From Acidobacteriaceae bacterium (GTDB lineage Bacteria > Acidobacteriota > Terriglobia > Terriglobales > Acidobacteriaceae): DNA of 64,000 bases. A program made the translations under genes and the position numbers. The stretch spans positions 1 through 64,000 of the forward strand of contig JANYBT010000130.1 of the NCBI GenBank assembly GCA_025360645.1. Reading direction: 5' to 3'. The notes under the pieces are model-generated. The model worked only from the letters and a program-made list of their open reading frames with translations. It made no database searches and was not told the DNA's origin. This document shows, piece by piece, positions 1-64,000 of the stretch (positions are counted from its first letter, which is position 1; each line of letters begins with the position of its first letter).

Positions 1-117
1 GTAAGTTCGCAAACTTATATGCTGAAAACGTAACCGCGGAAACCGCGAGCCCTGATATTGCCACCAAAGCGAGGACGGCCCTGAGCCTACGTGAAAATAA
101 TGGCATACGTCTCTCGT

Positions 118-1959
118 CTAGTACCATGACACCACCTGCCCGAAGCAATTTCCTGCGGCACATGCTGAACTTCCAGGCTGTTGACCGGCAACGTAGATAT
201 GAGCGTTGACAACAAGAGGGACCATGAATTTCGTGGGTGCAGGCCCGCGAGTCTGGTCTGAAAACTCTTGCATAAACATCCCACCAGAGCCTGACGGAGT
301 TGCTTGATAAGCAAATAGCTTAGCTACTCCGGGAGCTTGGCCGGTTCTCTGATAACTACTGGTGTCGAGGATCCAAAGCAATGCGTCCGAGGCCGTTCCC
401 GTGGCCAAGTTCCAACTCACAACCGGAGAGCTGCCCGGGTAGCGAATCAGGCCGCCATTGTCGAGCACCGGTCCCGGTGCACTCCCAAAAATTTGGGTGG
501 TCGTGAACTTTCCCCCTTGGAGCGAGGCCATCTGATAGCCCCGTATGAGCGTATCCTGCGAGCGCGCCACATACAACACGTTTTCGGCTGAAGTCAAGCT
601 GCCAGGCCAGAAAGCCGCACTTCCCCGGTTACCGTAGTCTTTATTTCCATTGAGCGACGAGGGTAGCGTGATCGCTCCGAAGCACTGAATCAAGCCTGTA
701 GTAGAGCAGGGATCCACCGTATCCGGCACAGTGTTCAGCAGCATAGCGCTGGGGGAGTTTACGTAAATCACCCCCTCCTTTCCGCCTGCCAGAACCACGA
801 AGTTGTCCGATCCTTGCAGAAACCCCGATCCCATTGGACGGGCCAGCATCACACCCCCAGAGCCCAAGTCAAAGTCCCCGGGGCTGGCTATCGTGGTACC
901 CGGCGCGTAAGGCGCAGGCAGATTTAGATTGACACCGGTGTAGGTGCTGCCATTATTCAAGGTTAACCACGCGTTCGGCGTATAGAGACCCGCGACGGTC
1001 AGCAGGGTATTGGTACCCGAATAATGCAAACGCATCACGCTTTCGCCGAAGGCAACTCCAGAATTGACTGGACCGTTCCCGCTGGCCAGGTACAGATCGC
1101 CGCTAGGGCTGGTCTCGCTGCTCAGGTCGTCGATGGCAGGCGCAGCCCCCGACATCCAGATGCCGCCGTTGGGGTAGGAAGGGTTTTTGCCCACCTGGTA
1201 CCCCTCGTCGTCAAATGCCCCCACCAAGCCGAGGGTGTAGGTGCCGCCGGACTGAGTCAGAGTGAACACTCCAACGATGCCGTTATAGGGCAGGGTATCG
1301 CAATGCGACCCCCAAGCGACATACACGAGGGGGCTGCCGTTGGCCGACTTAGTAAGAGCCAGTCCCGCCCGCTGATTTTGATAAAGCGGGTCAAAAATAA
1401 CCGTGGCGAAATTACTTAAGAAGGCACTCCCGATGTCCAAGGCCGGCGCGATCGGCATCCCGGTGGCTGTGTTTAGCGCGTTGAGTCGCTGCGTCACCAC
1501 GCCAGCCGTGGTGATGTGCTTGGACACCATGTAGATGACATTCGGAATGTTGCTCACCAGGTCCAACACCGGCGTGCCGGTGACGCCCACTTCCGGATTG
1601 ATATTGTCACAGCCACCAATCCCCGGCAATTTGGCATCGGGAATGGCGGTTTCGTTGCTCAGGTTCAGATTAGTAACCCAATTCGTCACCAAAGTGCTGG
1701 CGTTGAGCGAGTATGCTCGGTTTTCCTCAGTCGCAACGAAAATCATGCCCGGGGAAGAGTACTGGTACAGCGGCTGACCGTAGACGATGCCCGTCAAAGC
1801 CGCCGACCGAGTGACGGTGAATTGGTGCGCTGCAATGGAGCTGGCCTTAAGAACGCACTCGTTGGGGTTGTAGTTCGCGCGGGAGTTGTCGTACCCATAC
1901 GATGTGACGCTGGCGGGAGTGCACGTGCCACTAGCATGCAGGAGCGTTGGCAGCAGCAT
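118..1959 (-). CDS. Secreted PQQ-like beta-propeller protein, possibly phase-variable
   Basis: The 613-residue product is rich in Gly, Ser, Thr and Asn. Its start (NPNECVLKASS, then GIVYGQPLYQ) resembles exported PQQ-like/quinoprotein beta-propellers that are common in Acidobacteriota; no enzymatic role can be assigned. The ATG at 1959 has no Shine-Dalgarno sequence and leaves only a stub of a signal peptide (MLLPTLLHA, then SG). The frame stays open upstream to a stop at 2086-2088 but contains no ATG, GTG or TTG there. A proper start, ATG at 2049-2051 with AAGGGG five bases before it, lies in another frame. The (AG)15 tract between them could restore that frame by losing one unit, giving about 643 residues with a full signal peptide. 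As sequenced, the gene therefore appears to be off or poorly exported. An assembly error in the repeat is the main alternative. No same-strand partner is visible. Confidence 0.75.
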   Translation of the reverse strand: MLLPTLLHASGTCTPASVTSYGYDNSRANYNPNECVLKASSIAAHQFTVTRSAALTGIVYGQPLYQYSSPGMIFVATEENRAYSLNASTLVTNWVTNLNLSNETAIPDAKLPGIGGCDNINPEVGVTGTPVLDLVSNIPNVIYMVSKHITTAGVVTQRLNALNTATGMPIAPALDIGSAFLSNFATVIFDPLYQNQRAGLALTKSANGSPLVYVAWGSHCDTLPYNGIVGVFTLTQSGGTYTLGLVGAFDDEGYQVGKNPSYPNGGIWMSGAAPAIDDLSSETSPSGDLYLASGNGPVNSGVAFGESVMRLHYSGTNTLLTVAGLYTPNAWLTLNNGSTYTGVNLNLPAPYAPGTTIASPGDFDLGSGGVMLARPMGSGFLQGSDNFVVLAGGKEGVIYVNSPSAMLLNTVPDTVDPCSTTGLIQCFGAITLPSSLNGNKDYGNRGSAAFWPGSLTSAENVLYVARSQDTLIRGYQMASLQGGKFTTTQIFGSAPGPVLDNGGLIRYPGSSPVVSWNLATGTASDALLWILDTSSYQRTGQAPGVAKLFAYQATPSGSGGMFMQEFSDQTRGPAPTKFMVPLVVNAHIYVAGQQPGSSACAAGNCFGQVVSWY

Positions 1960-1968
1960 GATCGCGGC

Positions 1969-2005
<37 letters not shown>

Positions 2006-2048
2006 CTTGTGCGGATGGGCGGGTGTGGAGATGGCGCGGCGTTTCGAT

Positions 2049-2062
2049 CATGGCGACCCCTT
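2049..2062 (-). promoter_or_regulatory. Ribosome binding site and start codon upstream of the AG tract
   Basis: Read on the minus strand, AAGGGG (2062-2057), five bases and ATG (2051-2049) form the only convincing translation start near the propeller gene. In the present repeat state this start yields 27 codons (MIETPRHLHTR, then Ser-Leu repeats and Phe) and stops at TAG 1970-1968, just after the repeat. Confidence 0.6.
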
Positions 2063-2229
2063 CGATTACTGAGTTGTCGTGAGTATCAGGGTGCGCGGTC
2101 CGGATGTCAAGCTAAAAAGCGCCGCTTTTGTCAAAGCTCGTTAGAAATGTTTGTATTTATCCTAGACCCCCGGGCCGGACATCCGTTACCGTGGACACAT
2201 GGGATGTGGGAATCTTCAGGAGGATTTTT

Positions 2230-2871
2230 ATGAAGCATGTTTGGCTGCCGCTCTGCCTTTCGGTTTCGCTGCTGGCTCAGGACGGCTCGAAACCGCCATC
2301 GAAACCAACCGGTGAAAATACTTCGACCTCACCGGTATATACGGCGGACGGCCAGTTGGTGTTCCCCGCAAAGTACCGGGAGTGGATTTATCTGACCTCG
2401 GGAGTGGACATGAGCTATAGCCCGGACCCGATGATGATGGGCCACTCGATGTTCGACAACGTATTTGTGAATCCAGAAGCGTACCGGGCATTTCTGGAAA
2501 CCGGGACGTGGCCTGATAAGACCATGCTGGTGCTGGAGCTTCGCAAGGCCGGGACCAAGGCCTCCATCAACAAAGCCGGGCATTACCAGACGGACGAGCT
2601 GATGGGCCGGGAAGTTCACGTGAAGGATGAGGCGAACCTGCCGGGTAAGTGGGCCTTCTTCGGCTTCGACGACAACACGCCGGCGAAGGCAACGCCGCAC
2701 GAGGCCGCGTGCTACTCATGCCACGAGCAGCATGCGGCGGTGGACACCACGTTTGTGCAGTTCTATCCGACGCTGCTGGAGATCGCGAAGAAGAAAAATA
2801 CTCTCAGCGCGGCCTATGTGAAGGATGAGGCTGGCGGCGGCGAGGAAGGGAAAAAGGGGAGCAAGAAGTAA
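2230..2871 (+). CDS. Cytochrome P460 family protein
   Basis: This 213-residue exported monoheme protein has a short signal peptide ending near LLAQ. The body matches cytochrome P460: PAKYREWIYLTSGVDMSYSP, NVFVNPEAYRAF, TGTWPDKTMLVLELR, and the heme site C161-Y-S-C164-H165 followed by HAAVDTTFVQFYPTL. Known P460 proteins oxidise hydroxylamine or bind nitric oxide, and characterised members have a Lys cross-link to the heme; which Lys would serve here cannot be told from sequence. The start is fixed by AGGAGGA at 2218-2224, five bases before the ATG; a longer in-frame start at 2128 lacks such a site. The C-terminus is a charged Gly/Glu/Lys tail. The gene stands alone, convergent with the PEP-CTERM gene. 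Confidence 0.88.
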   Translation: MKHVWLPLCLSVSLLAQDGSKPPSKPTGENTSTSPVYTADGQLVFPAKYREWIYLTSGVDMSYSPDPMMMGHSMFDNVFVNPEAYRAFLETGTWPDKTMLVLELRKAGTKASINKAGHYQTDELMGREVHVKDEANLPGKWAFFGFDDNTPAKATPHEAACYSCHEQHAAVDTTFVQFYPTLLEIAKKKNTLSAAYVKDEAGGGEEGKKGSKK

Positions 2872-2902
2872 ATGGCGGTAGGGGGGCGGTGAGGTCGGAC
2901 AA

Positions 2903-3973
2903 CTAGGCTGCCTTCCGCCGGTATCTCCAATACAGGCCGGCCAGGCCGGAGGAAATCATCACCAGGGTACTGGGTTCCGGAACCGTCGGAGGCGGCTTGG
3001 GGGTGCAGTGGTCTTCCTTGCCCTCATTGTCGTTTACACCCAGCGACTGTTCCAATTTTTCCTGGGCCGCAGTCTCGCAGTGAGTCGGAGTAATGGGGGG
3101 GGCCACCGACAACGGGAAGAAGGGGAATGGGTTGATGGGAGGCTGATTGGGGCGCCCGATGGACAATTGGGGATGGCGAAAGGGGCCGTCGAAATCGAAT
3201 GGCGCTGGAATGTACTCCGCCTCTTGGGGCAGCGGCTGTTCGAAGATTTGTTTGGGCGGCTCGACGGGAGAAGTACCGAGTTGCGCCGCTCCCTTGCCCC
3301 GGTTGGCACAGCGAGTTCGCGCAATGGTCTTTCCGTCGGTAATGACTTTTTCGCCGGCCGGAAGATGGATTTTTTTCTTGGTCCAGTAGAGCTTTCCGCG
3401 CATGCGATAAGACAAGTAGAGATCCTGGGGTGCGCTCAAACGAATGAGGCGGGCGTGGCCAAAATCAAAATCCGAGTAGTGGGCGGCAATTTCAGGATCG
3501 CGTTCGGCGGCCAGCTTCAGTTCCTCAGGCGTTTCCACACCGCCCGGCACCACCGAGTAGGGATAGACCAGACGCTTGCGAGTGACGACGGGAACCGCAG
3601 CGGAGGGTTGGACTGCGAGCAGGGCGAGATTTTCGTGGGCGTTGCCGCGCGACCAGGTCGAGCCAGTGTCCTTTTCAACCGACAAGGATGAGGACAGGGA
3701 ATCCAGCTTGCGCCGGGCAAATCCCTCGAGGCGCGACACAAAAGAAACGTTTTGTCCGCCCAGGTCGTACCAGGAATCAAGATGGAACTGAGCGCGCTCG
3801 GCTAGCTGGGGGAAATATGTGGGCATCAGCCAGGCGCCCGCCGCCGAACCCGCCACAAACACCAGCAGCAGAACTGCGAGACGGCGCTGGCGACGCTGAT
3901 GGCGATAACGCGCACGAAGCTTCCGTCGACGACGAACCGGCGAGAGCGGGTCGTTCAGTCCCAGACGAATCAT
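2903..3973 (-). CDS. PEP-CTERM domain protein of unknown function
   Basis: The product has 356 residues. A very Arg-rich N-terminus (residues 14-31) precedes one membrane helix (about 32-50). A middle region without recognised domain follows, then a Pro-rich stretch (PPINPFPFFPLSVAPP). It ends in a PEP-CTERM signal: VPEPSTL, a hydrophobic helix (VMISSGLAGLYW) and the basic tail RYRRKAA. Such tails are known sorting signals cut by exosortase, usually in bacteria that make exopolysaccharide. No exosortase gene lies in the window, but the exopolysaccharide locus at the right end is of the matching kind. Having both an N-terminal helix with strongly basic flank and the C-terminal signal is unusual; standard signal peptides are less basic. 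Confidence 0.8.
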   Translation of the reverse strand: MIRLGLNDPLSPVRRRRKLRARYRHQRRQRRLAVLLLVFVAGSAAGAWLMPTYFPQLAERAQFHLDSWYDLGGQNVSFVSRLEGFARRKLDSLSSSLSVEKDTGSTWSRGNAHENLALLAVQPSAAVPVVTRKRLVYPYSVVPGGVETPEELKLAAERDPEIAAHYSDFDFGHARLIRLSAPQDLYLSYRMRGKLYWTKKKIHLPAGEKVITDGKTIARTRCANRGKGAAQLGTSPVEPPKQIFEQPLPQEAEYIPAPFDFDGPFRHPQLSIGRPNQPPINPFPFFPLSVAPPITPTHCETAAQEKLEQSLGVNDNEGKEDHCTPKPPPTVPEPSTLVMISSGLAGLYWRYRRKAA

Positions 3974-4357
3974 GGCAGCGCCTTGAGCTTTCCCGGGGGG
4001 GTGAAATTCCTACTATGCATTTTGGCTTCCAAATACCCGCCCTGGGGATTTGCACATACCCCAGCAGCTAATACCAGAGCCGTGTCCCACACTATACACG
4101 CACGGGAAGGAATATTGCACACAAATGACAGGATTTTCCACCCGGGCAGGGTGCGGTGGGGAATCCGGGCAGGGAGCACGAAGGGACGGGCTCCGGGAAC
4201 CGCGCGTCCTCCAGGAGACGATGCACGGAGGGCGAGGGGGATCCAGGACATGCTGCATGTAGGGCATGGTGCATCCTCAACGATTTTGGATGGCGCGGTT
4301 TGGTCAGAGATGGGCAGGACTGGTAAACTGGTTAGGTCGTCAGAGGTTCCCGCGCAA
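3974..4357. other. Gene-free spacer before tRNA-Ala
   Basis: This spacer of 384 bases holds no ORF with coding character. The left part carries the 5' flank of the PEP-CTERM gene. The middle is GC-rich, with two copies of CCGGGCAGGG about 25 bases apart (around 4143 and 4167). The right end holds a plausible tRNA promoter. Nothing else was recognised. Confidence 0.5.
4300..4329 (+). promoter_or_regulatory. Candidate sigma-70 promoter for tRNA-Ala
   Basis: TTGGTC (4300-4305), an 18-base spacer and TAAACT (4324-4329) would start transcription about 20 bases before the mature tRNA. The boxes match the consensus only in part. Confidence 0.4.
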
Positions 4358-4433
4358 GGGGCTATAGCTCAGCTGGGAGAGCGCATCGTTCGCAACGATG
4401 AGGTCGTCGGTTCGATCCCGACTAGCTCCACCA
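4358..4433 (+). tRNA. tRNA-Ala (anticodon CGC)
   Basis: The full cloverleaf of 76 bases can be folded by eye. The acceptor arm GGGGCTA pairs with TAGCTCC through one G-T pair. The D arm is GCTC/GAGC, the anticodon stem is CATCG/CGATG with loop TTCGCAA, and the T arm is GTCGG TTCGATC CCGAC. The genome-encoded CCA end is present. The anticodon CGC reads the Ala codon GCG. Confidence 0.97.
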
Positions 4434-4441
4434 AATCAATT

Positions 4442-4472
4442 CCGTAACTATAACAAACAAAATAGGTTATGG
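4442..4472 (+). terminator. Hairpin just after tRNA-Ala
   Basis: CCGTAACTAT (4442-4451) pairs with ATAGGTTATGG (4462-4472) through ten base pairs, one of them G-T, with one bulged G. It starts nine bases after the CCA end. No T-run follows, so it is a terminator-like or processing hairpin rather than a classic intrinsic terminator. Confidence 0.4.
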
Positions 4473-4553
4473 GATACAGTTGCATTATGGTCAACAAATC
4501 AACCCATAAATAATTCGTCGTTGCCGGGCCTCCCACGGCGCTTCCATCCCACC

Positions 4554-4892
4554 TCAATCCGCTTTTGTGGCCACTACTTTCCTTATTTGCGCCACGGCGT
4601 TTTTCGCTTGATTGTGAAACGCGTGCGTCACTTCTCGCTTGAGTAGATGAATTTTCCCGTCTTCAAGCGACGTGCGAACGTTGGGAATGAGACAGTCTTC
4701 CCAGGTGTCGACCTTCTTGCCCTTCCTGCGCACGGCAATCATGACCTCTTTCGTTTTCCCTGGAAGCTCGAGATCCAATTGGACTCCGCCGCTATCCAAT
4801 TCGCGCATCAGCGCGAGCCACGAAACGGGTTTAAACTTCTGCGCGTGGATCTTGTCTTCCTGCGCATCGCTCAGATGCTGGTAAAAAGTCAT
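4554..4892 (-). CDS. Small hypothetical protein
   Basis: This soluble product of 112 residues starts MTFYQHLSDAQED and is rich in charged residues. No signal peptide, membrane segment or known domain was recognised. The pattern of short beta-like stretches (GVQLDLELPGKTKEVMIAVR) suggests a small folded domain. A GTG at 4904 would add four residues. No clear Shine-Dalgarno sequence precedes either start, so coding status rests on length and amino-acid composition alone. It could be a degenerate or spurious frame. Confidence 0.5.
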   Translation of the reverse strand: MTFYQHLSDAQEDKIHAQKFKPVSWLALMRELDSGGVQLDLELPGKTKEVMIAVRRKGKKVDTWEDCLIPNVRTSLEDGKIHLLKREVTHAFHNQAKNAVAQIRKVVATKAD

Positions 4893-5012
4893 TGACTGCC
4901 GCACGGCTGCGTTGGGTGCCGAGGTTTACGCGTCGGATACCGAGGAAACTGACCGAGGCGGCAAACTCGTCCTTTCCGCCATGCCGCGCACAAGTCATTT
5001 TTCGGCGCACTC

Positions 5013-5051
5013 CAATGGGTATCCTCGGATCGTATCATTCCGATACCATTG
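5013..5051 (-). terminator. Strong hairpin downstream of the TPR gene
   Basis: CAATGGGTATC (5013-5023) pairs with GATACCATTG (5042-5051) with one bulged G, and GGA/TCC extends the stem inward. It lies 45 bases past the stop of the minus-strand TPR gene, where a terminator is expected. The minus strand lacks a U-tract right after the stem. Confidence 0.45.
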
Positions 5052-5095
5052 AAATTCTCTCACGGGCAGATGATCCCTTTCCCCACTGAGACACC

Positions 5096-6343
5096 TCACT
5101 TTTTCCTCAGCCCCTTGAGCTGTTCAGCCTTTTGACGTTCCGCTGCGGCCAGCGTCGCCTGACCTCTGGCTTGGTACACTTCCGCCAGACCCTGGTGGGG
5201 CTCGGGGTCTTCTGGACGCAGCTTGGCTGCGGCCGCAAACCAACGCGTGGACTCGGCGTAACGTTGTCGTGCGCCACTCTGATAGGCCAGCGCCAGCGTG
5301 GTGGCGTAGAACAGGTCGGCGGTCGGGTGGTCCTGTGGGTTCAGCCGGTGCGCATGTTCCAGATACGAATAGGCCTGCGCGGGCTCGCCCAGCTTGGCCA
5401 ATACAGTTCCATAGAGTGCGTTCAGCGGAAACAGGTCAGGCCACCGCTCGATCGCGCGGGCGAGCGGCTTCCTTGCCTCTTCCAGCCGGTTGGACTGGAA
5501 GTAGGCGAGCGCCAGGTTGTACTGCATCTGGGGAGACTGTGGCGTCAGTTCGGCGGCGCGCTGCAAGGGCTTTAGCGCGGCGGGCAAATCGCCGTGCTGC
5601 GCGTAAATCGTGCCGAGTTCGGTCAAACTCTCCGCGTTGTCCACATCAAAGAGCTGCTCGCACACCGCGTGGGCCTCAGCCCCGGGGGATTGCTCCAGCT
5701 TGCGGCCACATTCTCCGCGAAGCTTGCTCTGTTCGTCTTCCCGGTGGCGCATCTCCTCCGACCGCTGGGTAGCTTGCTGGGCCTCGTCACTCCGCCCCTG
5801 CTTCCGGTACAACACTCCCAACTGGTAGGGCACCCGCGCATCGGCGGGCAGGTCCTGCCCCGCTCGTTTCAGCCACTTCTCCGCCTCCGGCAGGTCTCCT
5901 TGCTTCAAGCAGGCAAATCCCAGGTAATAGGCAGTGTCCGGAAAGGGCGGCTGAGCGATGGCCTGCTTCAGGTTTTGGATCGCACCCGGAAAGGCGCCGC
6001 CCTCCAGATCCAGGCGTCCCAGATAGTAGTTGACGTTGGGATGCGTCCCCGCCTGCCGCTGTACGGTTGCAAATTCTTTTCTCGCATCGTCCCACTGGTG
6101 CAGTTCGAACAGCGCCACCGCCAGCGGAAACCGCGCCTTCAACACCAACTTGGGGTCCAATCGCAACGCGGCCCGGAACTCGTCCCTTGCCACTTCGTAG
6201 CGGTCCTGCTTGAGCGCGTCGTAACCTTGGCCCAAGTGAACTTCCACCGACCCAGCGTCGGGGTGGGCCGGGGGCGCCTTTTTCACCTGCGCCGGAGCGA
6301 CCGCGGCAGCCGCCAGCCACGCCATCGCGACCATACATCGCAT
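5096..6343 (-). CDS. Exported TPR-repeat protein
   Basis: The 415-residue product has a signal peptide (MRCMVAMAWLAAAAVAPAQ) and then tetratricopeptide repeats over nearly all of the rest. Typical helix pairs are HLGQGYDALKQDRYEVARDE, YYLGRLDLEGGAFPGAIQNL and YNLALAYFQSNRLEEARKPL. TPR arrays act as protein-protein scaffolds; the partner is unknown. ATG 6343 was chosen because the signal peptide begins there and AAGG/CAGG lie just upstream. Longer starts at 6406 and 6373 are possible. The gene is divergent from the CRTAC/TPR fusion gene, whose own TPR tail is similar in style, so the two may share a process. Confidence 0.85.
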   Translation of the reverse strand: MRCMVAMAWLAAAAVAPAQVKKAPPAHPDAGSVEVHLGQGYDALKQDRYEVARDEFRAALRLDPKLVLKARFPLAVALFELHQWDDARKEFATVQRQAGTHPNVNYYLGRLDLEGGAFPGAIQNLKQAIAQPPFPDTAYYLGFACLKQGDLPEAEKWLKRAGQDLPADARVPYQLGVLYRKQGRSDEAQQATQRSEEMRHREDEQSKLRGECGRKLEQSPGAEAHAVCEQLFDVDNAESLTELGTIYAQHGDLPAALKPLQRAAELTPQSPQMQYNLALAYFQSNRLEEARKPLARAIERWPDLFPLNALYGTVLAKLGEPAQAYSYLEHAHRLNPQDHPTADLFYATTLALAYQSGARQRYAESTRWFAAAAKLRPEDPEPHQGLAEVYQARGQATLAAAERQKAEQLKGLRKK

Positions 6344-6505
6344 CGGCCTGCCTTGAAGGTTTGGGATTCTCATTCCTGACCTGCGGGACTCCAGGTGCGG
6401 CACCATTATAACCAGCCCGCCCGCCGCCTTGACCCTGCCTTGGCCAAATGCTAGATTTTCGATTCCACTGCATCCGGAGGGGTTTGCCTGGGCCGGTCCA
6501 AAGCG

Positions 6506-9500
6506 ATGTGTGAGGCCACCGATTTTTTGTTCTCCCGCCGCAGCCGCCGCGAGTTTTTATGGCAGTGCGCCCAAGGTGCCTCACTGGCCTTGCTCCCCGC
6601 CGGACTCGGCCGCTGGGCGCTAGCGCTCGACCAACCTCCTTCCTCCCCAGCAGACTTTTACTTCCACCCCCGCTACCGGACTCCCTCCCCGCTGGATGCA
6701 GTGTTGCTGCAGACTCAGGCTGGGCTCGACAGCTTCATTTCTGAACAATGTGCCGGGCAAGTTGCGGCTTGCCTGGAACCGTGGTCCAGCGCCCTTCTCG
6801 AATCTCCGCGCAACCTTGGCTGGATTGCGGGCGTGTTGGCCGAAGATTTTGCGGGAAGTTCTTTGCGCCCTTCGGCAACGAGGGTCCTGCGTTCTTCGCC
6901 TGGGCTGGAAGTCCAGGGCCACCAGTTCTCGCCGCAGACATTGCCCGGCCGCGCCGCATTTCTGGACAGCTTGCGCTCGCTCTTCGGCGGCTTTTCACAT
7001 TTTGAAACCGTAGAGTTTCAGGTCACCAGCGTCCAACCGGAGGGGAGCGGCTCAGCCGCCTTTGACCAGTTCCGCACCCGCATCCGCTATGAACTGGTCG
7101 GCGCCGGTGACGGCTACTACCGGCAACAGCGAGTGGGTCAATGGGAGCTGCTCTGGACGAACTGCTCCTCCGGGCTTCGGGTGCGGCGATGGCAGGCGCT
7201 GAACCAGACCCAAGCCGTCGCCACCGCCCGTCACTTCGCCGACGTCACTGTATCAGCGCTCGGATCCAATCTCTCCTACGCCGCCCAACTTACCCACGGC
7301 ACCGACTATTGGCGGACTGTCCTGGACGGCGCCTGCGGCATTGACATCTACGGTCACAACGGCGTGGCGGTCGGCGACCTCGATGGGAATGGTTTCGACG
7401 ACCTCTACGTCTGCCAGCCTGCCGGCCTGCCCAATCGCCTGTATCGCAACCGCGGCGATGGGACCTTGGAAGACATTACCGAAACCTCCGGCGTCGGCCT
7501 GCTCGACAACACCGCGTGTGCCCTGTTCGTGGATGTGGACAATGACGGGCGTCAGGACCTAATCGTGGTCCGCACCAGCGGCCCCATCCTGTTTTTGAAT
7601 CAGGGCAGCGGCAAGTTCCTGCAGAAGCAGAATGCCTTCCACTTTGCCCAGCCGCCCCAGGGAACCTTCACCGGCGCAGCCGTCGCCGACTACGACCGCG
7701 ATGGCTGGCTCGACATCTACTTCTGTCTCTACGCCTACTACCAGGGCGCCGACCAGTACAACTATCCCACGCCCTACTTCGACGCCAACAACGGCCCGCC
7801 CAATTTTCTGTTGGGGAACAATCGGGATGGGACGTTTCGCGACGTCACCCAGCAGGCGGGGCTCGATGCCAACAACTCGCGCTACAGTTTTTGCTGCGCC
7901 TGGGGCGATGCCAATGGCGACGGCTGGCCCGACCTCTACGTGGTCAACGACTTCGGCCGCAAGAACCTTTACCGCAACCGTGGCGACGGCACCTTCACCG
8001 ACGTTGCCGGAGAGGCGGGCGTGGAGGACATTGGCGCCGGCATGAGCGCCTGCTGGCTCGACTACAGCGGGACCGGAGCTCGCGACCTCTATGTCGCCGA
8101 CATGTGGACCGCCGCGGGCGAACGCATCACCGCGCAAGAAGCTTTCCAGTCGACCGCAGCCTCGGAAATACGGGGCCTCTACCGCAAGCACGCCATGGGA
8201 AGCTCTTTGTTCCGCAATCAAGGCTCGAACTTTGCCGACGTCACCAGCACCGCCGGCGTGGGCAATGGGCGATGGGCGTGGTCAAGCGACGAATGGGATT
8301 TCGATCACGACGGCTTCCCCGACATCTACATTGCCAATGGCATGATCTCCGGCCCATCACGCCAGGACTTGAACAGTTTTTTTTGGCGCCAGGTGGTGGC
8401 CAATTCGCCCAGTACCGCCAAGCCATCCCCCGCGTATGAACAAGGTTGGAACGCCATCAATGAACTGGTCCGCGCTGACGGTTGCTGGAGCGGTTACGAG
8501 CGCAACGTATTGTATGCCAACAATCGCGACGGCACTTTCGCCGACGTTTCCGGGGCTATGGGTCTGGATTTCATTGAGGATGGCCGCGCCTTCGCACTGG
8601 CGGATTTTGACCACGACGGCCGCCAGGAGATCTTTCTCAAGAATCGCAACGGACCTCAACTGCGTATCCTGAAGAACGTTGTCCCCGGCCTGCCCCCCTC
8701 CATCTCATTCCGTCTGACCGGGCGCCAGAGCAATCGCGACGCCGTTGGAGCCGCCGTGGTTCTGGAAACAGAGGCTGGCAAACAAACCCGATTTGTACAA
8801 GCTGGTTCAGGCTTCTTGTCGCAACACAGCAAAGAAGTGCTGTTCGGTCTGGGCAGCGCGCAGGGCCCGTTCCGCGCCTTGATCCGTTGGCCCAACGGAC
8901 TCGAGCAGCGCCTGGAGCAACTGCCTGCGAATCACCGCATCCTGGTGACCGAAGGCGTGCCCGAATATCGCCCGGAGCCCTTTGCGAGCGTTTCCACCCC
9001 ACCATCACAGGCCGCGCCAGCCTTGCCTTCCAGCGCCGAGGCTCTGCCCACCGACGTGGAAACATGGCTACTCGCTCCGGTCGCAGCTCCTGAGTTCGCG
9101 CTTCCTGACACGAAGGGGCAGATCCTAACGCTGGCTGCCTTCCGGGGACAACGCGCGCTGCTCAGCTTCTGCGCCCCGGGTTCCGAAGCTTCGCGGCGGA
9201 CCTTAGCGGCCTTTCGCCAGTACCATCAGCAGTGGGCCAGCGAAGGTCTCAAGCTTCTCTCCGTCATCGTGCCTTCGTCTGAGAACACACCCGGCCCACG
9301 TCCGCCAGAAGTTGAAGACTATCCGTTCCCGGTTCTGCTGGCTTCTGACGAGATGGCCGCCATCTATAGCGTTCTTTTCCGCTACCTGTTTGACCGCCAT
9401 CGCGACTTGCCGCTGCCCACATCCTTCCTATTGAATGAGAACGCCGAAATAGTGAAGGTCTACCAGGGACGTCTGGACCCGAGTCATCTGCAACAGGACC

Positions 9501-10342
9501 TACGCTCGATCCCCGGTACACCGGTGCAACGCCTGGCCAAAGCACTACCCTTCCCAGGCATCAGCGACACTCTGGACATGGGACGCAACGCGCTCGCCTA
9601 CGGGTCGACCTATTTCCAACGTGGCTACCTGGATCAAGCCAGGCGATGGTTCGACCAGGCCCTGCGCGAGAACCCCGACAGCGCCGAAGCCCTCTATGGA
9701 TTGGGCAGTGTTGATCTGGAACAGAACCGCGCGGTCGAGGCCCAGCAAGCCTTTGAGCGCGTCACCCAGATGCGCCCGGCGTATCCCGACACCCTGCCCA
9801 AAACCTGGAACAATCTGGGGCTGATCGCGGCCCGCAGCGGCCGCACCGAGCAGGCGATTGATTTCCTGCAACGGTCGCTTGGCCTGAGCCCAGACTACCT
9901 CATCGCGCTCATCAACCTGGGCAACGCCTACCGCCAGCAGAAGAACTGGCCCCTGGCACGAACCGCCTTTGAACGCGCCCTGCAGCTCAACCCTCGCGAT
10001 CCCGAAGCGAACTATGGCCTCGGCATGGTATTTGCCCAGACTGGCGACACCGCCCAGGCAGCCATTTACTTGCAGAGCGCGCTGCAGTCCCGGCCCGACT
10101 ACCCGGAGGCACTCAATAATCTCGGGATCCTCTTCTTGCGCGCCGGCCGGCGTGACGATGCCGTGCGCAACTTCCAGCAGAGCATTCGCGAGGCGCCCAG
10201 CTTTGATCAGGCTTACCTCAATCTGGCGCGAGTCTATGCGCTGGAAGGCAAGCGGGATGAGGCGCGAGCGCTTCTCCAAGATCTTCTAAAGCATGATCCC
10301 CGCAACCCCGCGGCCCACACTTTGCTGAACGACTTGCGCTGA
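6506..10342 (+). CDS. Tat-exported CRTAC protein: FG-GAP repeats, ASPIC/UnbV, thioredoxin-like and TPR domains
   Basis: This 1278-residue fusion starts with a twin-arginine signal (SRREFLWQ within the first 20 residues). Residues about 285-710 hold FG-GAP/VCBS repeats with Ca-binding loops such as DLDGNGFDDLYV, DYDRDGWLDIYF and DANGDGWPDLYV. Residues about 745-820 are an ASPIC/UnbV domain (VGAAVVLETEAGKQTRFVQ, IRWPNGLEQ). Residues about 855-1005 look like an AhpC/TSA-type thioredoxin fold (APEFALPDTKGQILTL) but carry a single Cys in FCAPGSE, not a CXXC pair. Residues about 1030-1278 are TPRs. FG-GAP/ASPIC proteins are thought to bind extracellular ligands, and the exact function is unknown. 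It borders three nucleoside hydrolases and an Oar-like receptor, so a role in surface binding or assembly of that system is possible. Confidence 0.9.
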   Translation: MCEATDFLFSRRSRREFLWQCAQGASLALLPAGLGRWALALDQPPSSPADFYFHPRYRTPSPLDAVLLQTQAGLDSFISEQCAGQVAACLEPWSSALLESPRNLGWIAGVLAEDFAGSSLRPSATRVLRSSPGLEVQGHQFSPQTLPGRAAFLDSLRSLFGGFSHFETVEFQVTSVQPEGSGSAAFDQFRTRIRYELVGAGDGYYRQQRVGQWELLWTNCSSGLRVRRWQALNQTQAVATARHFADVTVSALGSNLSYAAQLTHGTDYWRTVLDGACGIDIYGHNGVAVGDLDGNGFDDLYVCQPAGLPNRLYRNRGDGTLEDITETSGVGLLDNTACALFVDVDNDGRQDLIVVRTSGPILFLNQGSGKFLQKQNAFHFAQPPQGTFTGAAVADYDRDGWLDIYFCLYAYYQGADQYNYPTPYFDANNGPPNFLLGNNRDGTFRDVTQQAGLDANNSRYSFCCAWGDANGDGWPDLYVVNDFGRKNLYRNRGDGTFTDVAGEAGVEDIGAGMSACWLDYSGTGARDLYVADMWTAAGERITAQEAFQSTAASEIRGLYRKHAMGSSLFRNQGSNFADVTSTAGVGNGRWAWSSDEWDFDHDGFPDIYIANGMISGPSRQDLNSFFWRQVVANSPSTAKPSPAYEQGWNAINELVRADGCWSGYERNVLYANNRDGTFADVSGAMGLDFIEDGRAFALADFDHDGRQEIFLKNRNGPQLRILKNVVPGLPPSISFRLTGRQSNRDAVGAAVVLETEAGKQTRFVQAGSGFLSQHSKEVLFGLGSAQGPFRALIRWPNGLEQRLEQLPANHRILVTEGVPEYRPEPFASVSTPPSQAAPALPSSAEALPTDVETWLLAPVAAPEFALPDTKGQILTLAAFRGQRALLSFCAPGSEASRRTLAAFRQYHQQWASEGLKLLSVIVPSSENTPGPRPPEVEDYPFPVLLASDEMAAIYSVLFRYLFDRHRDLPLPTSFLLNENAEIVKVYQGRLDPSHLQQDLRSIPGTPVQRLAKALPFPGISDTLDMGRNALAYGSTYFQRGYLDQARRWFDQALRENPDSAEALYGLGSVDLEQNRAVEAQQAFERVTQMRPAYPDTLPKTWNNLGLIAARSGRTEQAIDFLQRSLGLSPDYLIALINLGNAYRQQKNWPLARTAFERALQLNPRDPEANYGLGMVFAQTGDTAQAAIYLQSALQSRPDYPEALNNLGILFLRAGRRDDAVRNFQQSIREAPSFDQAYLNLARVYALEGKRDEARALLQDLLKHDPRNPAAHTLLNDLR

Positions 10343-10356
10343 GCGCTGCCCAATCT

Positions 10357-11433
10357 TTACTGGGGTTGGGGGGTGGGCGCTTTCAGCAAGTCCACAAAGA
10401 GTTTGTAGAATCTCTCCAGATCCAGATCATCCTGCACTTCGACAGGCTGCACTTCCACTTTCGGGCGCTCCGCCTCTGCCCAGGTCAGAGTGTCACCATA
10501 GCCGGCGCCGCGGTCCAGGCTCACATCCATGTAGCGGATTGTCTTCTTTGTGATCAGGCTGGGATCAAGCCAGGCCGCCGACGCCAGTTCGTCCCACAGA
10601 TAGTTGAACTGTCCGCGCACTTCGGTATAGGTCGAGACATATTTGGCAGAAGGCGTATCCCCCGCCCCGATCTTAGCCAGCAACTCTTTCGACATGCGAG
10701 TCTTGACTGAGATGTCCACTGGGGTGCACACAATCTTCTTCCAGGGCGCCCGCAACACAATGTGCGAGGCTTCCGGATCGAACCACAGGTTGAATTCGTG
10801 CCGCGGCGCGTTCGCGAACTCCGGATCGTCGGTTTGCGGACTCAGGCTCGCGCCCATGAACACCAGTTCTTTCGCCAGTCGGGGAAACTCCGGATCCAGG
10901 GAAATGGCCAGCGCCAGGTTGGTCAGCGGCCCCGCGGCATAGATGGTCACCTCGCCGGGAAATTGGTGTACCGTGCGCACCAGAAAGTGCGCCGCATCTT
11001 CCGCGGAAGCCTGGTGAGTGGGCTTGCCTTCTGGCATCGCGCCCAACTCTCCGGGGGCGTGGTAGAAGCGCGGCGTCCAGGCGCCCAGCCACGCCACCTT
11101 GCCGTAGCGCTCTTCCCACAGTTCGGTCTCGGCTTTGCGGCGCACCAGTGGGTACTCTGCGCCCCGCATCACCGGGATGTCCGTCCGGCCAATCAATTCC
11201 AGCATACGCAAGGTGTGCGCGGTTTCCTCGGTCAGCCATTGGTCGCCCGTCACCACCGTAATTCCCAGCACTGCGGTCTGCGGCGACTGGATGAGCAACA
11301 GCATCGAGTTTTGGTCCGTGCCCGCAGGTCCCGCCGCATCCTGATCAATGATGATCTTGCGCTTTCCCTGGCCCCAACTCGCGACGCTCACCAACACCAA
11401 CACCAACACCAACCTCCACCGGATTACTTTCAT
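10357..11433 (-). CDS. Exported nucleoside hydrolase-like protein with altered metal motif (NH1)
   Basis: The product has 358 residues. A signal peptide (MKVIRW, then LVLVLVLV) leads into an inosine-uridine hydrolase fold: KRKIIID, the HTLRMLELIGRTDIPVMRGA segment, and AAGPLTNLALAISLDPEF. The usual DTDPGxDD metal site is replaced by D30-Q-D32-AAGPAGT-D40-Q-N, with extra residues between the acids. The late catalytic HD pair reads W-D (FNYLWDELA). The Ca and ribose sites are thus partly kept and activity is uncertain. ATG 11433 was chosen over an upstream start at 11484 because the signal peptide begins there. It lies 60 bases after NH2 on the same strand and is probably co-transcribed with it. 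Confidence 0.85.
   Translation of the reverse strand: MKVIRWRLVLVLVLVSVASWGQGKRKIIIDQDAAGPAGTDQNSMLLLIQSPQTAVLGITVVTGDQWLTEETAHTLRMLELIGRTDIPVMRGAEYPLVRRKAETELWEERYGKVAWLGAWTPRFYHAPGELGAMPEGKPTHQASAEDAAHFLVRTVHQFPGEVTIYAAGPLTNLALAISLDPEFPRLAKELVFMGASLSPQTDDPEFANAPRHEFNLWFDPEASHIVLRAPWKKIVCTPVDISVKTRMSKELLAKIGAGDTPSAKYVSTYTEVRGQFNYLWDELASAAWLDPSLITKKTIRYMDVSLDRGAGYGDTLTWAEAERPKVEVQPVEVQDDLDLERFYKLFVDLLKAPTPQPQ
11389..11412. repeat. (CACCAA)4 hexamer repeat in the NH1 signal peptide
   Basis: Four perfect CACCAA units, read as TTGGTG on the coding strand, encode the Leu-Val repeats of the signal-peptide core. Unit changes would lengthen or shorten the hydrophobic core by two residues without shifting the frame. 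Confidence 0.8.
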
Positions 11434-11493
11434 GTCCACCCCGCGCATCAGATTTGTGCCCACCCATTCTTGTTTGCAACCCACCCGCCCCCG

Positions 11494-12675
11494 CTAGGTC
11501 TTGCCTGCCAGGCGTCCAATCAGCAGGTCAAAGAATCGTCTGGCATCCACATCCACCGCCACCTGCACATTGGGTGTCCAGGTTTCGCGTAGCACCGGTG
11601 AAGTCTTGCGGCTGGCCAGAGTAGGCGCGGCGCCTCGAATCGGCATATTCAGCGCCGCCGCGTTTTTCTCCATGCCTGGCTTCCTGCGCAAATCCCCCGC
11701 CACCGGACTGTAGCCCAGCGTCGCTCCAGCGGTCAGCTCCCCGTTGGTTTCCACATCTACATAGAACGGCTCCAGTTTGAGTAGCGAAAGATCCAGGAAT
11801 CCGGCCACCGCCAGCGAATCATGCATGTTCGGTCCCACTAGATATCCGCGCTCGCGGGTGTGGTCAATCGCGTTGCGCCCTATCTTGGCAGCCGCCTGGC
11901 TGACCGGATTCTGCGCCGCTTGCAGCACCCTGACGTGCTCGTCGGTCAGCGAGGTCTTCCGCGTTACGTCCAGCCCCACCATAGTCAGCGGAATCCCCGA
12001 CTGAAACACAATCCGCGCCGCTTCGGGGTCCACATAGATGTTGAATTCAGCCGCGGGGGTGATGTTCCCGCCGCTCAGCGACCCGCCCATCATAGTCAGC
12101 CCGCGAATCATCCCCGCCAGTTCCGGATCCAGATTCAGTGCGGTAGCAATGTTGGTCAGCGGCCCGAGCGTGATCAAGCTGACTTCGCCGGGATACTTGC
12201 GGACGATACGGCGGATGAACTCCGCCGCCGGTTCGTCGATCGGCTTGGTGGTCGGATCAGGAAACACCGCCCCTCCCAGTCCGTTTTCACCGTGCGCATA
12301 AGTGGCTGTCACCAACCGGCGAACCAGAGGGCCGCGAGCGCCCGCCGCCACTGGGATGTCCGAGCGCCCCGCGATCTCTACCAGACGCAAGGCGTTGGGC
12401 AGCGTCAGTTCCAGCGGGACATTGCCGGCCACCGGCGTAATGCCTTCAATTTTGAGTTCCGGCGAGCGCATCGCCAACAACAGAGCCAAAGCGTCATCCA
12501 CCCCGGGGTCGGTGTCAATGATGACTCGCCTCGCCTGCTCCTGACCGGCCGTTGCAGACCCGGCCCACCCCGGGCTGGCGAACAATGCCGCGCCGCCGCC
12601 GCTAGCTGCCATCATGGCGGCGGTGCCCTTCACAAACTCCCGGCGAGTGACGCGCCCTTTTCCGGAATCCATCAT
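11494..12675 (-). CDS. Tat-exported nucleoside hydrolase (NH2)
   Basis: The product has 393 residues. The N-terminus carries a twin-arginine signal (T10-R-R-E-F-V-K) followed by a hydrophobic Ala/Gly stretch. The mature part is a canonical inosine-uridine-preferring hydrolase, which cleaves the N-glycosidic bond of nucleosides to base and ribose. It has the metal motif D54-T-D56-PGV-D60-D61, the LGPLTNIATAL segment and the late His-Asp pair in PNMHDSLAV. Of the three paralogues it has the most complete active site. Two adjacent ATGs (12675 and 12672) follow a G-run that can serve as ribosome binding site. A Tat signal implies folding, possibly with its Ca ion, before export. The gene starts the NH2-NH1 pair. 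Confidence 0.93.
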   Translation of the reverse strand: MMDSGKGRVTRREFVKGTAAMMAASGGGAALFASPGWAGSATAGQEQARRVIIDTDPGVDDALALLLAMRSPELKIEGITPVAGNVPLELTLPNALRLVEIAGRSDIPVAAGARGPLVRRLVTATYAHGENGLGGAVFPDPTTKPIDEPAAEFIRRIVRKYPGEVSLITLGPLTNIATALNLDPELAGMIRGLTMMGGSLSGGNITPAAEFNIYVDPEAARIVFQSGIPLTMVGLDVTRKTSLTDEHVRVLQAAQNPVSQAAAKIGRNAIDHTRERGYLVGPNMHDSLAVAGFLDLSLLKLEPFYVDVETNGELTAGATLGYSPVAGDLRRKPGMEKNAAALNMPIRGAAPTLASRKTSPVLRETWTPNVQVAVDVDARRFFDLLIGRLAGKT

Positions 12676-12754
12676 TACCCCCCGCACAACCCCAGTTGCG
12701 CCCTGTGGCAAAGAGAGGAATGTTAGCACTCCCACGGCGTCTTTGCCAGCGGTT

Positions 12755-12763
12755 TGCTAGAAT
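12755..12763 (+). promoter_or_regulatory. Candidate extended -10 promoter
   Basis: TGC followed by TAGAAT (12758-12763) is an extended -10 element. It would start transcription near 12770, some 50 bases before the ATG at 12823, which argues against the longer in-frame start at 12754. No good -35 box is present. Confidence 0.4.
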
Positions 12764-12822
12764 CGCTTGCCGGCGCAAGCCGCAATTTTGATGACTGCCC
12801 TGACCCCGGCTTTGCAACGCAC

Positions 12823-14262
12823 ATGAAATACACAGCCTCAGTGGCGCTGCTTTTCGCGAGCGGGAACGCCTGTCGCGCCACCCGAGTTCTTGTCGCCTGG
12901 GCTGTGCTTTGCTTCGGGTTGCCGGGAAACGCACAGCAGCCGTCCAACGCCTCCGTGCAGGGATTCGCCCTCGATTCAAACCGGTCTCCGGTTGCCGGCG
13001 CACTTATTTCGCTGCGGCCCTCCGGCAACCTCCCCGCACTCTCTACTCACACCGACACACAGGGCAGATATCTGTTCGCATCCGTTCCCCCAGGCAGCTA
13101 CACTTTGCTCGCCGAGAAACCAGGATTCGCCGCAGGCTACTCCGCCCCGTTTCAACTCGGCGAGAAGGAAGCGAGAAAATTGGATCTCACCCTGGCCGCC
13201 CTGTCCGCAGCGGGTCAGCAATCGACCTCACTCCCGCTGGATCTCTACGAGAAGCCCCATTTCACAGTTTCGGGCGTCACCCAGGCTACCGGTTCCGGCG
13301 GGCACGGGTCGGGAGAAGTCATGCACAAGACGCAGGCTCTTGCCGATGCCACCGTCTCGCTCACCCACGAAGACGACGATTCTCGAATTCTTCCCGCGGA
13401 CCAGACCCGCGTCAATGCCAACCTCTCCCAGCCGAACAAGCCCGAACTGCACCACCAGTTGGCCCGAGCCGCGGAAAAGAAGGGTGATGCCCTGGCCGCG
13501 GTCCGGGAATATGAAACCGCTGCCCAGATGGACCCCAGTGAGCCCAACCTCTTCGATTGGGCCACCGAACTTCTGGCGCACCACGCCCCCGGTCCCGCTC
13601 TTGAAGTGTTCTTGCGCGGCCACCGCCGGGCCCCGGAGTCGGCTCGCATGCTGCTCGGGCTGGGAGCAGCCCAGTTTGCGGTGGGGACCTTCGACGACGC
13701 AGCGCGCAGCGTCTTCGCCGCTTCTGACCTGAATCCCAGCGACCCTACCCCGTACTTGTTTCTGGGAAAAATGTTGGGCGGGGAGACCTCCCTGCAAGCG
13801 GAATTCTCCGCCAAGCTTCGCCGATTCGCCACCCTCCAGCCCGCCAACGCGCTGGCCAACTACTACTACGCGCTCAGCCTGGAAAAACTCGCTCTGAAGA
13901 ACGGCGAGAGCGCAGCTTCCGCCAACATCGAGTCTCTGCTCCAACAGGCCGTGCATCTGGATTCCCAGCTCGGGGTCGCCTGGCTCCAACTCGGCAGCCT
14001 CTACTACGAGCGTGGCGATTTCGCTCAGTCTATTGTTTTCATAAAGCAAGCTCTGCACGCAAACCCTGAACTTGAAGAGGCCCACTACCGCCTCGCCCGC
14101 GCCTACAAGCGCGGCGGAGACAGCGCCAAAGCGGCTGAACACTTGCGGCTCTTCCAACAGCTCACCCAAGAACATCAATCCCAAGCGGATCAGAAACGGG
14201 CTGAGATCCTGCAATTTGTAGTAATGTTGCGTGACGGTAACCCGGCGCCGCAGCAACCTTAG
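12823..14262 (+). CDS. Exported carboxypeptidase-regulatory/TPR protein
   Basis: The product has 479 residues. A long signal peptide (ending near PGNAQQ) leads to a carboxypeptidase-regulatory-like beta domain (ASVQGFALDSNRSPVAGALI, GRYLFASVPPGSYTLLAEKP). A linker with Gly/Ser/His follows, and TPR repeats fill the second half (AWLQLGSLYYERGDFAQSI, AHYRLARAYKRGGDSAKAA). The regulatory domain also begins the Oar-like receptor of this island. The product is probably a periplasmic or outer-membrane-associated scaffold; no enzyme motif is seen. ATG 12823 begins the signal peptide and lies downstream of the candidate promoter. The gene is divergent from NH2 and is followed 44 bases later by the purine permease. 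Confidence 0.85.
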   Translation: MKYTASVALLFASGNACRATRVLVAWAVLCFGLPGNAQQPSNASVQGFALDSNRSPVAGALISLRPSGNLPALSTHTDTQGRYLFASVPPGSYTLLAEKPGFAAGYSAPFQLGEKEARKLDLTLAALSAAGQQSTSLPLDLYEKPHFTVSGVTQATGSGGHGSGEVMHKTQALADATVSLTHEDDDSRILPADQTRVNANLSQPNKPELHHQLARAAEKKGDALAAVREYETAAQMDPSEPNLFDWATELLAHHAPGPALEVFLRGHRRAPESARMLLGLGAAQFAVGTFDDAARSVFAASDLNPSDPTPYLFLGKMLGGETSLQAEFSAKLRRFATLQPANALANYYYALSLEKLALKNGESAASANIESLLQQAVHLDSQLGVAWLQLGSLYYERGDFAQSIVFIKQALHANPELEEAHYRLARAYKRGGDSAKAAEHLRLFQQLTQEHQSQADQKRAEILQFVVMLRDGNPAPQQP

Positions 14263-14306
14263 ACCGCTCGACGCCGGCCATCCCAACCACCACGGAGCCT
14301 CCCAAC

Positions 14307-15602
14307 TTGCTCGACCGCTACTTCAAGCTGACTGAAAACCATACCAGTGTCCGGCAGGAATTCCTCGGCGGCCTTACCACCTTCATGACCATGGCCTACA
14401 TCGTTGTGGTGAACCCGCAGATTCTGGCCCAGGCCGGCATGCCGCCCGCCGGCGTCCTGTTCGCCACCTGCCTCTCGGCTGCGGTCGCGTCTCTGGTGAT
14501 GGGGCTTTATGCAAACTACCCCATCGCCATGGCTCCGGGCATGTCGCTCAATGCCTACTTCACCTATGCCGTATGCCAGGGCATGCACATTCCATGGCAA
14601 ACCGCGCTGGGTGTGGTCTTTCTGTCAGGCGTGTTGTTCGTGTTGCTGACCGTGACCCGCATCCGCGAGCACATCGTCAACGGCATTCCGCATTGCCTGA
14701 AGCACTCCACCGCCGCCGGCATTGGCATGTTCATCGCGTTCGTGGGCTTGCGCAACGCGGGACTGGTAGTGGCTAGTCCCGCCACCTTGGTGACCCTCGG
14801 CAACTTCGCCAGCCCGCAGGTTCAGGTGGCTTGTTTCGGATTGATCCTGACTCTGGTCTTGATGACCCGCAAGGTGCCCAGCGCCATCCTGCTGGGCATT
14901 CTGGGCACTACCCTGGTGGGCTACGCCAGAGGCATCGGACACTGGCCGGCAGCCCTGGTTGCCTGGCCCCAAGCTTCGGGCACGTTCCTGCAGTTGGACC
15001 TGCGCGGCGCCCTGCACCTGAGCGTGCTGGAACTGATCTTCGCTTTCCTGTTCGTGGACCTGTTTGATAACGTCGGAACCCTGGTGGGAGTCTGCGAGCA
15101 AGCCGGCTTTGTGAAAGATGGCCGCATTCCGAGGGTGGGCCGCGCCTTGCTGGCCGACGGCATCGGCACCATGTTTGGGGCGCTCACCGGGACCTCCACC
15201 GTCACCAGCTACATCGAGAGCGCGGCCGGGGTCGCCGCCGGGGCCCGTACCGGACTGAGCAACGTGGTGGTCGCCGGCCTCTTTCTGGTGGCGATGTTTT
15301 TTTCTCCCCTGGCCGTGGGCATTCCCGCCGCCGCCACGGCTCCCGCCATGATCGTAGTCGGCGCGCTGATGACTCAGTCCGTCAGCCTCATTGATTGGAC
15401 GGACTTCACCGAGGCGTTCCCCGCCTTTCTCACCATGGTCGCCATGCCCTTGAGCTTCAGCATCGCCACCGGCCTTAGCCTGGGCGTCCTCGCCTTCTCA
15501 GTGGTAAAAGTCGCGGCGGGCAAGTATTGCGAAGTCGGAATCCTGCTGTGGGTCCTGACCGCCCTGTTTGTGCTCCGCTACATCTATCTGGCAGGGACTT
15601 AG
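14307..15602 (+). CDS. AzgA-type purine (adenine/hypoxanthine/guanine) permease
   Basis: The 431-residue NCS2/AzgA-family permease has about a dozen hydrophobic segments. The start (LDRYFKLTENHTSVRQEFLGGLTTFMTMAYI) and the motifs APGMSLNAYFTY, HCLKHSTAAGIGMFIAFVGL and GTSTVTSYIESAAGVAAGAR are characteristic. It imports purine bases across the inner membrane, probably with protons. The start codon is TTG at 14307, with GGAG about nine bases upstream; no ATG lies in the conserved N-terminus. The neighbouring nucleoside hydrolases would supply its substrates outside the cytoplasm. Confidence 0.93.
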   Translation: MLDRYFKLTENHTSVRQEFLGGLTTFMTMAYIVVVNPQILAQAGMPPAGVLFATCLSAAVASLVMGLYANYPIAMAPGMSLNAYFTYAVCQGMHIPWQTALGVVFLSGVLFVLLTVTRIREHIVNGIPHCLKHSTAAGIGMFIAFVGLRNAGLVVASPATLVTLGNFASPQVQVACFGLILTLVLMTRKVPSAILLGILGTTLVGYARGIGHWPAALVAWPQASGTFLQLDLRGALHLSVLELIFAFLFVDLFDNVGTLVGVCEQAGFVKDGRIPRVGRALLADGIGTMFGALTGTSTVTSYIESAAGVAAGARTGLSNVVVAGLFLVAMFFSPLAVGIPAAATAPAMIVVGALMTQSVSLIDWTDFTEAFPAFLTMVAMPLSFSIATGLSLGVLAFSVVKVAAGKYCEVGILLWVLTALFVLRYIYLAGT

Positions 15603-15631
15603 AGCGCCGCCAGCGCATCCCCCCGCAAATA

Positions 15632-15667
15632 GGGCCGAAGTCTGGGAATCGTCCCAGTCATCGGCCC
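15632..15667. terminator. Bidirectional terminator-like hairpin
   Basis: GGGCCGA at 15632 pairs with TCGGCCC ending at 15667. CTGGGA pairs with TCCCAG further in, around a tetraloop ATCG. This gives a stem of 16 positions with only two mismatches. It sits between the convergent permease and receptor genes, which suits a shared terminator, although neither side has a long T-run. Confidence 0.6.
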
Positions 15668-15698
15668 AGTGGTCCTTTGCCGCAATTGCCGACCCGCT

Positions 15699-18600
15699 CT
15701 AAAAATTCAGCTTCAGAGCAAACTGCACCAGGCGCGGGTTATTCACCGTCTGCTGAGTCACCCCGAAGGTCGCGGGCGAATCCACGTCCGCGTTGGGCAA
15801 GGCGAACTGCGGGTGGTTGAAGAGGTTGAAGAATTCGGCCCGGAAATCAAGCCGCATTCCGTCGCGCCAAGGGAGCGGCAGGTGCTTGATCAGCGACAGG
15901 TCGGTGTTCGCGAAACGGGGCCCATAAAGTGGCGCACGGTTCGCGTTCCCCAGGGTCCCGGCCGGCGCATCCACGAAGCAACTGGTCTTGAAGAAAGCGC
16001 TGACCGAGGGATTGCTGCTCTTGCCGTTGCAAATCTGGTTGGGACGCGTGAAGTTGTTGCCGTTGTTGGAGAAGGGGACCCCCGACTGATTGAGGCTGGC
16101 GAAAATGAAGATCGGGAAGCCGGTCGTGAATTTCTCGATCAGATTCACCTCCCACCCTCCGAAAGCCCCATTCACGGCCGGGTTCCAGCCATTGCCGAAC
16201 CGCTTGCCCTTGCCGAACGGCAAGTCATAGATCATGCTGGCCGTGAAGTTGTGGTTCAGTTGGATTTGCGACAGAGCCCAATCCGCGTGCTTGGTTCCCG
16301 GCAGGGGATAGTACGTCGCACCGGTGGTCGTGCCTACGCCGTCAGAGAAGCCGTTGTCGAAGGCGCGGGCATAGGTGTATCCAATCAAGGCATACAACCC
16401 GTACCGCGGGTTCTTGGTTTCCGCCTTCACCTGCAGCGAATCGTAGTGCGCCACGCCGATGTCCTGGTTGTTGCCGACCGTACCGAACTGCGGGTAAGGT
16501 ACGGTCGTAGTGCTTAGGCCGCAGCCCAGCAGACTCGTGTTGGTCGCGCAGCCACCGGGTGAAACTACGTTCAGGTTCACTCCGTCGATCAGGATGTGCG
16601 AGCTCCGCGAGCCGGCGTAGCCCGCGGTGAACACCACGTCGCCGGGCAGTTGCCGCTCCACGTTGAAGTTGTACTGCTGCACCCGGCCTTGATGGAAGTT
16701 CCGGTTCTGCTGCTGAATGTTCCCGCCAAACGTCGCTGGATTGGTCGGCTGCGTCAGGATCGGAAAACCGTCCGAAATGCTTTTCCCGGTCGGGGTAAAC
16801 TGCGAAGCACACTGTGCCGTGGCAAAGGGACATACGTCGGGGAAAAACGCCGCGTAGCCCGACTCCGCGAAGAACGGCGGGTTCTCCCACAAGCCTTGCG
16901 CGCCCTGGTTCCAGGACGAATCGTGGAAAATTGCGTACCCGCCGCGGACCGCTGTCTTCTGTGAGCCAAACGGTTTCCACGCAAAACCTATGCGCGGTTC
17001 AAACGCGGTTTTGTCCAGCTTCACTCCCACGCGCCCGTCAGAATTCTTTCCCGGGATCAGGAATGTCGAGGTGGCCAGATCGAAGTTCGATTGCCGATTG
17101 TGGGCTTCTGTGATTGGCGTGACGATGGCCCATGCCAAGCCCAGATTCAATGTCAGGTCGGGAGTGACCCTCCAGTTGTCTTGCACATACGGACGGAACA
17201 GCTTCCAGCGACGGCCTGTAGTAGCGCCCTGGAACGTCTGGTCATGCAGCGCGAGGTCGGGAATGCCCAGTAGCAGGTTGGCGAAGTTGTCCCCACCCCC
17301 GAAGCCCGAGGCGTAGAAATTGGGCCCAATCGCCCCGATCTGGCTGGTCCAGGCGTTGGTAAACACCCAGAAACCGTCCTGGAATGCGTTGGTCTTCACG
17401 TTCAACTGGTTGGCCCGCACCTGCCCACCAATCCGGATGTCGTGCTTGCCGCGAATCATATCGAACGAATCGGAAACCGAAAACACATTGGTGCCGCCCT
17501 GTAACGGAGCGAAGCCGCGGTCGCCCAGCGACCAATAGCCTCCACCCACCTGGGTCGATACCAGACCGCAACTGATGCCGCCCAGATTGGCTCCCGGGAT
17601 CCCCAGCTTCTGCGAAATGCAGGTCCCGCTGCCAAAGGAGTTGATGTAGTTGAAGATGCGGTTGTAACCCGCGTTGAACTGGTTCAGATTGCGATCGGAG
17701 AATACGTGCGTTTCCGAGATCGCAATATTGCGTCCGTGATTGTCGATGTTCTGGGTGCTGCCGAACGCGTTCGCTTCGGCAAATCCTGGCGATCCGCCGG
17801 GAATGAACGACACCGCCTGGTCGTAGCTGAAGCGCGCAAACAACGAATCCCTGACCGAGAAATTGTGGTCCAGGCGCACGTCAAACTCTTTCTCGTCCAG
17901 CTTGCGCACCGGATTGTTCGCATAGTTGTTGTTGGGATCTCCGGTCAGGTTGGAGGCCGGATAGAACGCTGCCAGTTGGGTCGCGATGGGATTGATCAGA
18001 CCGGTCGGAATCTTGTTGCAGTCCGCTCCCAGCGCCTGCACTCCGTCTGCACCCGCCGGCAGCGGGGTGCCCGAGCTGTCGCACTGGAACGCACGGCGCT
18101 TGATGGCGCCGGTAGAGTCGGTGTACACGCTATACGGGTTGAACAGCACCTGACCGGCTTGCGGTTGACCCAAAAAATTGTTGGTGAAATCACCCGTGCG
18201 CTGCGCCGCCGTTGGAACGATGCCCACAAACGGGATGCCGCGACGCTGGTTCTTGCCCTGGTAGTCGATGAAGAAGAAGGTTTTATCCTTGACGATCGCT
18301 CCGCCCAGCGATCCCCCGTACTGGTTCAGGTTGAACTTCTCCGGTCCCTTGGCGAAGTAGCTCCGCGCGTCCAATTTGGTATTCCGGAAAAATTCAAACA
18401 ACGACCCGTGCAACTGATTGGCGCCCGACTTGGTCGAAACCAGCACCGTTGGACCCGCCCGGGTGCCATACTCCGCCGAGTAGTTAAACGTCAGCACTTT
18501 GAATTCCTGGATCGCGTCAATCGACGGCAGAATCGAGATCCCGCCTGCGGTCAATTCATTGTTGTCGTTGCCGTCGAGCAGCCAATCCGTGCTGCTGGCA

Positions 18601-19187
18601 CGCGACCCGCCCACCGACAGCGAATACGACCCGCGGGCCGATACCTCGCTGCTCGGCCCGCCATTGAAAAAACTGTTGGGGTTGGTTTCCTGTGTGGTGC
18701 CCGGTGTCAGGGTCGCGAGCTGCACAAAATCGCGCCCGTTCAGCGGCAACTCCGACACCTGCTGCGAGGTGATTACCTGGCCGAGGGTCGGATTGGAAGT
18801 CTGCACCGACACTTCATTGGCGGTCACCTCCACGGACTCGGTCACTGAGGCCGGCTGCAGAGTGAAATTCAGCTCCAGGTGATCATCCACCTGCAGCTTC
18901 ACGTCCTTCTGCTCCACCGCACGGAACCCCTTCGACTCCAGGTGAATGGTGTAGATGGTCACCGGTAACAGCGTCACCAAATAGTGGCCCGAACCGTCGG
19001 TGGTCGTGTCCCGGACCACACCCGTGCCTTGCGATGTGATCTTCACACTGGCCCCGGAAATCACGGACCCGGTCTTGTCGGCAACGGTGCCGGAGATACT
19101 GCCGTTCGCCTGGCCAAACATCACCGGGCATAGAAACAGCACAAACGCGCATACTACGGCTGCCATCCACTGATTCTTCGTTTGCAT
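15699..19187 (-). CDS. Oar-like TonB-dependent outer-membrane receptor
   Basis: The product has 1162 residues. A signal peptide precedes a carboxypeptidase-regulatory-like domain (about 28-115: GSISGTVADKTGSVISGASV, GHYLVTLLPVTIYTIHLESK). A plug follows (VITSQQVSELPLNGRDFVQL, then TPGTTQETNP and STDWLLDGNDNNE). A long beta-barrel ends in Phe (RLVQFALKLNF). This is the Oar-type family, expanded in Acidobacteriota, which takes up large or complex ligands with TonB-ExbBD energy. Its position among nucleoside hydrolases and transporters suggests nucleosides or nucleic-acid fragments as ligand; this is inference. The start has GGGGGAAAG just upstream and a candidate promoter about 90 bases away. 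Confidence 0.93.
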   Translation of the reverse strand: MQTKNQWMAAVVCAFVLFLCPVMFGQANGSISGTVADKTGSVISGASVKITSQGTGVVRDTTTDGSGHYLVTLLPVTIYTIHLESKGFRAVEQKDVKLQVDDHLELNFTLQPASVTESVEVTANEVSVQTSNPTLGQVITSQQVSELPLNGRDFVQLATLTPGTTQETNPNSFFNGGPSSEVSARGSYSLSVGGSRASSTDWLLDGNDNNELTAGGISILPSIDAIQEFKVLTFNYSAEYGTRAGPTVLVSTKSGANQLHGSLFEFFRNTKLDARSYFAKGPEKFNLNQYGGSLGGAIVKDKTFFFIDYQGKNQRRGIPFVGIVPTAAQRTGDFTNNFLGQPQAGQVLFNPYSVYTDSTGAIKRRAFQCDSSGTPLPAGADGVQALGADCNKIPTGLINPIATQLAAFYPASNLTGDPNNNYANNPVRKLDEKEFDVRLDHNFSVRDSLFARFSYDQAVSFIPGGSPGFAEANAFGSTQNIDNHGRNIAISETHVFSDRNLNQFNAGYNRIFNYINSFGSGTCISQKLGIPGANLGGISCGLVSTQVGGGYWSLGDRGFAPLQGGTNVFSVSDSFDMIRGKHDIRIGGQVRANQLNVKTNAFQDGFWVFTNAWTSQIGAIGPNFYASGFGGGDNFANLLLGIPDLALHDQTFQGATTGRRWKLFRPYVQDNWRVTPDLTLNLGLAWAIVTPITEAHNRQSNFDLATSTFLIPGKNSDGRVGVKLDKTAFEPRIGFAWKPFGSQKTAVRGGYAIFHDSSWNQGAQGLWENPPFFAESGYAAFFPDVCPFATAQCASQFTPTGKSISDGFPILTQPTNPATFGGNIQQQNRNFHQGRVQQYNFNVERQLPGDVVFTAGYAGSRSSHILIDGVNLNVVSPGGCATNTSLLGCGLSTTTVPYPQFGTVGNNQDIGVAHYDSLQVKAETKNPRYGLYALIGYTYARAFDNGFSDGVGTTTGATYYPLPGTKHADWALSQIQLNHNFTASMIYDLPFGKGKRFGNGWNPAVNGAFGGWEVNLIEKFTTGFPIFIFASLNQSGVPFSNNGNNFTRPNQICNGKSSNPSVSAFFKTSCFVDAPAGTLGNANRAPLYGPRFANTDLSLIKHLPLPWRDGMRLDFRAEFFNLFNHPQFALPNADVDSPATFGVTQQTVNNPRLVQFALKLNF

Positions 19188-19276
19188 CTTTCCCCCAGCG
19201 TGGCGGCCACCCCCGCAGTCGCTTCTGCCCCGTTGCGCGACACTTGGCTATGGGAGGCCGTTGGTGATCGTCCGCT

Positions 19277-19306
19277 ATCTAAGTCTATGCATGCCTGTGA
19301 TGTCAA
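19277..19306 (-). promoter_or_regulatory. Candidate promoter of the Oar-like receptor, within an inverted repeat
   Basis: On the minus strand, TTGACA (19306-19301), an 18-base spacer and TTAGAT (19282-19277) would give a leader of about 80 bases. The -35 box lies inside an 8-bp inverted repeat, GCCTGTGA (19293-19300) and TCACAGGC (19326-19333). The repeat could be an operator or the 3' hairpin of the transporter gene next door. Confidence 0.45.
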
Positions 19307-19355
19307 GGCCTTGTACGACTTTCTGTCACAGGCGGGCTCGCGCCGTTCGTCCGGG

Positions 19356-20333
19356 TCATCCGTTCGCACGCGCCACCAGCAGAATGGCCAGTCCATAAAA
19401 CACGAACATCATCGCCAGATAGAGCTTGGCCCGCGCGGGCGCTCCCGCGAACTCCTTCCACGCGAAGATCCCCCACAATGCCGCCACCATCGGCGCGGAT
19501 TGCCCAATGGCGTAGGAAATCGCGACTCCGGTGAAGCTGGCTGCAACCAGGTTGAACACCATCCCAATTCCCCAAATCACTCCGCCCAATAACCCCAACA
19601 GATGCCCGGACGCCGGCCCTCGCAGAAACCCGCTGAAGCTGACCGGCTCGCCCACCAGCGGCCGCTTCATGAAGTACACGTTCCACACCAGGCAGGAGAG
19701 CACCGCGCCCAGGGTCAGAAACACTGCTACGCCGTAGGGCCCCAGGGTGTTGCCATGGGTCATGGCCCGCGCTACAAATGGCGCCCATAGTCCCATCAGC
19801 ACACCTGACACGACGCAGGTCACAATGCTCTTGTTCGTGACCGATCGGTCTCCGCCCGCCAGGCTCCCGTAGGCCTTGCCATCCCACACCACCGCAATCA
19901 CCGCGCACACCACTCCGGCCGCCAGGAGCAGAGCGTTGCCGCGGGGTTGCAGCGCGTAGCTGGAAATCACCCCCACCACCAGGGCGATGCCAATCGACAA
20001 CGGAAATGCAATCGCCAGTCCCGCCATGTCAATCGCCGCCACCAGCAACAGGTTGGCCAGGTTGAAAATCGCGCCGCCCACCATGACGCTGACTATGTTG
20101 TTGGTGTCGGCACTGCGAACGTTGTTCAAGAAGCTGGAGGCATCATTCCCCGTGCTTCCCATGGTCAGCGCCAGCCCCAACGAGGCCAGAAAGATGCCCA
20201 CCGCATAATCCCAGTAAAACAATTCGAAGCGGTAGTTCTTCACGCCCTTGTAGGTGTTGGCCCACGAGCCCCAGCAAATGGCGCTCGTCATCATCATCAG
20301 CAGTGCAATGCCCAAACTATGGGGCGTGAACAT
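19356..20333 (-). CDS. GRP/ureide-permease-like transporter
   Basis: The 325-residue protein has about ten membrane helices and resembles the drug/metabolite-transporter superfamily, in particular GRP sugar transporters (RbsU type) and ureide permeases. Examples are ICWGSWANTYKGVKNYRFEL near the start and GQSAPMVAALWGIFAWKEF near the end. Known members carry ribose or glucose, or (in plants) allantoin and nucleobases. Between nucleoside hydrolases, with ribokinase nearby, import of the released ribose or a nucleobase is the best guess. A strong site, AGGAG six bases before ATG 20333, fixes the start. It follows NH3 by 45 bases on the same strand, so the two are probably co-transcribed. Confidence 0.8.
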   Translation of the reverse strand: MFTPHSLGIALLMMMTSAICWGSWANTYKGVKNYRFELFYWDYAVGIFLASLGLALTMGSTGNDASSFLNNVRSADTNNIVSVMVGGAIFNLANLLLVAAIDMAGLAIAFPLSIGIALVVGVISSYALQPRGNALLLAAGVVCAVIAVVWDGKAYGSLAGGDRSVTNKSIVTCVVSGVLMGLWAPFVARAMTHGNTLGPYGVAVFLTLGAVLSCLVWNVYFMKRPLVGEPVSFSGFLRGPASGHLLGLLGGVIWGIGMVFNLVAASFTGVAISYAIGQSAPMVAALWGIFAWKEFAGAPARAKLYLAMMFVFYGLAILLVARANG

Positions 20334-20378
20334 GAGCTCTCCTCCGTGTGTGTTTTTGCAGATGATCCTTCGGCACCG

Positions 20379-21443
20379 CTATTTGCCGCGGATTCGCGAC
20401 ACGAACATTTCCAGGAAGCGCGCGGCATCCACTTCCAGGCATACCTTGGCGTTGGGTTCCACCTTGTCCAACCCTTCGATGATGTAGCGGTCGCCGTGCA
20501 ACACGTTCCGCTCCACTACGCCATGCCGGTTCGCCACTGTCTCGCCGCGGGTAAATTCTCCGTGCGTTTCCACCTCCACGTGCATCGGCGGCGCGGTCAC
20601 CAGCGTCGCATCAATCGCCACGCCCACCGCCAGCGGATCATACATGGGACTGCCGGGTGACCCGAACTGCTCCGACAATTGAATCAGATAGCTGGCCACC
20701 TGGTAGATGAAGTCGTTCACCGGCCCATGCGATTGTCTCAGTTGTTCCAGATACTTGGGCGTGAGCAACGTCTTGTCGCCCACGTCCAATCCCACCATGG
20801 TGATCGGCCACCCCGCCTGGAATACGATCTGCGCCGCTTCCGGATCGTTGTAGATGTTCGCTTCCGCCGCGGCCGTCGAGTTGCCCCCACCCACCGACCC
20901 TCCCATCAGGATCACCTCTTTCACCAACGGCACAATCGAAGGGTCTTTCAGCACCGCCAGGGCGATATTGGTCAAGGGACCCACCGGCACCAGCGTGATT
21001 TCGTGCGGCGCGGCATGCACCATTTGAATAATTAAATCCGGCCCGTACCGCCCATCCACCTTGCACTTACTTGGCGGCAGCTCCACATTCGCCAGCCCAT
21101 TCTTGCCGTGCCAGAATTCCGCGGTAATCAGCTTCTGAAACAGCGGGTGTTTGGCCCCGGCCGCCACCGGAATATCACACCGGCCCGCCAGCGACATCAT
21201 CCGCAGCGCGTTCTCCAGGCCCATCTCCGCCGTCACGTTGCCCGGCACCACGGTCACCGCACGCACATCCAGTTCCGGAGAATTCAGCGCCAGCATCAGG
21301 GCCATGGCGTCATCGCTGCCGGGATCGGTGTCCAGGATGATCTTCTTGGCAGCACCCCACGCCGTCGAGCCCAGGCTCAGCATCAACACTGCCGCCAGCA
21401 CGCCCCGAGAGCGCGCTCCCGTCAATTTCTTCAGATCGCTCAA
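20379..21443 (-). CDS. Exported nucleoside hydrolase (NH3)
   Basis: The product has 354 residues. A signal peptide ends near TAWGAA and is followed at once by the metal motif D38-T-D40-PGS-D44-D45. The VPVGPLTNIALAVL and TMVGLDVGDKTLLTPK segments are typical of inosine-uridine hydrolases. The late catalytic pair is Tyr-Asp (SPMYDPLAV), where the well-studied Crithidia enzyme has His-Asp, so leaving-group activation or base preference may differ. The start is TTG at 21443 with GGGAGG six bases upstream. Its signal is of Sec type, unlike the Tat signal of NH2. It is divergent from deoC across a 163-base regulatory region. Confidence 0.92.
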   Translation of the reverse strand: MSDLKKLTGARSRGVLAAVLMLSLGSTAWGAAKKIILDTDPGSDDAMALMLALNSPELDVRAVTVVPGNVTAEMGLENALRMMSLAGRCDIPVAAGAKHPLFQKLITAEFWHGKNGLANVELPPSKCKVDGRYGPDLIIQMVHAAPHEITLVPVGPLTNIALAVLKDPSIVPLVKEVILMGGSVGGGNSTAAAEANIYNDPEAAQIVFQAGWPITMVGLDVGDKTLLTPKYLEQLRQSHGPVNDFIYQVASYLIQLSEQFGSPGSPMYDPLAVGVAIDATLVTAPPMHVEVETHGEFTRGETVANRHGVVERNVLHGDRYIIEGLDKVEPNAKVCLEVDAARFLEMFVSRIRGK

Positions 21444-21523
21444 AATAAACCTCCCTTGAAACAGTGAAGAAGGTAGCTGTGGCCCCGCGAAGTGTCAAGG
21501 CGCAAGGCCCTCTGCCCCCGGCG

Positions 21524-21552
21524 TGGATGTTCCGCGGCCCCTGCCGTACAAT
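21524..21552 (+). promoter_or_regulatory. Candidate deoC promoter
   Basis: TACAAT (21547-21552) matches the -10 consensus at five of six positions. TGGATG 17 bases upstream is a weak -35. Transcription would start near 21559, at the left edge of the dyad described next. Confidence 0.45.
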
Positions 21553-21562
21553 GTCACAGCAC

Positions 21563-21594
21563 GCACTGCAACTCGCGCGAGCGGGTTGCAGTGC
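21563..21594. promoter_or_regulatory. Perfect 10-bp inverted repeat before deoC
   Basis: GCACTGCAAC (21563-21572) and GTTGCAGTGC (21585-21594) are exact inverted copies around a 12-base spacer that itself contains the palindrome CTCGCGCGAG. The dyad ends 12 bases before the deoC ATG and overlaps the predicted start of the transcript. It may be an operator for a LacI/GntR-like regulator or a leader hairpin that limits translation. Confidence 0.6.
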
Positions 21595-21606
21595 GGAAAC
21601 CAGGTA

Positions 21607-22656
21607 ATGTCGCAGCCCCACACTTCCGGCGCCATGACGGAGTCGCGATGGCCATCGCCGCCCCTGTCCGGGGACTCGCGCACAATTGCCACCCTGGATG
21701 GCCGTCCCCTGCTCGCCAACACGGGCATTCCTCTCAACCTGGATTGGGTGCAGCAAGTCCGCGTCAACACCAGCGCGGTGGAGCGCCGCGCCCAAACCCA
21801 CAGCGCTCGCCGGACAGTGAAAAAAGAATGGCAGGCGGCCTGGCTGCTGCGCGCCATAACCTGCATGGACCTGACCACCCTCTCCGGCGATGACACCTAC
21901 GAGCGCGTTCGCCGCCTCTGCGCCAAAGCGCGGCAGCCGCTGCAGCAGGACCTGGTCCAGCGTCTTGGCATTCAGGACCTCGATATTAGAGTCGCCGCCG
22001 TCTGCGTCTATCATGTTTTTGTGGAGACCGCGCTCGACGCCTTGAAAGACAGTGGCGTTCGCGTGGCCGCCGTCTCCGCCGGTTTCCCCGCCGGCCTGTC
22101 TCCTCTGGCCGAGCGAGTGAATGAGATTCGCCGCTCGGTGGAGGCCGGCGCCAATGAGATTGACATCGTGATTACCCGCGCCCACGTCTTCGCCGGCGAA
22201 TGGCAGGCTCTCTACGACGAGATCGCGGCGTTCAAGCAAGCTTGCGGCTCGGCTCACCTGAAAACCATTCTCGGTACCGGCGACCTGATGACTCTGCGCA
22301 ATGTGGCCCGCGCCAGCTTGGTGGCCATGATGGCGGGGGCCGACTTTATTAAGACCTCCACCGGAAAAGAAACCGTCAACGCGACCCTGCCGGTCGGCTT
22401 TGTGATGAGCTGGGCCATCCGCGACTATGCGCAACAGACCGGGATGGCGGTCGGCTTCAAGCCGGCGGGAGGAATCCGGACCGCAAAACAGTCCCTTGAT
22501 TGGCTGGCCATGATCAAAGAGGAACTCGGCGATTCCTGGCTGCGCGCCGAAATGTTTCGCTTCGGCGTCAGCGGGTTGTTGGCGGACATCGAGCGGCAGT
22601 TAGACCACTACTCCACCGGACGCTATGCAGCTGAGTATCGCCACCCGATGGCGTAG
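21607..22656 (+). CDS. deoC: Deoxyribose-phosphate aldolase
   Basis: The 349-residue DeoC is of the longer type, with about 90 extra N-terminal residues compared with the E. coli enzyme. It cleaves 2-deoxyribose 5-phosphate to glyceraldehyde 3-phosphate and acetaldehyde. The Schiff-base Lys lies in DFIK249TSTGKETVNATLPV and the second active-site Lys in GFK285PAGGIRTA. ATG 21607 is preferred over 21523 because CAGG precedes it and the predicted promoter and dyad lie between the two. The aldehyde dehydrogenase gene follows after 25 bases and could oxidise the acetaldehyde. Confidence 0.95.
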   Translation: MSQPHTSGAMTESRWPSPPLSGDSRTIATLDGRPLLANTGIPLNLDWVQQVRVNTSAVERRAQTHSARRTVKKEWQAAWLLRAITCMDLTTLSGDDTYERVRRLCAKARQPLQQDLVQRLGIQDLDIRVAAVCVYHVFVETALDALKDSGVRVAAVSAGFPAGLSPLAERVNEIRRSVEAGANEIDIVITRAHVFAGEWQALYDEIAAFKQACGSAHLKTILGTGDLMTLRNVARASLVAMMAGADFIKTSTGKETVNATLPVGFVMSWAIRDYAQQTGMAVGFKPAGGIRTAKQSLDWLAMIKEELGDSWLRAEMFRFGVSGLLADIERQLDHYSTGRYAAEYRHPMA

Positions 22657-22681
22657 TCCAACCGCTGATAGAGCACACGAT

Positions 22682-25054
22682 ATGAGCATTGCAGATAAAT
22701 TTTCGACCATGGAATACGGCCCCGCCCCAGAAGACCCCAAAGAGGCCGTGGTCTGGCTGGAGTCGCACCGGCGTCAGTTTGGCCACTTCATCTTCGGGGC
22801 ATGGCAGGCCCCGCTCCAGGGTGGATACTTCGACTCTCACGATCCCTCCAGCGGCAAGTTCCTGGCCTCGGTCGCTCAGGGAACCGCTGCGGATGTGGAC
22901 GCTGCCGTCCAGGCCGCTCGCGCTGCCTCGCCGGAATGGCGCGCCCTTACTCCGCATGCCCGCGCCCGCTATCTCTACGCCCTCTCCCGGCTGATTCAAA
23001 AACACTCGCGCCGTCTCGCCGTGCTGGAGACCATGGACACTGGCAAGCCCATTCGCGAAAGCCGCGATCTCGACGTCCCACTGGTAATCCGCCACTTCTA
23101 CCACCATGCCGGATGGGCGCAACTGCTCGCGCAGGAGTTTCCCGACCAACTGCCCTGCGGCATCGTAGGTCAGATCATCCCCTGGAATTTTCCCCTGCTC
23201 ATGCTGGCGTGGAAAATTGCGCCGGCGTTGGCCGGCGCCAACACAGTGGTCCTGAAGCCCGCCGAGTTCACCCCGCTCACCGCGCTGGCCTTTGCCGAAA
23301 TCTGTGTTGAGGCCGGTCTCCCGCCCGGCGTGGTCAATATCATCACCGGCGACGGCTCCACCGGTGAAGCGCTGGTGCGCCATCCCGGCGTGGACAAGAT
23401 CGCCTTCACCGGCTCCACCGAGGTCGGCCGTGCCATCCGCCGCGCCACGGCCCCCTCCAGCCAGCGTCTCTCGCTAGAGTTGGGCGGGAAGTCCCCCTTC
23501 ATCGTGTTCGAAGACGCCGACCTGGACAGCGCCGTCGAAGGCTTGGTGGATGGGATCTGGCTGAATCAAGGCCAGGTCTGCTGCGCTGGCTCGCGCCTGT
23601 TGATGCAGGAGAGCATCGCCGCCAACCTCACCGCCAAGATTCGAGCCCGCATGAGCAAGCTGCGCCTGGGCCCATCCCTGGACAAAGCCGTGGATGTCGG
23701 CGCCATCATCGCCCAGGTCCAACTCGATCGTATCCGGCGCCTGGTGGAACAAGGCATCGCAGAAGGCGCCACCTGCTGGCAGCCCGACCTTCGCCTGCCT
23801 GCCCACGGCCTCTACTATCCCCCAACGCTACTCAGCAACGTGCATCCCACGTCGATTGTGGCGCAGCAGGAAATTTTTGGCCCCGTGCTGGCCGCCATGA
23901 CTTTTCGCACTCCGCGCGAGGCCGTCGAACTGGCCAACAACACCGTCTATGGTCTGGCCGCCTGCGTGTGGAGTGAGAGCATCAACCTGTCGTTGCATGT
24001 GGCCGCGCAGTTGAAGGCAGGCGTGGTGTGGGTGAACTGCACCAACTTGTTTGACGCCTCCTGCGGGTTCGGCGGATACCGCGAAAGCGGCTACGGTCGC
24101 GAGGGCGGCCGCGAAGGCATGCGCGAATATCTGGAACCGGCCTGGTTCAAGAACGCTCCCGCCCTGGCCTCCAGTTTCGCTCCCGTGCCAGAGACCACGC
24201 CCGCCGCCTCGCCTGCCATTGATCGCACCGTCAAACTCTACATCGGCGGTAAACAAGCGCGGCCCGATTCCGGCTACAGCATGGAAGTTCGGGCGCCGGG
24301 TGGGCAACTCCTGGGCGAAGCGCCCCGGGGCAATCGCAAAGACATTCGCAACGCCGTTGAGGCCGCGCACAAGGCCGAAGCCTGGGCCAAAGCCGCCGCC
24401 CACACCCGCGCTCAGGTGCTCTACTATTGCGCCGAGAACCTGTCGCAACGCCGCGCCGAAATCGCCAGCCGCCTCGCGGAGGTGGTCGGAACCAGTCAGG
24501 CCAATGCGGAGCTGGAACACAGCATCGACCGCATTTTTTCCTACGCGGCATGGGCCGATAAGTTTGACGGTGCCGTGCACAATCCGCCGTTCCGCAACGT
24601 CACCCTGGCCATGAACGAACCGGTTGGCGTCATCGGCATCCTCTGTCCGACGGAGGCTCCCCTGCTCGGCTTTATTTCTCTTGTCCTGCCCGCATTGGCC
24701 ATGGGGAACCCCGTTATCGCGGTGCCTTCTGAATCCTACCCGCTGATCGCAGGCGACCTGTATCAGGTCTTCGATACCAGCGATCTGCCCGGCGGTGCCG
24801 TCAACATTGTCACGGGACGGGCACCCGAGTTGCTGGAAGTGCTGGCACAGCACGACGATGTGGACGCCATCTGGTGCTTTACCAACCAGACCGATTCCCA
24901 GGCCGCCAAGACGCTTTCCGTCGGCAACCTCAAGCAGGTGTGGACCAACGAAGGCCGCGTCATTGACTGGTTCAACCCTCAGCAGGCCGAGGGGCGCTGG
25001 TTCCTGGCCCATGCCACCCAGGTAAAGAACATTTGGATCCCTTACGGCGAGTAA
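22682..25054 (+). CDS. Bipartite ALDH16-type aldehyde dehydrogenase
   Basis: The product has 790 residues and two aldehyde dehydrogenase modules. The first (about 35-480) is complete: IIPWNFPLLMLAWK, FTGSTEVGRAI, ELGGKSPFIVFEDADLD with the general-base Glu, and the catalytic Cys C300 in GQVCCAG. The second (about 515-790) keeps cofactor-fold features (EPVGVIGILCPTEAPLLGF, LPGGAVNIVTG) but lacks the catalytic Cys and the ELGGK motif. This layout is known for ALDH16 enzymes, in which the second module is structural. With deoC just upstream, acetaldehyde from deoxyribose is the likely substrate; other aldehydes remain possible. ATG 22682 was chosen because the only earlier frame start lies inside deoC. 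Confidence 0.93.
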   Translation: MSIADKFSTMEYGPAPEDPKEAVVWLESHRRQFGHFIFGAWQAPLQGGYFDSHDPSSGKFLASVAQGTAADVDAAVQAARAASPEWRALTPHARARYLYALSRLIQKHSRRLAVLETMDTGKPIRESRDLDVPLVIRHFYHHAGWAQLLAQEFPDQLPCGIVGQIIPWNFPLLMLAWKIAPALAGANTVVLKPAEFTPLTALAFAEICVEAGLPPGVVNIITGDGSTGEALVRHPGVDKIAFTGSTEVGRAIRRATAPSSQRLSLELGGKSPFIVFEDADLDSAVEGLVDGIWLNQGQVCCAGSRLLMQESIAANLTAKIRARMSKLRLGPSLDKAVDVGAIIAQVQLDRIRRLVEQGIAEGATCWQPDLRLPAHGLYYPPTLLSNVHPTSIVAQQEIFGPVLAAMTFRTPREAVELANNTVYGLAACVWSESINLSLHVAAQLKAGVVWVNCTNLFDASCGFGGYRESGYGREGGREGMREYLEPAWFKNAPALASSFAPVPETTPAASPAIDRTVKLYIGGKQARPDSGYSMEVRAPGGQLLGEAPRGNRKDIRNAVEAAHKAEAWAKAAAHTRAQVLYYCAENLSQRRAEIASRLAEVVGTSQANAELEHSIDRIFSYAAWADKFDGAVHNPPFRNVTLAMNEPVGVIGILCPTEAPLLGFISLVLPALAMGNPVIAVPSESYPLIAGDLYQVFDTSDLPGGAVNIVTGRAPELLEVLAQHDDVDAIWCFTNQTDSQAAKTLSVGNLKQVWTNEGRVIDWFNPQQAEGRWFLAHATQVKNIWIPYGE

Positions 25055-25072
25055 CTCCGCACCGCGCCTCTT

Positions 25073-25258
25073 ATGAAGCCCATTCGCTCTGCCCGCGTCA
25101 AAATCTGCTGCATCGCCAGCCTGCAGGAAGCCGCCCTCGCGGTGGAGCATGGCGCCTCGGCCCTCGGACTGGTGTCGCACATGCCAAGCGGGCTGGGAGT
25201 AATCGGCGATGATCTCATCGCTTGGATTGCCGCTGCCACTCCGCCCTCCATCGGTTAA
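25073..25258 (+). pseudogene. Truncated phosphoribosylanthranilate isomerase-like (trpF) fragment
   Basis: The 61 residues (ARVKICCIASLQEAALAVEH, then GASALGLVSHMPSGLGVI) match the N-terminal part of TrpF-like barrels, which are normally about 200 residues. The frame ends in TAA at 25256-25258 and no remainder is found after it. It starts 18 bases after the aldehyde dehydrogenase stop, so it is probably still transcribed with that operon. The second half overlaps the left copy of a 53-bp segment that recurs inverted beyond ribokinase. It is most likely a remnant; a retained short peptide cannot be excluded. Confidence 0.65.
25163..25215 (+). repeat. Inverted repeat, left copy (trpF-derived, 53 bp)
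   Basis: This segment begins CTCGGACTGG and ends GATGATCT. It matches the reverse complement of 26370-26422 at 50 of 53 positions. It encodes LGLVSHMPSGLGVIGDDL in the trpF-like frame. Identity stops sharply at both ends. Confidence 0.9.
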
Positions 25259-25354
25259 GGAGAAGCGCCAAAGCAAGAGTCGAACAGCGAAAAAGGCCAA
25301 GTAGCTACTGGAGTTGCTCGACCACATAGTACAGCGAATATGTAGTCTGATCTC

Positions 25355-26290
25355 TCAAGCCCCGTCGCGCTTCTGCCACTCGGCTTCAAAGTTGGCGCGA
25401 GTGTAGAACGATTTCTGGGTGCCCACACCGGTAGTGGAAAGACCGGCATACAGATTGGCACGGCGGACGGCGTCCGGTTCGGCCATCCCTTCGGCCAGGA
25501 AGGTGGCGAAGCTGCCGATGAAGGCGTCGCCGGCACCGGTGCTGTCCAGACTCTTCATGGGAAATGGGGGCACGTGCACCACGCCATCGGGGCTGGCGAT
25601 CAGCGACCCATTGGCACCCAAGGTAATCAGGACGCGGCGAATGCCCTGGTCCAGCAATTGGCGAGCGCATTTGCCGGCTTCTTCCACGTTCCGCACCGGC
25701 ATCCCTGAGATGGCCTCGGCCTCGCTCTCGTTGGGAACGAAGTAGTCGAGACCGGCGATGGCTTGCGGATCCACCGGTTGGGCGGGAGCAGGGTTGAGAA
25801 TGCAGCGGATGCCGTGCTTCCTGGCGAACTGGATCGTGTAGTACACGGTTTCCAGCGGAATTTCAAATTGCAGCACGATGCAGCCGGCGGACTTCAACAT
25901 TTCGGCGGCACTATCCACATCGGCGGGCGTGAGTTTGTCATTGGCGCCCTTCACCACGATGATGCGATTCTGGCCGGAGGAGTCTACGAAGATGGGAGCG
26001 ACGCCGCTGGAGACCCCAGGGACTTGCCGGACGTGGGTGGAATCAATCCCGAGATTTCGGAAGTTCTGAATGGTGGCGGGGCCGAACAGGTCGTCGCCGA
26101 CGCGGGCTACCATGAAGACCTCGGCACCACAGAGTTTGGCGGCGACCGCCTGGTTGGCGCCCTTGCCGCCAAACCCAAGATCAAAACTCTTGCCGAAAAT
26201 GGTTTCTCCGGGCTTGGGGAAGTGGTCAGAAAAAGTGGTGAGGTCAACATTGGCACTGCCCACTACGGCGATACGGGGAGTCTTGGACAT
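25355..26290 (-). CDS. rbsK: Ribokinase (PfkB family)
   Basis: The 311-residue sugar kinase phosphorylates ribose to ribose 5-phosphate. The N-terminal signature is NVDLTTFSDHFPKPGETIFG, followed by GFGGKGANQAVAA. The C-terminal PfkB signature DSTGAGDAFIGSFATF contains the catalytic Asp. NPAPAQP and LGANGS are typical of ribokinase. ATG 26290 fits the family start; the frame is open upstream through the right copy of the trpF-like repeat, up to 26470. It would use ribose freed by the exported nucleoside hydrolases and imported by the GRP-like transporter. The orientation is opposite to deoC and the aldehyde dehydrogenase, and the gene is bracketed by inverted repeats. Confidence 0.93.
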   Translation of the reverse strand: MSKTPRIAVVGSANVDLTTFSDHFPKPGETIFGKSFDLGFGGKGANQAVAAKLCGAEVFMVARVGDDLFGPATIQNFRNLGIDSTHVRQVPGVSSGVAPIFVDSSGQNRIIVVKGANDKLTPADVDSAAEMLKSAGCIVLQFEIPLETVYYTIQFARKHGIRCILNPAPAQPVDPQAIAGLDYFVPNESEAEAISGMPVRNVEEAGKCARQLLDQGIRRVLITLGANGSLIASPDGVVHVPPFPMKSLDSTGAGDAFIGSFATFLAEGMAEPDAVRRANLYAGLSTTGVGTQKSFYTRANFEAEWQKRDGA

Positions 26291-26369
26291 GAGGCATCTC
26301 GAAGTAGAATTTACATCTGGATCAGGAAGGCCGAGTTTAGTCAGGCGGCTGGTTTGTGTCAACCGCAGC

Positions 26370-26422
26370 AGATCATCGTCGATTACTCCCGGCCCGCTTG
26401 GCATGTGCGAGACCAGTCCGAG
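26370..26422 (-). repeat. Inverted repeat, right copy (trpF-derived, 53 bp)
   Basis: Read on the minus strand, this copy encodes LGLVSHMPSGPGVIDDDL and differs from the left copy at three bases. It lies in the gap between the monoheme cytochrome gene and ribokinase. No other trpF-like sequence flanks it, so it is only a fragment. Confidence 0.9.
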
Positions 26423-26441
26423 TTTCCCAGTGGGGATGGGA

Positions 26442-26975
26442 TCATCTGCCGGCGGGCGGTTCAGCTCCACCGGTTTGTTTCCAGAAGTCTTTCGCTGCCG
26501 GCGACAGTTTCCGGACGCGGTTCAGAAACATGGTGATCTTCCACATGTCCTGCTCCGACAAAACGTTCTGCCACCCTGGCATTCCGGTGTTGCGGACGCC
26601 CGTGCGCGTAATATAAAAAACCTGCCCTTCCGGGTCATTTACCCCTCCACGGATCAAAAGCTGTGGGGCCGGAGGAAACAGGTTCTTGGCCAGGGATCCG
26701 GGCTTCATGTCTAAACCGCCGTGACACAGCGCACAATTCGCGGTGTACACCACCATGCCGTCGATCACGTTTTCGTCGGTAGGGGCGATTGGGTTGGTGA
26801 CCTGGGGTGCCTGACGCGCCACCGATGCGTCACGGGCCGCACCCGCTATACGAAACTCGATCTTGGACGGTTGAGTAAGCGCGCTGGTCGGAAAGAATCC
26901 CAAAAGCAGGTAGCCCAACCAAACCAGCAAGAGGATCGGCGTGGCCACAATGATGCCCAGAACAAAATTTCGCAT
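26442..26975 (-). CDS. Membrane-anchored monoheme cytochrome c
   Basis: The product has 177 residues. One N-terminal membrane helix (about 3-29) is followed by a class I cytochrome c domain with C81-A-L-C84-H85 and a likely axial Met in NTGMPGWQ. The order (heme site, LIRGGVNDPEGQVFYITRTG, GMPGW, LSEQDMWKITMFLNRV) is that of small cytochromes of the c6/cbb3 subunit III type. It is the last gene of the porin-cytochrome operon, 126 bases after the 15-heme cytochrome. It could carry electrons between the inner membrane and the periplasmic multiheme protein. The start has AGAGGG a few bases upstream. Confidence 0.9.
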   Translation of the reverse strand: MRNFVLGIIVATPILLLVWLGYLLLGFFPTSALTQPSKIEFRIAGAARDASVARQAPQVTNPIAPTDENVIDGMVVYTANCALCHGGLDMKPGSLAKNLFPPAPQLLIRGGVNDPEGQVFYITRTGVRNTGMPGWQNVLSEQDMWKITMFLNRVRKLSPAAKDFWKQTGGAEPPAGR

Positions 26976-27101
26976 ATTCCCTCTCCATGAACGGTCGATT
27001 GAAAATCCCAGTGCCGGTTCCGAATCCCTGAGGCTTCGATTCCATTTTCCCTGGAGCCGGATTGTCCTTAGCCGTTCGGCTTCGCGGCGCCAGTCCTGCG
27101 C

Positions 27102-28445
27102 TTACCGAAGGTGACATTCGGCGCACGTATCCTGATAAGTATGGCAGGTAAAGCAACTGCGCTTGTTGAGCATGGCCAGTCTGGCGTGCCCGCCGTTCTT
27201 GAATGGAGGCAGAGGAACGTGAGTGCGCGGCAACTCATTGTGGCAGCGGCTGCAGAAATCGTTCTGGTGGCAGGTTGCACAACTTGTGCGATCGATGGCC
27301 GCATACTTTCCGTGCAGATCGTCAGCCCAGCGAGCGGTATGAGACGCAGGGCGCATCACCTGATGACAGGCGAGACACTGTGTGGTGGGCGCCGATTTTG
27401 GCGAAATACTGGTGTGACACAGGAAACACTTAGCGTCCGCTCCGGCAGCTTGCTCTGAGTGATGCGGACGAAATCCTTCGGTGTGTGAAGCAGGTTTCAC
27501 ATCTCGGGTATGGCTCGCCGGTATCGGGCCGGACTGATGATCGACATGGCAGAGCTGGCAGTTGGTCATTCGGAATTCCGCGGTGAGCGCTTTAGAAGTC
27601 TCATGACAGCCGACGCAGTCGATCTTGTTGGGCAGAGCAACCTCTGCAAGGCTCTTGCTGGTGGTCACATCGGAGTGGCAGGTGGCGCAGACCATCGGCA
27701 TTCGGTCCCGCGCGTTGAAATGGTCGGAGTGAGAAAACTTGATATTGAGGTAATCGGTGGCATCGATATGAGGGGCGATCCGCTGCCGCACTTTGGTCAA
27801 GGTCGGGTTCTCCATCTGCTCCGGATTGTGGCAACCGTGGCAGTCTGTGCCCGTGGATGTAGCGCTCAGCATGGGCTGAATCCCGGCCTTGGCATGGCAT
27901 GAAGCACACTCCACGTGGCCGGGAAAACTCGCTTCATCCCCAGAAGCCTTCACTTGATGGCAGAATGCACAATCGGCGCGGGCCCTAGTTATTGGATCGA
28001 TGCGGGCCTTCGGGTCGGCATGATGTTCATGCGAAAACTCGACCAGAATTGCGTGCTGGTTTTTGAACCGCGGGTAGGGTAGTAGGTCACTGGACGAGCC
28101 GGCCTTGGACGCATCATGGCAAGGAGTGCAATACTTCCCGCTCGGCGTGGCCCCCGCCTTGTAGGCGAAGTCCTCCTTGTGACACCCGCCGCACTCGTCG
28201 TGCCCAGGACGCTTCAGCACGACCGAGCCCTCCTTGACCGGAAGGTGGCACGAATCGCAGTCAAACCCTTGCTTGACATGGACGTCGTGCATCAAGAAGG
28301 GACCGGGCTGAGCCGCTGTGGTCCCCGCCGGGGGAGTAGGCTTCTTCATTGACTTTGGCGACTCCTGGGCCAGCAATCCCGCTACGCCTCCCGTCACCAG
28401 ACATGCGAGCGCCAGAACCCCAATGCATTTCAGTCCGCGCTTCAT
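27102..28445 (-). CDS. Periplasmic multiheme cytochrome c with 15 CXXCH motifs
   Basis: The 447-residue product has a signal peptide (MKRGLKCIGVLALACLVTGG) and fifteen CXXCH heme sites spread evenly: CDSCH, CGGCH, CTPCH, CAFCH, CASCH, CHGCH, CATCH, CVGCH, CQLCH, CFLCH, CLACH, CATCH, CSRCH, CFTCH and CAECH. That is about one heme per 30 residues, as in electron-wire proteins. Its ATG overlaps the TGA of the outer-membrane barrel gene by one base, and GGAG lies seven bases upstream, so the two are probably translationally coupled. This suggests a fixed ratio and a complex in which the cytochrome plugs or contacts the barrel, as MtrA does MtrB. The electron donor and acceptor are unknown. Confidence 0.93.
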   Translation of the reverse strand: MKRGLKCIGVLALACLVTGGVAGLLAQESPKSMKKPTPPAGTTAAQPGPFLMHDVHVKQGFDCDSCHLPVKEGSVVLKRPGHDECGGCHKEDFAYKAGATPSGKYCTPCHDASKAGSSSDLLPYPRFKNQHAILVEFSHEHHADPKARIDPITRARADCAFCHQVKASGDEASFPGHVECASCHAKAGIQPMLSATSTGTDCHGCHNPEQMENPTLTKVRQRIAPHIDATDYLNIKFSHSDHFNARDRMPMVCATCHSDVTTSKSLAEVALPNKIDCVGCHETSKALTAEFRMTNCQLCHVDHQSGPIPASHTRDVKPASHTEGFRPHHSEQAAGADAKCFLCHTSISPKSAPTTQCLACHQVMRPASHTARWADDLHGKYAAIDRTSCATCHQNDFCSRCHNELPRTHVPLPPFKNGGHARLAMLNKRSCFTCHTYQDTCAECHLR

Positions 28446-30100
28446 CAATATCTCCATGCCAAACCCAGCCGCAGGGTCTGAGTGTTCCGAATATCCGGCC
28501 GAAAAATTGGATAGTCGGTATCAAGGCTGTACTCCGCATAAGCACGAGTGCGCGGATTCAGCTTCACCGACGCGCTTCCCAGCGCCCCCTTGGCGGTGGA
28601 CTGCGTGGTGCCAAAGAAGATGCCCTGAAAATCCAGCAGCCGGTAGAACGCCCCCGCCTTCACGCTCACCCGGCCCTCGCCAAAACTTCGTCCTATCTCT
28701 GCGCTCACGTCCTGCGTCCTACGCTCGCCCGTGGTGGCGATATCGTCCAGCCCGGTTGAGTTGGGCAGGAAGCGGTTGGAATCTCTCTGATGAAAGTCCA
28801 GAAACACAGTGATCTTTCTCCACGGGTAGACTTGGGCATTGGCGCGATAATCCTGAAACGGAGTGTCGAAGGCGCCTTGATTTCTGGCATCGCTCAGGCG
28901 CCTGATCCAGACGCTGCCCCCTAAGTGAAGTCTGCTGGTAAGAACTCGATGAACATCGACTAACACCTGGGTGTGAGGAGCAATCGCACCCAGATTAAGT
29001 CGTACGAGCCGATTGTAGGGATCGCGATCGTGGACAACACCAGTGTAGTCGTAGAAGTAGTCTCTGTTGGTAAGCTGCTGCGCGAAGTCCAGGCGCACGG
29101 TCGTCTTGCCATTCGGAGGTGACCAAAAGCCGCTCGCCGTGTACTCCACTGGGGAGCCGCCTACCATCCGAAACTGTGTGCTAAAGAAGAAACCCCGGGC
29201 GAACTGTTGCCGGTAGCTAAACAGATGAGTTCCTTTGACGTAATAGAGCGCCTCATACTCCAGCGTGGCCTTGCCCAGCCTCCACACGAAGTTGCCTCCG
29301 CCAATCAATCTCTGTTTTGGATCGGTGTAGTAGGAGAACCTTCGTCCTCCATATACCGTATAGGAGAACTTAGGCTGGTTTAGGGTAAACGACACCCCAT
29401 CAAAGGCCGCCAGTTCCGCGCTGTAAACATCCTGCCGACCCACCCGGAGAGTGGACCCCGCCAACCATCCATCACTCGGCCGTGAATTGATATCCACGTA
29501 TCCCGCCAGCAGTTGCACCTCGCGGTTCGCTGTGAATGTGTTTACCACACTCAGCGAAGGCGACCCCTGGTTGGTATGAGTGAGGTCCTGCTGGTAGCGG
29601 AACGAAAAATTCGTATTGATCCGGTCCGACAGCCAGCCGCGTGTGCCCCAACTCAAAAAGCTGTACATCGCGTTCGTACTGGGTTGAAAGTCGGAGGGAT
29701 ACGGAGTGCCGGGAGGATTGCCGGGCTGTCCCGGAATCGCGTCGATCACTCCAGTCACGGTGGGCAGACCGGTGAAGGCGGTCTGAGCGCGTCGGTATTC
29801 GGTGCGCCCCTCAAAAAAAGCATGATTAAGGAAATCGTCGGTGGATCCGGTTTCGGTAGAAGCCGCCGAACCACCGGCGAGCGAATCCGGCGGGAGTGGA
29901 GGTGCCGGGGAAGCGGAGTCTTGCAAAACGCTTCCCCATGCACTGGTCATGCTGACTTTGGGCGCCGACGGTGCGGGTGCAGCCTCGGCGCTGGGTGGCT
30001 GCTGCCCTCTAGCCGCGAGGGAAATCAGCAGTAGCAGGCAAACGTTCACCAGTCGAGTTATCAATGGATCGAACGTCCGCACACTTTCCCCGGGGCCCAA
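28445..30100 (-). CDS. Outer-membrane beta-barrel protein, probable porin of a porin-cytochrome complex
   Basis: The product has up to 551 residues. A signal peptide (VCLLLLISLAARGQQ) and a Pro/Ala/Ser-rich stretch (about 35-90) precede a region of alternating hydrophobic and polar residues with many aromatics. The C-terminus LRLGLAWRY ends in an aromatic residue, as outer-membrane barrels do. Typical strands are SYTVYGGRRFSYYTD and RAYAEYSLDTDYPIF. No family name can be given from sequence alone. Lying between TPR and 15-heme cytochrome genes, it is best read as the barrel of an electron conduit. The start is uncertain: TTG 30100, or GTG 30082 preceded by GGGGA. Confidence 0.82.
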   Translation of the reverse strand: MGPGESVRTFDPLITRLVNVCLLLLISLAARGQQPPSAEAAPAPSAPKVSMTSAWGSVLQDSASPAPPLPPDSLAGGSAASTETGSTDDFLNHAFFEGRTEYRRAQTAFTGLPTVTGVIDAIPGQPGNPPGTPYPSDFQPSTNAMYSFLSWGTRGWLSDRINTNFSFRYQQDLTHTNQGSPSLSVVNTFTANREVQLLAGYVDINSRPSDGWLAGSTLRVGRQDVYSAELAAFDGVSFTLNQPKFSYTVYGGRRFSYYTDPKQRLIGGGNFVWRLGKATLEYEALYYVKGTHLFSYRQQFARGFFFSTQFRMVGGSPVEYTASGFWSPPNGKTTVRLDFAQQLTNRDYFYDYTGVVHDRDPYNRLVRLNLGAIAPHTQVLVDVHRVLTSRLHLGGSVWIRRLSDARNQGAFDTPFQDYRANAQVYPWRKITVFLDFHQRDSNRFLPNSTGLDDIATTGERRTQDVSAEIGRSFGEGRVSVKAGAFYRLLDFQGIFFGTTQSTAKGALGSASVKLNPRTRAYAEYSLDTDYPIFRPDIRNTQTLRLGLAWRY

Positions 30101-30115
30101 GTTGCGCTGCCATCC

Positions 30116-30970
30116 CTACTTCGATCGAGTCTTCCTTTGCAGCGACGTAATCATTGTATTCGCAAGCGTGATTCGCCAAGGGTAGACATCACTGTGCCAT
30201 TGGGTGGCCTGCAAATATGACTGTAACTCGGTGATCGCGTTGCTGTTTTGCCCTAATGCCTGATAAATCTCCGAGAGCGCCCAGTGAACATGTGCGTTGT
30301 TAGCCAAATCGTTGGTGAGGGCGATCGTCTGCGGCGTCACCGGCGACAATGCCAGCTCCGCCTGATAGGCCTGAATCGCGTTGTTATACGCCACTTGCTG
30401 AGCAGTTTTGTCCACGGTCTGCTCTGCCTGGATGACGTAGGTCGCACCGATCAGGCTATTTACACCCAGCTTGATCGGATCGATTTGGAGCACTTCCTGG
30501 AACATCGAAATCGCCTGGGCGGGATCGGATTGCCGTAATAGATAGCCCAAGCGCAACCGAATGGTAAATATGCATGGAGCAGGACTCAGCGTACTCGGGA
30601 GTGTACCCGCGGTTGTCCCAGTCTGCACCAGAGAGGCCGCAGTCACGATCTGACATGTGCCATTCTGGAGACTGTTCAGTGACAGTGCCGTCTGGTAGTC
30701 CGCAATGGCGCTCTTGGTGTCATCTAAATCGTCTTGATAGTGGATGCCGCGCTGCAAATATTCCCAGGTATTGGAAGGCTGAGTAATCCCCAGCAGGTTC
30801 CAGTCAATCCGGCCCTCAAAATAGAACGGGTTGGGAACCGGGTAGTTGGGGTTGGTGGTTTGGAAATCCCCTGGCTTGTAGGAGCCGTAAGTGCCGGCCT
30901 GGGCCACGACTACACCGAGGAGTAGCCAGATAGAGAGCAGGAGAGAAAGTCGCAATACTCTTGAGCTCAT
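30116..30970 (-). CDS. Exported TPR-like protein of the cytochrome operon
   Basis: The product has 284 residues. A signal peptide (ending VVVAQAG) precedes a short segment rich in Tyr/Pro/Asn (YKPGDFQTTNPNYPVPNPFY) and a helical repeat region. Recognisable TPR-like helices are AIADYQTALSLNS, LRLGYLLRQSDPAQAISMFQ and VHWALSEIYQALGQNSNAIT. It starts four bases after the 5-heme cytochrome gene and ends 15 bases before the barrel gene. It may help assemble the barrel-cytochrome complex; no direct evidence exists. Confidence 0.85.
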   Translation of the reverse strand: MSSRVLRLSLLLSIWLLLGVVVAQAGTYGSYKPGDFQTTNPNYPVPNPFYFEGRIDWNLLGITQPSNTWEYLQRGIHYQDDLDDTKSAIADYQTALSLNSLQNGTCQIVTAASLVQTGTTAGTLPSTLSPAPCIFTIRLRLGYLLRQSDPAQAISMFQEVLQIDPIKLGVNSLIGATYVIQAEQTVDKTAQQVAYNNAIQAYQAELALSPVTPQTIALTNDLANNAHVHWALSEIYQALGQNSNAITELQSYLQATQWHSDVYPWRITLANTMITSLQRKTRSK

Positions 30971-30974
30971 GATG

Positions 30975-33146
30975 TTACTGTACCTCCACGGTGGTGTCCG
31001 CCGAAGCGATGTTCTGGATATTCTTGAGTTTCGTGTCGATCAGTTTTTCATCGACTAACTGAAGGCCACTTCCGGTCGGACCTCCCGGCCCGGTCGTCTG
31101 CGCCAGGTAGCGCAAAAAGAGCGGCGGGAAGTGCTCGAAATTCACTTGCGCATGGACGTGCAGCGGGCCCTTAATCGTAATGCCAAGTGCCTGCTGTTCC
31201 GCCAACGTGGGTAACTGAATGGCGTAGGTGAAGGTTCTCGGAGTCAGCGGCTGCAGCGAACGGAAGTTGTCCACCGAATTGGCCAAGGCCGCGTTGAAGG
31301 TTTCCTCGAAGTGCGCGGTTTGCGCCTTCAGCGGATTCCCCTGCGCATCATTACGACCGACGCGATCCGTGGTGCATGTAGTCGCGGACGGCAGGCAGGG
31401 CACGAAAACGTGCGTCAACTCGTTGCGGAACAGCACCAACCCCTCCGGCACACCTGCATACACCCGCCCTTCCGGACCGTCGTCCGGCCCCAACTCGAGG
31501 AGCGCGTTATTACCGCCGTTGGTGCCCGTCCCCGGAGTATAGGTGGGCGTGTAATGGCCGCCATCCACCACGGCATGGACATGTTCAATGTCCTCATCAT
31601 CCAAATTGCCGTCGGGCGCCGCTTCCCCGGTAATGGGATGCGGTTTGTCAACCACATAGCCCGATTGATAGACGAGGAAGCCGTTATCGTCGGTCACCTG
31701 CAGCTGCACGTACACGGTCCGCTCCTGGGAGAAGCCGGCAGGCAGGCGATGACCTGTCAGGGATACTGCTTCGACGCGAACGTTAAAGGGCTGACCCGGA
31801 GTCGCCGTCGTATCACTCTTGCTCACATTGATACGAACCGCCGCTTTCAGCAGAGCTTCGCGGCGGTTGGCGATGCCAACGGGTACACCGTGGGTGTCCG
31901 TCCCCGTCGCATTCGGATCGGGATAGTTCGACCCCAGCCGCGCCTTCAATTCGTCGGCGGAAAGCAGCGGGACGTCAACTCCGGTAAAGAAGTGAGTGAC
32001 TACCTTGCGCTGCGGCAGCGGGTAATTCTGGTCGGTTGAGACTCCGGGAACGGCGGCGAAGTCGGTAGGGAATACCGCAGGCGTCGGACTGGTCACCGTC
32101 ATGTCGCCGACTTGATAGGTCGAACTCCCGGCGTAAGGGAAGAGCGACATGTGGCAATCCTGGCAACGGACGATTTGGCTGAAGGGGTTCTTGGTGCTGT
32201 TGTACGCACCCACTTGCCACTCCGAGCTCAGGTTCTCGAGACGAAAAAACTTCACCTTCGACCCACCCGGATTGATGTTGTACTCCTGGGAGGTCAGATT
32301 GTTATTGGGCACGCGCACGTCATGGCAGGAGTTGCAAAACGCTCCCGCACGCAGGAACCCAATCCGGTCTGGATCGTTGCTGACTACGTGGAAACTGTCC
32401 TTGACTCCGACCGGGAACAAGAACGGTCCGACCTTCTCTTTGGTAGGCGTCAGAATCAGGCTGGTATTGGCGAAGCCGTCATGCATGAAGCTCCGATTCA
32501 AATCCGGGCCGTTCTGGTTGTGGCAAAGGTCGCAGGTAATCCCCGCGGCTCCCAGCGAAGGCAGCGCGTCCGTCGGCGGATAATCGCCTGGGTTGGTAGG
32601 AAGGATCTGCTTGTGGCTGCTGTCCACCATCGCATAGTCCCGCAAAGGCCGGAATAGGGTTGGCAGAAAATTCTGCCCCAACCCGTCAAGCTGCGGCACT
32701 TCTCGCGCGCTCAGGTTTTTATCGCTGATCATTTCAACGTTCGGGTTGTGGCAGGTTACGCAGAAGCCGGCTTGCACTTGCCTGGTTTCTGTCAACACGG
32801 GCGAAGAAAACATGTTGGTGTTCAGCGGGGTGCCATCGGGCAGCACCACCTTGCTGTCGGCATAAACCGGACGCAGCAGGCCGCCGTTGATCAGGTTGCC
32901 GGCTGACTCAAGTCCGTTGAAGAGGGGGCTGACGTTTCTGTACCCGGCTTTCACGGCCTGGCGCAACTCACTGTACTGGCGTTGATGGCAAGGCAAGCAA
33001 CTTTCCGGACGCTGGAAGGGCTGCGGCTGGAACTGCGGCGGAGGTGGGGGCGGACCCCCCGTTGCCACCGGCGTCTGCTGGACCCCACAGCCCAATTGCA
33101 ACGCACAGAGTCCCACTAGCGAGAGAATCGTGACCTTGGTTCGCAT
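30975..33146 (-). CDS. Multiheme cytochrome c lipoprotein with five CXXCH motifs
   Basis: The product has 723 residues. A lipoprotein signal with lipobox LQLGC20 is followed by a poly-Pro/Gln linker. Five heme sites lie in the first half: CLPCH (from C50), CVTCH, CDLCH, CNSCH and CQDCH. The C-terminal half has beta-rich segments (HRLPAGFSQERTVYVQLQVT) and scattered His residues that could be distal ligands. It is first in the operon, so it may be the cell-surface or periplasm-facing terminal cytochrome of the conduit. ATG 33146 was preferred over TTG 33152 because it begins the lipoprotein signal. Confidence 0.9.
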   Translation of the reverse strand: MRTKVTILSLVGLCALQLGCGVQQTPVATGGPPPPPPQFQPQPFQRPESCLPCHQRQYSELRQAVKAGYRNVSPLFNGLESAGNLINGGLLRPVYADSKVVLPDGTPLNTNMFSSPVLTETRQVQAGFCVTCHNPNVEMISDKNLSAREVPQLDGLGQNFLPTLFRPLRDYAMVDSSHKQILPTNPGDYPPTDALPSLGAAGITCDLCHNQNGPDLNRSFMHDGFANTSLILTPTKEKVGPFLFPVGVKDSFHVVSNDPDRIGFLRAGAFCNSCHDVRVPNNNLTSQEYNINPGGSKVKFFRLENLSSEWQVGAYNSTKNPFSQIVRCQDCHMSLFPYAGSSTYQVGDMTVTSPTPAVFPTDFAAVPGVSTDQNYPLPQRKVVTHFFTGVDVPLLSADELKARLGSNYPDPNATGTDTHGVPVGIANRREALLKAAVRINVSKSDTTATPGQPFNVRVEAVSLTGHRLPAGFSQERTVYVQLQVTDDNGFLVYQSGYVVDKPHPITGEAAPDGNLDDEDIEHVHAVVDGGHYTPTYTPGTGTNGGNNALLELGPDDGPEGRVYAGVPEGLVLFRNELTHVFVPCLPSATTCTTDRVGRNDAQGNPLKAQTAHFEETFNAALANSVDNFRSLQPLTPRTFTYAIQLPTLAEQQALGITIKGPLHVHAQVNFEHFPPLFLRYLAQTTGPGGPTGSGLQLVDEKLIDTKLKNIQNIASADTTVEVQ

Positions 33147-33310
33147 GGACAATACCCGCCTCGTTTCGCCAAAAATTGAAGGTTCACTACAACTGTCATT
33201 TCTGCTGCTATTTTCAGAAGCGGTTTTCGCGCGTTCAGCGGTTTAATCGGGGGGTTAACCCGCTTGCAGAAATTGACCGTTATTCAAAGTGCCCTGCTTG
33301 ACCCTCGGTT

Positions 33311-33400
33311 GTCAAGTATTTTTTTGATTTTGTGTAACTTTTCTCTTCAACGTCAATCTATACGGATTTTTTCATGGAAACCTGTTAAGATTCTCAGAAA
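33311..33400. repeat. AT-rich tandem unit, copy 1
   Basis: The unit runs from GTCAAGTATTTTTTTGATTT through AACCTGTTAAGATTCT to CAGAAA. It aligns with copy 2 at most positions with small gaps. Shared blocks are GTCARGTATTTT, GTAAC, CAATCTAT/TAATCTAT, ATTTTTT and AAACCTGT. The period is 109 bases. Confidence 0.7.
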
Positions 33401-33419
33401 GTGCCGCCCCTCCCCTGCC

Positions 33420-33506
33420 GTCAGGTATTTTCTTAGATTTTTGTAACCTTTCCCAACAATAATAATCTATTGCATTTTTTTATCTAAACCTGTAGGGTTC
33501 TTGAAA
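33420..33506. repeat. AT-rich tandem unit, copy 2
   Basis: This second copy starts GTCAGGTATTTTCTTAGATT and ends TAAACCTGTAGGGTTCTTGAAA. The GC-rich leader of the downstream cytochrome gene begins right after it. Confidence 0.7.
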
Positions 33507-33817
33507 CGACGGCGTCCTGCGAGGGCATCGGTGGCGCGGGCCCCTCGAGGCTTTCACGGGATATCTGGTTGGTGTGGGGCGCTCCCAAACCGAAGGCATG
33601 TAGTCGGGTCGGGAGTTGGAGTACCAGTTAAAGTGCAGGTGGGACTGCAAAACAGGCTGCATCCAAGCTGGGATCCGTTGTTCTTCAGACTTGAGCGGTG
33701 GTTTTCACAAAGGGAGGGCTGTGCCTTGCCTGTTGCGAGCACAGCGAGTTCAGCTCCGTAAATACAAGGGCGCGACTCCAGGTTATTCAGCGAGATTTAG
33801 AGGGGGACTCAGACTAG

Positions 33818-34159
33818 ATGAATTTACTTCGAAGAGCTTTGGTTTTGTTTGCGACGGTCGCAGTACTTTGCGGAATGGCGCTTGCGCAGCCCCCTGAGGA
33901 CCTTGGGCCCGGTCGTGCGGTGTTCATGAGCAAGTGCAAGGTTTGCCACGGTTCTACGGGTGAAGGGAACCCGGCCGTGGCGCGGGCGCTCAAAACGACT
34001 CAGCCGGTTTTGTACGCAGAGACGGTGCAGGGCAAGTCTGACGCGGACCTAAAAAAGATCATCGCGATGGGCAGCGGGAAGATGAAACCGGTCGCTGGCA
34101 TGGGAGACTCTGATTTCGGTAGTGTGATCGCGTTCGTTCGCACCTTGAAACAGCCGTAG
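33818..34159 (+). CDS. Small periplasmic monoheme cytochrome c
   Basis: The product has 113 residues. A signal peptide (ending ALAQ) precedes a compact class I cytochrome c with C40-K-V-C43-H44-GSTGEGNPAVA and likely axial Met in KMKPVAGM. Length and motifs fit a soluble c6/c552-like electron shuttle. AGGGGGAC lies about ten bases before the ATG. It is divergent from the porin-cytochrome operon, with which it may share control, and could pass electrons to that complex. Confidence 0.92.
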   Translation: MNLLRRALVLFATVAVLCGMALAQPPEDLGPGRAVFMSKCKVCHGSTGEGNPAVARALKTTQPVLYAETVQGKSDADLKKIIAMGSGKMKPVAGMGDSDFGSVIAFVRTLKQP

Positions 34160-34324
34160 GTCCTCGTTGGTGCGGATCACGTCGCATTTGGGGGCACTCG
34201 CTGGTCACCTACGCGGTGGCGTCTTTTGCGTAAATCACAACAGTCCCTTTTCGCACTCGCTGGAGAGGAAAATCGGCCAACGTCAATCCCATCGTCGTTC
34301 GGTCTGGCGGGGCGCTACCAGCGT

Positions 34325-35035
34325 CTAGATCTGGTAGTCGATGTCATCAATGATGTGGCGGAGGTAGGCCGCAGAAGTGGCCGCCTCGGCATCCGGGTGC
34401 TCGAGCTTGTCCAGCCGGTGGCTGAGCTTCTTGACTTCGGTAGCCACTGCCGACAGCGCTTCGGAGAGCGGGTCGTTGATCAGCTTGGGGTCGGTGATGA
34501 CGACGCGTTCCCCATTGCGAAAGACGATGTGTCCGGGAACGCCGACCACGGTGGAATGATCGGGCACGCTGCGCAACACCACCGAACCTGCGCCAATGCG
34601 ACAGTTCGTCCCCACCGTGATGTTGCCCAGCACCTTCGCCCCGCCGCCGATGACCACCTTGTCTAGAATCGTGGGGTGGCGTTTGCCGTGTTCTTTGCCA
34701 GTCCCGCCCAGAGTCACGCCCTGATACATGGTGACGTCGTCGCCCACCACCGCGGTCTCGCCGATAACCACTCCCATCCCGTGATCGATAAACAAGCGCC
34801 TGCCAAGGGTCGCGCCGGGATGGATTTCAATACCCGTCAGCAGCCGCGCCACTTGTGACAACCACCGGGCCAGCAGTAGATAACCATGTTCCCAAAGCCA
34901 ATGGTGGGTACGGTGGAACCAGAGCGCATGAAGTCCGGGATAACACAACAACACTTCCAGGCGAGACTTGGCGGCGGGATCACGCTCCAACACCGTGGCC
35001 ATGTCTTCACGAATAGAGGCAAAGAAACCGCGCAT
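34325..35035 (-). CDS. cysE: Serine O-acetyltransferase
   Basis: The 236-residue CysE transfers acetyl from acetyl-CoA to serine, the first step of cysteine synthesis. The N-terminal helical part ([20 protein letters not shown]) leads to a left-handed beta-helix with [29 protein letters not shown] and [11 protein letters not shown]. The C-terminal tail after the helix is longer than in short CysE proteins and ends in Ile (IDYQI), as needed for docking into the CysK active site in the known cysteine synthase complex. It starts three bases after the cysK stop, so they form one operon. Confidence 0.96.
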
Positions 35036-35038
35036 CCG

Positions 35039-36007
35039 CTAGATGACCTCCACCGTAGGCATCTTCAACGCCTCGTCCCGCAGTTCCTGGAATAACACAC
35101 TGCTTAAGTAACGTTCGCCAAACGAGGGCAGAACGACAACGATCAACTTGCCGGAATTTTCGGGACGGCGGGCGACCTTGAGCGCAGCCACCACTGCGGC
35201 CCCCGAGGAGATACCCATCAGCAGGCCTTCTTCCTTGGCCAGGCGGCGGGCCATGAGGATGGACTCATCGTTCGTTACCTGGATGATCTCGTCGATGTAG
35301 TCGGTCCGCAGGATGCTCGGGACGAAGCCCGCGCCGAGGCCCTGAATCTTGTGCGGAGAGGGTTTGCCGCCAGACAACACCGGGCTGTCGGAGGGCTCCA
35401 CGGCAACCGCCTTGAACGAAGGCTTCCTGGGCTTGATGTATTCGCAGACGCCCGTGATGGTTCCGCCGGTCCCCACCCCCGAGATCAGAAAATCGACCCG
35501 GCCCTCGGTGTCTTCCCAAATTTCCGGGCCCGTGGTCTCAAAATGGATTTTCGGATTGGAGGCGTTGTCGAATTGCTGCAGTATGTAACCGTTGGGCGTG
35601 TTGGCGAGGATTTCGTTGGCCTTGGCAATGGCGGCCTTCATGCCTTTGGGGCCCGGAGTGAGCACGAGTTCCGCGCCAAAGGCAAGCAACAGGATGCGCC
35701 GCTCTGTGCTCATGGTGTCAGGCATGGTGAGAATGAGCTGATAGCCTTTCACCGCAGCCACGAACGCCAAGCCGATGCCGGTGTTTCCAGAAGTCGGCTC
35801 AATCAGGACAGTCTTGCCAGGCTGGATCTTGCCGGCACGTTCGGCCTCGCCAATCATGCTGACACCGATGCGGTCTTTCACGCTGGCGCAAGGGTTGAAA
35901 CTCTCCAGCTTGGCGACGACTTCGGCCACGCAACCGTCGGTGACTTTATTGAGCCGCACCAGCGGGGTGTGGCCGATCAGTTCGGTGACATCGTTGGCAA
36001 TTTTCAT
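35039..36007 (-). CDS. cysK: Cysteine synthase A (O-acetylserine sulfhydrylase)
   Basis: The 322-residue PLP enzyme makes cysteine from O-acetylserine and sulfide. The PLP Lys is K44 in [11 protein letters not shown]. The phosphate and substrate loops [10 protein letters not shown] and [11 protein letters not shown] are intact, and the C-terminal part has [15 protein letters not shown]. Length and motifs are those of CysK rather than CysM. It leads the cysK-cysE operon. The nearby egtB-egtD genes for ergothioneine would use cysteine as sulfur source. Confidence 0.97.
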
Positions 36008-36061
36008 TCCTTGTGCCCCGGCCCTCGCAAGTCCGACGGCCTCAGGCTCTTTTAGATGATG

Positions 36062-36691
36062 CTACGGCATCGAAGGATTGTGCGTGATCGAGGCGGGAGG
36101 ACAAGAATCGAGGCAGAAGGCGATGATCGTATCCCCGCGAATTCCGGTGGTCTGCTCCAGGTCATGAACCAGCCTGGCCTCCAGGTCGTCAGGGTCTGCG
36201 CTAAGTTCGCAATCGGAAATTTGTTCCGGGCTGGCGCCGTGATAGCAAAGTTCGCAGTGGCCGAGGCCCTCTTCGGAGCGCAGCGGTGGCCCGAATACGC
36301 GGCAGGTCATGGGGCGGGCTTGGTAGAGGTCGCAGCGGCCGGTGCCTGGATCCAGAGCGGGACAGGGTTCTTCGTTGGCAAAACTGGCAAAACGGCGCTC
36401 GGAGCTCACGTCCTCGTCAAGGATGCCAGTCGCGGGATCGCCTGGAAAGTCCGCGGCGAGGCGGAGAACCGAGGCTCGGGCTCGCTGCCGCACTCGGCTG
36501 GCGCGCTCCGAGTCGAGGGCCTCCAGTTCGAAGAGTCCTTGCCGCAAGCGCGCCGCGTCTAGTTGATTGATGGGAAATGGGCCGATGCAGCATTGCGTGC
36601 ACCCCGCCCGGCAGACCAGCCACTCGCCACTGCGGCAAGCGGCGTCGGCGAAGGCCGCGTCAACGATCTGAACGAGCTGTCCGTCGCTCAT
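36062..36691 (-). CDS. YkgJ-family cysteine-cluster protein
   Basis: The 209-residue protein has the Cys pattern of the zinc/iron-chelating YkgJ family: CRAGCTQCC near residue 28, PCPALDPGTGRCDLYQARPM with TCRVFG after it, and HCELCYHG. Members bind a metal or Fe-S cluster; the function is unsettled, with protein modification suggested in some cases. Its start overlaps the M48 protease stop by four bases (ATGA), which suggests coupled translation. The region between it and cysK has no clear promoter. Confidence 0.88.
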   Translation of the reverse strand: MSDGQLVQIVDAAFADAACRSGEWLVCRAGCTQCCIGPFPINQLDAARLRQGLFELEALDSERASRVRQRARASVLRLAADFPGDPATGILDEDVSSERRFASFANEEPCPALDPGTGRCDLYQARPMTCRVFGPPLRSEEGLGHCELCYHGASPEQISDCELSADPDDLEARLVHDLEQTTGIRGDTIIAFCLDSCPPASITHNPSMP

Positions 36692-38070
36692 GGCGTGGGC
36701 TGTGGCGCGGGCTGGGCCGCTGGAGCCGAACCTGCAGACGGTGCATTTTGCAGGTCGTCCATGTGCTCGGCTTTGTAGCGCATGGCAGCAGTGATGCGGG
36801 TGCGTCCGCTGGGATGGTCGAAGAAAATGATTTCTTCCAGCGGACTGGGGTCGAGTTTCCGATACTCGCCCAGCATCAGATCCACCTTGGCTTCGCCATC
36901 GGGCTGGCGCGATGCGTTGATGCCGAAGAGGTCGGCCTCATATTCCTGGGCGCGAGTCCAGGAGTTGTTGACCGGCGTCATTACGAAACCGAACACCGAG
37001 GCAAGCAGCATGACCAGCGGCAATACAGCGGTGTCGCCAATGCCGCGAATTTGCCACTTCGCTCCCCAACGAGCCAGCGTCCACTCCAGAGACCAGCGCA
37101 GAAAACCGAAAAACAATAAGGCCTCCAGCGTGAAGAAAAGGATGTCTTTGAAAATGTGGTTGAGAACGTAGTGTCCCATCTCGTGTCCCATGACCGGCGC
37201 AATTTCTTCCAGGGAGCAGCGGCGCAGCAGATTGTCATTGAGGGTAATGCGTTCGGTGCCGAGAAATCCGCTGACGTTGGCGCTGACTCGATTAGATTGA
37301 CGGGAGGCGTCCACTTCCCAGACATCGGTGGCAGGGATGCCATTGGCGCGGGCAAGCGCGAGGATGGGCTGGCGGACCCGCTCATCCTTCAGCTTGGTGT
37401 ATTTGTTGAACAGCGGGGAAATGAACACCGGACCGATCAAGATACTGATGACCAGGAAGACGACGGAAACCGCCGATCCCCAAATCCACCAAGTCCGGGG
37501 CAAGCGGCGCACGATGCCAAACAATGCGGTGACCAGCAATCCACCCAGGATGGCGCCGACCACCAGCCCAATCATTTGCTGGCTAAACCAATCGCCAAAG
37601 CTCTGGTTCATCAAGCCATATTGGCGCTCGCGGAAAAAGCCCTCATAAATAGTCAGGGGCAGCCCGACCAGACTGATCAGGAGCAGGTATTCAATCCAGT
37701 AGAAAAAGGTCTGAAGAAAGCGGAAGCGGGTGATGCGTTCCGCCAAATCGCGCATGTGGGCCGAGAAAGTGGTATTGAGCAGAGCCAACGCCACGACCGC
37801 GCCGAACAGAAAATCCCACAAGATGAGCCAGTACCCGCCCTCGAAATAAGTATTGGAGCGAGCGCGGGCTTCGGCGGGAACCAGCGCGAGATACGCATCC
37901 ACCGCGGCCTTCACGTCGAGATGACGGGTTTGCGCAGCCGGTGGCGTGGAAATGTCCGCGGCGGAAGGAAAGGCCTTGGTGGTCTGGCTGAAGGCTGCGG
38001 ATGACGCAGCCAGCAGAACGATCAGAAGCAGAAATAGGCGGCGCAAGGTCCCTCCCGAGAAGAAGTGCAA
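36688..38070 (-). CDS. M48-family (Ste24-like) membrane metalloprotease
   Basis: The 460-residue protein has an N-terminal signal/hydrophobic segment, several membrane helices, and the zinc site H296-E-M-G-H300 in VMGHEMGHYVLNH. A third ligand Glu lies downstream in QEYEADLFGI, as is usual in M48. PISPLFNKYTKLKDER-like text before the zinc site (here FISPLFNKYTKLKDE) is typical of Ste24/CAAX proteases, and DHPSGRTRITAAMRYKAEH near the C-terminus closes the domain. It probably degrades or processes membrane proteins. The tail is Ala/Pro-rich. It is divergent from egtB. Confidence 0.93.
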   Translation of the reverse strand: MHFFSGGTLRRLFLLLIVLLAASSAAFSQTTKAFPSAADISTPPAAQTRHLDVKAAVDAYLALVPAEARARSNTYFEGGYWLILWDFLFGAVVALALLNTTFSAHMRDLAERITRFRFLQTFFYWIEYLLLISLVGLPLTIYEGFFRERQYGLMNQSFGDWFSQQMIGLVVGAILGGLLVTALFGIVRRLPRTWWIWGSAVSVVFLVISILIGPVFISPLFNKYTKLKDERVRQPILALARANGIPATDVWEVDASRQSNRVSANVSGFLGTERITLNDNLLRRCSLEEIAPVMGHEMGHYVLNHIFKDILFFTLEALLFFGFLRWSLEWTLARWGAKWQIRGIGDTAVLPLVMLLASVFGFVMTPVNNSWTRAQEYEADLFGINASRQPDGEAKVDLMLGEYRKLDPSPLEEIIFFDHPSGRTRITAAMRYKAEHMDDLQNAPSAGSAPAAQPAPQPTP

Positions 38071-38245
38071 GAATTTGATTGCATAATGGGTTCGAACCGA
38101 GAGTAATGCAGCATTAAAAAAAAAACCAGTCTGGCAGCAGAATCTTGCGGCGTTTTGCGAGCTTACGGCATCTGAGAAGGGCGGGAAAAGAGCTGGGCTT
38201 CGGCTGTGCTAGCGTTTTGTAACCTCTGGGGAATGGACGCGATTT

Positions 38246-39514
38246 ATGAGTGCAGCATCTGCGGTGCAAACCAACCGGAGCGCGTTGTGGGAGCAATATT
38301 GTACGGTGCGCCAAGCTTCCATGAAGCTGGCCTCGCGTCTGAGTGCAGAAGACCAGATGGTGCAATCCATGGCAGACGCCAGCCCGACCAAGTGGCATTT
38401 GGCGCACACCACGTGGTTCTTCGAGACATTTATCTTGTTGCCCCACGCCGCAGGCTACCGGGCGTTTGATCCCCGATTCACTTTTCTCTTCAATTCCTAT
38501 TACAAGTCGCTGGAGGAGGGGCATCCGGTGCGGGCCACGCGAGGGACGTTCTCGCGGCCTAGCCTGATAGATGTGCACGCGTACCGGGCGCGGGTAGATG
38601 AAGCGATGGAAAAACTGGTGGCGACAGAGGCCGCAGAAACCGTGGCCGACTTGCTGGAACTGGGCCTACATCACGAGCAGCAGCACCAGGAATTGATTCT
38701 CACGGACATCAAGCACGGGTTATGGACCAACCCGCTGCGGCCGGCATATTGCGAGGCCACGGCGACGCCGGAAACTGCGATCGCTCCCGTGCGATGGATC
38801 GAATTTGACGGCGGCCTGTACGAAATCGGGCATAGCGGCGTCGTCTTTGCATTCGACAACGAAGGACCGCGGCATTCCGTCTTTTTGCGGCCATTCCAGT
38901 TGGCGTCGCGACCGGTGACCAACGCGGAGTTCCTTGAATTTATGCACGAGGGCGGGTACCGGCGTCCGGAGCTGTGGCTATCGGAGGGATGGGATACGGT
39001 TTGCGCGGCTGGATGGAAGGCGCCCTTTTACTGGGAACCACGCGACGGGGAGTGGCATGTCTTCACCACTGCCGGCATGCAGCCAGTGCGAGAAGACGAA
39101 CCGGTGTGCCACATCAGCTTCTTTGAGGCCGATGCGTATGCGCGCTGGGCGGGAGCCCGGTTGCCCTTGGAAGCCGAGTGGGAAGTCACTGCCAACGGTG
39201 TGGAAGTGGCGGGAAATTTCGTCGAGAGCGAGCGCTTTCATCCCGCCCCATCGATTGCGAAGGGCGACTTGAAACAGCTCTATGGAGACGTTTGGGAGTG
39301 GACCGCAAGCCCGTACCTCGCCTATCCCGGATTTCGCGCGCCCCAAGGTGCGCTCGGCGAGTACAACCAGAAGTTCATGTGTAATCAGTTGGTCCTGCGC
39401 GGCGGATCGTGCGCCACGCCACAATCGCACATCCGGGACACTTACCGGAATTTCTTTCCACCAGCAGCGCGGTGGCAATTTATGGGGTTAAGGCTAGCCA
39501 ATGATCGCAATTGA
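38246..39514 (+). CDS. egtB: Ergothioneine sulfoxide synthase EgtB
   Basis: The 422-residue protein has a DinB-like N-terminal domain and a formylglycine-generating-enzyme-type C-terminal domain. It is a non-heme iron enzyme that joins a cysteine derivative to hercynine. The three-His site is visible: W50-H51-L-A-H and H143-E-Q-Q-H147-Q-E149 (HX3HXE). The C-terminal half has EWEVTANG, YGDVWEWTASPY and RGGSCATPQSHIRDTYRNF. No egtA (glutamate-cysteine ligase) or egtC is nearby. The EgtB of the acidobacterium Chloracidobacterium thermophilum is known to take free cysteine, and the same could hold here. The egtD start overlaps its end. Confidence 0.95.
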   Translation: MSAASAVQTNRSALWEQYCTVRQASMKLASRLSAEDQMVQSMADASPTKWHLAHTTWFFETFILLPHAAGYRAFDPRFTFLFNSYYKSLEEGHPVRATRGTFSRPSLIDVHAYRARVDEAMEKLVATEAAETVADLLELGLHHEQQHQELILTDIKHGLWTNPLRPAYCEATATPETAIAPVRWIEFDGGLYEIGHSGVVFAFDNEGPRHSVFLRPFQLASRPVTNAEFLEFMHEGGYRRPELWLSEGWDTVCAAGWKAPFYWEPRDGEWHVFTTAGMQPVREDEPVCHISFFEADAYARWAGARLPLEAEWEVTANGVEVAGNFVESERFHPAPSIAKGDLKQLYGDVWEWTASPYLAYPGFRAPQGALGEYNQKFMCNQLVLRGGSCATPQSHIRDTYRNFFPPAARWQFMGLRLANDRN

Positions 39515-40454
39515 GCAACAGCGGGTTTCTGAAATTGCCGAAGATGTGTTTGCGGGGCTGAGCGGGCAGCCAAAGTCTTTGCCGGCGAAGTTGTTCTATG
39601 ACGCAGCCGGCTCCGATCTGTTCGAGCAAATCACGCAGCTGCCGGAATACTACTTGACTCGCGCGGAAACAGAAATCCTCGCCCGAAGAGCGGGAGATAT
39701 TTGCCACCGCGCCGGACTCGGCCTGACCGTAGTGGAACTGGGAGCGGGCACCGCGCAAAAAACCCGGCTCTTGCTGCAGGCGTTAAGCAAGCGGCAGTTG
39801 ATCGTGCCCTATGTTCCGGTGGACGTGTGCGAGCCTGCCCTGCGGGAAGCGGCGGATGCGCTGGAACGCGACTATCCGGCGGTGCGGGTCCGTCCGCAAG
39901 TGAGCGACTTCAGCGACTTGGGATTTCTGCGACACACGCGAGCCCCACGGCTGGTGCTGTACATCGGCTCCAGCATTGGAAACTTCGATCCCCCCGATGC
40001 GCTGGCTCTGATGCGCCGATTGCGCGCAGAGTTGAGCGAGGGCGACCATCTGCTACTCGGGACGGACCTGGTAAAGGACCGCTCCGTGCTAGTTCCAGCT
40101 TATGACGACGCGGCTGGGGTGACTGCGAGGTTCAATAAGAATGTGCTGGCGCGCATCAACCGGGAACTGGGCGGACAGTTCGATCTCGACCAGTTTGAAC
40201 ACGTGGCGCGGTGGAATCCAGAGGCTTCGCGTATGGAAATGTATTTGCGAAGCCGGTGCGACCAAGCAGTCAGAATTGCTCAACTGGAGATGACCGTAAC
40301 GTTCGCTGCGGGCGAATTGCTGCACACGGAAAACAGTCATAAATACACGGTTCCAGGAGTGCGCAGAATGTTGTCCGAGTCAGGCTATGCGTTGACCCAC
40401 ACTTGGACCGATGCGCGCGAGTGGTACGGAGTGAGCTTGGCAAAAGTGGTGTAA
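39501..40454 (+). CDS. egtD: L-histidine N-alpha-methyltransferase EgtD
   Basis: The 317-residue SAM-dependent enzyme trimethylates histidine to hercynine, the EgtB substrate. The SAM loop VVELGAGTAQKTRLLL (from about residue 75) and the downstream LVLYIGSSIGNFDPPDAL and LLLGTDLVKDRSVL are typical. The start overlaps the end of egtB by 14 bases, so translation is probably coupled. The egtB-egtD order without other egt genes fits a minimal pathway; a lyase such as EgtE must be elsewhere. Confidence 0.96.
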   Translation: MIAIEQQRVSEIAEDVFAGLSGQPKSLPAKLFYDAAGSDLFEQITQLPEYYLTRAETEILARRAGDICHRAGLGLTVVELGAGTAQKTRLLLQALSKRQLIVPYVPVDVCEPALREAADALERDYPAVRVRPQVSDFSDLGFLRHTRAPRLVLYIGSSIGNFDPPDALALMRRLRAELSEGDHLLLGTDLVKDRSVLVPAYDDAAGVTARFNKNVLARINRELGGQFDLDQFEHVARWNPEASRMEMYLRSRCDQAVRIAQLEMTVTFAAGELLHTENSHKYTVPGVRRMLSESGYALTHTWTDAREWYGVSLAKVV

Positions 40455-40508
40455 GCTATTTCCGATGGCCACGGCTCTCATGGAACCGGTTGGCGCGGGG
40501 AGAGCTCA

Positions 40509-40916
40509 ATGAAAATTTGGGTGTGCGGCCTCATTGTTGCGCTCGTGGGGATGCTGGGGCCAGTTGCGCACGGCCGGAGCAGTTCCCACCACGCCAGCGG
40601 CAGTTCACACTACACTTCGCACAGTCGCAGTAGCTCTCACCATTCCAGCGGAACGTCACATCACAGTTCCCACAGAGCCACCGGCGAGCCACGCGACCGG
40701 CATGGACGCATCCGCAGAAGCCGGGTCGCGCGCAGTTCCTTCGAGCACTCTCACCCCTGCCCCGCCACGGGGAAAAGTTATGGCCGCTGTCCAGGATATG
40801 TGGTGGATCACGTCCGGCCACTGGAATGTGGTGGGCCGGATTCTCCCACCAACATGCAATGGCAGACCGCGGCCGCGGCCCATGCGAAAGACAAGACCGA
40901 AACCAGTTGCCGTTAG
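40509..40916 (+). CDS. Secreted small HNH-like protein with a Ser/His-rich linker
   Basis: The product has 135 residues. A signal peptide (MKIWVCGLIVALVGMLGPVA) precedes about 35 residues of almost only Ser, His, Gly and Thr (SSSHHASGSSHYTSHSRSSS). The last 75 residues look like a small HNH nuclease: HPCPATGKSYGRCPGYVVDH, then VRPLECGGPDSPTNMQWQT and AAAAHAKDKTE. Conserved features are the DH pair and the Asn in the final loop. Exported HNH-like proteins of this size are found in various Proteobacteria, but their role is not clear. It may cut extracellular DNA, or bind metal through the His-rich part. GGGGAGAG precedes the ATG. The stop overlaps the convergent NAD-synthetase-like gene by four bases. 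Confidence 0.8.
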   Translation: MKIWVCGLIVALVGMLGPVAHGRSSSHHASGSSHYTSHSRSSSHHSSGTSHHSSHRATGEPRDRHGRIRRSRVARSSFEHSHPCPATGKSYGRCPGYVVDHVRPLECGGPDSPTNMQWQTAAAAHAKDKTETSCR

Positions 40917-41953
40917 TCCGGGGGACAAGCCGTATTCTTTTTACGGGCGTCGTTTTCGGGAATGACGCTCAATCTAACTGTCTCGAAGATCACCGGAGCG
41001 AGGTGCAGATAGCGGGCGGATCTTCGCTTGGCGTCAATCATCTCGTACACCCGGGCGACTTGCTGTTCCGTGAATTCCACTACTGGCGACAGCTCGCAGG
41101 CGGGAATCGAGTGGTCTTTGCCGTAGAGGCAGAGATCCATCTTGTCCAGCGGCATGGAGAAGTAGAACTCTTCTTGCGACTGCTCCAGGGAATACGTGTC
41201 GGTGGTAGGAGGGCGGCGCTGGATTTCTTGCGGGATACCTAATGCAGCGGCAAGCTGATACACCTGCGACTTGTAGAGGTGCGCAATCGGCTTCAGGTCG
41301 GCTGCGCCGTCGCCGTTCTTCACGAAGAATCCCTGGTCGTACTCCAGGCGGTTGGGGGTGCCCGCCACAGCGAAATGGTAGCGATCGGCGTAATAGTACT
41401 CCATCATTTTGCGAACGCGCTGCTTGAAATTGGTGGCGGCGAGGATGCCTAGATAAGCGTCGAGGGAAAGCCGGACCTTGGTAGTTTTTCCCGCCGGCGA
41501 TTTGACCAACAGGGAGAAAACCGCATAGCGGTCCGCCTCAATCAGGTTGGGCAACACGATCTTGGACTTGTAGCCTTCGCCATATCCGGGGACGGCACTG
41601 CGCATGGCCTCATCGCGCCGACGATAACATCCCGCGCCCACCAGGATGGGTGTAATGTCCTCGTGGAAGCAGCGGACGCCCAACCAATTCGCCAGCAACT
41701 GCCCCAGTTTGAGACTATCGGGCGACGATTCCAATTCCGGCATGAGGAGCGCAATGACTTTCTCTGGTCCCAGGGCCCGGGCGCAGAGGGCTGCGACCAC
41801 GCTGCTGTCAATCCCGCCAGAGACTCCGACCACCGCGCCCTTGCGGCGGAACTGCACCAGAATCGTTTCCCGGATCGCGCTACAGATGTGGTCGATTTCG
41901 GCGAAGGCGTCAATCCTCAGAATCTCGTTGGTTGAAGCCAGCATGGTGTCCAT
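40913..41953 (-). CDS. nadE: NAD synthetase family protein (NH3-dependent type) at the end of the exopolysaccharide locus
   Basis: The 346-residue protein has the ATP-pyrophosphatase loop V-S-G-G-I-D-S-S (44-51) and the NadE-type block GTPNRLEYDQGFFVKNGDGA, then ADLKPIAHLYKSQVYQLA. There is no glutaminase domain. NadE adenylates and amidates nicotinate adenine dinucleotide with ammonia. At about 270 residues usual NadE is shorter; here a C-terminal extension carries FYFSMPLDKMDLCLYGKDH. GGGAGG lies six bases before ATG 41953, while the ATG at 41959 overlaps it, so 41953 is the start. Its place after an AMP ligase, acyl carrier protein and asparagine synthase suggests it may amidate something other than NAD; housekeeping NadE remains possible. 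Confidence 0.85.
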   Translation of the reverse strand: MDTMLASTNEILRIDAFAEIDHICSAIRETILVQFRRKGAVVGVSGGIDSSVVAALCARALGPEKVIALLMPELESSPDSLKLGQLLANWLGVRCFHEDITPILVGAGCYRRRDEAMRSAVPGYGEGYKSKIVLPNLIEADRYAVFSLLVKSPAGKTTKVRLSLDAYLGILAATNFKQRVRKMMEYYYADRYHFAVAGTPNRLEYDQGFFVKNGDGAADLKPIAHLYKSQVYQLAAALGIPQEIQRRPPTTDTYSLEQSQEEFYFSMPLDKMDLCLYGKDHSIPACELSPVVEFTEQQVARVYEMIDAKRRSARYLHLAPVIFETVRLSVIPENDARKKNTACPPD

Positions 41954-41986
41954 GAACATCCTCCCTGGAGTGAAGCAAGTTTGGGT

Positions 41987-42799
41987 TTACAGATTTGAGA
42001 CCAGCAGTAGCAGTTTGCGAGCCACAGCGACCCGACCTTTCTGATTCAAATGACCGCCGTCGGTGGTGAACTCGGGGGCCAGGGAGTAAATGGTTTCTCC
42101 ACCCTGGGTGAAGGACTCGCGCGAGCCGTCCGAGTGGGTGGACTCGGCCTCAGCCAAGTCGAAGATGGGATCCGCAGCATACGTCTGCTTCAGCAGACGG
42201 TTGAATTGGTTTCGTTTTTGATTGGCATCGCGCAAGGTTGGTCTGCCCATCGCTGACTTGAGAAATGCGTTAAGCGAAGAGTCGGACGTGGTCAGCGGCA
42301 CAGTGACGTGCGCCAGGGTCAGCGCGGGATGTGCGGCTTTCGCGGCGGCGATGGTCTTGCGGTAGCCGGCGAACAACTGCCCCACATCGGTGCTGGAATC
42401 GACATCGGCATAACAATACTTGAACAAAGCGATGCCGTGCCGCTGGCCACACCCGCGGAGTGCGTTCAAAAATGCCTGATTCTTGGATTGCGGGTCGCCG
42501 TTCTCGCCCAGTTCGGCATGAATGAATGCTGAATCGCTTTCCGCAGCCGGATCGGAAGAAGCAACCAACCTCAAACCAGGCTCGGACACCATCAGCTCGC
42601 GGATGCCTTCGACGATGTTTTCGCCTACGGCTCTGTGTCCGAGGAAGATGGTCTTTGTGGTCAAGCTCTGGATCTGTGCATCGCTGAGCATGGACTCGTT
42701 GGCCCTCGGGGATGGAGCCATCTTTTTCCCTCCGCACGCAAGCGTCACCGCCACCAGGCAGATGGAGATGCTGCTCATGAGATTTCGTGGAGCGGTCAT
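41987..42799 (-). CDS. SGNH-hydrolase-like lipoprotein
   Basis: The product has 270 residues. The signal peptide ends in a lipobox (VAVTLAC, Cys near residue 22). The mature part has IFLGHRAVGENIVEGI at its start and DGGHLNQKGRVAVARKLLLL at its end, the second being the Asp-x-x-His block of SGNH/GDSL esterases. Ala stands in the first block where related sequences often have Ser, so an esterase mechanism is not assured. The ATG at 42799 overlaps the stop of the AMP ligase gene by four bases. It may remove or transfer acyl groups on the exopolysaccharide at the membrane. Confidence 0.65.
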   Translation of the reverse strand: MTAPRNLMSSISICLVAVTLACGGKKMAPSPRANESMLSDAQIQSLTTKTIFLGHRAVGENIVEGIRELMVSEPGLRLVASSDPAAESDSAFIHAELGENGDPQSKNQAFLNALRGCGQRHGIALFKYCYADVDSSTDVGQLFAGYRKTIAAAKAAHPALTLAHVTVPLTTSDSSLNAFLKSAMGRPTLRDANQKRNQFNRLLKQTYAADPIFDLAEAESTHSDGSRESFTQGGETIYSLAPEFTTDGGHLNQKGRVAVARKLLLLVSNL

Positions 42800-44289
42800 C
42801 GCTCGACGACCTCTGCCACCCAAGCGTGGGGCAAGCCGGCTTTCAAGACTTTGCCCGAGCTGTTCTTGGGAAGAGCCTTGAGGACGAAAAACTGCCGAGG
42901 AAGCAGCGGCAGGGGCAAACGCTCGCGGCAATCATTGCGCAGATGCTCGGGGCTGGGGTGGTGCTCGGGGTCGCGAGGCACGACGTAAGCCACGGCGGCC
43001 TCGCCCAGCACCTCGTCGGGAACGCCCACTACGGAGGCCTCCAACAAGTCTCCTTGCTCCAGCAGCAGGTTCTCCAATTGTCGGCAACTGACTCGGGTAC
43101 CGCCGCACTTCAAGAAGTCCTTCGCGCGGCCCACAATGTAAATGAACCCCTCGGCATCCACCGTGGCCAGATCTCCGGTATAAAGCTTGCCATCGCGAAA
43201 ACACTGCTCCGTTTCTTCCGGGGCGTCCCAGTAGCCAAGCGTAACGTTGCGGCCCTCGGCAACAATTTCGCCGGTATGCCCGGAGCCAACCGGCAGGCCT
43301 ACGCTGTCGAGGACGCTCAGGGTGACGCCGGGAATTCCCTTTCCGATTGAGCCCATTTTTTGCTCGACCAGTTCGGGTGGAAGACAGGACAGGCGGGCCG
43401 TGGCTTCGGTCTGGCCGTACATGATGAAAACTTGTTTGCCGGGAAGCGCCTGTCGGAGCTCTTTGATAAATGCTGGCGCCAACTGTCCCCCCGCCTGCTG
43501 CACATAGCGCAGGTGCGGCAAATCCATCCGGGCGAGGTTGGACTTGCGCAGCAGGATTTGAAAATGACTGGGCACTCCGGCAAAACCGGTGCACGCGGTC
43601 TCCTGCATCCTCAGCAAGACTTTTTCCGGATACAGGAAGCGCTGGTCAATCACCACACTGCCACCGGCGCGAAGGTGAGTGTGCAGGAGCGAAGTTCCAA
43701 AACAATAGTGAAAGGGCAAGACCGCCATGATGCGGTCCCTGTTCGTCAGCGAGAGGCACTCGATAATGGACTCGGTGTTGGCAATGATATTGCCGTGCGA
43801 CACCATGACCCCGCGCGGCTGGCCCGTGGAACCGGAGGTAAACATCAGGGCCGCGAGGTCGTTCACCTGGGTTTCCGGCAACGAGACGCTTTTCCCATTG
43901 GGCGTCAAACTGCTGGCCGGAATGCCAGACAAGACCACCGTGGAGCGCAACTGCTCCGCATGCAGAGCGGCATATTTGGCTGGCGCCAATGCGAAACGCG
44001 CCCCGCTCATGGCGACAATGTATTGCAGCTCCGCGGCGCTGGTGCGAGGCGGTACAGGAACCGCAACCAGCCCGGCACGTAGCACACCCAGATAAGCCGC
44101 AACCCAAAACAAGCCGGGATCAGCCAGCAACACAACGCGGTCACCCTTTCGGCTACCGGCGGCCAACAGCCATGCGGCCAGCGCGTAGGCTGAGGCCCGC
44201 ACTTCCGCATAGCTGGCATCCCCCTGCAACGTGAGTAGCGCGGCAGCGGAAGCCTTGCCGTTCTCCAGCAAATAGTCGCAAGCGTTCAC
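42796..44289 (-). CDS. AMP-forming acyl-CoA/acyl-carrier ligase
   Basis: The 497-residue adenylate-forming enzyme has the P-loop LMFTSGSTGQPRGVMVSHGN (near residue 150), YGQTEATARLS, YTGDLATVDAEGFIYIVGRA with the hinge Asp, and the C-terminal catalytic Lys in LPKNSSGKVLK. It activates a carboxylic acid and loads it on CoA or on the carrier protein encoded just upstream. The family matches acyl ligases known from exosortase-type exopolysaccharide loci. The start is GTG 44289, with AGGAG nine bases before it. The substrate is unknown. Confidence 0.9.
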   Translation of the reverse strand: MNACDYLLENGKASAAALLTLQGDASYAEVRASAYALAAWLLAAGSRKGDRVVLLADPGLFWVAAYLGVLRAGLVAVPVPPRTSAAELQYIVAMSGARFALAPAKYAALHAEQLRSTVVLSGIPASSLTPNGKSVSLPETQVNDLAALMFTSGSTGQPRGVMVSHGNIIANTESIIECLSLTNRDRIMAVLPFHYCFGTSLLHTHLRAGGSVVIDQRFLYPEKVLLRMQETACTGFAGVPSHFQILLRKSNLARMDLPHLRYVQQAGGQLAPAFIKELRQALPGKQVFIMYGQTEATARLSCLPPELVEQKMGSIGKGIPGVTLSVLDSVGLPVGSGHTGEIVAEGRNVTLGYWDAPEETEQCFRDGKLYTGDLATVDAEGFIYIVGRAKDFLKCGGTRVSCRQLENLLLEQGDLLEASVVGVPDEVLGEAAVAYVVPRDPEHHPSPEHLRNDCRERLPLPLLPRQFFVLKALPKNSSGKVLKAGLPHAWVAEVVER

Positions 44290-44321
44290 AAAGTAACACT
44301 CCTAGTTTGATCGCACTCGGG

Positions 44322-44624
44322 TCATGGGGCAGCCTGGAGCACTTGCGTAGCCGCGAACCCCGCCACTTTCCCAGCCTGCCTCCCTTTGCGCGCAAGGTAG
44401 GCAGCAATACGATTGACCGAATCCAGGTTGTCCGGGACCAGTTCCGCCTCCGTGATCTGGATTCCGTAGGTGTCTTCCAAAAAGGTCACCAGCTCCAGAA
44501 TGCCGGTGGAGTCGATGAGCCCCTGATCGAGGAAGGAATCGTCGTCGTTGAGCACAGCGTCGGGAGCGAACAGGAAGTTCGCTACGATGAAGTTGTGCAC
44601 TTCTCCAGTAATTGTGGATGCCAT
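44322..44624 (-). CDS. Acyl carrier protein
   Basis: The product has 100 residues. It is an acidic four-helix carrier with the phosphopantetheine site D38-S39-T40 in FLDQGLIDSTGILELVTFLE. The C-terminal tail of about 20 residues (KGRQAGKVAGF and on) is longer than in ordinary ACP. GGGAG lies six bases before the ATG. The first 43 bases of the gene lie inside the end of the asparagine synthase gene. It is almost surely the partner of the AMP ligase downstream. Confidence 0.92.
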   Translation of the reverse strand: MASTITGEVHNFIVANFLFAPDAVLNDDDSFLDQGLIDSTGILELVTFLEDTYGIQITEAELVPDNLDSVNRIAAYLARKGRQAGKVAGFAATQVLQAAP

Positions 44625-46552
44625 AGAGAGCTCCCTGGGTGTGGATGAATGAATTGGTCAATGAGGAGTCCAGTGGAAACAATGGCGACTGCGGCCATAT
44701 TGTCTTTGGTGCTATGCGCGCGTCCGGTTGCAAATTTCGCAACCAACGCGGCGACCGCTGCAGGATGAAAAATCCCGTCTCTTCGAAGTCGCTCAGGGGA
44801 TAGATACTCTTTCACATAATCCCACCCCTGCCCCAGCAGAGCTTGGCCGTCCGGGGCGCGATAGGGTTGTTTGACGCGCTTCTGGACAGAAGCTGGAATC
44901 AGGCCGCTTGCAGCTTGTTTCAACAAGTGCTTCTGGTCAAGAACTTTCATCTTCAGGTTGGGCGGTAACTTGGCGGCGAAGTCCACCACGCGGTGATCGA
45001 GGAAGGGATGGCGCGATTCGACCGAATGCGCCATGGCCATCCGGTCGCCCTGCGACGAAAGAATGTAGCCCGGTAGCAGCATCGTCGCTTCCAGGTATTC
45101 TGCCTGGTTAAAGGGCAGCCACGACGCGAATGACGGAGGCAGAGCGCGGTCCAGCCGTTCCATCGCATCGGACGTGCCGATTCCCTGCCGCACTTCTTCA
45201 GAGAAAAACATCTTTAGCTTCGCGGTCAGTTCCCAGCGCGGCAAGTGGGAAAACCAGGGGCTGACCAGATCCGAAGGCGTGACCCGAAAAAAACGCTGCA
45301 AATATTGCGGAGACTGTTTCTGCAGATCTTCCAGATACGGGTACAGGCGCTTCAGCAAGAGTGGACGGCGGCGCGATTCCAGATCCCGGGCCCAGAAGCG
45401 TCTGACTTTGGCCTCTTTGAAAACGTCGTAGCCACCCAGAGTCTCGTCGGCGCCTTCCCCGCTGAGCACGACTTTGAAGCCATTTTCGCGGACTAGTTGC
45501 GAAAGCAAGAAGAGTGGCGCGGGTGCGGTGCGGAGAATCGGTTGCTCGCAATGCCAGATCACTTCCGGAAAGGCAGCGGCAATGTCCTGCTGGGTGCAGT
45601 GCCGTTCAGAGTGCTGGTTGCGCAGAAACGCGCAGGCCTCGCGCTGATAGGCGCTCTCGTCAAATTCTCCATCGGCAAAGCTGACGGAAAATGTTCGCAA
45701 CCGGTCTCCTGCCAGGGATCGGGTCAGGGCCGCGATTAACGTGGAGTCCAAACCACCACTCAGGTAGGTTCCTACCGGAACGTCGGAACGCAGTCGGATG
45801 CGGGTCGCATCCAGCAGCAGGTCCAGCAGATCTGCTGTGAGCCGATTCTCCGCGTCCTCCGCGCGATAGCTATCTGGCGCGTACTCCAGGTTCCAGTACG
45901 ATTGCACGCGCACCCTTCCCTCTTGCACTACCATCGAGTGACCGGGGGGCAGCTGCGAGATATTGCGAAATGCAGTGCGTGGCGGCAGTGTGACCCAAAA
46001 AGTAAAGATCTGGTCCAGCCCTAGTAGGTCGAGTGCGCGCTCGACCTCTGGACACGTGAACAGCGCCTTGATTTCAGATGCGAACAGGAAAGCGCCGTCG
46101 GCCCACGTATAAAACAACGGCCGTACCCCCATGCGATCACGCGACAGAAACAGCTTATGCTGATCCGCATCCCAGATGGCAAACGCCCACTGCCCATTCA
46201 GCTTTTGTACACACTCCTCCCCCTCTTGCTGGTACAAGTGGAGCAGGACTTCGGTGTCGGACCGGGTGCGGAACTTGTGTCCTTTCTGGATGAGTTCCTC
46301 CCGCAGCTCAACATAGTTGAAAATCTCGCCGTTAAACGTGATCGTGAGCTTGCCGTCCACCGTGGACATGGGTTGGCCGCCGCCCTCCAAATCAATGACG
46401 CTGAGGCGCGCGTGGGCTAAGCCTGCTTCCCGGTCGCAGTAGACGCCCCTCGCATCCGGGCCGCGGTGAGACAGGGCGGTCACCATGCCAATGAGCCGGC
46501 CTGGGTCCGCTAGCTTCCCGTGGGCTTGTAGAATTCCGCTGATGCCGCACAT
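44582..46552 (-). CDS. asnB: Glutamine-hydrolysing asparagine synthase family protein
   Basis: The 656-residue enzyme starts at M-C2-GISGILQ, where Cys2 is the glutaminase nucleophile. The N-terminal half has LSHRGPDARGVY and TFNGEIFNYVELREEL. The synthetase half has the ATP loop GTYLSGGLDSTLIAAL and SGEGADETLGGYDVF. Ordinary AsnB makes Asn from Asp; relatives in exosortase-type loci are thought to amidate a sugar or acyl intermediate. Lying directly before an acyl carrier protein gene in an exopolysaccharide operon, the second role is likelier. The C-terminal 14 residues overlap the acyl carrier gene. Confidence 0.92.
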   Translation of the reverse strand: MCGISGILQAHGKLADPGRLIGMVTALSHRGPDARGVYCDREAGLAHARLSVIDLEGGGQPMSTVDGKLTITFNGEIFNYVELREELIQKGHKFRTRSDTEVLLHLYQQEGEECVQKLNGQWAFAIWDADQHKLFLSRDRMGVRPLFYTWADGAFLFASEIKALFTCPEVERALDLLGLDQIFTFWVTLPPRTAFRNISQLPPGHSMVVQEGRVRVQSYWNLEYAPDSYRAEDAENRLTADLLDLLLDATRIRLRSDVPVGTYLSGGLDSTLIAALTRSLAGDRLRTFSVSFADGEFDESAYQREACAFLRNQHSERHCTQQDIAAAFPEVIWHCEQPILRTAPAPLFLLSQLVRENGFKVVLSGEGADETLGGYDVFKEAKVRRFWARDLESRRRPLLLKRLYPYLEDLQKQSPQYLQRFFRVTPSDLVSPWFSHLPRWELTAKLKMFFSEEVRQGIGTSDAMERLDRALPPSFASWLPFNQAEYLEATMLLPGYILSSQGDRMAMAHSVESRHPFLDHRVVDFAAKLPPNLKMKVLDQKHLLKQAASGLIPASVQKRVKQPYRAPDGQALLGQGWDYVKEYLSPERLRRDGIFHPAAVAALVAKFATGRAHSTKDNMAAVAIVSTGLLIDQFIHPHPGSSLWHPQLLEKCTTSS

Positions 46553-46599
46553 GTTAGTTCATTTCGTCCCGATGCTTACGGGTTGGGGTCCTGCGCTCT

Positions 46600-47298
46600 T
46601 TAGGAGACAGCGGCCTCTTGAGGCAAGGTTGCAGCTTCGGCGGGACGGGCCGCGCCCAGCACCCATCGCTGGTCCGCGCCGTCCCATTGCTTTACGATGC
46701 GTGCCGGATTCCCGGCAATGACGCAGTAGGCGGGAAAGCTGCGGGTCACTAACGCGTTGGCAGCCACCACACTGTTCCGCCCAATCACCAACTGCCCATG
46801 GCCGCAAATGATCGCAGCCCCGTGCCCAATCCAGCACCCGCACTCAATTCGAATCTGCCCGCCGGTCGTCAAACCCTGCTCCTCCACCGGCAAGCGTGGA
46901 TCGGAATAGGAATGATTGTGGTCCATCAGCAGGACGGAAGGCGAGATGCTGACGTCGCGTTCCAGGTGGATACAGTTCTTCGCCGAAATCTGCGTCCATC
47001 GTCCAATCCGAACCCGGTCGTCCAGAACAATCACTGGGGTATCCAGGTTGGCCTCGTCCGCAACATTCAGCCACACTCCTGGGGCGATCAACACGGAGTT
47101 CCCCAGCTTCATGCCTACAGCGTGGGGACGCCGGAGTTCGCAGGTGCAGTGCACCGACAAATCCCGGCCCACAGACGCGAAGGGGTAGGTGGTCCGCAGC
47201 CATTGGCTGTGCAGCCAGTTCCATGCCCATGACACCCACTCTAGCGGATCTTCCATGGGCTGCCGCAACTTACGGTTGCAGTAATTCGCATCGCTCAT
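46600..47298 (-). CDS. Hexapeptide-repeat sugar O-acyltransferase
   Basis: The 232-residue protein has an N-terminal helix region (RQPMEDPLEWVSWAWNWLHS) and a left-handed beta-helix of hexapeptide repeats (KLGNSVLIAPGVWLNVADEA, DHNHSYSDP with the catalytic His, CWIGHGAAIICGHGQLVIG). It ends with FPAYCVIAGNPARIVKQW, typical of the WbbJ/maltose acetyltransferase group. It probably acetylates a sugar of the exopolysaccharide. GGAGG six bases before ATG 47298 fixes the start; the gene then overlaps the glycosyltransferase end by 29 bases. Confidence 0.88.
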   Translation of the reverse strand: MSDANYCNRKLRQPMEDPLEWVSWAWNWLHSQWLRTTYPFASVGRDLSVHCTCELRRPHAVGMKLGNSVLIAPGVWLNVADEANLDTPVIVLDDRVRIGRWTQISAKNCIHLERDVSISPSVLLMDHNHSYSDPRLPVEEQGLTTGGQIRIECGCWIGHGAAIICGHGQLVIGRNSVVAANALVTRSFPAYCVIAGNPARIVKQWDGADQRWVLGAARPAEAATLPQEAAVS

Positions 47299-48565
47299 GG
47301 CTGGCCTCCGGTGCCGAGTTACCGGGAGAAGGTTGGAACGGTGGGGGGGCCTCGCACCACAGCGCGGGCGGCACCCGTTGTACCGGGGCACAGGTGCGGA
47401 AACAACCGCTAACCAGGGAATCCACCAGATCCACATACAGCGACTGGTTTTGTTCCCAGGTGAAACGTTGCACGAAATGAAACGCGCGGCCTGCGAGTTG
47501 CTCCCGCAAGTCTGGATCGTGAGCCAGCGAGAGCATCGCCGACGCCATGCTCTCAGTGTTGCCACTGTCAAAAAACTTCACTACCGCCGGATTGAAGTAG
47601 TAGCGGTCGACCCGGGTACTGGAAACTACTACGGGAACCCTCAGACACATGAACTCAAGAATCTTGGTGCTGAAAGCTTCGTTGCCGAAAGAGTCGGCTC
47701 GCTTGGGCACCACCCCGAGGTCCGCATTCTCCATGACTTTCGCCACCTCGCGCAGGGGAGTCACGCCGAGGAAATGAACTTGGGATTCGAGGCTCAAGCT
47801 GCGGACCAGTTCCTGCAAATTGGCCTTTTCTCCGCCCTCTCCGTAGATGTGAAATTCAGCCAACGGCACCTGCTCGCGAAACCGTGCGAAGGCTCGGATC
47901 GCGATGTCCAACCCCTGATGGAAGTTCAGACTGCCGGGAAAGATGATCACGAACTTTTCATTCTTCGGACCTCGGCCGCGCGGCCGGAAGACCGAGGTGT
48001 CGGGATAGTTCAGTTCGACCGAGCACTTGCCTGCCGCCGCCGACCGCTTCACCACTCGTTCTAGCCATAAATGGTTAGCCAGAATCACATGGTCGGCAAA
48101 GTGGACCGAGAGTCGTTCGGTCCAGACCAGCGCTCGGAAAATCCACGATTGGTCGCTTCGCTTGAACTTGTTGGCGTAAAACTCCGGCAGGACATCGTGG
48201 ATGTCAAGGATGAGCTTGGCCCCGGTCCACTTGGGAAACCAGGCGGCGAACACCAGAAAATCCGGCACGTTATGGACATGCACCAGGTCATAGGGACGCC
48301 GCCAATGGCGCACGCTAAGCACCACCATCGAGATCAGAAAGAAACTCACCAGCTTCGCCAGGTACACCAGCTTCGCTTGCTCCCCTTTTGTCCTGAGTTG
48401 TACGCGAAGGACGTTCACGCCGTTTATCCGTACCCGCGCCGACTCTCCCGGCCGTCGCAACGAAATGACATCGACAATATCGCCGCGCCGGGCCAGAGTT
48501 TCGGCATAGCGCATCACTCGGTTGTCGCTCTCGTAGAAGGTGTAGGCGAGCATGCATGCGTTCAT
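47270..48565 (-). CDS. GT4-type glycosyltransferase
   Basis: The product has 431 residues and a GT-B fold. The N-terminal part has YDLVHVHNVPDFLVFAAWFP and LILDIHDVLPEFY. The C-terminal part has IIFPGSLNFHQGLDIAIRAF, IYGEGGEKANL and the EFMCLRVPVVVS donor loop, preceded by AFSTKILEF. It transfers a nucleotide-linked sugar on the inner face of the membrane during repeat-unit assembly. AAAGGA precedes the ATG at a normal distance. The C-terminal 45 residues are Pro/Cys-rich and lie beyond the usual fold. Confidence 0.9.
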   Translation of the reverse strand: MNACMLAYTFYESDNRVMRYAETLARRGDIVDVISLRRPGESARVRINGVNVLRVQLRTKGEQAKLVYLAKLVSFFLISMVVLSVRHWRRPYDLVHVHNVPDFLVFAAWFPKWTGAKLILDIHDVLPEFYANKFKRSDQSWIFRALVWTERLSVHFADHVILANHLWLERVVKRSAAAGKCSVELNYPDTSVFRPRGRGPKNEKFVIIFPGSLNFHQGLDIAIRAFARFREQVPLAEFHIYGEGGEKANLQELVRSLSLESQVHFLGVTPLREVAKVMENADLGVVPKRADSFGNEAFSTKILEFMCLRVPVVVSSTRVDRYYFNPAVVKFFDSGNTESMASAMLSLAHDPDLREQLAGRAFHFVQRFTWEQNQSLYVDLVDSLVSGCFRTCAPVQRVPPALWCEAPPPFQPSPGNSAPEASHERCELLQP

Positions 48566-48604
48566 CGGGTCCTTTCCAGCGGTTCGAATCGGATTATGGA
48601 AAGT

Positions 48605-49540
48605 TCACGGGCGAGACTTCTGTATTGCGTCGCCCAGCGGTCGCCACGGATGTCGAATTGCCGCCCACAGTCTCTCTCTCTGGTCTCGCCGCAGGAAAGC
48701 GATGAACTCTGCGGAAACGGGCCGCGCCTCTTGCCTCAGCCATGACCACAAAAAGCCCGCCAGGCGAGAGCCGGCGCCAATCCCTGCGGGAGGCGACGCC
48801 ACTCGGGCGGTGACCTTGGCAATTTCAAACCACAGATCGCTGCCCATCGAATAGTCCATCTGGCCTTCGCGGAAGCAGTGCTTTAGGCGGTTGCTGGCGG
48901 TCCCGGTCGGACGCAAGTGAAAGACTTTGAGCTCAGGAAAATTCACCGCCTGCCACCCTTGCATGCGGGCGCTGACTTCGGCGCACCAGTCTTCACCGCC
49001 ATAGCGGAGCGCAGGCAGGCCACCCACACTCTCATAACATTCCCGGCGAAAGAGTTGCGTGGCCCCAGCGATCGAATCTGGGCGGTTACTCCGGCGCGGT
49101 TGGAACTTGCCATGCTGCTCCTCGTAGATGACACCGCCCGCCACGCCCAACTTGGAATTATCCGCGAATCTCTGCACTGCGGCGCCGTAGTAGTCGGCTT
49201 CCAGCGCAATATCAGCGTCCAGGATTCCGACCAGGTCATAAGGTTCCGGGCCGAGTTCTTCCCACCCCGCGCGGATGGCAGCCACCTTCGATCCAAAATC
49301 ATGGCGATGCAATGGGTCGCGACGCACCAACCGGATAAAGCCGTGAGCAGCGGCATAGCGCGCCACCAGCTCGTCGGTGCCGTCCGTGGAACCATCACTC
49401 ACAATCACCCATTGCTGGGGCTGGACCGTTTGCGCCACCACCGAGCGTAATGTCTGCTCAATGAACTCCTGCTCATTGTGCGCAGCTGTAATCAGGACGT
49501 ACTTTCGTATCTGTCTGCTGTGAAAAACCGGTGAGTTCAT
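48605..49540 (-). CDS. GT2 family glycosyltransferase
   Basis: The product has 311 residues and a GT-A fold. Visible are LITAAHNEQEFIEQTLRSVV, the nucleotide site VIVSDGSTDGTDELV, the DXD-type motif GILDADIALEADY, and RYGGEDWCAEVSARMQGW with the probable catalytic acids. It has no long membrane segment. It adds a sugar to the lipid-linked repeat unit; the specificity is unknown. The ribosome binding site is weak. The gap of 115 bases upstream contains a small ORF with a strong ribosome binding site. Confidence 0.9.
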   Translation of the reverse strand: MNSPVFHSRQIRKYVLITAAHNEQEFIEQTLRSVVAQTVQPQQWVIVSDGSTDGTDELVARYAAAHGFIRLVRRDPLHRHDFGSKVAAIRAGWEELGPEPYDLVGILDADIALEADYYGAAVQRFADNSKLGVAGGVIYEEQHGKFQPRRSNRPDSIAGATQLFRRECYESVGGLPALRYGGEDWCAEVSARMQGWQAVNFPELKVFHLRPTGTASNRLKHCFREGQMDYSMGSDLWFEIAKVTARVASPPAGIGAGSRLAGFLWSWLRQEARPVSAEFIAFLRRDQRERLWAAIRHPWRPLGDAIQKSRP

Positions 49541-49599
49541 GGATGGCTCGAATTTTGAAGGAAGATCAAAGCGCAGACGACAAGGGCATCATCTCTGCA

Positions 49600-49635
49600 C
49601 TAAACACCCGCTCCACTCACCACCGTAGGCTTCAT
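49600..49635 (-). other. Possible 11-codon leader ORF
   Basis: GGAGG (49646-49642) lies six bases before an ATG that opens MKPTVVSGAGV and a stop. It sits between the beta-helix and GT2 genes. It may be a leader peptide that couples translation, or chance. Confidence 0.2.
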
Positions 49636-49655
49636 GGTGGGCCTCCTGACCAAAG

Positions 49656-51215
49656 CTACTTCGGTATTGCCATCACCCCGGTCGGTGGCACTGGCTTGGT
49701 GGTGCTGGCATATTGATACGCGCCGCCATCCCAGGCGCCGGTGCCAGGGCGCAAGACGCCCGCTTTGTCCGTATCCAGTTGGCTCACTCCCAAGCTGGTC
49801 AGATTCGTTCCCAGTCCAATGGCAGAGGAGCCGGACTGGAGAAAATAGTTCGCGTCCAGGTTCGGATTTCCCGTCGTGCTGTGCGCGTCTGGATTTCCGG
49901 TCGATGCCTGCCACGACGACAAGGTCGTGTAGGTGGCGACGTTCCAGTTTACGATCAAGCTGGCATTGTTGAAGAACACGTTGTGGTCGCTGCCGCCCAG
50001 CCCGCCCGCCGCCGATCCCCCAGCGTAAATGTACAGCCCGGTATTCATGTTGGACAGGATGTTGTTCTTCATGATGAGCCCGGGCGAGTAAGTGGAAATC
50101 GCAACCGTGTTGGGGTTCGACGGGGCCGCAATGGTGTTGTTGTACACGCCGATGTTGGCGCTCCAGACAAAAATCATCGAATCGGCAGGCGCGTTGACCG
50201 CCGAGGTATTCACTAGCAGGTTGTTGAAGATGTTGCCGCTGATGCCGTAAAAGCCGGGCGCGCCGTTGCCATCGAAATAAATGTCCGCGGTCTGGTGCGT
50301 GCCCCAGTCGCCATAAATGTAGTTGTTGAACACCTGGATGGTGACGGTGGATGCGCTGTGCGTGGTCCACACGTGGATGCCATCATGGTGGTTCGCGTCC
50401 TGCGTGTCGTCCCAGTTCAACGCGTCGTGGATCACATTGCCATAAATCAGGTTCGTCCCTTGCAGCACGGCACCCGTGTTCCCGTCGCCAAAAGTGATCC
50501 CATGATCGCAGTTGTATTCGGTGTTATCGAAGATGGTGATGTTTCCCGAAGAGGTCTGACTCCCCGGCCAACCGTAGTTGATGCACCACTTGGCATCATG
50601 GACAGTGAGATTGTGGATGGATACGCTGTTGCCGATGTACCAGTGCACTCCATAGCTGTCCTGGCCGTTGTAGTCGGTGCTGCTGCTATGGACGTAGATG
50701 TTCGCGATGGTGAGATTTCTCACTTCTGAGTTGGACGATCCGCCCAGGTTCACGCCTGCGCCATTCTGTTGGTAGGCCAGCCCGCTACCGTTCGCGGTCG
50801 CCTGGAGGATGCCATTGGTGCCTCCATCCACAATCACGTAGTTGTGATTCGACCCATAGATGGCGCCATTCGCCCCCCAATAAGGAGCCGTGACCACCGC
50901 CCCTCTCTCGAACAGCAAGGTGATCGAGCTTCCATTAGAGCCGCTGGCCTGAAACGTCAGGTAGCCATTGGCCCCGGCCGGGGCAGTGAAGGTGCCGCAG
51001 AGGTGGGCGGTGTCGCCGGGCCCGATCTTACCAGCTTGTTTGAGATTGGCCCAGTTGCCGGCGGTGTTGAACCAGGTCGCCGAATGGGCGTCCGCACAAT
51101 CGGCGCCGCTGTTGGTTCCGGCTGTATTCTGTGCGATATAGATGTCGGCTGCAGACGCGAACGCGGAATACAAGACCACGATCGCGAGCAGGGGGAGAAG
51201 CCGAGTTGAGTTCAT
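49656..51215 (-). CDS. Exported right-handed beta-helix protein
   Basis: The product has 519 residues. A signal peptide (ending SAFASAAD) precedes a long parallel beta-helix rich in Asn, Gly, Ser and Thr, with turns such as NLTIANIYVHSSS, SVSIHNLTVHDAKW, ITIFDNTEYNCDHGITFGDG and VTIQVFNNYIYGDW. This fold is that of pectate lyases and polysaccharide epimerases or lyases, although no active site is certain; the DGIHVW and DDTQDANHHDG region could be one. It would act on, or bind, the exopolysaccharide outside the cell. GGAGG four bases before ATG 51215 fixes the start. It has its own sigma-54-like promoter and a leader hairpin. No PEP-CTERM tail is present. Confidence 0.88.
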   Translation of the reverse strand: MNSTRLLPLLAIVVLYSAFASAADIYIAQNTAGTNSGADCADAHSATWFNTAGNWANLKQAGKIGPGDTAHLCGTFTAPAGANGYLTFQASGSNGSSITLLFERGAVVTAPYWGANGAIYGSNHNYVIVDGGTNGILQATANGSGLAYQQNGAGVNLGGSSNSEVRNLTIANIYVHSSSTDYNGQDSYGVHWYIGNSVSIHNLTVHDAKWCINYGWPGSQTSSGNITIFDNTEYNCDHGITFGDGNTGAVLQGTNLIYGNVIHDALNWDDTQDANHHDGIHVWTTHSASTVTIQVFNNYIYGDWGTHQTADIYFDGNGAPGFYGISGNIFNNLLVNTSAVNAPADSMIFVWSANIGVYNNTIAAPSNPNTVAISTYSPGLIMKNNILSNMNTGLYIYAGGSAAGGLGGSDHNVFFNNASLIVNWNVATYTTLSSWQASTGNPDAHSTTGNPNLDANYFLQSGSSAIGLGTNLTSLGVSQLDTDKAGVLRPGTGAWDGGAYQYASTTKPVPPTGVMAIPK

Positions 51216-51225
51216 GAAACCTCCG

Positions 51226-51253
51226 TCTTCCAGAACTCTTCGCATCTGGAAGA
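51226..51253 (-). promoter_or_regulatory. Leader hairpin before the beta-helix gene
   Basis: TCTTCCAGA (51226-51234) and TCTGGAAGA (51245-51253) are perfect 9-bp inverted copies around ten bases. The stem ends only a few bases before the GGAGG ribosome binding site, so it could affect translation or mRNA stability. Confidence 0.55.
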
Positions 51254-51325
51254 ATCAATGTGCGTGCTTGGGGCTGTAAATTGAAACGTGGAACCATCCG
51301 CGCTGGTGGCCCAACCCCAGCGTCA

Positions 51326-51341
51326 AGCAAGCGGTGGGCCA
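51326..51341 (-). promoter_or_regulatory. Sigma-54-like promoter
   Basis: On the minus strand TGGCCC, ACCGC and TTGCT follow one another. This matches the -24/-12 consensus TGGCAC-RNNNN-TTGCW at all specified positions but one, with exact spacing. Transcription would start near 51315, about 100 bases before the beta-helix ATG. It lies in the only gap of the locus longer than 200 bases. Confidence 0.6.
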
Positions 51342-51423
51342 CTCCGAAGCGCTTGCCCTGCCTTTGCGATTGCCTTTCCTTGCGAACTCCTAGCGCCGCG
51401 GTCACGGTCAGTCTGCGTAAAAC

Positions 51424-52722
51424 CTACTCGTGCCAGCTCATCAGCGTGGATAAAGTACATGTTGCAATTTGCACCACCACGCCCAATCCCTTGGGTGGAT
51501 CTCGCCGCAGGCGGCTCTTCCAAGAAGTTTTCACCCTCTGCAACAGTCCGCTACGCTGCAAGAGCCGCTCGGCCGCGTGCGAAATGGCGCCCGTGCACGT
51601 CCGCAGCAGGTGCAGCAGCCGTCCTTTCGGGCTTGCAGCGAAGATGAACAGCGACGCTTCTTCCCAGCTCTGGTTGCTAAAGCGCTGTTTGTACGGCGCG
51701 TCGCCCAGACCCAGATCCAGGCGGGCGAACTCCGACAAGTCCTCCGCCATTTTCAGAAACAAATACGTTCCCGGCGAGTGCTTGCCATGTTCTGCATCGA
51801 ACCCCGTATAGGCCGGGTAAAACGTTTCGCGATAACCTTCGCCGATCCAGTAGGCTCGCGGCGCGCCGTCGAAATACAAGAAATAAGCCCGCAGGCGGCC
51901 GGCCCGCGCCATCACCTCCAGTAAGCGCTGGTGCTCGGCGTCGTTCGCGAATCCCGCGCCCAGGCCGCGCTGATATCCCTTGACCGCTATCTCTTCCGCC
52001 TCGCGGCACACTCGCGGCACGCTGGCTAGATCGCGGTACACCTCCACTCGCAAGTCCGCATGTTCCTTTCGCAGAGCGCGGAAGTGCCGGTCGCCGCCCT
52101 CTGCCAACGACACATACTTCTGCCGTAGCTCCGGGGAAAAAACCAGCCGCCGATGGATCCGCTTTTCCGGAAAGTAGTCGCGGCCGAAAATACCCGGCGC
52201 CGCGCCAGCCAAAGCGCAGAGCGTGCCCTCGACACGGATGGTATGCAGTTGAACCGCATCCGCCTCCCCGTGCCGCAGCGACTCCAGAAGAGCGTTGACA
52301 AACTGCTGGTCGTTTTCGCGGGATGACGTTCCCAGGCAGCCCCCTGTGATGATGGTAATCACTCGCGCTTTCACTCGCGCCACCTTCTTGTAGCCGATGC
52401 GAAACTCCAGCGGAATCCGCTCCAGACGTCCCAGCAGCATCGCCTCCACTACGCCTTCGCGTTCCACCGCCAAAACGTATGGACTGACCACCTCTTCCCG
52501 AGATTCGATGACGGTGCGGTAGAAATCAAAATCGGCATTGGGATGGTCTTGCATGGCCTGCCACGCTGCGCGCAACTCTTCCGCGCCTTGCCAAGTCGTG
52601 ATCACTCGAAGCGCGCTGCCAGAAGTTGCCACCGTTTCGCCGGGATGCCCTTCCTCTCCCGCCAGGTTCTCAACCACGGCGACGTGGCCCGCATCCAGAT
52701 TCCAAGATTCGCGTTTGTCCAC
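51424..52722 (-). CDS. GNAT/FemAB-like acyltransferase of the exopolysaccharide locus
   Basis: The 432-residue protein resembles the BcsL/CelD-like acetyltransferases (Acetyltransf_6) common in exopolysaccharide loci. The C-terminal half has AYFLYFDGAPRAYWIGEGYR, YPAYTGFDAEHGKHSPGTYL and RLDLGLGDAPYKQRFSNQSW, as expected for the acyl-CoA fold. It may acylate a sugar or the lipid-linked intermediate. The start is GTG 52722 with GAGG seven bases upstream. The final 60 residues are Arg/Leu/Ser-rich and not part of the domain. It lies nine bases after the Wzy/ligase-like gene. Confidence 0.85.
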   Translation of the reverse strand: MDKRESWNLDAGHVAVVENLAGEEGHPGETVATSGSALRVITTWQGAEELRAAWQAMQDHPNADFDFYRTVIESREEVVSPYVLAVEREGVVEAMLLGRLERIPLEFRIGYKKVARVKARVITIITGGCLGTSSRENDQQFVNALLESLRHGEADAVQLHTIRVEGTLCALAGAAPGIFGRDYFPEKRIHRRLVFSPELRQKYVSLAEGGDRHFRALRKEHADLRVEVYRDLASVPRVCREAEEIAVKGYQRGLGAGFANDAEHQRLLEVMARAGRLRAYFLYFDGAPRAYWIGEGYRETFYPAYTGFDAEHGKHSPGTYLFLKMAEDLSEFARLDLGLGDAPYKQRFSNQSWEEASLFIFAASPKGRLLHLLRTCTGAISHAAERLLQRSGLLQRVKTSWKSRLRRDPPKGLGVVVQIATCTLSTLMSWHE

Positions 52723-52731
52723 TCCGTTACC

Positions 52732-54105
52732 TCACAAGAAATGCGCTTCTGCGGTTTGCGGCACCTCAAACTCGCGCCCGGCTGACGCCGCTTGCCGCAG
52801 CAGCGGTACCCGCTGGCGCGACATCGCGAACGGCGCCGAGAGCGTAGAAATCACCGCCAGCAGCGTATAAAAATTCACTACGTTTTGGTCGAAGTACATG
52901 ATGCTCATGAATGACACCACATGAGCGAACAACGCCGCTCCCAACCCCCAGAAGAACAACCGCGTCCGCTGCGTGTCGAAGCGTCGCACCGAAATTCCCA
53001 CCCCGCGGAAGCACTGCGCCAGAACCACCAGAAACAGCGCCAGGGTGATCAAGCCTCCATCGGTGCCCAAGACCAGATACTGGTTGGTCACATCCCACAG
53101 GATTTCGTCCCAGGCCGCCGTGGACTTGGTGCCGACCAGCCACCACTCGGAAAGATGCTTGCACGCAGTATCCAGGAGATAGGCACGGTGGTATCCGGTC
53201 GACCCGCTGACCACATCCATCCGCGCCATGATGTACCAGACCGGCGCCTTCATCAGCATCGCCAGCGCCGCCACTGCGCCCACGAGGGCCCAGCGGACCA
53301 CTTGCATCTGCCGCCGCAAAAACCACATGCCCCAGGCCACCACCGCAGCGCCGGTCGCCAACATGGGGCCGCTCGAAGCCGAGCACACTACGATGGTCAG
53401 GCACGACGCAATTCCCACCAGCGCGAACCAGCGCTGACGTCCTCCCACGAACCACAGCCCCAGGAAAGTGGGCAGCAGCGTCGCCCCAAATGTGCCTGCA
53501 AGAATGGGATGGGCAAATGGACCCTGACAGCGTAGCACCCCCATTCGCACCACGGTGATCGCCGGCACTCCGGAAAAAATGGCGAAGCAGTTTGTGCCGG
53601 TCATCTTTTCGAAAATCACCGACACCGCCAGCGGGACCAGGCACAGCGCCGTTATCTTCGTCACTCGCACCACATCGCTCCACTCCCGCAGCAGCAACCG
53701 CGCCAGAAAATAAAATCCCAGCACCGTGTAAGCCATTCCCATCTTGTTCTTAAACGCGTCGTAAATCTGCCACAGCAGAGTGAAGGTCACAATGCTGGAA
53801 AGCGTGAACCAGAGCATCGCCTTGTCGATCGGCGTCAGGCGAAAACGCCGGTATTCCTGTCGCGCCAGAATTCGCACATAGCCGAAGAACAGCAGGATCC
53901 GCATCATGGTGAAGTTCAGATCCGCGATCATGATCCGCATCCCCATGGTCATGTAGCACATCAGCAGAATCACTGGCAGCCACGCATGGCGTCGCGGCAG
54001 CACGACGATCAAAATGCACATCACCAAGGTGAATGCCATCCCCAATGGGTTCACGAAGGTGGTGCCGTCGGTGATGTATTCCGCGGATTTTGGCAGGTCA
54101 GGCAT
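52732..54105 (-). CDS. O-antigen ligase/Wzy-like polymerase
   Basis: The 457-residue membrane protein has about ten to twelve helices (MAFTLVMCILIVVLPRR, LPVILLMCYMTMGMRIMIAD, FTLVALFLVVLAQ-like stretches). A large non-cytoplasmic loop between late helices contains GYHRAYLLDTACKHLSEWWL and WDEILWDVTNQYLVLG. This loop pattern is that of O-antigen ligases and Wzy polymerases, which join repeat units in the periplasm. The start overlaps the deacetylase end by eight bases. Confidence 0.85.
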   Translation of the reverse strand: MPDLPKSAEYITDGTTFVNPLGMAFTLVMCILIVVLPRRHAWLPVILLMCYMTMGMRIMIADLNFTMMRILLFFGYVRILARQEYRRFRLTPIDKAMLWFTLSSIVTFTLLWQIYDAFKNKMGMAYTVLGFYFLARLLLREWSDVVRVTKITALCLVPLAVSVIFEKMTGTNCFAIFSGVPAITVVRMGVLRCQGPFAHPILAGTFGATLLPTFLGLWFVGGRQRWFALVGIASCLTIVVCSASSGPMLATGAAVVAWGMWFLRRQMQVVRWALVGAVAALAMLMKAPVWYIMARMDVVSGSTGYHRAYLLDTACKHLSEWWLVGTKSTAAWDEILWDVTNQYLVLGTDGGLITLALFLVVLAQCFRGVGISVRRFDTQRTRLFFWGLGAALFAHVVSFMSIMYFDQNVVNFYTLLAVISTLSAPFAMSRQRVPLLRQAASAGREFEVPQTAEAHFL

Positions 54106-55009
54106 GGTGGCTCAGCGATTCTCCTCGCCCAATTGAGCGCCAGGAACGGACGTGCTTCGCCAGGTATTGCAGCGGGTGCAGCCAGTCGTACGCCCCTTCC
54201 AGCTTGGCTTGCAGAAAAACCGTGTCATCCCAATCATTGACGGGAATCCGTGGCATTGCCAAGCGGTTGCTGTTGGGGTGGGCGACCCCGATCGCGGTGC
54301 ACACTCCGGCGCAATACCCGCTCGCGGCAAGCGCCTCCGAGAACCAATCCACAAACCACCGATTCGCCTCGGGAAACGCATACGGATAAGCAAATCCATC
54401 CACCCGCATCCCCAGCTCGGTTTCGATGGTCTGCTTGGAATCAACTAGCTCGCGGCAGACTTCCTCCCTCGTCATGCCGCACAATTGGCGGTGATTCACG
54501 GTGTGTGACGCAAAGTCGATGCCCAACCCTCGCAGTTCCCGCACCTCTTCCCAGATCAGGCAATCTCTGCCCCAAAACTGGCGCCGGCGGTGGCCGATGA
54601 AAGCCGTCGGCAAACCCATGGTCGCGCTGAAACCGTACTTCATGAGCACCGGGACCGCCTCGGTATAGAAGTCTTGGAACCCATCGTCAAAGGTAAGCAC
54701 GACCTCTTTGCCATGGCCCGCGAAATCGCTTTCCTTGCGCCGAGCCAGCGCCGCCAGGCTAATGGTGCGGTAATCCTCCCCGTGCAGCCACGCCATGTGC
54801 TCTGCAAATCTCAACGGCGAAGTCCACGTCTGAAAATAGGGATGCCGCGAGTCGCCCCGACCGTCAAAAATGCTGTGATACATCAAGATCGGCACGCCCG
54901 GCCGCGTTCCCGCCAACCGCTTCCACGGGTGGAAGAAATAGAGTGTCGCCAATCGGTCTGTACGCAGCGTCATGAAGAACCGCCGTGCCAAGGGGCGTCC
55001 CCTATCCAT
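54098..55009 (-). CDS. Polysaccharide deacetylase (NodB domain)
   Basis: The product has 303 residues. The NodB homology domain has the metal Asp pair in VVLTFDDGFQDFYTEAV and the His motif in DFASHTVNHRQL. RVDGFAYPYAFPEANRWF is the next conserved block. It removes N-acetyl groups from an amino-sugar polymer, as do PgaB and the exosortase-locus deacetylases. No clear signal peptide is seen, so it may be cytoplasmic or use an atypical signal. ATG 55009 overlaps the flippase end by eight bases; a second ATG at 54973 is possible. Confidence 0.9.
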   Translation of the reverse strand: MDRGRPLARRFFMTLRTDRLATLYFFHPWKRLAGTRPGVPILMYHSIFDGRGDSRHPYFQTWTSPLRFAEHMAWLHGEDYRTISLAALARRKESDFAGHGKEVVLTFDDGFQDFYTEAVPVLMKYGFSATMGLPTAFIGHRRRQFWGRDCLIWEEVRELRGLGIDFASHTVNHRQLCGMTREEVCRELVDSKQTIETELGMRVDGFAYPYAFPEANRWFVDWFSEALAASGYCAGVCTAIGVAHPNSNRLAMPRIPVNDWDDTVFLQAKLEGAYDWLHPLQYLAKHVRSWRSIGRGESLSHHA

Positions 55010-56495
55010 GGGTGGACGCGACTACTTCCAATTCCACTGTGGTGACCGCCCGGATCGAGTCTCGCAGCCACATCCAGCAGAAAAAATACGCCAATCCGCA
55101 GCCGCCCATACCCACCAGCAGCGCCGGCGCGGGCCGATCCAGCCCGGTCACCAGCGTCGCACCAAGCCGGATCCCAACCACCGCCAGCGAAATCCCTGCC
55201 GCCGCGATGCAAGGCCGAGCGTACCTGCGCAGTTCCAATCCGGTGAGGTCGAAAATGCGTTCCAACTGAAACAAATATCCCACCAGCACCGCCAGCACCG
55301 CGGCCAGCGGAGCGCCCATCACTCCAAACCACTTGACCAAGGGAACAATCAACGCCACCAGCACGACCGTCCGGCTCACCAGAAAGCGCCAATGCACCTG
55401 CGGCAACCCACGCGCAAACAGGATGGCGGTCAGCGGACTGTTGATCAGCAACGTCATGGCCACTCCGCAAGTGAGCGCGAAAGGTATTTCGGCCTCCGCA
55501 TAGCTGTTTCCGTAAATCAGCGTCAGCAGCGGTCGCGCATACAAACCGGCAAATACAAACATTGGAAAGCAGCCGAAGCTGATCGCGGTGGTCATGCTGA
55601 CCAACATGCGGTTGGTGCGCTGGTCGTTGGTCTGGGCCCGAGCAAAGGCCGGCACCGCAAGCTGCGCCAGCAAGTTCAAAGCGAAACTCGCAGGCGCCTG
55701 GGCCAGGGTCACCGCCATGCCATACACCCCCAGGGTGGCGCTGGAAAACATCTTGCCAATGACGAACACGTCCACATTGGTGCACACGAATGCCAGCACC
55801 GCCAGCCCAAACATGCCGCTGGAAAACTTCAGAATTTCCCGTAAGGCTTCGCGGTCCAGATGCAGCCGCGGCCAGTACGGACCGAGCACAAAAGAAACCA
55901 TCAGCCGCCCCACCGCCTCCGCAGTGAATCCGATCGCCAGAGCCCACACGCTTCTCCACAACAGCGCCAGCACAATGGTGAGCAGGATTCCCGCTAGCGC
56001 TCCGCCGTGGTAGATCATCGCCCACCGGCTAAAGCGCATTTCCTTCAGTGCGGCATACGCTCGCGGACTCCACAGCCCGGTCAGCAACACCGACAGCATG
56101 GCCACCCGCAGCAGCGGAGCCAAGCTCGGATTCTTATAAAAGCTCGCCACCAGGGGCGCGCACACCCATCCCGCCCCAAACAGCAGAACTCCTCTCCCCG
56201 CCGACAGCCACCACGCGACATTGAGCCGGCTGTCTTCGCTGCCCCGCGGATTTTGCACCACCGCTTCCTTGATCCCCATCTGGGTAAAGGACTCCAGCGC
56301 CCCACTGACGGAAATCACGATCGCCATCGTCCCAAACGCCTCCGGCAACAGCAGCCTAGTCAGAGCCATGTTCCGCACAAACCGCAGAACTTGCTCGATG
56401 GTGCTGCCCGCTCCCAGCCAAACTCCACCTCGCAAGACTTGGGCTCGCAGGCCTTCCCCCAGAATCGACCGGCCCACACTCCTCAGCGACTTCAT
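55002..56495 (-). CDS. Wzx-like oligosaccharide flippase
   Basis: The 497-residue protein has about twelve to fourteen membrane helices and the N-terminal pattern of the polysaccharide-synthesis/MATE-like family (RGGVWLGAGSTIEQVLRFVR, then NMALTRLLLPEAFGTMAIVI). TNVDVFVIGKMFSSATLGVY and FARAQTNDQRTNRM are also typical. It moves the lipid-linked repeat unit to the periplasmic side. ATG 56495 was chosen because upstream residues lack membrane or family character. It is 25 bases after the aminotransferase gene. Confidence 0.9.
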   Translation of the reverse strand: MKSLRSVGRSILGEGLRAQVLRGGVWLGAGSTIEQVLRFVRNMALTRLLLPEAFGTMAIVISVSGALESFTQMGIKEAVVQNPRGSEDSRLNVAWWLSAGRGVLLFGAGWVCAPLVASFYKNPSLAPLLRVAMLSVLLTGLWSPRAYAALKEMRFSRWAMIYHGGALAGILLTIVLALLWRSVWALAIGFTAEAVGRLMVSFVLGPYWPRLHLDREALREILKFSSGMFGLAVLAFVCTNVDVFVIGKMFSSATLGVYGMAVTLAQAPASFALNLLAQLAVPAFARAQTNDQRTNRMLVSMTTAISFGCFPMFVFAGLYARPLLTLIYGNSYAEAEIPFALTCGVAMTLLINSPLTAILFARGLPQVHWRFLVSRTVVLVALIVPLVKWFGVMGAPLAAVLAVLVGYLFQLERIFDLTGLELRRYARPCIAAAGISLAVVGIRLGATLVTGLDRPAPALLVGMGGCGLAYFFCWMWLRDSIRAVTTVELEVVASTHG

Positions 56496-56520
56496 TCCGC
56501 GACGCTTCCTCGGGCCGAGT

Positions 56521-57750
56521 TCATACCCCCACCAATACTTGCTGACCACACTCCTGCAGGCACTCCTGCATACACTTCTGGACTGCGTCCACCACGCGCT
56601 CGATCTGCTCCGGCCGCAATTGTGGATACATCGGGAGCGAAAGAATTTTCGAGGCCAACCCTTCCGCCATTGGAAAATCTCCTGCCCGGAAACCGCGATG
56701 GGCATACGCTTTCTGCAGGTGAAGCGGGATGGGGTAATGAATTCCAGTGCCAATGCCGGCTTCGCTCAGAAACCGGCGCAAGGCTTCCCGATGAGGCGTG
56801 CGCACCACATACAAGTGGTACACCGCCCGGCTCCATGACGGCTCGAAGGGCACGGTCAACCCTGCCACCGACGCCAGCCTGCTGTTGTAGGCCAGCGCAT
56901 GCGCGCGCCGCTGCCGGTTCCAGTCTTCCAGATGCCGCAGTTTGATACGCAGAATTCCCGCCTGGATCGCGTCCAGCCTGCCGTTGTAGCCTTCGATGTC
57001 GTGATAATACTTCTCAGCTTGGCCGTGCTCGCGCAACACCCGAACCCGGCGGGCGATTTCCGGATCCTGGGTCGTCACCGCGCCCGCTTCTCCGCAAGCG
57101 CCCAGATTTTTGCCCGGATAGAAACTGAATGCGGCTGCCCGCCCCATCGAACCGGCCGTCCGCCATTCCTTGGTTCGGTTCGAGAAATAGCGCGCCCCGT
57201 GAGCTTGGCATGCATCTTCCACCACGATCAGACGATGGGCTTCCGCCAGCTCGCAGATCGCATCCATGTCCGCAGTCTGCCCATACAAATGGACGGGCAC
57301 CACCGCGCTCACCACTCTGCCCGTCTGCCGGTGAATGGTCTTCCCGCGGGCTTTGTCAGCCCAGCATCTGGTTTGCAGATACTCGCGCAGTTTCTCCACA
57401 TCCAGGTTGCAGGTGCGCGGATCCACGTCCACAAAATCCGGCCACGCCCCCGCCTGGGAAATGGCTTCCGTGGTCGCAATGAAGGTATGCGGCACCGTGA
57501 TCACGATTTGGTCCGGACCAACCCCCGCTGCGATCAATGCGAAACGCAGCGCATCGGTGCCGCTGCTCACGCCCACGCAGTGCGAGGTCTCGCAGAAACG
57601 GGCGAACTCGTTTTCAAACTCCTCCACCATTGGCCCGCCAATGAATGCGCCCCGGGTCAGAGCGGTGCGAAACACCTCGACTAACTCGGCCTCCAACTCC
57701 CGGTGCGGAGCCACCAAATCAAGAAATGGAATGTTCGGATTCTGAGTCAT
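56521..57750 (-). CDS. DegT/DnrJ/EryC1-type sugar aminotransferase (WbpE-like)
   Basis: The 409-residue PLP enzyme has the internal-aldimine Lys K214 in FSFYPGKNLGACGEAGA, the PLP Asp D179 in VVEDACQAHGA, and VSSGTDALRFAL. It transfers an amino group to a keto nucleotide sugar. With the oxidoreductase and acetyltransferase genes upstream it forms the WbpB-WbpD-WbpE-like set for a 3-amino (later 3-acetamido) uronic acid. The start overlaps the acetyltransferase stop by four bases. The C-terminus has the internal repeat MQECLQEC from a small DNA duplication near 56546. Confidence 0.93.
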   Translation of the reverse strand: MTQNPNIPFLDLVAPHRELEAELVEVFRTALTRGAFIGGPMVEEFENEFARFCETSHCVGVSSGTDALRFALIAAGVGPDQIVITVPHTFIATTEAISQAGAWPDFVDVDPRTCNLDVEKLREYLQTRCWADKARGKTIHRQTGRVVSAVVPVHLYGQTADMDAICELAEAHRLIVVEDACQAHGARYFSNRTKEWRTAGSMGRAAAFSFYPGKNLGACGEAGAVTTQDPEIARRVRVLREHGQAEKYYHDIEGYNGRLDAIQAGILRIKLRHLEDWNRQRRAHALAYNSRLASVAGLTVPFEPSWSRAVYHLYVVRTPHREALRRFLSEAGIGTGIHYPIPLHLQKAYAHRGFRAGDFPMAEGLASKILSLPMYPQLRPEQIERVVDAVQKCMQECLQECGQQVLVGV

Positions 57751-58244
57751 GATGCCTGGCTCACTTCTGGCGTAATGTAACGCAGCAGCCGCGCCGGATT
57801 GCCTGCCACAATGGAGTTCGCTGGCACATCGCGCGTTACCACGCTGCCCGCGCCCACCATGGCGTTTTCTCCGATCACTATGTTGGCGAGAATGGTCGAG
57901 CCGGAACCGATGGACGCCCCCTCCATCACCAGCGTGCGCTCCAGTTTCCAGTCTTTCTCGGTCTGCAACTCGCCGCCCAACCCCGTCGCTCGCGGGTAGC
58001 TGTCGTTGATGAAGACCACGCCGTGCCCGATGAATACGTTGTCTTCAATGGTCACACCCTCACAAATGAAGGTGTGGCTGGAAATTTTGCATCGCCTCCC
58101 AATGTGCGCGTGCTTCTGCACCTCCACGAAAGCGCCAATCTTGGTTTCGTCTCCGATTTCGCAGCCGTACAGATTGATGAACTTTGAGAGCCGCACCCCA
58201 GCCCCCAGGGTTACGTCCGCTCCGATGCTTAAGTACTGCTTCAT
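57747..58244 (-). CDS. Hexapeptide N-acetyltransferase (WbpD/WlbB-like)
   Basis: The 165-residue protein is almost only a left-handed beta-helix: LGAGVRLSKFINLYGCEIGD, KIGAFVEVQKHAHIGRRCKI, SSHTFICEGVTIEDNVFIGH with the catalytic His region, and GVVFINDSYPRA. It ends with PANSIVAGNPARLLRYI. Length and motifs fit acetyltransferases that act on UDP-3-amino-uronic acids. It overlaps both neighbours by four bases, so the three genes are translated as a unit. Confidence 0.92.
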   Translation of the reverse strand: MKQYLSIGADVTLGAGVRLSKFINLYGCEIGDETKIGAFVEVQKHAHIGRRCKISSHTFICEGVTIEDNVFIGHGVVFINDSYPRATGLGGELQTEKDWKLERTLVMEGASIGSGSTILANIVIGENAMVGAGSVVTRDVPANSIVAGNPARLLRYITPEVSQAS

Positions 58245-59245
58245 AGCTCCACCAGTTCCCCTCTGTGCTTGACCGAACGATCGGCGGCCTCCAGCATGCT
58301 GACCACTCGCCAGCCTGCCTTACCGTCGTTGCGCGGGCACGTATTGTTGGTGATGCAGTTCACAAAGTGTTCCAACTCGTTCTTCAACGCTTCCCCATGC
58401 TCCAACTGGGGCGCCCACATGTCGCCCGACCGGTATTTCACCAGCAGTTCGTAAATACCCTCCTGGCTGGTCGCCTTTTCGACACCCTTGTCGTACACCC
58501 GGATCTTCTCGTCCGCTTCCAGGTCGTTCCACACCAGCATTTTCTTTTCCCCTCCAATCAGCGTAGTGCGGACTTTCACCGGAGACAGCCAGTTCACATT
58601 GATGTGCGCAATGATGTTGTGGGGAAAGTAATAGGTCAGAAAAGCCACGTCCTCCAGGCCATTGAGGTGCTTTTCCGCAGTCGCCACCACCGCATTGGGC
58701 TTGTCGCTGATCACATAGTCCATGATGGCCAGATCGTGCGGCGCCAGATCCCAGATCACGTTTACGTCGTGCTGAAACAGTCCCAGATTCACTCGGGTCG
58801 AGTCGTAGTAATAGAGACCGCCCAGAGTGCCGTCCTCGATCAGTTGCCGGATCTTCTTCACCGCTCCGGTAAACAGGAAAGTGTGGTCCACCATGATTTT
58901 CAAATTCTTCTGCTCGGCCAGATTGACCAATTCCTCGGCCTGCACGGAAGTAAAAGTAAACGGTTTCTCCACGAAAACGTGTTTGCCTTCTTGCAGCGCT
59001 GCCTTGGCCAGATCGAAGTGGGTCCAAACCGGCGTCACCACCGCCACTACATCGATATTGGGAGAGCGGATCAGTTCACTGCAATCCTCGGTGACCTGCA
59101 CCTGCGGAAAAGCCTGCTGCACCCGCTGCCGTGCTCCCGCACACTTGTCGCACACCATCACCACTTTCGAGAGCTCTCCACAACTGAAGTTCCGAACGAT
59201 ATTGGGTCCCCAGTATCCATACCCGATCACGCCGACGCGAATCAT
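58241..59245 (-). CDS. Gfo/Idh/MocA-type nucleotide-sugar oxidoreductase (WbpB/WlbA-like)
   Basis: The 334-residue oxidoreductase has the NAD site VGVIGYGYWGPNIVRNF, the EKP motif in GKHVFVEKPFTFT and the second-domain VDHTFLFTGAVKKIRQLI. It would oxidise C3 of a UDP-N-acetyl-glucuronate, giving the substrate for the aminotransferase. The GlcNAc-6-dehydrogenase (WbpA type) that supplies it is not in the window. GAAGGAG lies five bases before the ATG. The 82-base gap upstream contains no clear promoter. Confidence 0.93.
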   Translation of the reverse strand: MIRVGVIGYGYWGPNIVRNFSCGELSKVVMVCDKCAGARQRVQQAFPQVQVTEDCSELIRSPNIDVVAVVTPVWTHFDLAKAALQEGKHVFVEKPFTFTSVQAEELVNLAEQKNLKIMVDHTFLFTGAVKKIRQLIEDGTLGGLYYYDSTRVNLGLFQHDVNVIWDLAPHDLAIMDYVISDKPNAVVATAEKHLNGLEDVAFLTYYFPHNIIAHINVNWLSPVKVRTTLIGGEKKMLVWNDLEADEKIRVYDKGVEKATSQEGIYELLVKYRSGDMWAPQLEHGEALKNELEHFVNCITNNTCPRNDGKAGWRVVSMLEAADRSVKHRGELVEL

Positions 59246-59327
59246 AAGGCTCCTTCGTTGAATGAAATGAGAGTAAGCATCATTGCTTTGGACAGAGCCG
59301 GGGGAGGGCTAGTGGAGTGCCTGGAAT

Positions 59328-60473
59328 TCAACAGGCGCCGTCGCCGCCCAGAATCGCGCGCGGCGTTTGCAGCAGAATCTTTAAGTCCATGCCCAGCGAC
59401 GCTCGCCGGATGTACTGCAAGTCCAAACGCACCATGTCATCGAAGCTAGTGCGGCTCCGGCCCTGCACTTGCCACAGCCCGGTGATACCGGGTTTCGCTT
59501 CCAGCACTCGCCGCTTGTGCCATTGGCTGTAGTGGACAAATTCGTAAAGCAGCGGCGGCCGTGGCCCCACTAGCGACATGTCTCCCCGCAGCACATTAAA
59601 AAATTGAGGCAGTTCGTCCACACTGGTTTTTCTGAGCAGCCGGCCCAGCGGTGTCACTCGTGGGTCACTCGTCAACTTGAACACTCGCCTGCCGTTTCCA
59701 TCGGCGTGCCGGTCTGCCGCCCCATGAATAAATTGCGTCACGTATTCTTGGTGGAGTTGGGCATCGCAATCCGTGTACATGGAGCGAAACTTCAAGAAGG
59801 TGAAGGTTCGTCCATACTGCCCTAGCCGTGCCTGCCGGAACAGCACCGCGCCACGAGACGTCAGCTTCACCGCCAGGGCAACCATCAGCAATACGGGAAA
59901 CAACAGCGCAATCGCCAGCCCGCTTCCCGCCATGTCCAACCCTCGTTTGGCAATCCGCCGCGCCCGCTGCGCCCCGTGTCTGCCTTCCACATCCGGAAAC
60001 AGTGCGGGCGCTTCCTCCCCGTTGCCCTGTTCCGCATCTTGCGGGAACAAATGAAACCACAACTCCAGCCGGGCAAACGCTTCTGGCAGCAGCGCCTGAC
60101 GCAGTGCTGCAATGACTTTGCCGCGAACCACTTCCCCGGAAACGCTCGCCGTCAGTTCCGTAAACATGGCGCCCAGAACTGCGTCCTGTTCATACCAGCC
60201 CAGCGCGTCGGTTTCGCGAATCGAGGAATGCAGCAACGCCACCACCGCCGACAGCAATTCTTGCCGCTGCCCGCTTCCATCCTCGCCGCGCTGCGCCACT
60301 CGGATCAGCAAAAACGGTCTGCCCGAGCGTTCGGATCGTCGTCGCTCCACTCGCAGCATTTTCACAAAATGCTCTTCCTCAAGTAGCATGAGCGGAAGGA
60401 TCGTCGCGGCCGGCCGGTCGCTGCCCGAATCGTGCTCCTTGCTATCCGTGCTCGAAGCCACAAGTGCAAACAT
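59328..60473 (-). CDS. Priming polyprenyl-phosphate sugar-phosphotransferase with degenerate GGDEF-like N-terminus
   Basis: The 381-residue product has two parts. Residues about 30-150 (MLRVERRRSERSGRPFLLIR, then RETDALGWYEQDAVLGAMF) look like a diguanylate-cyclase-type fold without the GGDEF signature. From about 175 a single helix and the bacterial sugar-transferase domain follow: RGLDMAGSGLAIALLFPVLL, FLKFRSMYTDC, KTSVDELPQFFNVLRGDMSL, VGPRPPL and EAKPGITGLWQVQGRS. The second part places the first sugar phosphate on undecaprenyl phosphate. AGGGG six bases before ATG 60473 selects that start; the ATG at 60479 abuts the site. It may sense a nucleotide signal through the first part. Confidence 0.9.
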   Translation of the reverse strand: MFALVASSTDSKEHDSGSDRPAATILPLMLLEEEHFVKMLRVERRRSERSGRPFLLIRVAQRGEDGSGQRQELLSAVVALLHSSIRETDALGWYEQDAVLGAMFTELTASVSGEVVRGKVIAALRQALLPEAFARLELWFHLFPQDAEQGNGEEAPALFPDVEGRHGAQRARRIAKRGLDMAGSGLAIALLFPVLLMVALAVKLTSRGAVLFRQARLGQYGRTFTFLKFRSMYTDCDAQLHQEYVTQFIHGAADRHADGNGRRVFKLTSDPRVTPLGRLLRKTSVDELPQFFNVLRGDMSLVGPRPPLLYEFVHYSQWHKRRVLEAKPGITGLWQVQGRSRTSFDDMVRLDLQYIRRASLGMDLKILLQTPRAILGGDGAC

Positions 60474-60501
60474 CGGCATCCCCTTTCTTGAACCAGCCCG
60501 T

Positions 60502-61536
60502 TCAGGCCAGCACCACTTCCTTGGTCGGGTGCGGGCTCTCTACTACCGAGGCCCAACTCGGCGGCAGGTGGCGTGCAATCTCGATGTCCTGAAAGATGGA
60601 ACTCTCCCGCGCTCCGTGCTCCCTCACCCATGCCGCCATCTTGCGTATGCCCTCCCGCAGCCCCACATTTTCGCGCTTACCGAACACTTTCTCCGCCGCA
60701 CGGTGGTCTGAAAACGCCAGCTTCGCTTCGTTCCGCGGATCCAGATACTTCACTCGGCAGGGCAGTTCCATGGCTTCGCTGACCACCCAAGCCAACTGAT
60801 TCACCGAACAGGGCTGGTCCGCGCCCAGGTTGAAAATGCGTTGGTGCGCCGCAGAATTTTCCGCCGCCTCCGCAATCACCGGCGCTACATCGCTGATATA
60901 CGTGAACGCCCTTTGCTGCTCGCCATCGCCAAAAATCGTCATGGCCTCGCCCTTCAGCAACTGGTTCATGAAAATTCCCACCACGTTGCGATAGCGGTCC
61001 CCGATGTTCTGCCGTTCGCCATAGACATTGTGCGGCCGGAAAATCACGTACTTCAGACCGAACATGGCATGGCTGATTTCCAGTTCCCGCTCCACCGCCA
61101 GCTTGGCGATTCCGTAGGAGTCCTCGGGCACCGGAATCATGTCTTCCCGCATCGGCGCCTGGGCCCCGCCGTACACTGCAATCGACGAAGTGAACACCAG
61201 GCAGCGCACCTCATAGTTCACCGCCGCATTGATCAGGTTCACCGACCCAATCAGGTTGTTGTTGTAGTTGAACCGCTTGATGAAGTGACTCAACCCCTCA
61301 GCGGCATATGCCGCCAGATGAAACACATAATCAAAGTGATATTTCTCAAACATCCCATCCATCAACTTGTGATCCAACACCGAGCCTTGTACAAAATCCG
61401 CGTCCCAGGGAATGTTGTCCACAAATCCGCCGCTCAGGTCGTCCAGCACCACCACTTTGTGACCCAGTTGCAGCAAGTGTTCCGCAACGTGCGACCCGAC
61501 AAATCCCGCGCCTCCCGTGACCAAGGAAGTAAGCAT
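60502..61536 (-). CDS. NAD-dependent nucleotide-sugar epimerase/dehydratase
   Basis: The 344-residue extended short-chain dehydrogenase has TGGAGFVGSHVAEHLL at the N-terminus, the catalytic SSIAVYGG and Y-G-I-A-K (DSYGIAKLAVE), and RPHNVYGERQNIGDRY. It resembles UDP-glucose/UDP-GlcNAc 4-epimerases and would make a precursor sugar for the repeat unit. AAGGAG seven bases before ATG 61536 fixes the start; a longer frame to 61647 is not supported. The C-terminal 30 residues are an extension. Confidence 0.93.
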   Translation of the reverse strand: MLTSLVTGGAGFVGSHVAEHLLQLGHKVVVLDDLSGGFVDNIPWDADFVQGSVLDHKLMDGMFEKYHFDYVFHLAAYAAEGLSHFIKRFNYNNNLIGSVNLINAAVNYEVRCLVFTSSIAVYGGAQAPMREDMIPVPEDSYGIAKLAVERELEISHAMFGLKYVIFRPHNVYGERQNIGDRYRNVVGIFMNQLLKGEAMTIFGDGEQQRAFTYISDVAPVIAEAAENSAAHQRIFNLGADQPCSVNQLAWVVSEAMELPCRVKYLDPRNEAKLAFSDHRAAEKVFGKRENVGLREGIRKMAAWVREHGARESSIFQDIEIARHLPPSWASVVESPHPTKEVVLA

Positions 61537-61597
61537 TGGCAATCTCCTTCTGAAGAATGGATGAAAATGCTGACTGAAAATAAATGATGGAGGCTGG

Positions 61598-62578
61598 CTA
61601 TGCCGCCAACGGCAGTGGCACAACCGGCTCTTCCTGTTGCTCGACAAAGCGGACTGGATCCAGCCCGCGATTCCAGGCGATGCACACCCGGTACATCTCC
61701 AACCGCTGCCGCAGAGCAGGAGTGGATCTTACCCAAAACCTCACCCCGTACCCCAACTGCCGCACCCACAACCAGGCCAGGCTCACTCGCCGACACCGGC
61801 GCGCACCCACGGCACCGTAGTGTTTGTAAAAGTAGCGGTAGCGGTTGCGGTACTTCTCAATCTCGAATCGCACCGGAAACCGGTTTACCGATTGTCCGCC
61901 CAGGTGGGTAATGCAGGCCGCGGGCGTGTACAGAATGGGATATCCTGCTTGCCACACTCGCCGGCACAGATCCACTTCCTCGAAGTGATAAAAAAACTGC
62001 TCGTCGAATCCGCCGAGACGATTCAGCACTTCGGCACGGAACAGCACACAGCAGCCCGACTGCCAGTCCACCGCGCGTTCCGTGTCTCCTTCCCATCCGG
62101 TGTAGGTGTCCGACACCCAGCGGTCTCCGAGATAGGCCAGCTTTCTCAAGTACAGCGCCGCCAGCCAGTAGCGCCCAATGGTCGGAAACGGTCGCGCCGA
62201 ACCCTGCAGCGACCCATCCGAATTTTCCACTCGGCATCCAAACGCCCCCGCCTCGGGATGCTTCCGCGCAAATTCCATCCACTTGTCGAGTGCCCCCGCA
62301 TGAATCACCGTGTCGGGATTGAGGATCAGAATGTACTCTCCCCGACTGGCCCCTATCCCTACGTTGTTGCCCCGCGCAAATCCCAGGTTGGCGTTGTTCT
62401 CGAGCACTCGCACTCGCGGATACTCGCGCTGAATGAACTCCCGCGAACCGTCGGTCGAGCCATTGTCGGAAACAATTACTTCAAAGTCCGCACGCTGGGT
62501 GGTGGTGTAAATCGAGCGCAGGCATTCCCCAATCACCTTGAGATCGTTCCAGCAGATAATCACAATCGAGAGCATCAT
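61598..62578 (-). CDS. GT2 glycosyltransferase, rhamnosyltransferase-like
   Basis: The 326-residue GT-A enzyme has SIVIICWNDLKVIGECLRSI, VIVSDNGSTDGSREFIQ, GYILILNPDT-like text (EYILILNPDTVIHAGALDKW) and DWQSGCCVLFRAEVLNRLGG. FFYHFEEVDLCRRVWQAGY holds the catalytic region. The pattern is that of WbbL-like rhamnosyltransferases. Two adjacent ATGs exist, the first with GGAG six bases upstream; the start overlaps the kinase stop by four bases. Confidence 0.92.
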   Translation of the reverse strand: MMLSIVIICWNDLKVIGECLRSIYTTTQRADFEVIVSDNGSTDGSREFIQREYPRVRVLENNANLGFARGNNVGIGASRGEYILILNPDTVIHAGALDKWMEFARKHPEAGAFGCRVENSDGSLQGSARPFPTIGRYWLAALYLRKLAYLGDRWVSDTYTGWEGDTERAVDWQSGCCVLFRAEVLNRLGGFDEQFFYHFEEVDLCRRVWQAGYPILYTPAACITHLGGQSVNRFPVRFEIEKYRNRYRYFYKHYGAVGARRCRRVSLAWLWVRQLGYGVRFWVRSTPALRQRLEMYRVCIAWNRGLDPVRFVEQQEEPVVPLPLAA

Positions 62579-63441
62579 CCCCGGCTCCTTTTTTTGGCTT
62601 CCGGCGGCCCGTAGTACTTGCTGTAGTAGTTCTGCTCCACCTCCCGCACCTCGTTGAACACGATGCCCAACACCCGAGCTGCATCCAGCGTCTCCAGCCC
62701 CTTCTGCAGAATCTTGCGCGGCGTCTTGCCTTCCCGCACCACCAGCAACAGACCGTCGGACTGCTTGGACCAGTGGTTCACATCGGCCAGTGGGGTCAGC
62801 GGCGGAGCATCAATCAGAATCCAATCGAAACAGTGGCTCAGCTGCTGCAGCAGATCGAGAAACCGCGGAGATTGCAGAATCGCCAGCGGATGCTCAGGAG
62901 TCTCTCCCGCCGGCAGCACCCACAGCTGCAAGTCTTCCGCCTTATACAGAAAAGAATGGATGGCTGCGTCCTGGTCAAACCACTCGCTGATCCCCGGTCG
63001 CCCCAGCAAACCCAAACGCTCCGCCAACGCCGGTTGGTGCAGGTCCCCCTCTAACAGCAACACTCTTTGACTGGTATGTCTGGCCAGACTGATGGCGAGA
63101 TTCGCCGACACCAGCGTCTTCCCTTCCTTCGGCACCGCACTGGTCACGACCACCAGCTTCACATTCTGCCGCTCTTGCAGATGCAGCATGCGGGCCTTCA
63201 ACAACCGGAATTTCTCCGCCCCCAGCGAGCTGCCTCCATCCAGCGCGGCCAGCCTGGCTTCGTCCCGCGAGCTCAGCGGGAAGCTGGCCACTTTCTCCCA
63301 CGCAATCTCCTCCCCGAAGATTTTCCCCTCCACCCCCGGCGCCACCACCGGGCCGGGCAGGAACCCACTTACATCCAAAACCGCAGACGAGACTCCTGCT
63401 TCCCGCTGCGATTCGCACATGGCATCGTAAACACGGCCCAT
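62575..63441 (-). CDS. BY-type tyrosine autokinase of exopolysaccharide synthesis
   Basis: The 288-residue protein is of the CpsD/CapB type, without membrane helices, so a separate Wzz-like partner is needed. The Walker A motif is VTSAVPKEGKTLVSANLAIS (about 100-118). The Walker A' motif reads VLLLEGDLHQP (127-137), where the family usually has DXD and Arg; here the first Asp is Glu and Arg is His. Walker B is WILIDAPPL. The C-terminal Tyr cluster NYYSKYYGPP is the autophosphorylation site. It controls chain length and export. It lies six bases after the ATPase gene. Confidence 0.93.
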   Translation of the reverse strand: MGRVYDAMCESQREAGVSSAVLDVSGFLPGPVVAPGVEGKIFGEEIAWEKVASFPLSSRDEARLAALDGGSSLGAEKFRLLKARMLHLQERQNVKLVVVTSAVPKEGKTLVSANLAISLARHTSQRVLLLEGDLHQPALAERLGLLGRPGISEWFDQDAAIHSFLYKAEDLQLWVLPAGETPEHPLAILQSPRFLDLLQQLSHCFDWILIDAPPLTPLADVNHWSKQSDGLLLVVREGKTPRKILQKGLETLDAARVLGIVFNEVREVEQNYYSKYYGPPEAKKRSRG

Positions 63442-63447
63442 CGCTTT

Positions 63448-64000
63448 TTACTCCGGCACCCGTCTCAGGCTCGACTGCCTGGCTCGTGCGATCTGGTCCA
63501 AGCTCTCAAGCAATTGCAACAGCGACCTTGCCACCGAAGACGATTCCACCCCTTCGGCCTCTCTGCTCGACGCAGGCTTCGCCACCTCGTTCAGGTGAAG
63601 GTCAACCAGGTGAAGATCAGTCGCAATCTCTTCCACAATCTTCGGGGGCACGCTCTGCAACCGCTGCGAATAGGCGGCGATCAGCGAGTTTTCGCAAATT
63701 GTGTTGATCAAACGCGGCGTCCCTTTGGCAAACCGGTGCACCGCCTGCATGGTCGCGTCCGGAAAAATATCCGTCTTCTGCGAAGACGCGCCCGCCCGTT
63801 CCAACCGCTGCAGGATGTACCCCCTGGTCTGCTCCTCTTCGAGCGGCTCCAGGCGGCAGCGGAACGCAATGCGTTGCTTCAGTTGCCTCAGGTTCGCCGA
63901 GTCCAGCTTCTGTTCCAGTTCGGGTTGGCCGGCCAGCACAATCTGCAACAATTTCTGGTGCGTGGTTTCCAGATTGGTCAGCAGACGGATTTCTTCCAGC
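63448..64000 (-). CDS. ExeA-like AAA ATPase, 3' part (runs off the window)
   Basis: The visible C-terminal 183 residues begin LEEIRLLTNLETTHQKLLQI, which is the end of the ATPase core in ExeA/GspA-like and exosortase-associated ATPases. VLAGQPELEQKLDSANLRQL, then RIAFRCRLEPLEEEQTRGYI, follow, and FAKGTPRLINTICENSL is the sensor-2 region. The Walker motifs lie beyond the right edge. A variable tail rich in Ser/Glu/Arg ends the protein. It is next to the tyrosine kinase, as in known exosortase-type loci. Confidence 0.92.
   Translation of the reverse strand, partial: LEEIRLLTNLETTHQKLLQIVLAGQPELEQKLDSANLRQLKQRIAFRCRLEPLEEEQTRGYILQRLERAGASSQKTDIFPDATMQAVHRFAKGTPRLINTICENSLIAAYSQRLQSVPPKIVEEIATDLHLVDLHLNEVAKPASSREAEGVESSSVARSLLQLLESLDQIARARQSSLRRVPE

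Follow-up and report, generated by a model that had tools for sequence, protein, structure and literature searches.

The closest described systems to the gene block considered here are the porin-cytochrome conduits, represented by MtrCAB, MtoAB and PioAB. The OmbB-OmaB-OmcB and ExtABCD complexes of Geobacter have barrels from families distinct from MtrB, together with periplasmic and surface multiheme cytochromes (PMC7399161). Within the phylum Acidobacteriota, clusters of multiheme and predicted-barrel genes have been reported in marine members and in Thermoanaerobaculum aquaticum, and metal-oxide reduction has been proposed for them (PMC8528874). Canonical MtrB-type conduits also look common in this phylum on the evidence of gene content, with the MtrB_PioB family (PF11854) found in 90 of 396 sampled genomes and, in most of the loci examined (L030-L041), beside decahemes. 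The same search of the genome under study gave no MtrB/PioB match. In the open-licence literature (papers without their supplements) no article recognisably on the block was found, and lists such as that of PMC11475568 may include it.

The block lies in a 64 kb window, the whole stretch of DNA analysed, where a sequence-only reading had described a five-gene porin-cytochrome conduit with a 5-heme lipoprotein. The conduit itself is still the best-supported reading, with a barrel of a kind other than MtrB, but the five-gene make-up and the lipoprotein did not hold up. From their anatomy and linkage, four genes probably encode a porin-cytochrome-like outer-membrane electron conduit with a barrel family of its own.

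The gene block and its occurrence in relatives

Gene calls and heme counts agree with the five minus-strand genes as first described, and the TGATG overlap of the barrel and 15-heme genes is present in the sequence (Table 1). The first four genes are separated by 4, 15, and -1 bp, and the membrane-anchored monoheme gene starts 126 bp downstream of the 15-heme gene. GC content by codon position is alike across all five genes and resembles that of the neighbouring kinase gene, so all five look real, and a signal-peptide-like N-terminal segment was seen by eye in each product of the first four. The block is not a chance arrangement, since 15 and 5 CXXCH motifs are packed in two open frames, with only isolated ones elsewhere in the window, and the order of the first four genes is repeated in many genomes. 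Pfam gave only generic multiheme and TPR models over the block. Its GC content (56-59%, against 57-64% in the flanks) does not clearly point to recent import. A nucleoside/pentose catabolism run occupies positions 19356-26470 of the window, with ureide/sugar permease, nucleoside hydrolase, DeoC aldolase, aldehyde dehydrogenase-like and ribokinase-like genes.

Table 1. Positions (window numbering) and properties of the block and of the monoheme gene divergent from it
Feature	Positions	Strand	Properties
Pentaheme c-type cytochrome gene	30975-33152	-	725 aa, 5 CXXCH, signal peptide
Exported TPR protein gene	30116-30970	-	284 aa
Outer-membrane beta-barrel gene (predicted)	28445-30100	-	551 aa, no heme motif, C-terminus ...LAWRY
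15-heme c-type cytochrome gene	27102-28445 or 28457	-	447/451 aa, 15 CXXCH, ATG at either
Membrane-anchored monoheme cytochrome c gene	26442-26975	-	177 aa, one CXXCH, N-terminal membrane helix
Small monoheme cytochrome c gene	33818-34159	+	Divergent from block; homologues adjoin block in relatives
TGATG stop/start overlap, barrel/15-heme genes	28443-28447	-	Read in sequence

The order pentaheme-TPR-barrel-15-heme, all on the same strand, recurs at L010-L012, L014, L015, L017, L018, and L053-L056, and L009, L013, and L016 show whatever part of the block their contigs contain. The survey of Acidobacteriota thus returned four genes in one order at every locus with enough contig. The conserved core is four genes, not five. 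What was called a five-gene operon stands as regards the first four, which are tight and keep their order; for the fifth, the membrane-anchored monoheme gene, none of the relatives examined has a homologue adjoining the block, and it was rejected as a core member on account of this lack of conservation.

A two-motif scan for the barrel across 84,980 species genomes gave ten loci, all in Acidobacteriota, and because exact motifs miss divergent members, other phyla may also host it. The barrel was found in the window genome and in 3 of 99 relatives, and in 12 of 299 genomes of its class, belonging to six families. The pentaheme gene occurs in 11 of these 299, all within the 12 that have the barrel, the lone mismatch being G692, whose barrel starts at contig base 3. 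Both genes are found in the same 2 of the 396 genomes of the phylum sample, the window genome included, and only one sampled genome outside the class has the barrel family. This member, G234, has adjacent pentaheme and TPR genes on one contig and the barrel on another, both contigs being short. No other sampled genus of the window's own family has the barrel, so the distribution is patchy, for which either transfer or repeated loss may account. Pairwise distances of the barrel, pentaheme and 15-heme proteins correlate at r 0.97-0.98, to which shared ancestry contributes. The genes of the block are inherited together and form a coherent system in Acidobacteriota from soil or associated with sponges, the sponge origin of some records being presumed from sample names.

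The barrel and the 15-heme cytochrome

The barrel protein has no match in Pfam (E<=1) or NCBIfam, and a PDB sequence search with its profile returned nothing meaningful. An AlphaFold model made with 11 orthologues has 22 strands in residues 92-547 (mean pLDDT 62.9, strand count approximate), and over residues 88-549 it matches large outer-membrane barrels of many kinds, among which MtrB (6r2q_B; Z 14.4, rmsd 8.3, 361 residues aligned) does not come ahead of ushers or OccK porins. As these matches span many kinds with MtrB not leading, the predicted structure supports an outer-membrane barrel class and leaves an MtrB fold undecided. By hhalign, the barrel profile showed no relation to nine Acidobacteriota MtrB proteins (probability 0.95%). 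The earlier remark that the barrel does not look like those of the model systems agrees, as regards MtrB/PioB, with this profile comparison. As judged against Pfam, NCBIfam, PDB and MtrB/PioB, the protein most likely represents a barrel family of its own (Geobacter OmbB and ExtB/E/I lie outside this comparison). With no detectable MtrB relation, the block is missed by the MtrB/PioB model and by MtrB-based searches; some surveys of extracellular electron transfer use MtrB and Geobacter barrel models (PMC7399161).

A protein that in structure resembles above all generic barrels (AlgE, OccK, ushers), MtrB being included but not first, might be an ordinary solute or secretion pore, in which case the cytochromes would form a separate periplasmic chain and their co-location would be one of operon convenience. 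We consider this highly improbable given that the 15-heme gene is linked at every class locus with enough contig, that barrel and pentaheme strictly co-occur and that the genes overlap or nearly do so. The outcome named beforehand as speaking against a conduit was not encountered: a barrel is predicted, and cytochrome neighbours are present in every relative with enough contig.

The 15-heme protein retains 15 CXXCH in all 12 complete orthologues, in which, besides the 15 heme-motif histidines, exactly 15 further histidines are invariant. The simplest reading of these is one distal histidine per heme, with all hemes bis-His, as would befit a wire rather than an enzyme. Bis-His ligation is found at all 20 hemes of MtrC and MtrA (PMC7198977). 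Counted without its signal peptide, the protein has about 28 residues for each heme and is nearly as heme-dense as MtrA, which has 25 (PMC7399161). It matches MtrA-type decahemes by profile at 98.3%, although multiheme profiles match easily. In the conduit that we propose, the barrel would sheathe the 15-heme cytochrome, the hemes of which would serve as a wire across the outer membrane.

The pentaheme and TPR proteins

All 5 CXXCH motifs of the pentaheme protein lie within residues 50-332 and are followed by a long heme-free C-terminal part. Examination of the window protein and of seven orthologues revealed no lipobox. The cysteine that had suggested one occurs in the window protein only, and the signal of most orthologues ends A-Q or G-Q. 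On both grounds the lipoprotein assignment was rejected, and the protein is probably not a lipoprotein. Neither a lipid anchor nor a known export signal that would put it outside was seen; a PDB sequence search with its profile gave nothing meaningful, and no relatives were found on plasmids. As part of a conduit, it would be a terminal or docking cytochrome at one face of the barrel.

Among the three subunits compared (pentaheme, barrel, 15-heme), the pentaheme protein shows the strongest conservation, with orthologues 58-66% identical against 41-47% for the barrel. Only seven extra histidines are invariant, mostly in the C-terminal part, and for this reason bis-His ligation at every heme is not evident. 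Both observations would suit a substrate-specific reductase that has an open heme site and receives its electrons through the wire, in place of a non-specific outer cytochrome. The neighbouring TPR gene would suit it too, the gene for the TPR protein NrfG being adjacent in nrf operons. Such a function seems to us somewhat unlikely, as no CXXCK or other catalytic heme motif was seen in the protein, it matched no known reductase, and its structure prediction (pLDDT 36) was left unused.

The TPR protein, with orthologues 49-61% identical and an invariant cysteine pair (106/133), is encoded between the pentaheme and barrel genes in all loci with full context, and even in G234, a distant member, its gene adjoins that for the pentaheme protein. 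This constancy agrees with its having been described at the outset as an added part of the system. Within the proposed conduit, it may help to hold or mature the pentaheme protein. That it is instead a dedicated apocytochrome chaperone for heme attachment and not a structural subunit, which would be compatible with a conduit, is a reasonable possibility, though short of probable. The pentaheme and TPR genes form the tightest pair, G234 included, and TPR domains are known in CcmH/NrfG; set against this, the protein does not match the CcmH/CycH TPR model at E<=1 and there is no unusual heme motif that would need a chaperone.

Electron input and comparison with known conduits

Homologues of the small divergent monoheme cytochrome (33818-34159), whose gene lies beyond the positions first given for the operon, are found beside the block at L009, L014, L017/L053, L054, and L055, and this protein is a candidate periplasmic shuttle. 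Further neighbours in the relatives are of three types. In type A (L009, L014, L055) the small monoheme is accompanied by a tetraheme of NapC/NirT type that has membrane helices and by a cNMP-binding membrane protein. Type B (L017/L053, L054) has a NuoEF-like subunit, an Fe-S protein with cNMP domains, a membrane protein and a decaheme. Type C, in a genus including sponge-associated genomes, has an octaheme cytochrome (612 aa, weak c552/c554 similarity) downstream of the block in L012, L015, L016, and L056, which is regularly accompanied after the conduit genes by TPR and UnbV/ASPIC proteins; no NapC/NirT module was found near the block in the sponge-associated group. No electron-input module occurs on the sequence examined for L010 and L011, and in L011 a short tblastn hit of cNMP type on the upstream side of the block was dropped, having no open frame.

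In G234 (L021, C128, 1955-4912, minus strand), a fusion of an NDH-2-like protein with a cNMP domain, so named from sequence read by eye, a membrane cNMP protein and a tetraheme are all encoded beside the barrel gene, and cyclic-nucleotide control of electron input is possible there. The phosphate-binding cassette FGExAL....PR is intact in five cNMP domains from type A and G234; the motif was not matched in those of type B. Because the NapC/NirT- and NADH-type donor modules of relatives carry cNMP-binding domains, the block could be read as a separately evolved conduit, with its own barrel, a 15-heme wire and a pentaheme head docked by the TPR protein, and with cyclic nucleotides gating the supply of electrons to it. 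As a whole we hold this to be quite doubtful.

No donor module adjoins the block in the window genome; of the possible input genes, just the divergent monoheme homologue is present there. The only NapC/NirT gene of this genome, for a hexaheme, lies away from the block (L026, C128:38000-54000; 6217-9858, minus strand) and adjoins a gene for an 11-heme/cytochrome b561 fusion (CbcL-like), the two products being plausible quinol-linked donors. A radical SAM/SPASM protein and a CRP-type regulator are encoded close by. Elsewhere in this genome (L057, C140:1000-15000; 4977-9491, plus strand), tandem giant cytochromes of 686 and 709 aa carry 23 and 28 CXXCH, with regulator-like genes upstream and, among the unassigned proteins downstream, a membrane protein resembling that of the NADH-type module of L017.

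The small monoheme cytochrome c and, in relatives, the NapC/NirT tetraheme or NADH-type dehydrogenase would feed electrons to the conduit, so outward flow is favoured over inward. The electrons would pass to an extracellular acceptor, which may be metal oxide, humic matter or a partner cell. It is unlikely, in our judgement, that the same conduit runs inward, with the pentaheme protein oxidising a donor outside or at the surface, such as Fe(II), as in MtoAB/PioAB, and electrons passing through the 15-heme wire and monoheme cytochrome to the aerobic chain. The window genome does have genes read by eye as alternative complex III (5-heme and molybdopterin-like subunits), the recurrent small partner is a cytochrome-c-type monoheme protein, and NapC/NirT and NADH modules are reversible in principle. 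However, the NDH-2 and NuoEF-like partners oxidise NADH in known systems, and no donor-specific oxidase was found.

If the block does conduct, the barrel-plus-heme-wire solution also occurs with barrels that show no detectable relation to MtrB, and an electron route across the outer membrane has been overlooked in some soil bacteria. The Geobacter porin-cytochrome complexes differ from the block in gene set and heme numbers. The clusters of marine Acidobacteriota and Thermoanaerobaculum share with it, as described, the phylum, multihemes and predicted barrels. Compared with MtrCAB, MtoAB and PioAB, a TPR protein is added here. The barrel falls outside PF11854, shows no profile relation to MtrB/PioB (probability 0.95%), and is predicted, at modest confidence, to have about 22 strands where MtrB has 26. 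The wire carries 15 hemes in all 12 complete orthologues against 10 in the MtrA type, the barrel gene precedes the cytochrome gene, in contrast to the MtrAB type, and in place of MtrC, the decaheme lipoprotein of the outer face in MtrCAB, there is a pentaheme protein without a lipobox. The block has one mark of a porin-cytochrome system in the functional sense, linkage between the genes for an outer-membrane barrel and a multiheme wire, and it resembles MtrCAB, MtoAB and PioAB in that these two genes adjoin, in the large size of the predicted barrel, in the extra cytochrome and in a c-type wire whose hemes are probably bis-His.

What the first reader, a model, noticed from the sequence alone, without database searches (positions are those of the whole stretch)
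40913..46552. AsnB, acyl carrier protein, AMP ligase, SGNH-like lipoprotein and NadE homologue as one decoration module
These five genes are contiguous and partly overlapping at the end of an exopolysaccharide operon. An acid would be activated by the ligase, loaded on the carrier and amidated by one or both of the amide-forming enzymes (AsnB and NadE families), then transferred or trimmed by the lipoprotein. Amidotransferase, ligase and ACP are known in exosortase-type loci. The NadE relative with its C-terminal extension, and the SGNH-like protein, add an unusual end point.
Basis: partly seen in the sequence, partly recalled or inferred. Interest (0 to 1): 0.7.

Follow-up and report, generated by a model that had tools for sequence, protein, structure and literature searches.

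The report
NadE-like amide synthetase in exopolysaccharide cassette
Five neighbouring genes form a mobile-looking cassette for decorating a cell-surface polysaccharide, and one of them, a relative of the enzyme that makes the cofactor NAD, has most likely been turned to a different amide-forming job there and is mislabelled as NAD synthase in databases.

Summary
The five genes are real, intact and contiguous. The NadE homologue is an NF002048/PRK00876 protein. It is not the housekeeping NAD synthetase: the genome has a separate 547-aa glutamine-type NadE, and 35 of 35 searched genomes with the homologue (34 distinct) carry another NadE. It is sporadic: 8/150 genomes of the family, 38/396 of the phylum, 10/118 of a Nitrospira family. 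It forms a clade apart from 30 canonical NadEs (100/100) and has a ~66-residue stretch where they have ~18. A module partner (ACP, AMP ligase, AsnB or SGNH) lies near it in 70 of 75 stretches from several phyla, against 0 of 20 around canonical nadE. NadE fold and core catalytic residues are kept. Best reading: an ammonia-dependent amide synthetase serving the ligase/carrier route of polysaccharide decoration; substrate unknown. The SGNH fold is supported, but the window copy has Ala where 15 of 15 other full copies have the presumed nucleophilic Ser. The exosortase link is weak: none beside the module here, and 19 of 22 XrtW genomes lack the homologue.

The parts
44582..46552 (-). AsnB-type glutamine amidotransferase (656 aa), complete: Cys2 glutaminase start MCGI and SGGLDS synthetase loop
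   Evidence: sequence
44322..44624 (-). acyl carrier protein (100 aa) with LIDSTG attachment site; overlaps AsnB by 43 bp
   Evidence: sequence
42796..44289 (-). AMP-forming acyl ligase (497 aa, GTG start), window type ('type B')
41987..42799 (-). SGNH-fold exported protein (270 aa from ATG); ATGA overlap with the ligase stop at 42796-42799
42629..42631 (-). GCC codon, Ala57 (GHRAVG) at the presumed catalytic Ser of SGNH block I (GHxSVG in 15 of 15 other full copies)
40913..41959 (-). NadE-like N-type ATP pyrophosphatase (348 aa), NF002048/PRK00876
41804..41821 (-). SGGIDS P-loop of the NadE-like protein
41447..41644 (-). conserved insertion region of the NadE-like protein (residues 106-171; 65-69 residues in the homologues, 13-18 in 30 canonical NadEs)
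46600..47571 (-). hexapeptide-repeat acyltransferase directly upstream of AsnB (true start probably later); possible acceptor-side transferase
56521..59245 (-). aminotransferase, hexapeptide acetyltransferase and Gfo/Idh dehydrogenase of a diamino-sugar (Wbp-like) route in the same polysaccharide operon

Best explanation
The five genes are the decoration cassette at the end of an exopolysaccharide operon. Shown: conserved gene linkage, a separate housekeeping NadE, an intact N-type ATP-pyrophosphatase core. Inferred: the ligase activates an organic or amino acid as an adenylate and loads it on the carrier protein. AsnB, using glutamine, and the NadE-like enzyme, using ammonia, each turn a carboxylate into an amide, the NadE-like one on the acid handled by the ligase/carrier route (for example the free carboxylate of a dicarboxylyl or aminoacyl group on ACP or CoA). 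A cytosolic acyltransferase (hexapeptide or GNAT/FemAB type) then puts the amidated acyl group on a sugar before export. The SGNH protein is an exported accessory, in relatives an esterase or acyltransferase on the finished polymer; the window copy has probably lost that catalysis. The NadE-like protein is therefore a repurposed NadE, not an NAD synthetase.
For: A separate NadE in 35 of 35 searched genomes (34 distinct). Sporadic presence: 8/150, 38/396, 10/118. Partner near the NadE-like gene in 70/75 stretches (LIG 62, ACP 59, AsnB 54, SGNH 16) against 0/20 around canonical nadE (Fisher p 3e-16 on rows that are not phylogenetically independent). Phyla by record title: Acidobacteria, Nitrospira, Planctomycetes, Verrucomicrobia, Fibrobacteres, Latescibacterota, one MAG titled Proteobacteria. 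Reverse test: 6 of 8 phylum genomes with a close relative of the window AsnB (the window genome among them) carry the NadE-like gene, against 38/396 overall. Own clade 100/100. Catalytic core kept: SGGxDS, N177, R181, R183, T201, N203, E206, G216, D217, K230 near-invariant in both groups; K214 and D221 as in ammonia-type NadEs. NadE fold, Z 27.6 to Francisella NMN synthetase. 57 of 75 stretches hold two amide-forming genes: 54 NadE-like plus AsnB, and 3 (L125, L128, L129) two NadE-like genes without AsnB.
Against: No substrate or product is known. 5 of 75 stretches have no partner (L041 and L045 from one MAG, L137, L139 on a short contig, L149). 21 stretches lack a detected AsnB and 13 a ligase, so no partner is universal; in 3 genomes with AsnB-ACP-NadE-like (those of L033, L037, L040) no TIGR03098-type ligase was found at E 1e-80 (the window's own ligase would only just pass that). 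The idea that the insertion is a basic ACP-docking surface was tested and not supported: mean net charge +1.2. Keeping the NaAD-site residues leaves NAD synthesis possible.
Confidence: 0.45

Rival explanations
1. The NadE-like enzyme (with AsnB) amidates a uronic acid carboxylate on a nucleotide sugar, giving a uronamide; the ligase and carrier serve a separate N-acylation of the same sugar (a Wbp/Vim-like linking sugar).
For: The window operon has Gfo/Idh, aminotransferase and hexapeptide acetyltransferase genes of a diamino-sugar route. AsnB-type WbpS makes a uronamide and VimA (FemAB-like) adds an amino acid to a Wbp sugar in Porphyromonas gingivalis (PMC7468200, passages read). Nitrospira loci carry XrtA-type FemAB and deacetylase genes. 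In L143 and L145 a nucleotide-sugar-dehydrogenase-like protein (by eye, not tested) follows the NadE-like gene.
Against: WbpS-type AsnB alone does this in P. gingivalis, so a second enzyme is not needed. The common partners of the NadE-like gene are ligase and carrier, not sugar-nucleotide genes.
Confidence: 0.22
2. It is a second, functional NAD synthetase (as NF002048 names it), recruited by chance or for local NAD supply.
For: NF002048 is named NAD(+) synthase and is well above cut-off; NaAD-site residues of ammonia-type NadEs are largely kept; closest fold match is an NMN synthetase.
Against: Every searched host has another NadE; distribution is sporadic; partners are polysaccharide-decoration genes in 70/75 stretches; a conserved ~48-residue insertion.
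Confidence: 0.1
3. The NadE-like enzyme is itself a carrier-loading enzyme: it adenylates the acid and passes it to ACP, with the ligase activating a second acid.
For: ACP and NadE-like genes occur without the ligase in L032, L033, L037, L040, L042 and L047, in L047 also without AsnB; 3 of 6 of these genomes gave no TIGR03098-type ligase; Nitrospira loci fuse two different ligases.
Against: No NadE-fold enzyme is known to me to load a thiol carrier; the ammonia-type NadE residues are kept; other AMP ligases in those genomes could do it; several contigs are short.
Confidence: 0.08
4. Amidine or other N-C bond formation on an N-acyl sugar, as done by the related N-type ATP pyrophosphatase WbuX/PseA family (relation recalled).
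For: A WbuX-like gene (173 bits, cut-off 203) lies beside the module in L127.
Against: Only one stretch was seen; WbuX-type proteins are a different family.
Confidence: 0.05

Closest known systems
NF002048 / PRK00876 'NAD(+) synthase' subfamily (NCBIfam)
   Same: Window protein scores 490.9 bits over a cut-off of 313; this is its family.
   Different: The family name assigns NAD synthesis; distribution, context and insertion found here argue for another role.
NH3-dependent NAD synthetase NadE (e.g. 2e18, 1xng, 1nsy) and Francisella NMN synthetase 3fiu
   Same: Fold, P-loop, catalytic core.
   Different: Internal insertion, separate clade from the 30 canonical NadEs tested, always beside another NadE in the genome, cassette context.
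XrtA/PEP-CTERM exopolysaccharide set: TIGR03108 amidotransferase, TIGR03098 ligase, carrier
   Same: AsnB + ligase + carrier at the end of an EPS operon; the same contig has XrtA-type chain-length and export proteins.
   Different: AsnB 432 bits (cut-off 817) and ligase 321 bits (cut-off 592) fall below cut-off; no exosortase beside the module; a NadE-like member and SGNH protein added.
Wbp/Vim linking-sugar pathway (WbpS, VimA, VimE) of Porphyromonas gingivalis, PMC7468200
   Same: Diamino-sugar genes, AsnB-type amidotransferase, acyl/aminoacyl transfer to a sugar.
   Different: No ligase, ACP or NadE relative appears in the passages read.
Malonamyl-ACP starter formation by AsnB-type amidotransferase plus discrete ACP (oxytetracycline, glutarimide polyketides)
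   Same: Logic: activated dicarboxylate on a carrier amidated by an AsnB relative (recalled; only search listings seen).
   Different: No polyketide synthase beside the window module; NadE relative absent there as far as I recall.
Dlt system (DltA ligase, DltC carrier, DltD SGNH fold)
   Same: Ligase + carrier + SGNH-fold exported protein (Dlt composition recalled).
   Different: No MBOAT found among 19 Pfam-scanned genes; amide-forming enzymes present.

Membership tests
NF002048 (PRK00876) | score above the curated cut-off of 313 bits | tested here: met
   490.9 bits, residues 7-329
Housekeeping NadE | only or main NAD synthetase of the genome | tested here: not met
   separate 547-aa NadE in G000; other NadE in 35 of 35 searched genomes
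Housekeeping NadE | N-type ATP-PPase loop and catalytic residues | tested here: met
   SGGxDS, N177, R181, R183, T201, E206, D217, K230 shared
Housekeeping NadE | groups with canonical NadE in a tree | tested here: not met
   41 NadE-like and 30 canonical rows split 100/100; 28 of the 30 canonical rows form one cluster apart from L051/L052, so ammonia-type NadEs are hardly sampled
Housekeeping NadE | makes NAD from NaAD | not testable with these tools
   needs an assay
TIGR03108 XrtA-associated amidotransferase (AsnB) | score above 816.9 bits | tested here: not met
   432.4 bits; TIGR01536 cut-off met (525 over 267)
TIGR03098 exosortase-associated ligase | score above 592.35 bits | tested here: not met
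   320.9 bits in the window; Nitrospira double ligase 822 bits for the whole protein
Exosortase/PEP-CTERM locus | exosortase beside the module | tested here: not met
   none among 19 Pfam-scanned genes; the genome's exosortase is on contig C122. Met in XrtW-bearing Nitrospira loci
SGNH hydrolase | SGNH fold | tested here: met
   Foldseek E 2.1e-6, probability 1.00, to a sialate O-acetylesterase
SGNH hydrolase | block I Ser and block V DxxH | tested here: not met
   DxxH kept in 10 of 10 rows; window Ser replaced by Ala, 15 of 15 other full copies keep it
Dlt D-alanylation system | MBOAT partner (DltB) | tested here: not met
   no MBOAT hit in 19 scanned genes; carrier at 16.1 bits against a DltC cut-off of 52.35
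Wbp/Vim linking-sugar pathway | WbpA/B/D/E, WbpS, VimA, VimE set | tested here: inconclusive
   B/D/E-like genes present at superfamily level; UDP-sugar dehydrogenases only on other contigs; VimA/VimE relation not tested

The most novel reading that the evidence does not exclude
A branch of the NadE family (NF002048), spread over several bacterial phyla and called NAD(+) synthase in databases, is an amide synthetase that has left NAD metabolism and works on a carrier- or ligase-activated acid in polysaccharide decoration cassettes, often alongside a second amide-forming enzyme (AsnB or a second NadE-like copy).
Probability: 0.5. Interest if true: 0.75.

Novelty: new variant of a known kind. 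Interest (0 to 1): 0.6.

Why it matters
If true, an enzyme family taken as a marker of NAD synthesis has a branch with another substrate, and many 'NAD(+) synthase' entries are misnamed. It would also give a gene signature and an enzyme to test for the unknown acyl and amide substituents of exopolysaccharides, including some exosortase-linked ones, in environmental bacteria such as Acidobacteria and Nitrospira.

Tried and rejected
C-terminal extension as the key feature: rejected; it is short and poorly predicted, the internal insertion is the conserved difference.

Basic insertion as ACP-docking surface: mean net charge +1.2 (sd 2.0), not supported.

NadE-like as a component of the exosortase system: 3 of 10 NadE-like Nitrospira-family genomes have XrtW and 19 of 22 XrtW genomes lack it, so it follows the cassette, not the exosortase. 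A third search in the same 118 genomes with TIGR03098 at E 1e-150 was set too strict to be informative.

Hexapeptide acyltransferase as a constant member: 21 of 75 stretches against 1 of 20 controls; suggestive only, since such genes are common in polysaccharide clusters.

VOC (methylmalonyl-CoA-epimerase-like) gene as a substrate clue: 2 of 75 stretches; kept as a passing note.

Promoters/terminators: no sigma-70-like site and a chance-level number of terminators; nothing concluded.

Papers: searches for NAD synthetase or nadE with exosortase/exopolysaccharide/carrier terms gave no paper on such a module in the listings; searches gave background. Passages were read in PMC7468200, PMC3376133, PMC6946656 and PMC7196632; PMC1569441 was searched within for six terms, none found. 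For all others only the listing was seen. Subscription papers are not in the library.

Motif patterns: a strict pattern for the ligase A10 lysine matched only 28 of 60; not used. B. subtilis NadE residue numbers and the Dlt and OxyD comparisons are from memory.

L041/L045 and L031/L032 come from one MAG each. The ACP profile used for the counts was rebuilt from ACPs first found in these same loci, so its hits there are partly by construction; the control stretches were scanned with the same profiles.
Full report
Observation. The window carries, on the minus strand, five intact and tightly packed ORFs: AsnB 44582-46552, ACP 44322-44624, AMP ligase 42796-44289, an SGNH-like protein 41987-42799 and a NadE homologue 40913-41959. 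AsnB and ACP overlap by 43 bp and the ligase stop overlaps the SGNH start as ATGA. Family scans support four of them. The SGNH-like protein has no Pfam or NCBIfam match, but its AlphaFold model (pLDDT 83) matches SGNH esterases, best a sialate O-acetylesterase (E 2.1e-6, probability 1.00) and also the peptidoglycan O-acetyltransferase PatB. Upstream lies a polysaccharide operon with glycosyltransferases, Wzx, initiating sugar transferase, deacetylase and diamino-sugar genes, and further up the contig XrtA-type chain-length (277.9 bits, cut-off 278.85) and export (142.8 bits, cut-off 180) proteins, both just below cut-off.

The NadE homologue is not the housekeeping enzyme. The genome has a 547-aa NadE on contig C14. 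In 35 searched genomes that carry the homologue (34 distinct, G164 being G087), all have another NadE over the TIGR00552 cut-off, nearly all of the long two-domain kind. The homologue is an accessory gene: 8 of 150 genomes of the family, 38 of 396 of the phylum, 10 of 118 of a Nitrospira family; among 14 control genomes only Methanosarcina acetivorans has it over cut-off. In a tree of 41 homologues and 30 canonical NadEs from the same genomes the two groups split with 100/100 support; ammonia-type NadEs are hardly represented in that tree, so the branching order within the whole NadE family is not settled.

Co-occurrence. Of 75 stretches, 62 have a ligase, 59 a carrier, 54 an AsnB and 16 an SGNH relative; 53 have carrier and ligase, 42 carrier, ligase and AsnB, 12 all four; 70 have at least one. 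By set: 33 of 35 and 37 of 40. Around canonical nadE in the same kinds of genome, 0 of 20 stretches hold any of the four. Stretches are not independent by descent, and some are cut by contig ends. The order of genes changes (AsnB-ACP-ligase-SGNH-NadE here; AsnB-ACP-NadE-ligase-SGNH in L034; AsnB-SGNH-ACP-NadE-ligase in L146), while the set stays together. In the reverse direction, 6 of 8 phylum genomes with a close relative of the window AsnB (the window genome among them) carry the NadE-like gene; in G219 and G252 the two lie on different contigs.

Variants. In Nitrospira the order is AsnB, ACP, a fused double ligase, NadE-like, exosortase XrtW, SGNH, FemAB. The two halves of the fused ligase belong to two ligase types. 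Some phylum genomes have two NadE-like genes, near an SGNH gene, and no AsnB within the stretch (L125, L128, L129). L032 has FabA-like, reductase and aminoglycoside-acetyltransferase-like genes in place of the ligase. L047 has only ACP and NadE-like, beside a B12 radical SAM gene. The exosortase is not a required partner: of 22 XrtW genomes among 118, 3 have the NadE-like gene.

Structure and residues. The NadE-like model (pLDDT 84) is a NadE fold (Z 27.6 to Francisella NMN synthetase, 27.4 to 2e18). The P-loop SGGxDS and N177, R181, R183, T201, N203, E206, G210, G216, D217 and K230 are near-invariant in homologues and canonical enzymes alike, and K214, D221 and P224 match ammonia-type NadEs. 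From memory these correspond, with an offset of 44, to B. subtilis residues that touch ATP or NaAD. The clear difference is the stretch between residues 106 and 171: 65-69 residues in 74 homologues, 13-18 in 30 canonical enzymes, with invariant Y112, R114 and G157. It is a helix and three strands in the model. I infer that it reshapes the substrate side of the active site.

SGNH protein. Block I reads GHxSVG in 15 of 15 other full-length copies and GHRAVG in the window (codon GCC); the truncated L017 ORF was not counted. DxxH is kept. It is the only copy found in the genome. The window protein is therefore probably not an active SGNH enzyme, or uses another nucleophile; a sequencing error at one base is not excluded.

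Mechanism. Shown: linkage, accessory status, intact catalytic motifs of AsnB (SGGxDS in 54 of 54 module AsnBs, MCG start in 52 of 54) and NadE-like, and ligase domains. Inferred: ligase and ACP activate an acid; AsnB and NadE-like each form an amide; a cytosolic acyltransferase moves the product to a sugar. Amidation of an acid on a carrier by an AsnB relative has precedent in polyketide starters (recalled). Uronamide formation by the AsnB relative WbpS and amino-acid transfer by FemAB-like VimA are described for P. gingivalis (PMC7468200, passages read), and that paper itself links these genes to exosortase loci. I favour the ligase/carrier acid as substrate of the NadE-like enzyme because ligase or carrier is near it in 68 of 75 stretches; a nucleotide-sugar uronate is the main rival.

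Novelty. AsnB, ligase and carrier in exopolysaccharide loci are known (NCBIfam names AsnB and ligase relatives so). I found no description of the NadE-like member in the searches listed, within an open-licence library only. I rate it a new variant of a known kind.

Noticed in passing
L125:3803-10572, L128:6436-9270, L129:3681-6300: Two NadE-like genes in one locus (in L125 and L128 from different subclades) and no AsnB in the stretch.
   Followed up: partly
L027:6741-9884 and the same gene in seven other loci (six Nitrospira MAGs, one Nitrospiraceae): Two different AMP ligase types fused in one ~1047-aa protein between ACP and the NadE-like gene.
   Followed up: partly
L115:5822-6256 and L146:5329-5751: Methylmalonyl-CoA-epimerase-like VOC protein beside the module and a hexapeptide acyltransferase (74 and 62 bits, below the cut-off of 115), a possible hint at a dicarboxylic acyl substrate.
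   Followed up: partly
L032:6580-8892: Second carrier protein, FabA-like dehydratase, FabG-like reductase and aminoglycoside-3-acetyltransferase-like gene between ACP and NadE-like where others have the ligase.
   Followed up: partly
L127:10475-11548: WbuX-like N-acetyl sugar amidotransferase beside SGNH, NadE-like and ligase genes.
   Followed up: no
L018:12549-20891: A 2780-aa ORF on the other strand, matching the ligase profile, next to the module; perhaps a nonribosomal peptide synthetase.
   Followed up: no
window 38246-40454, plus strand: Two ORFs that look like EgtB and EgtD of ergothioneine synthesis (by eye, not tested) just beyond the module.
   Followed up: no
window 46600-47571: The ORF call for the hexapeptide acyltransferase overlaps the upstream glycosyltransferase ORF (47270-48565) by about 300 bp, so its real start is probably later.
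   Followed up: no
G000:C122 28649-29410, 44633-44905, 51400-51945: The genome's exosortase, an AsnB-family gene and a UDP-sugar dehydrogenase within 24 kb on another contig: a separate polysaccharide locus.
   Followed up: no
control genome Methanosarcina acetivorans: The only one of 14 control genomes with an NF002048 protein over cut-off; its neighbourhood was not seen.
   Followed up: no
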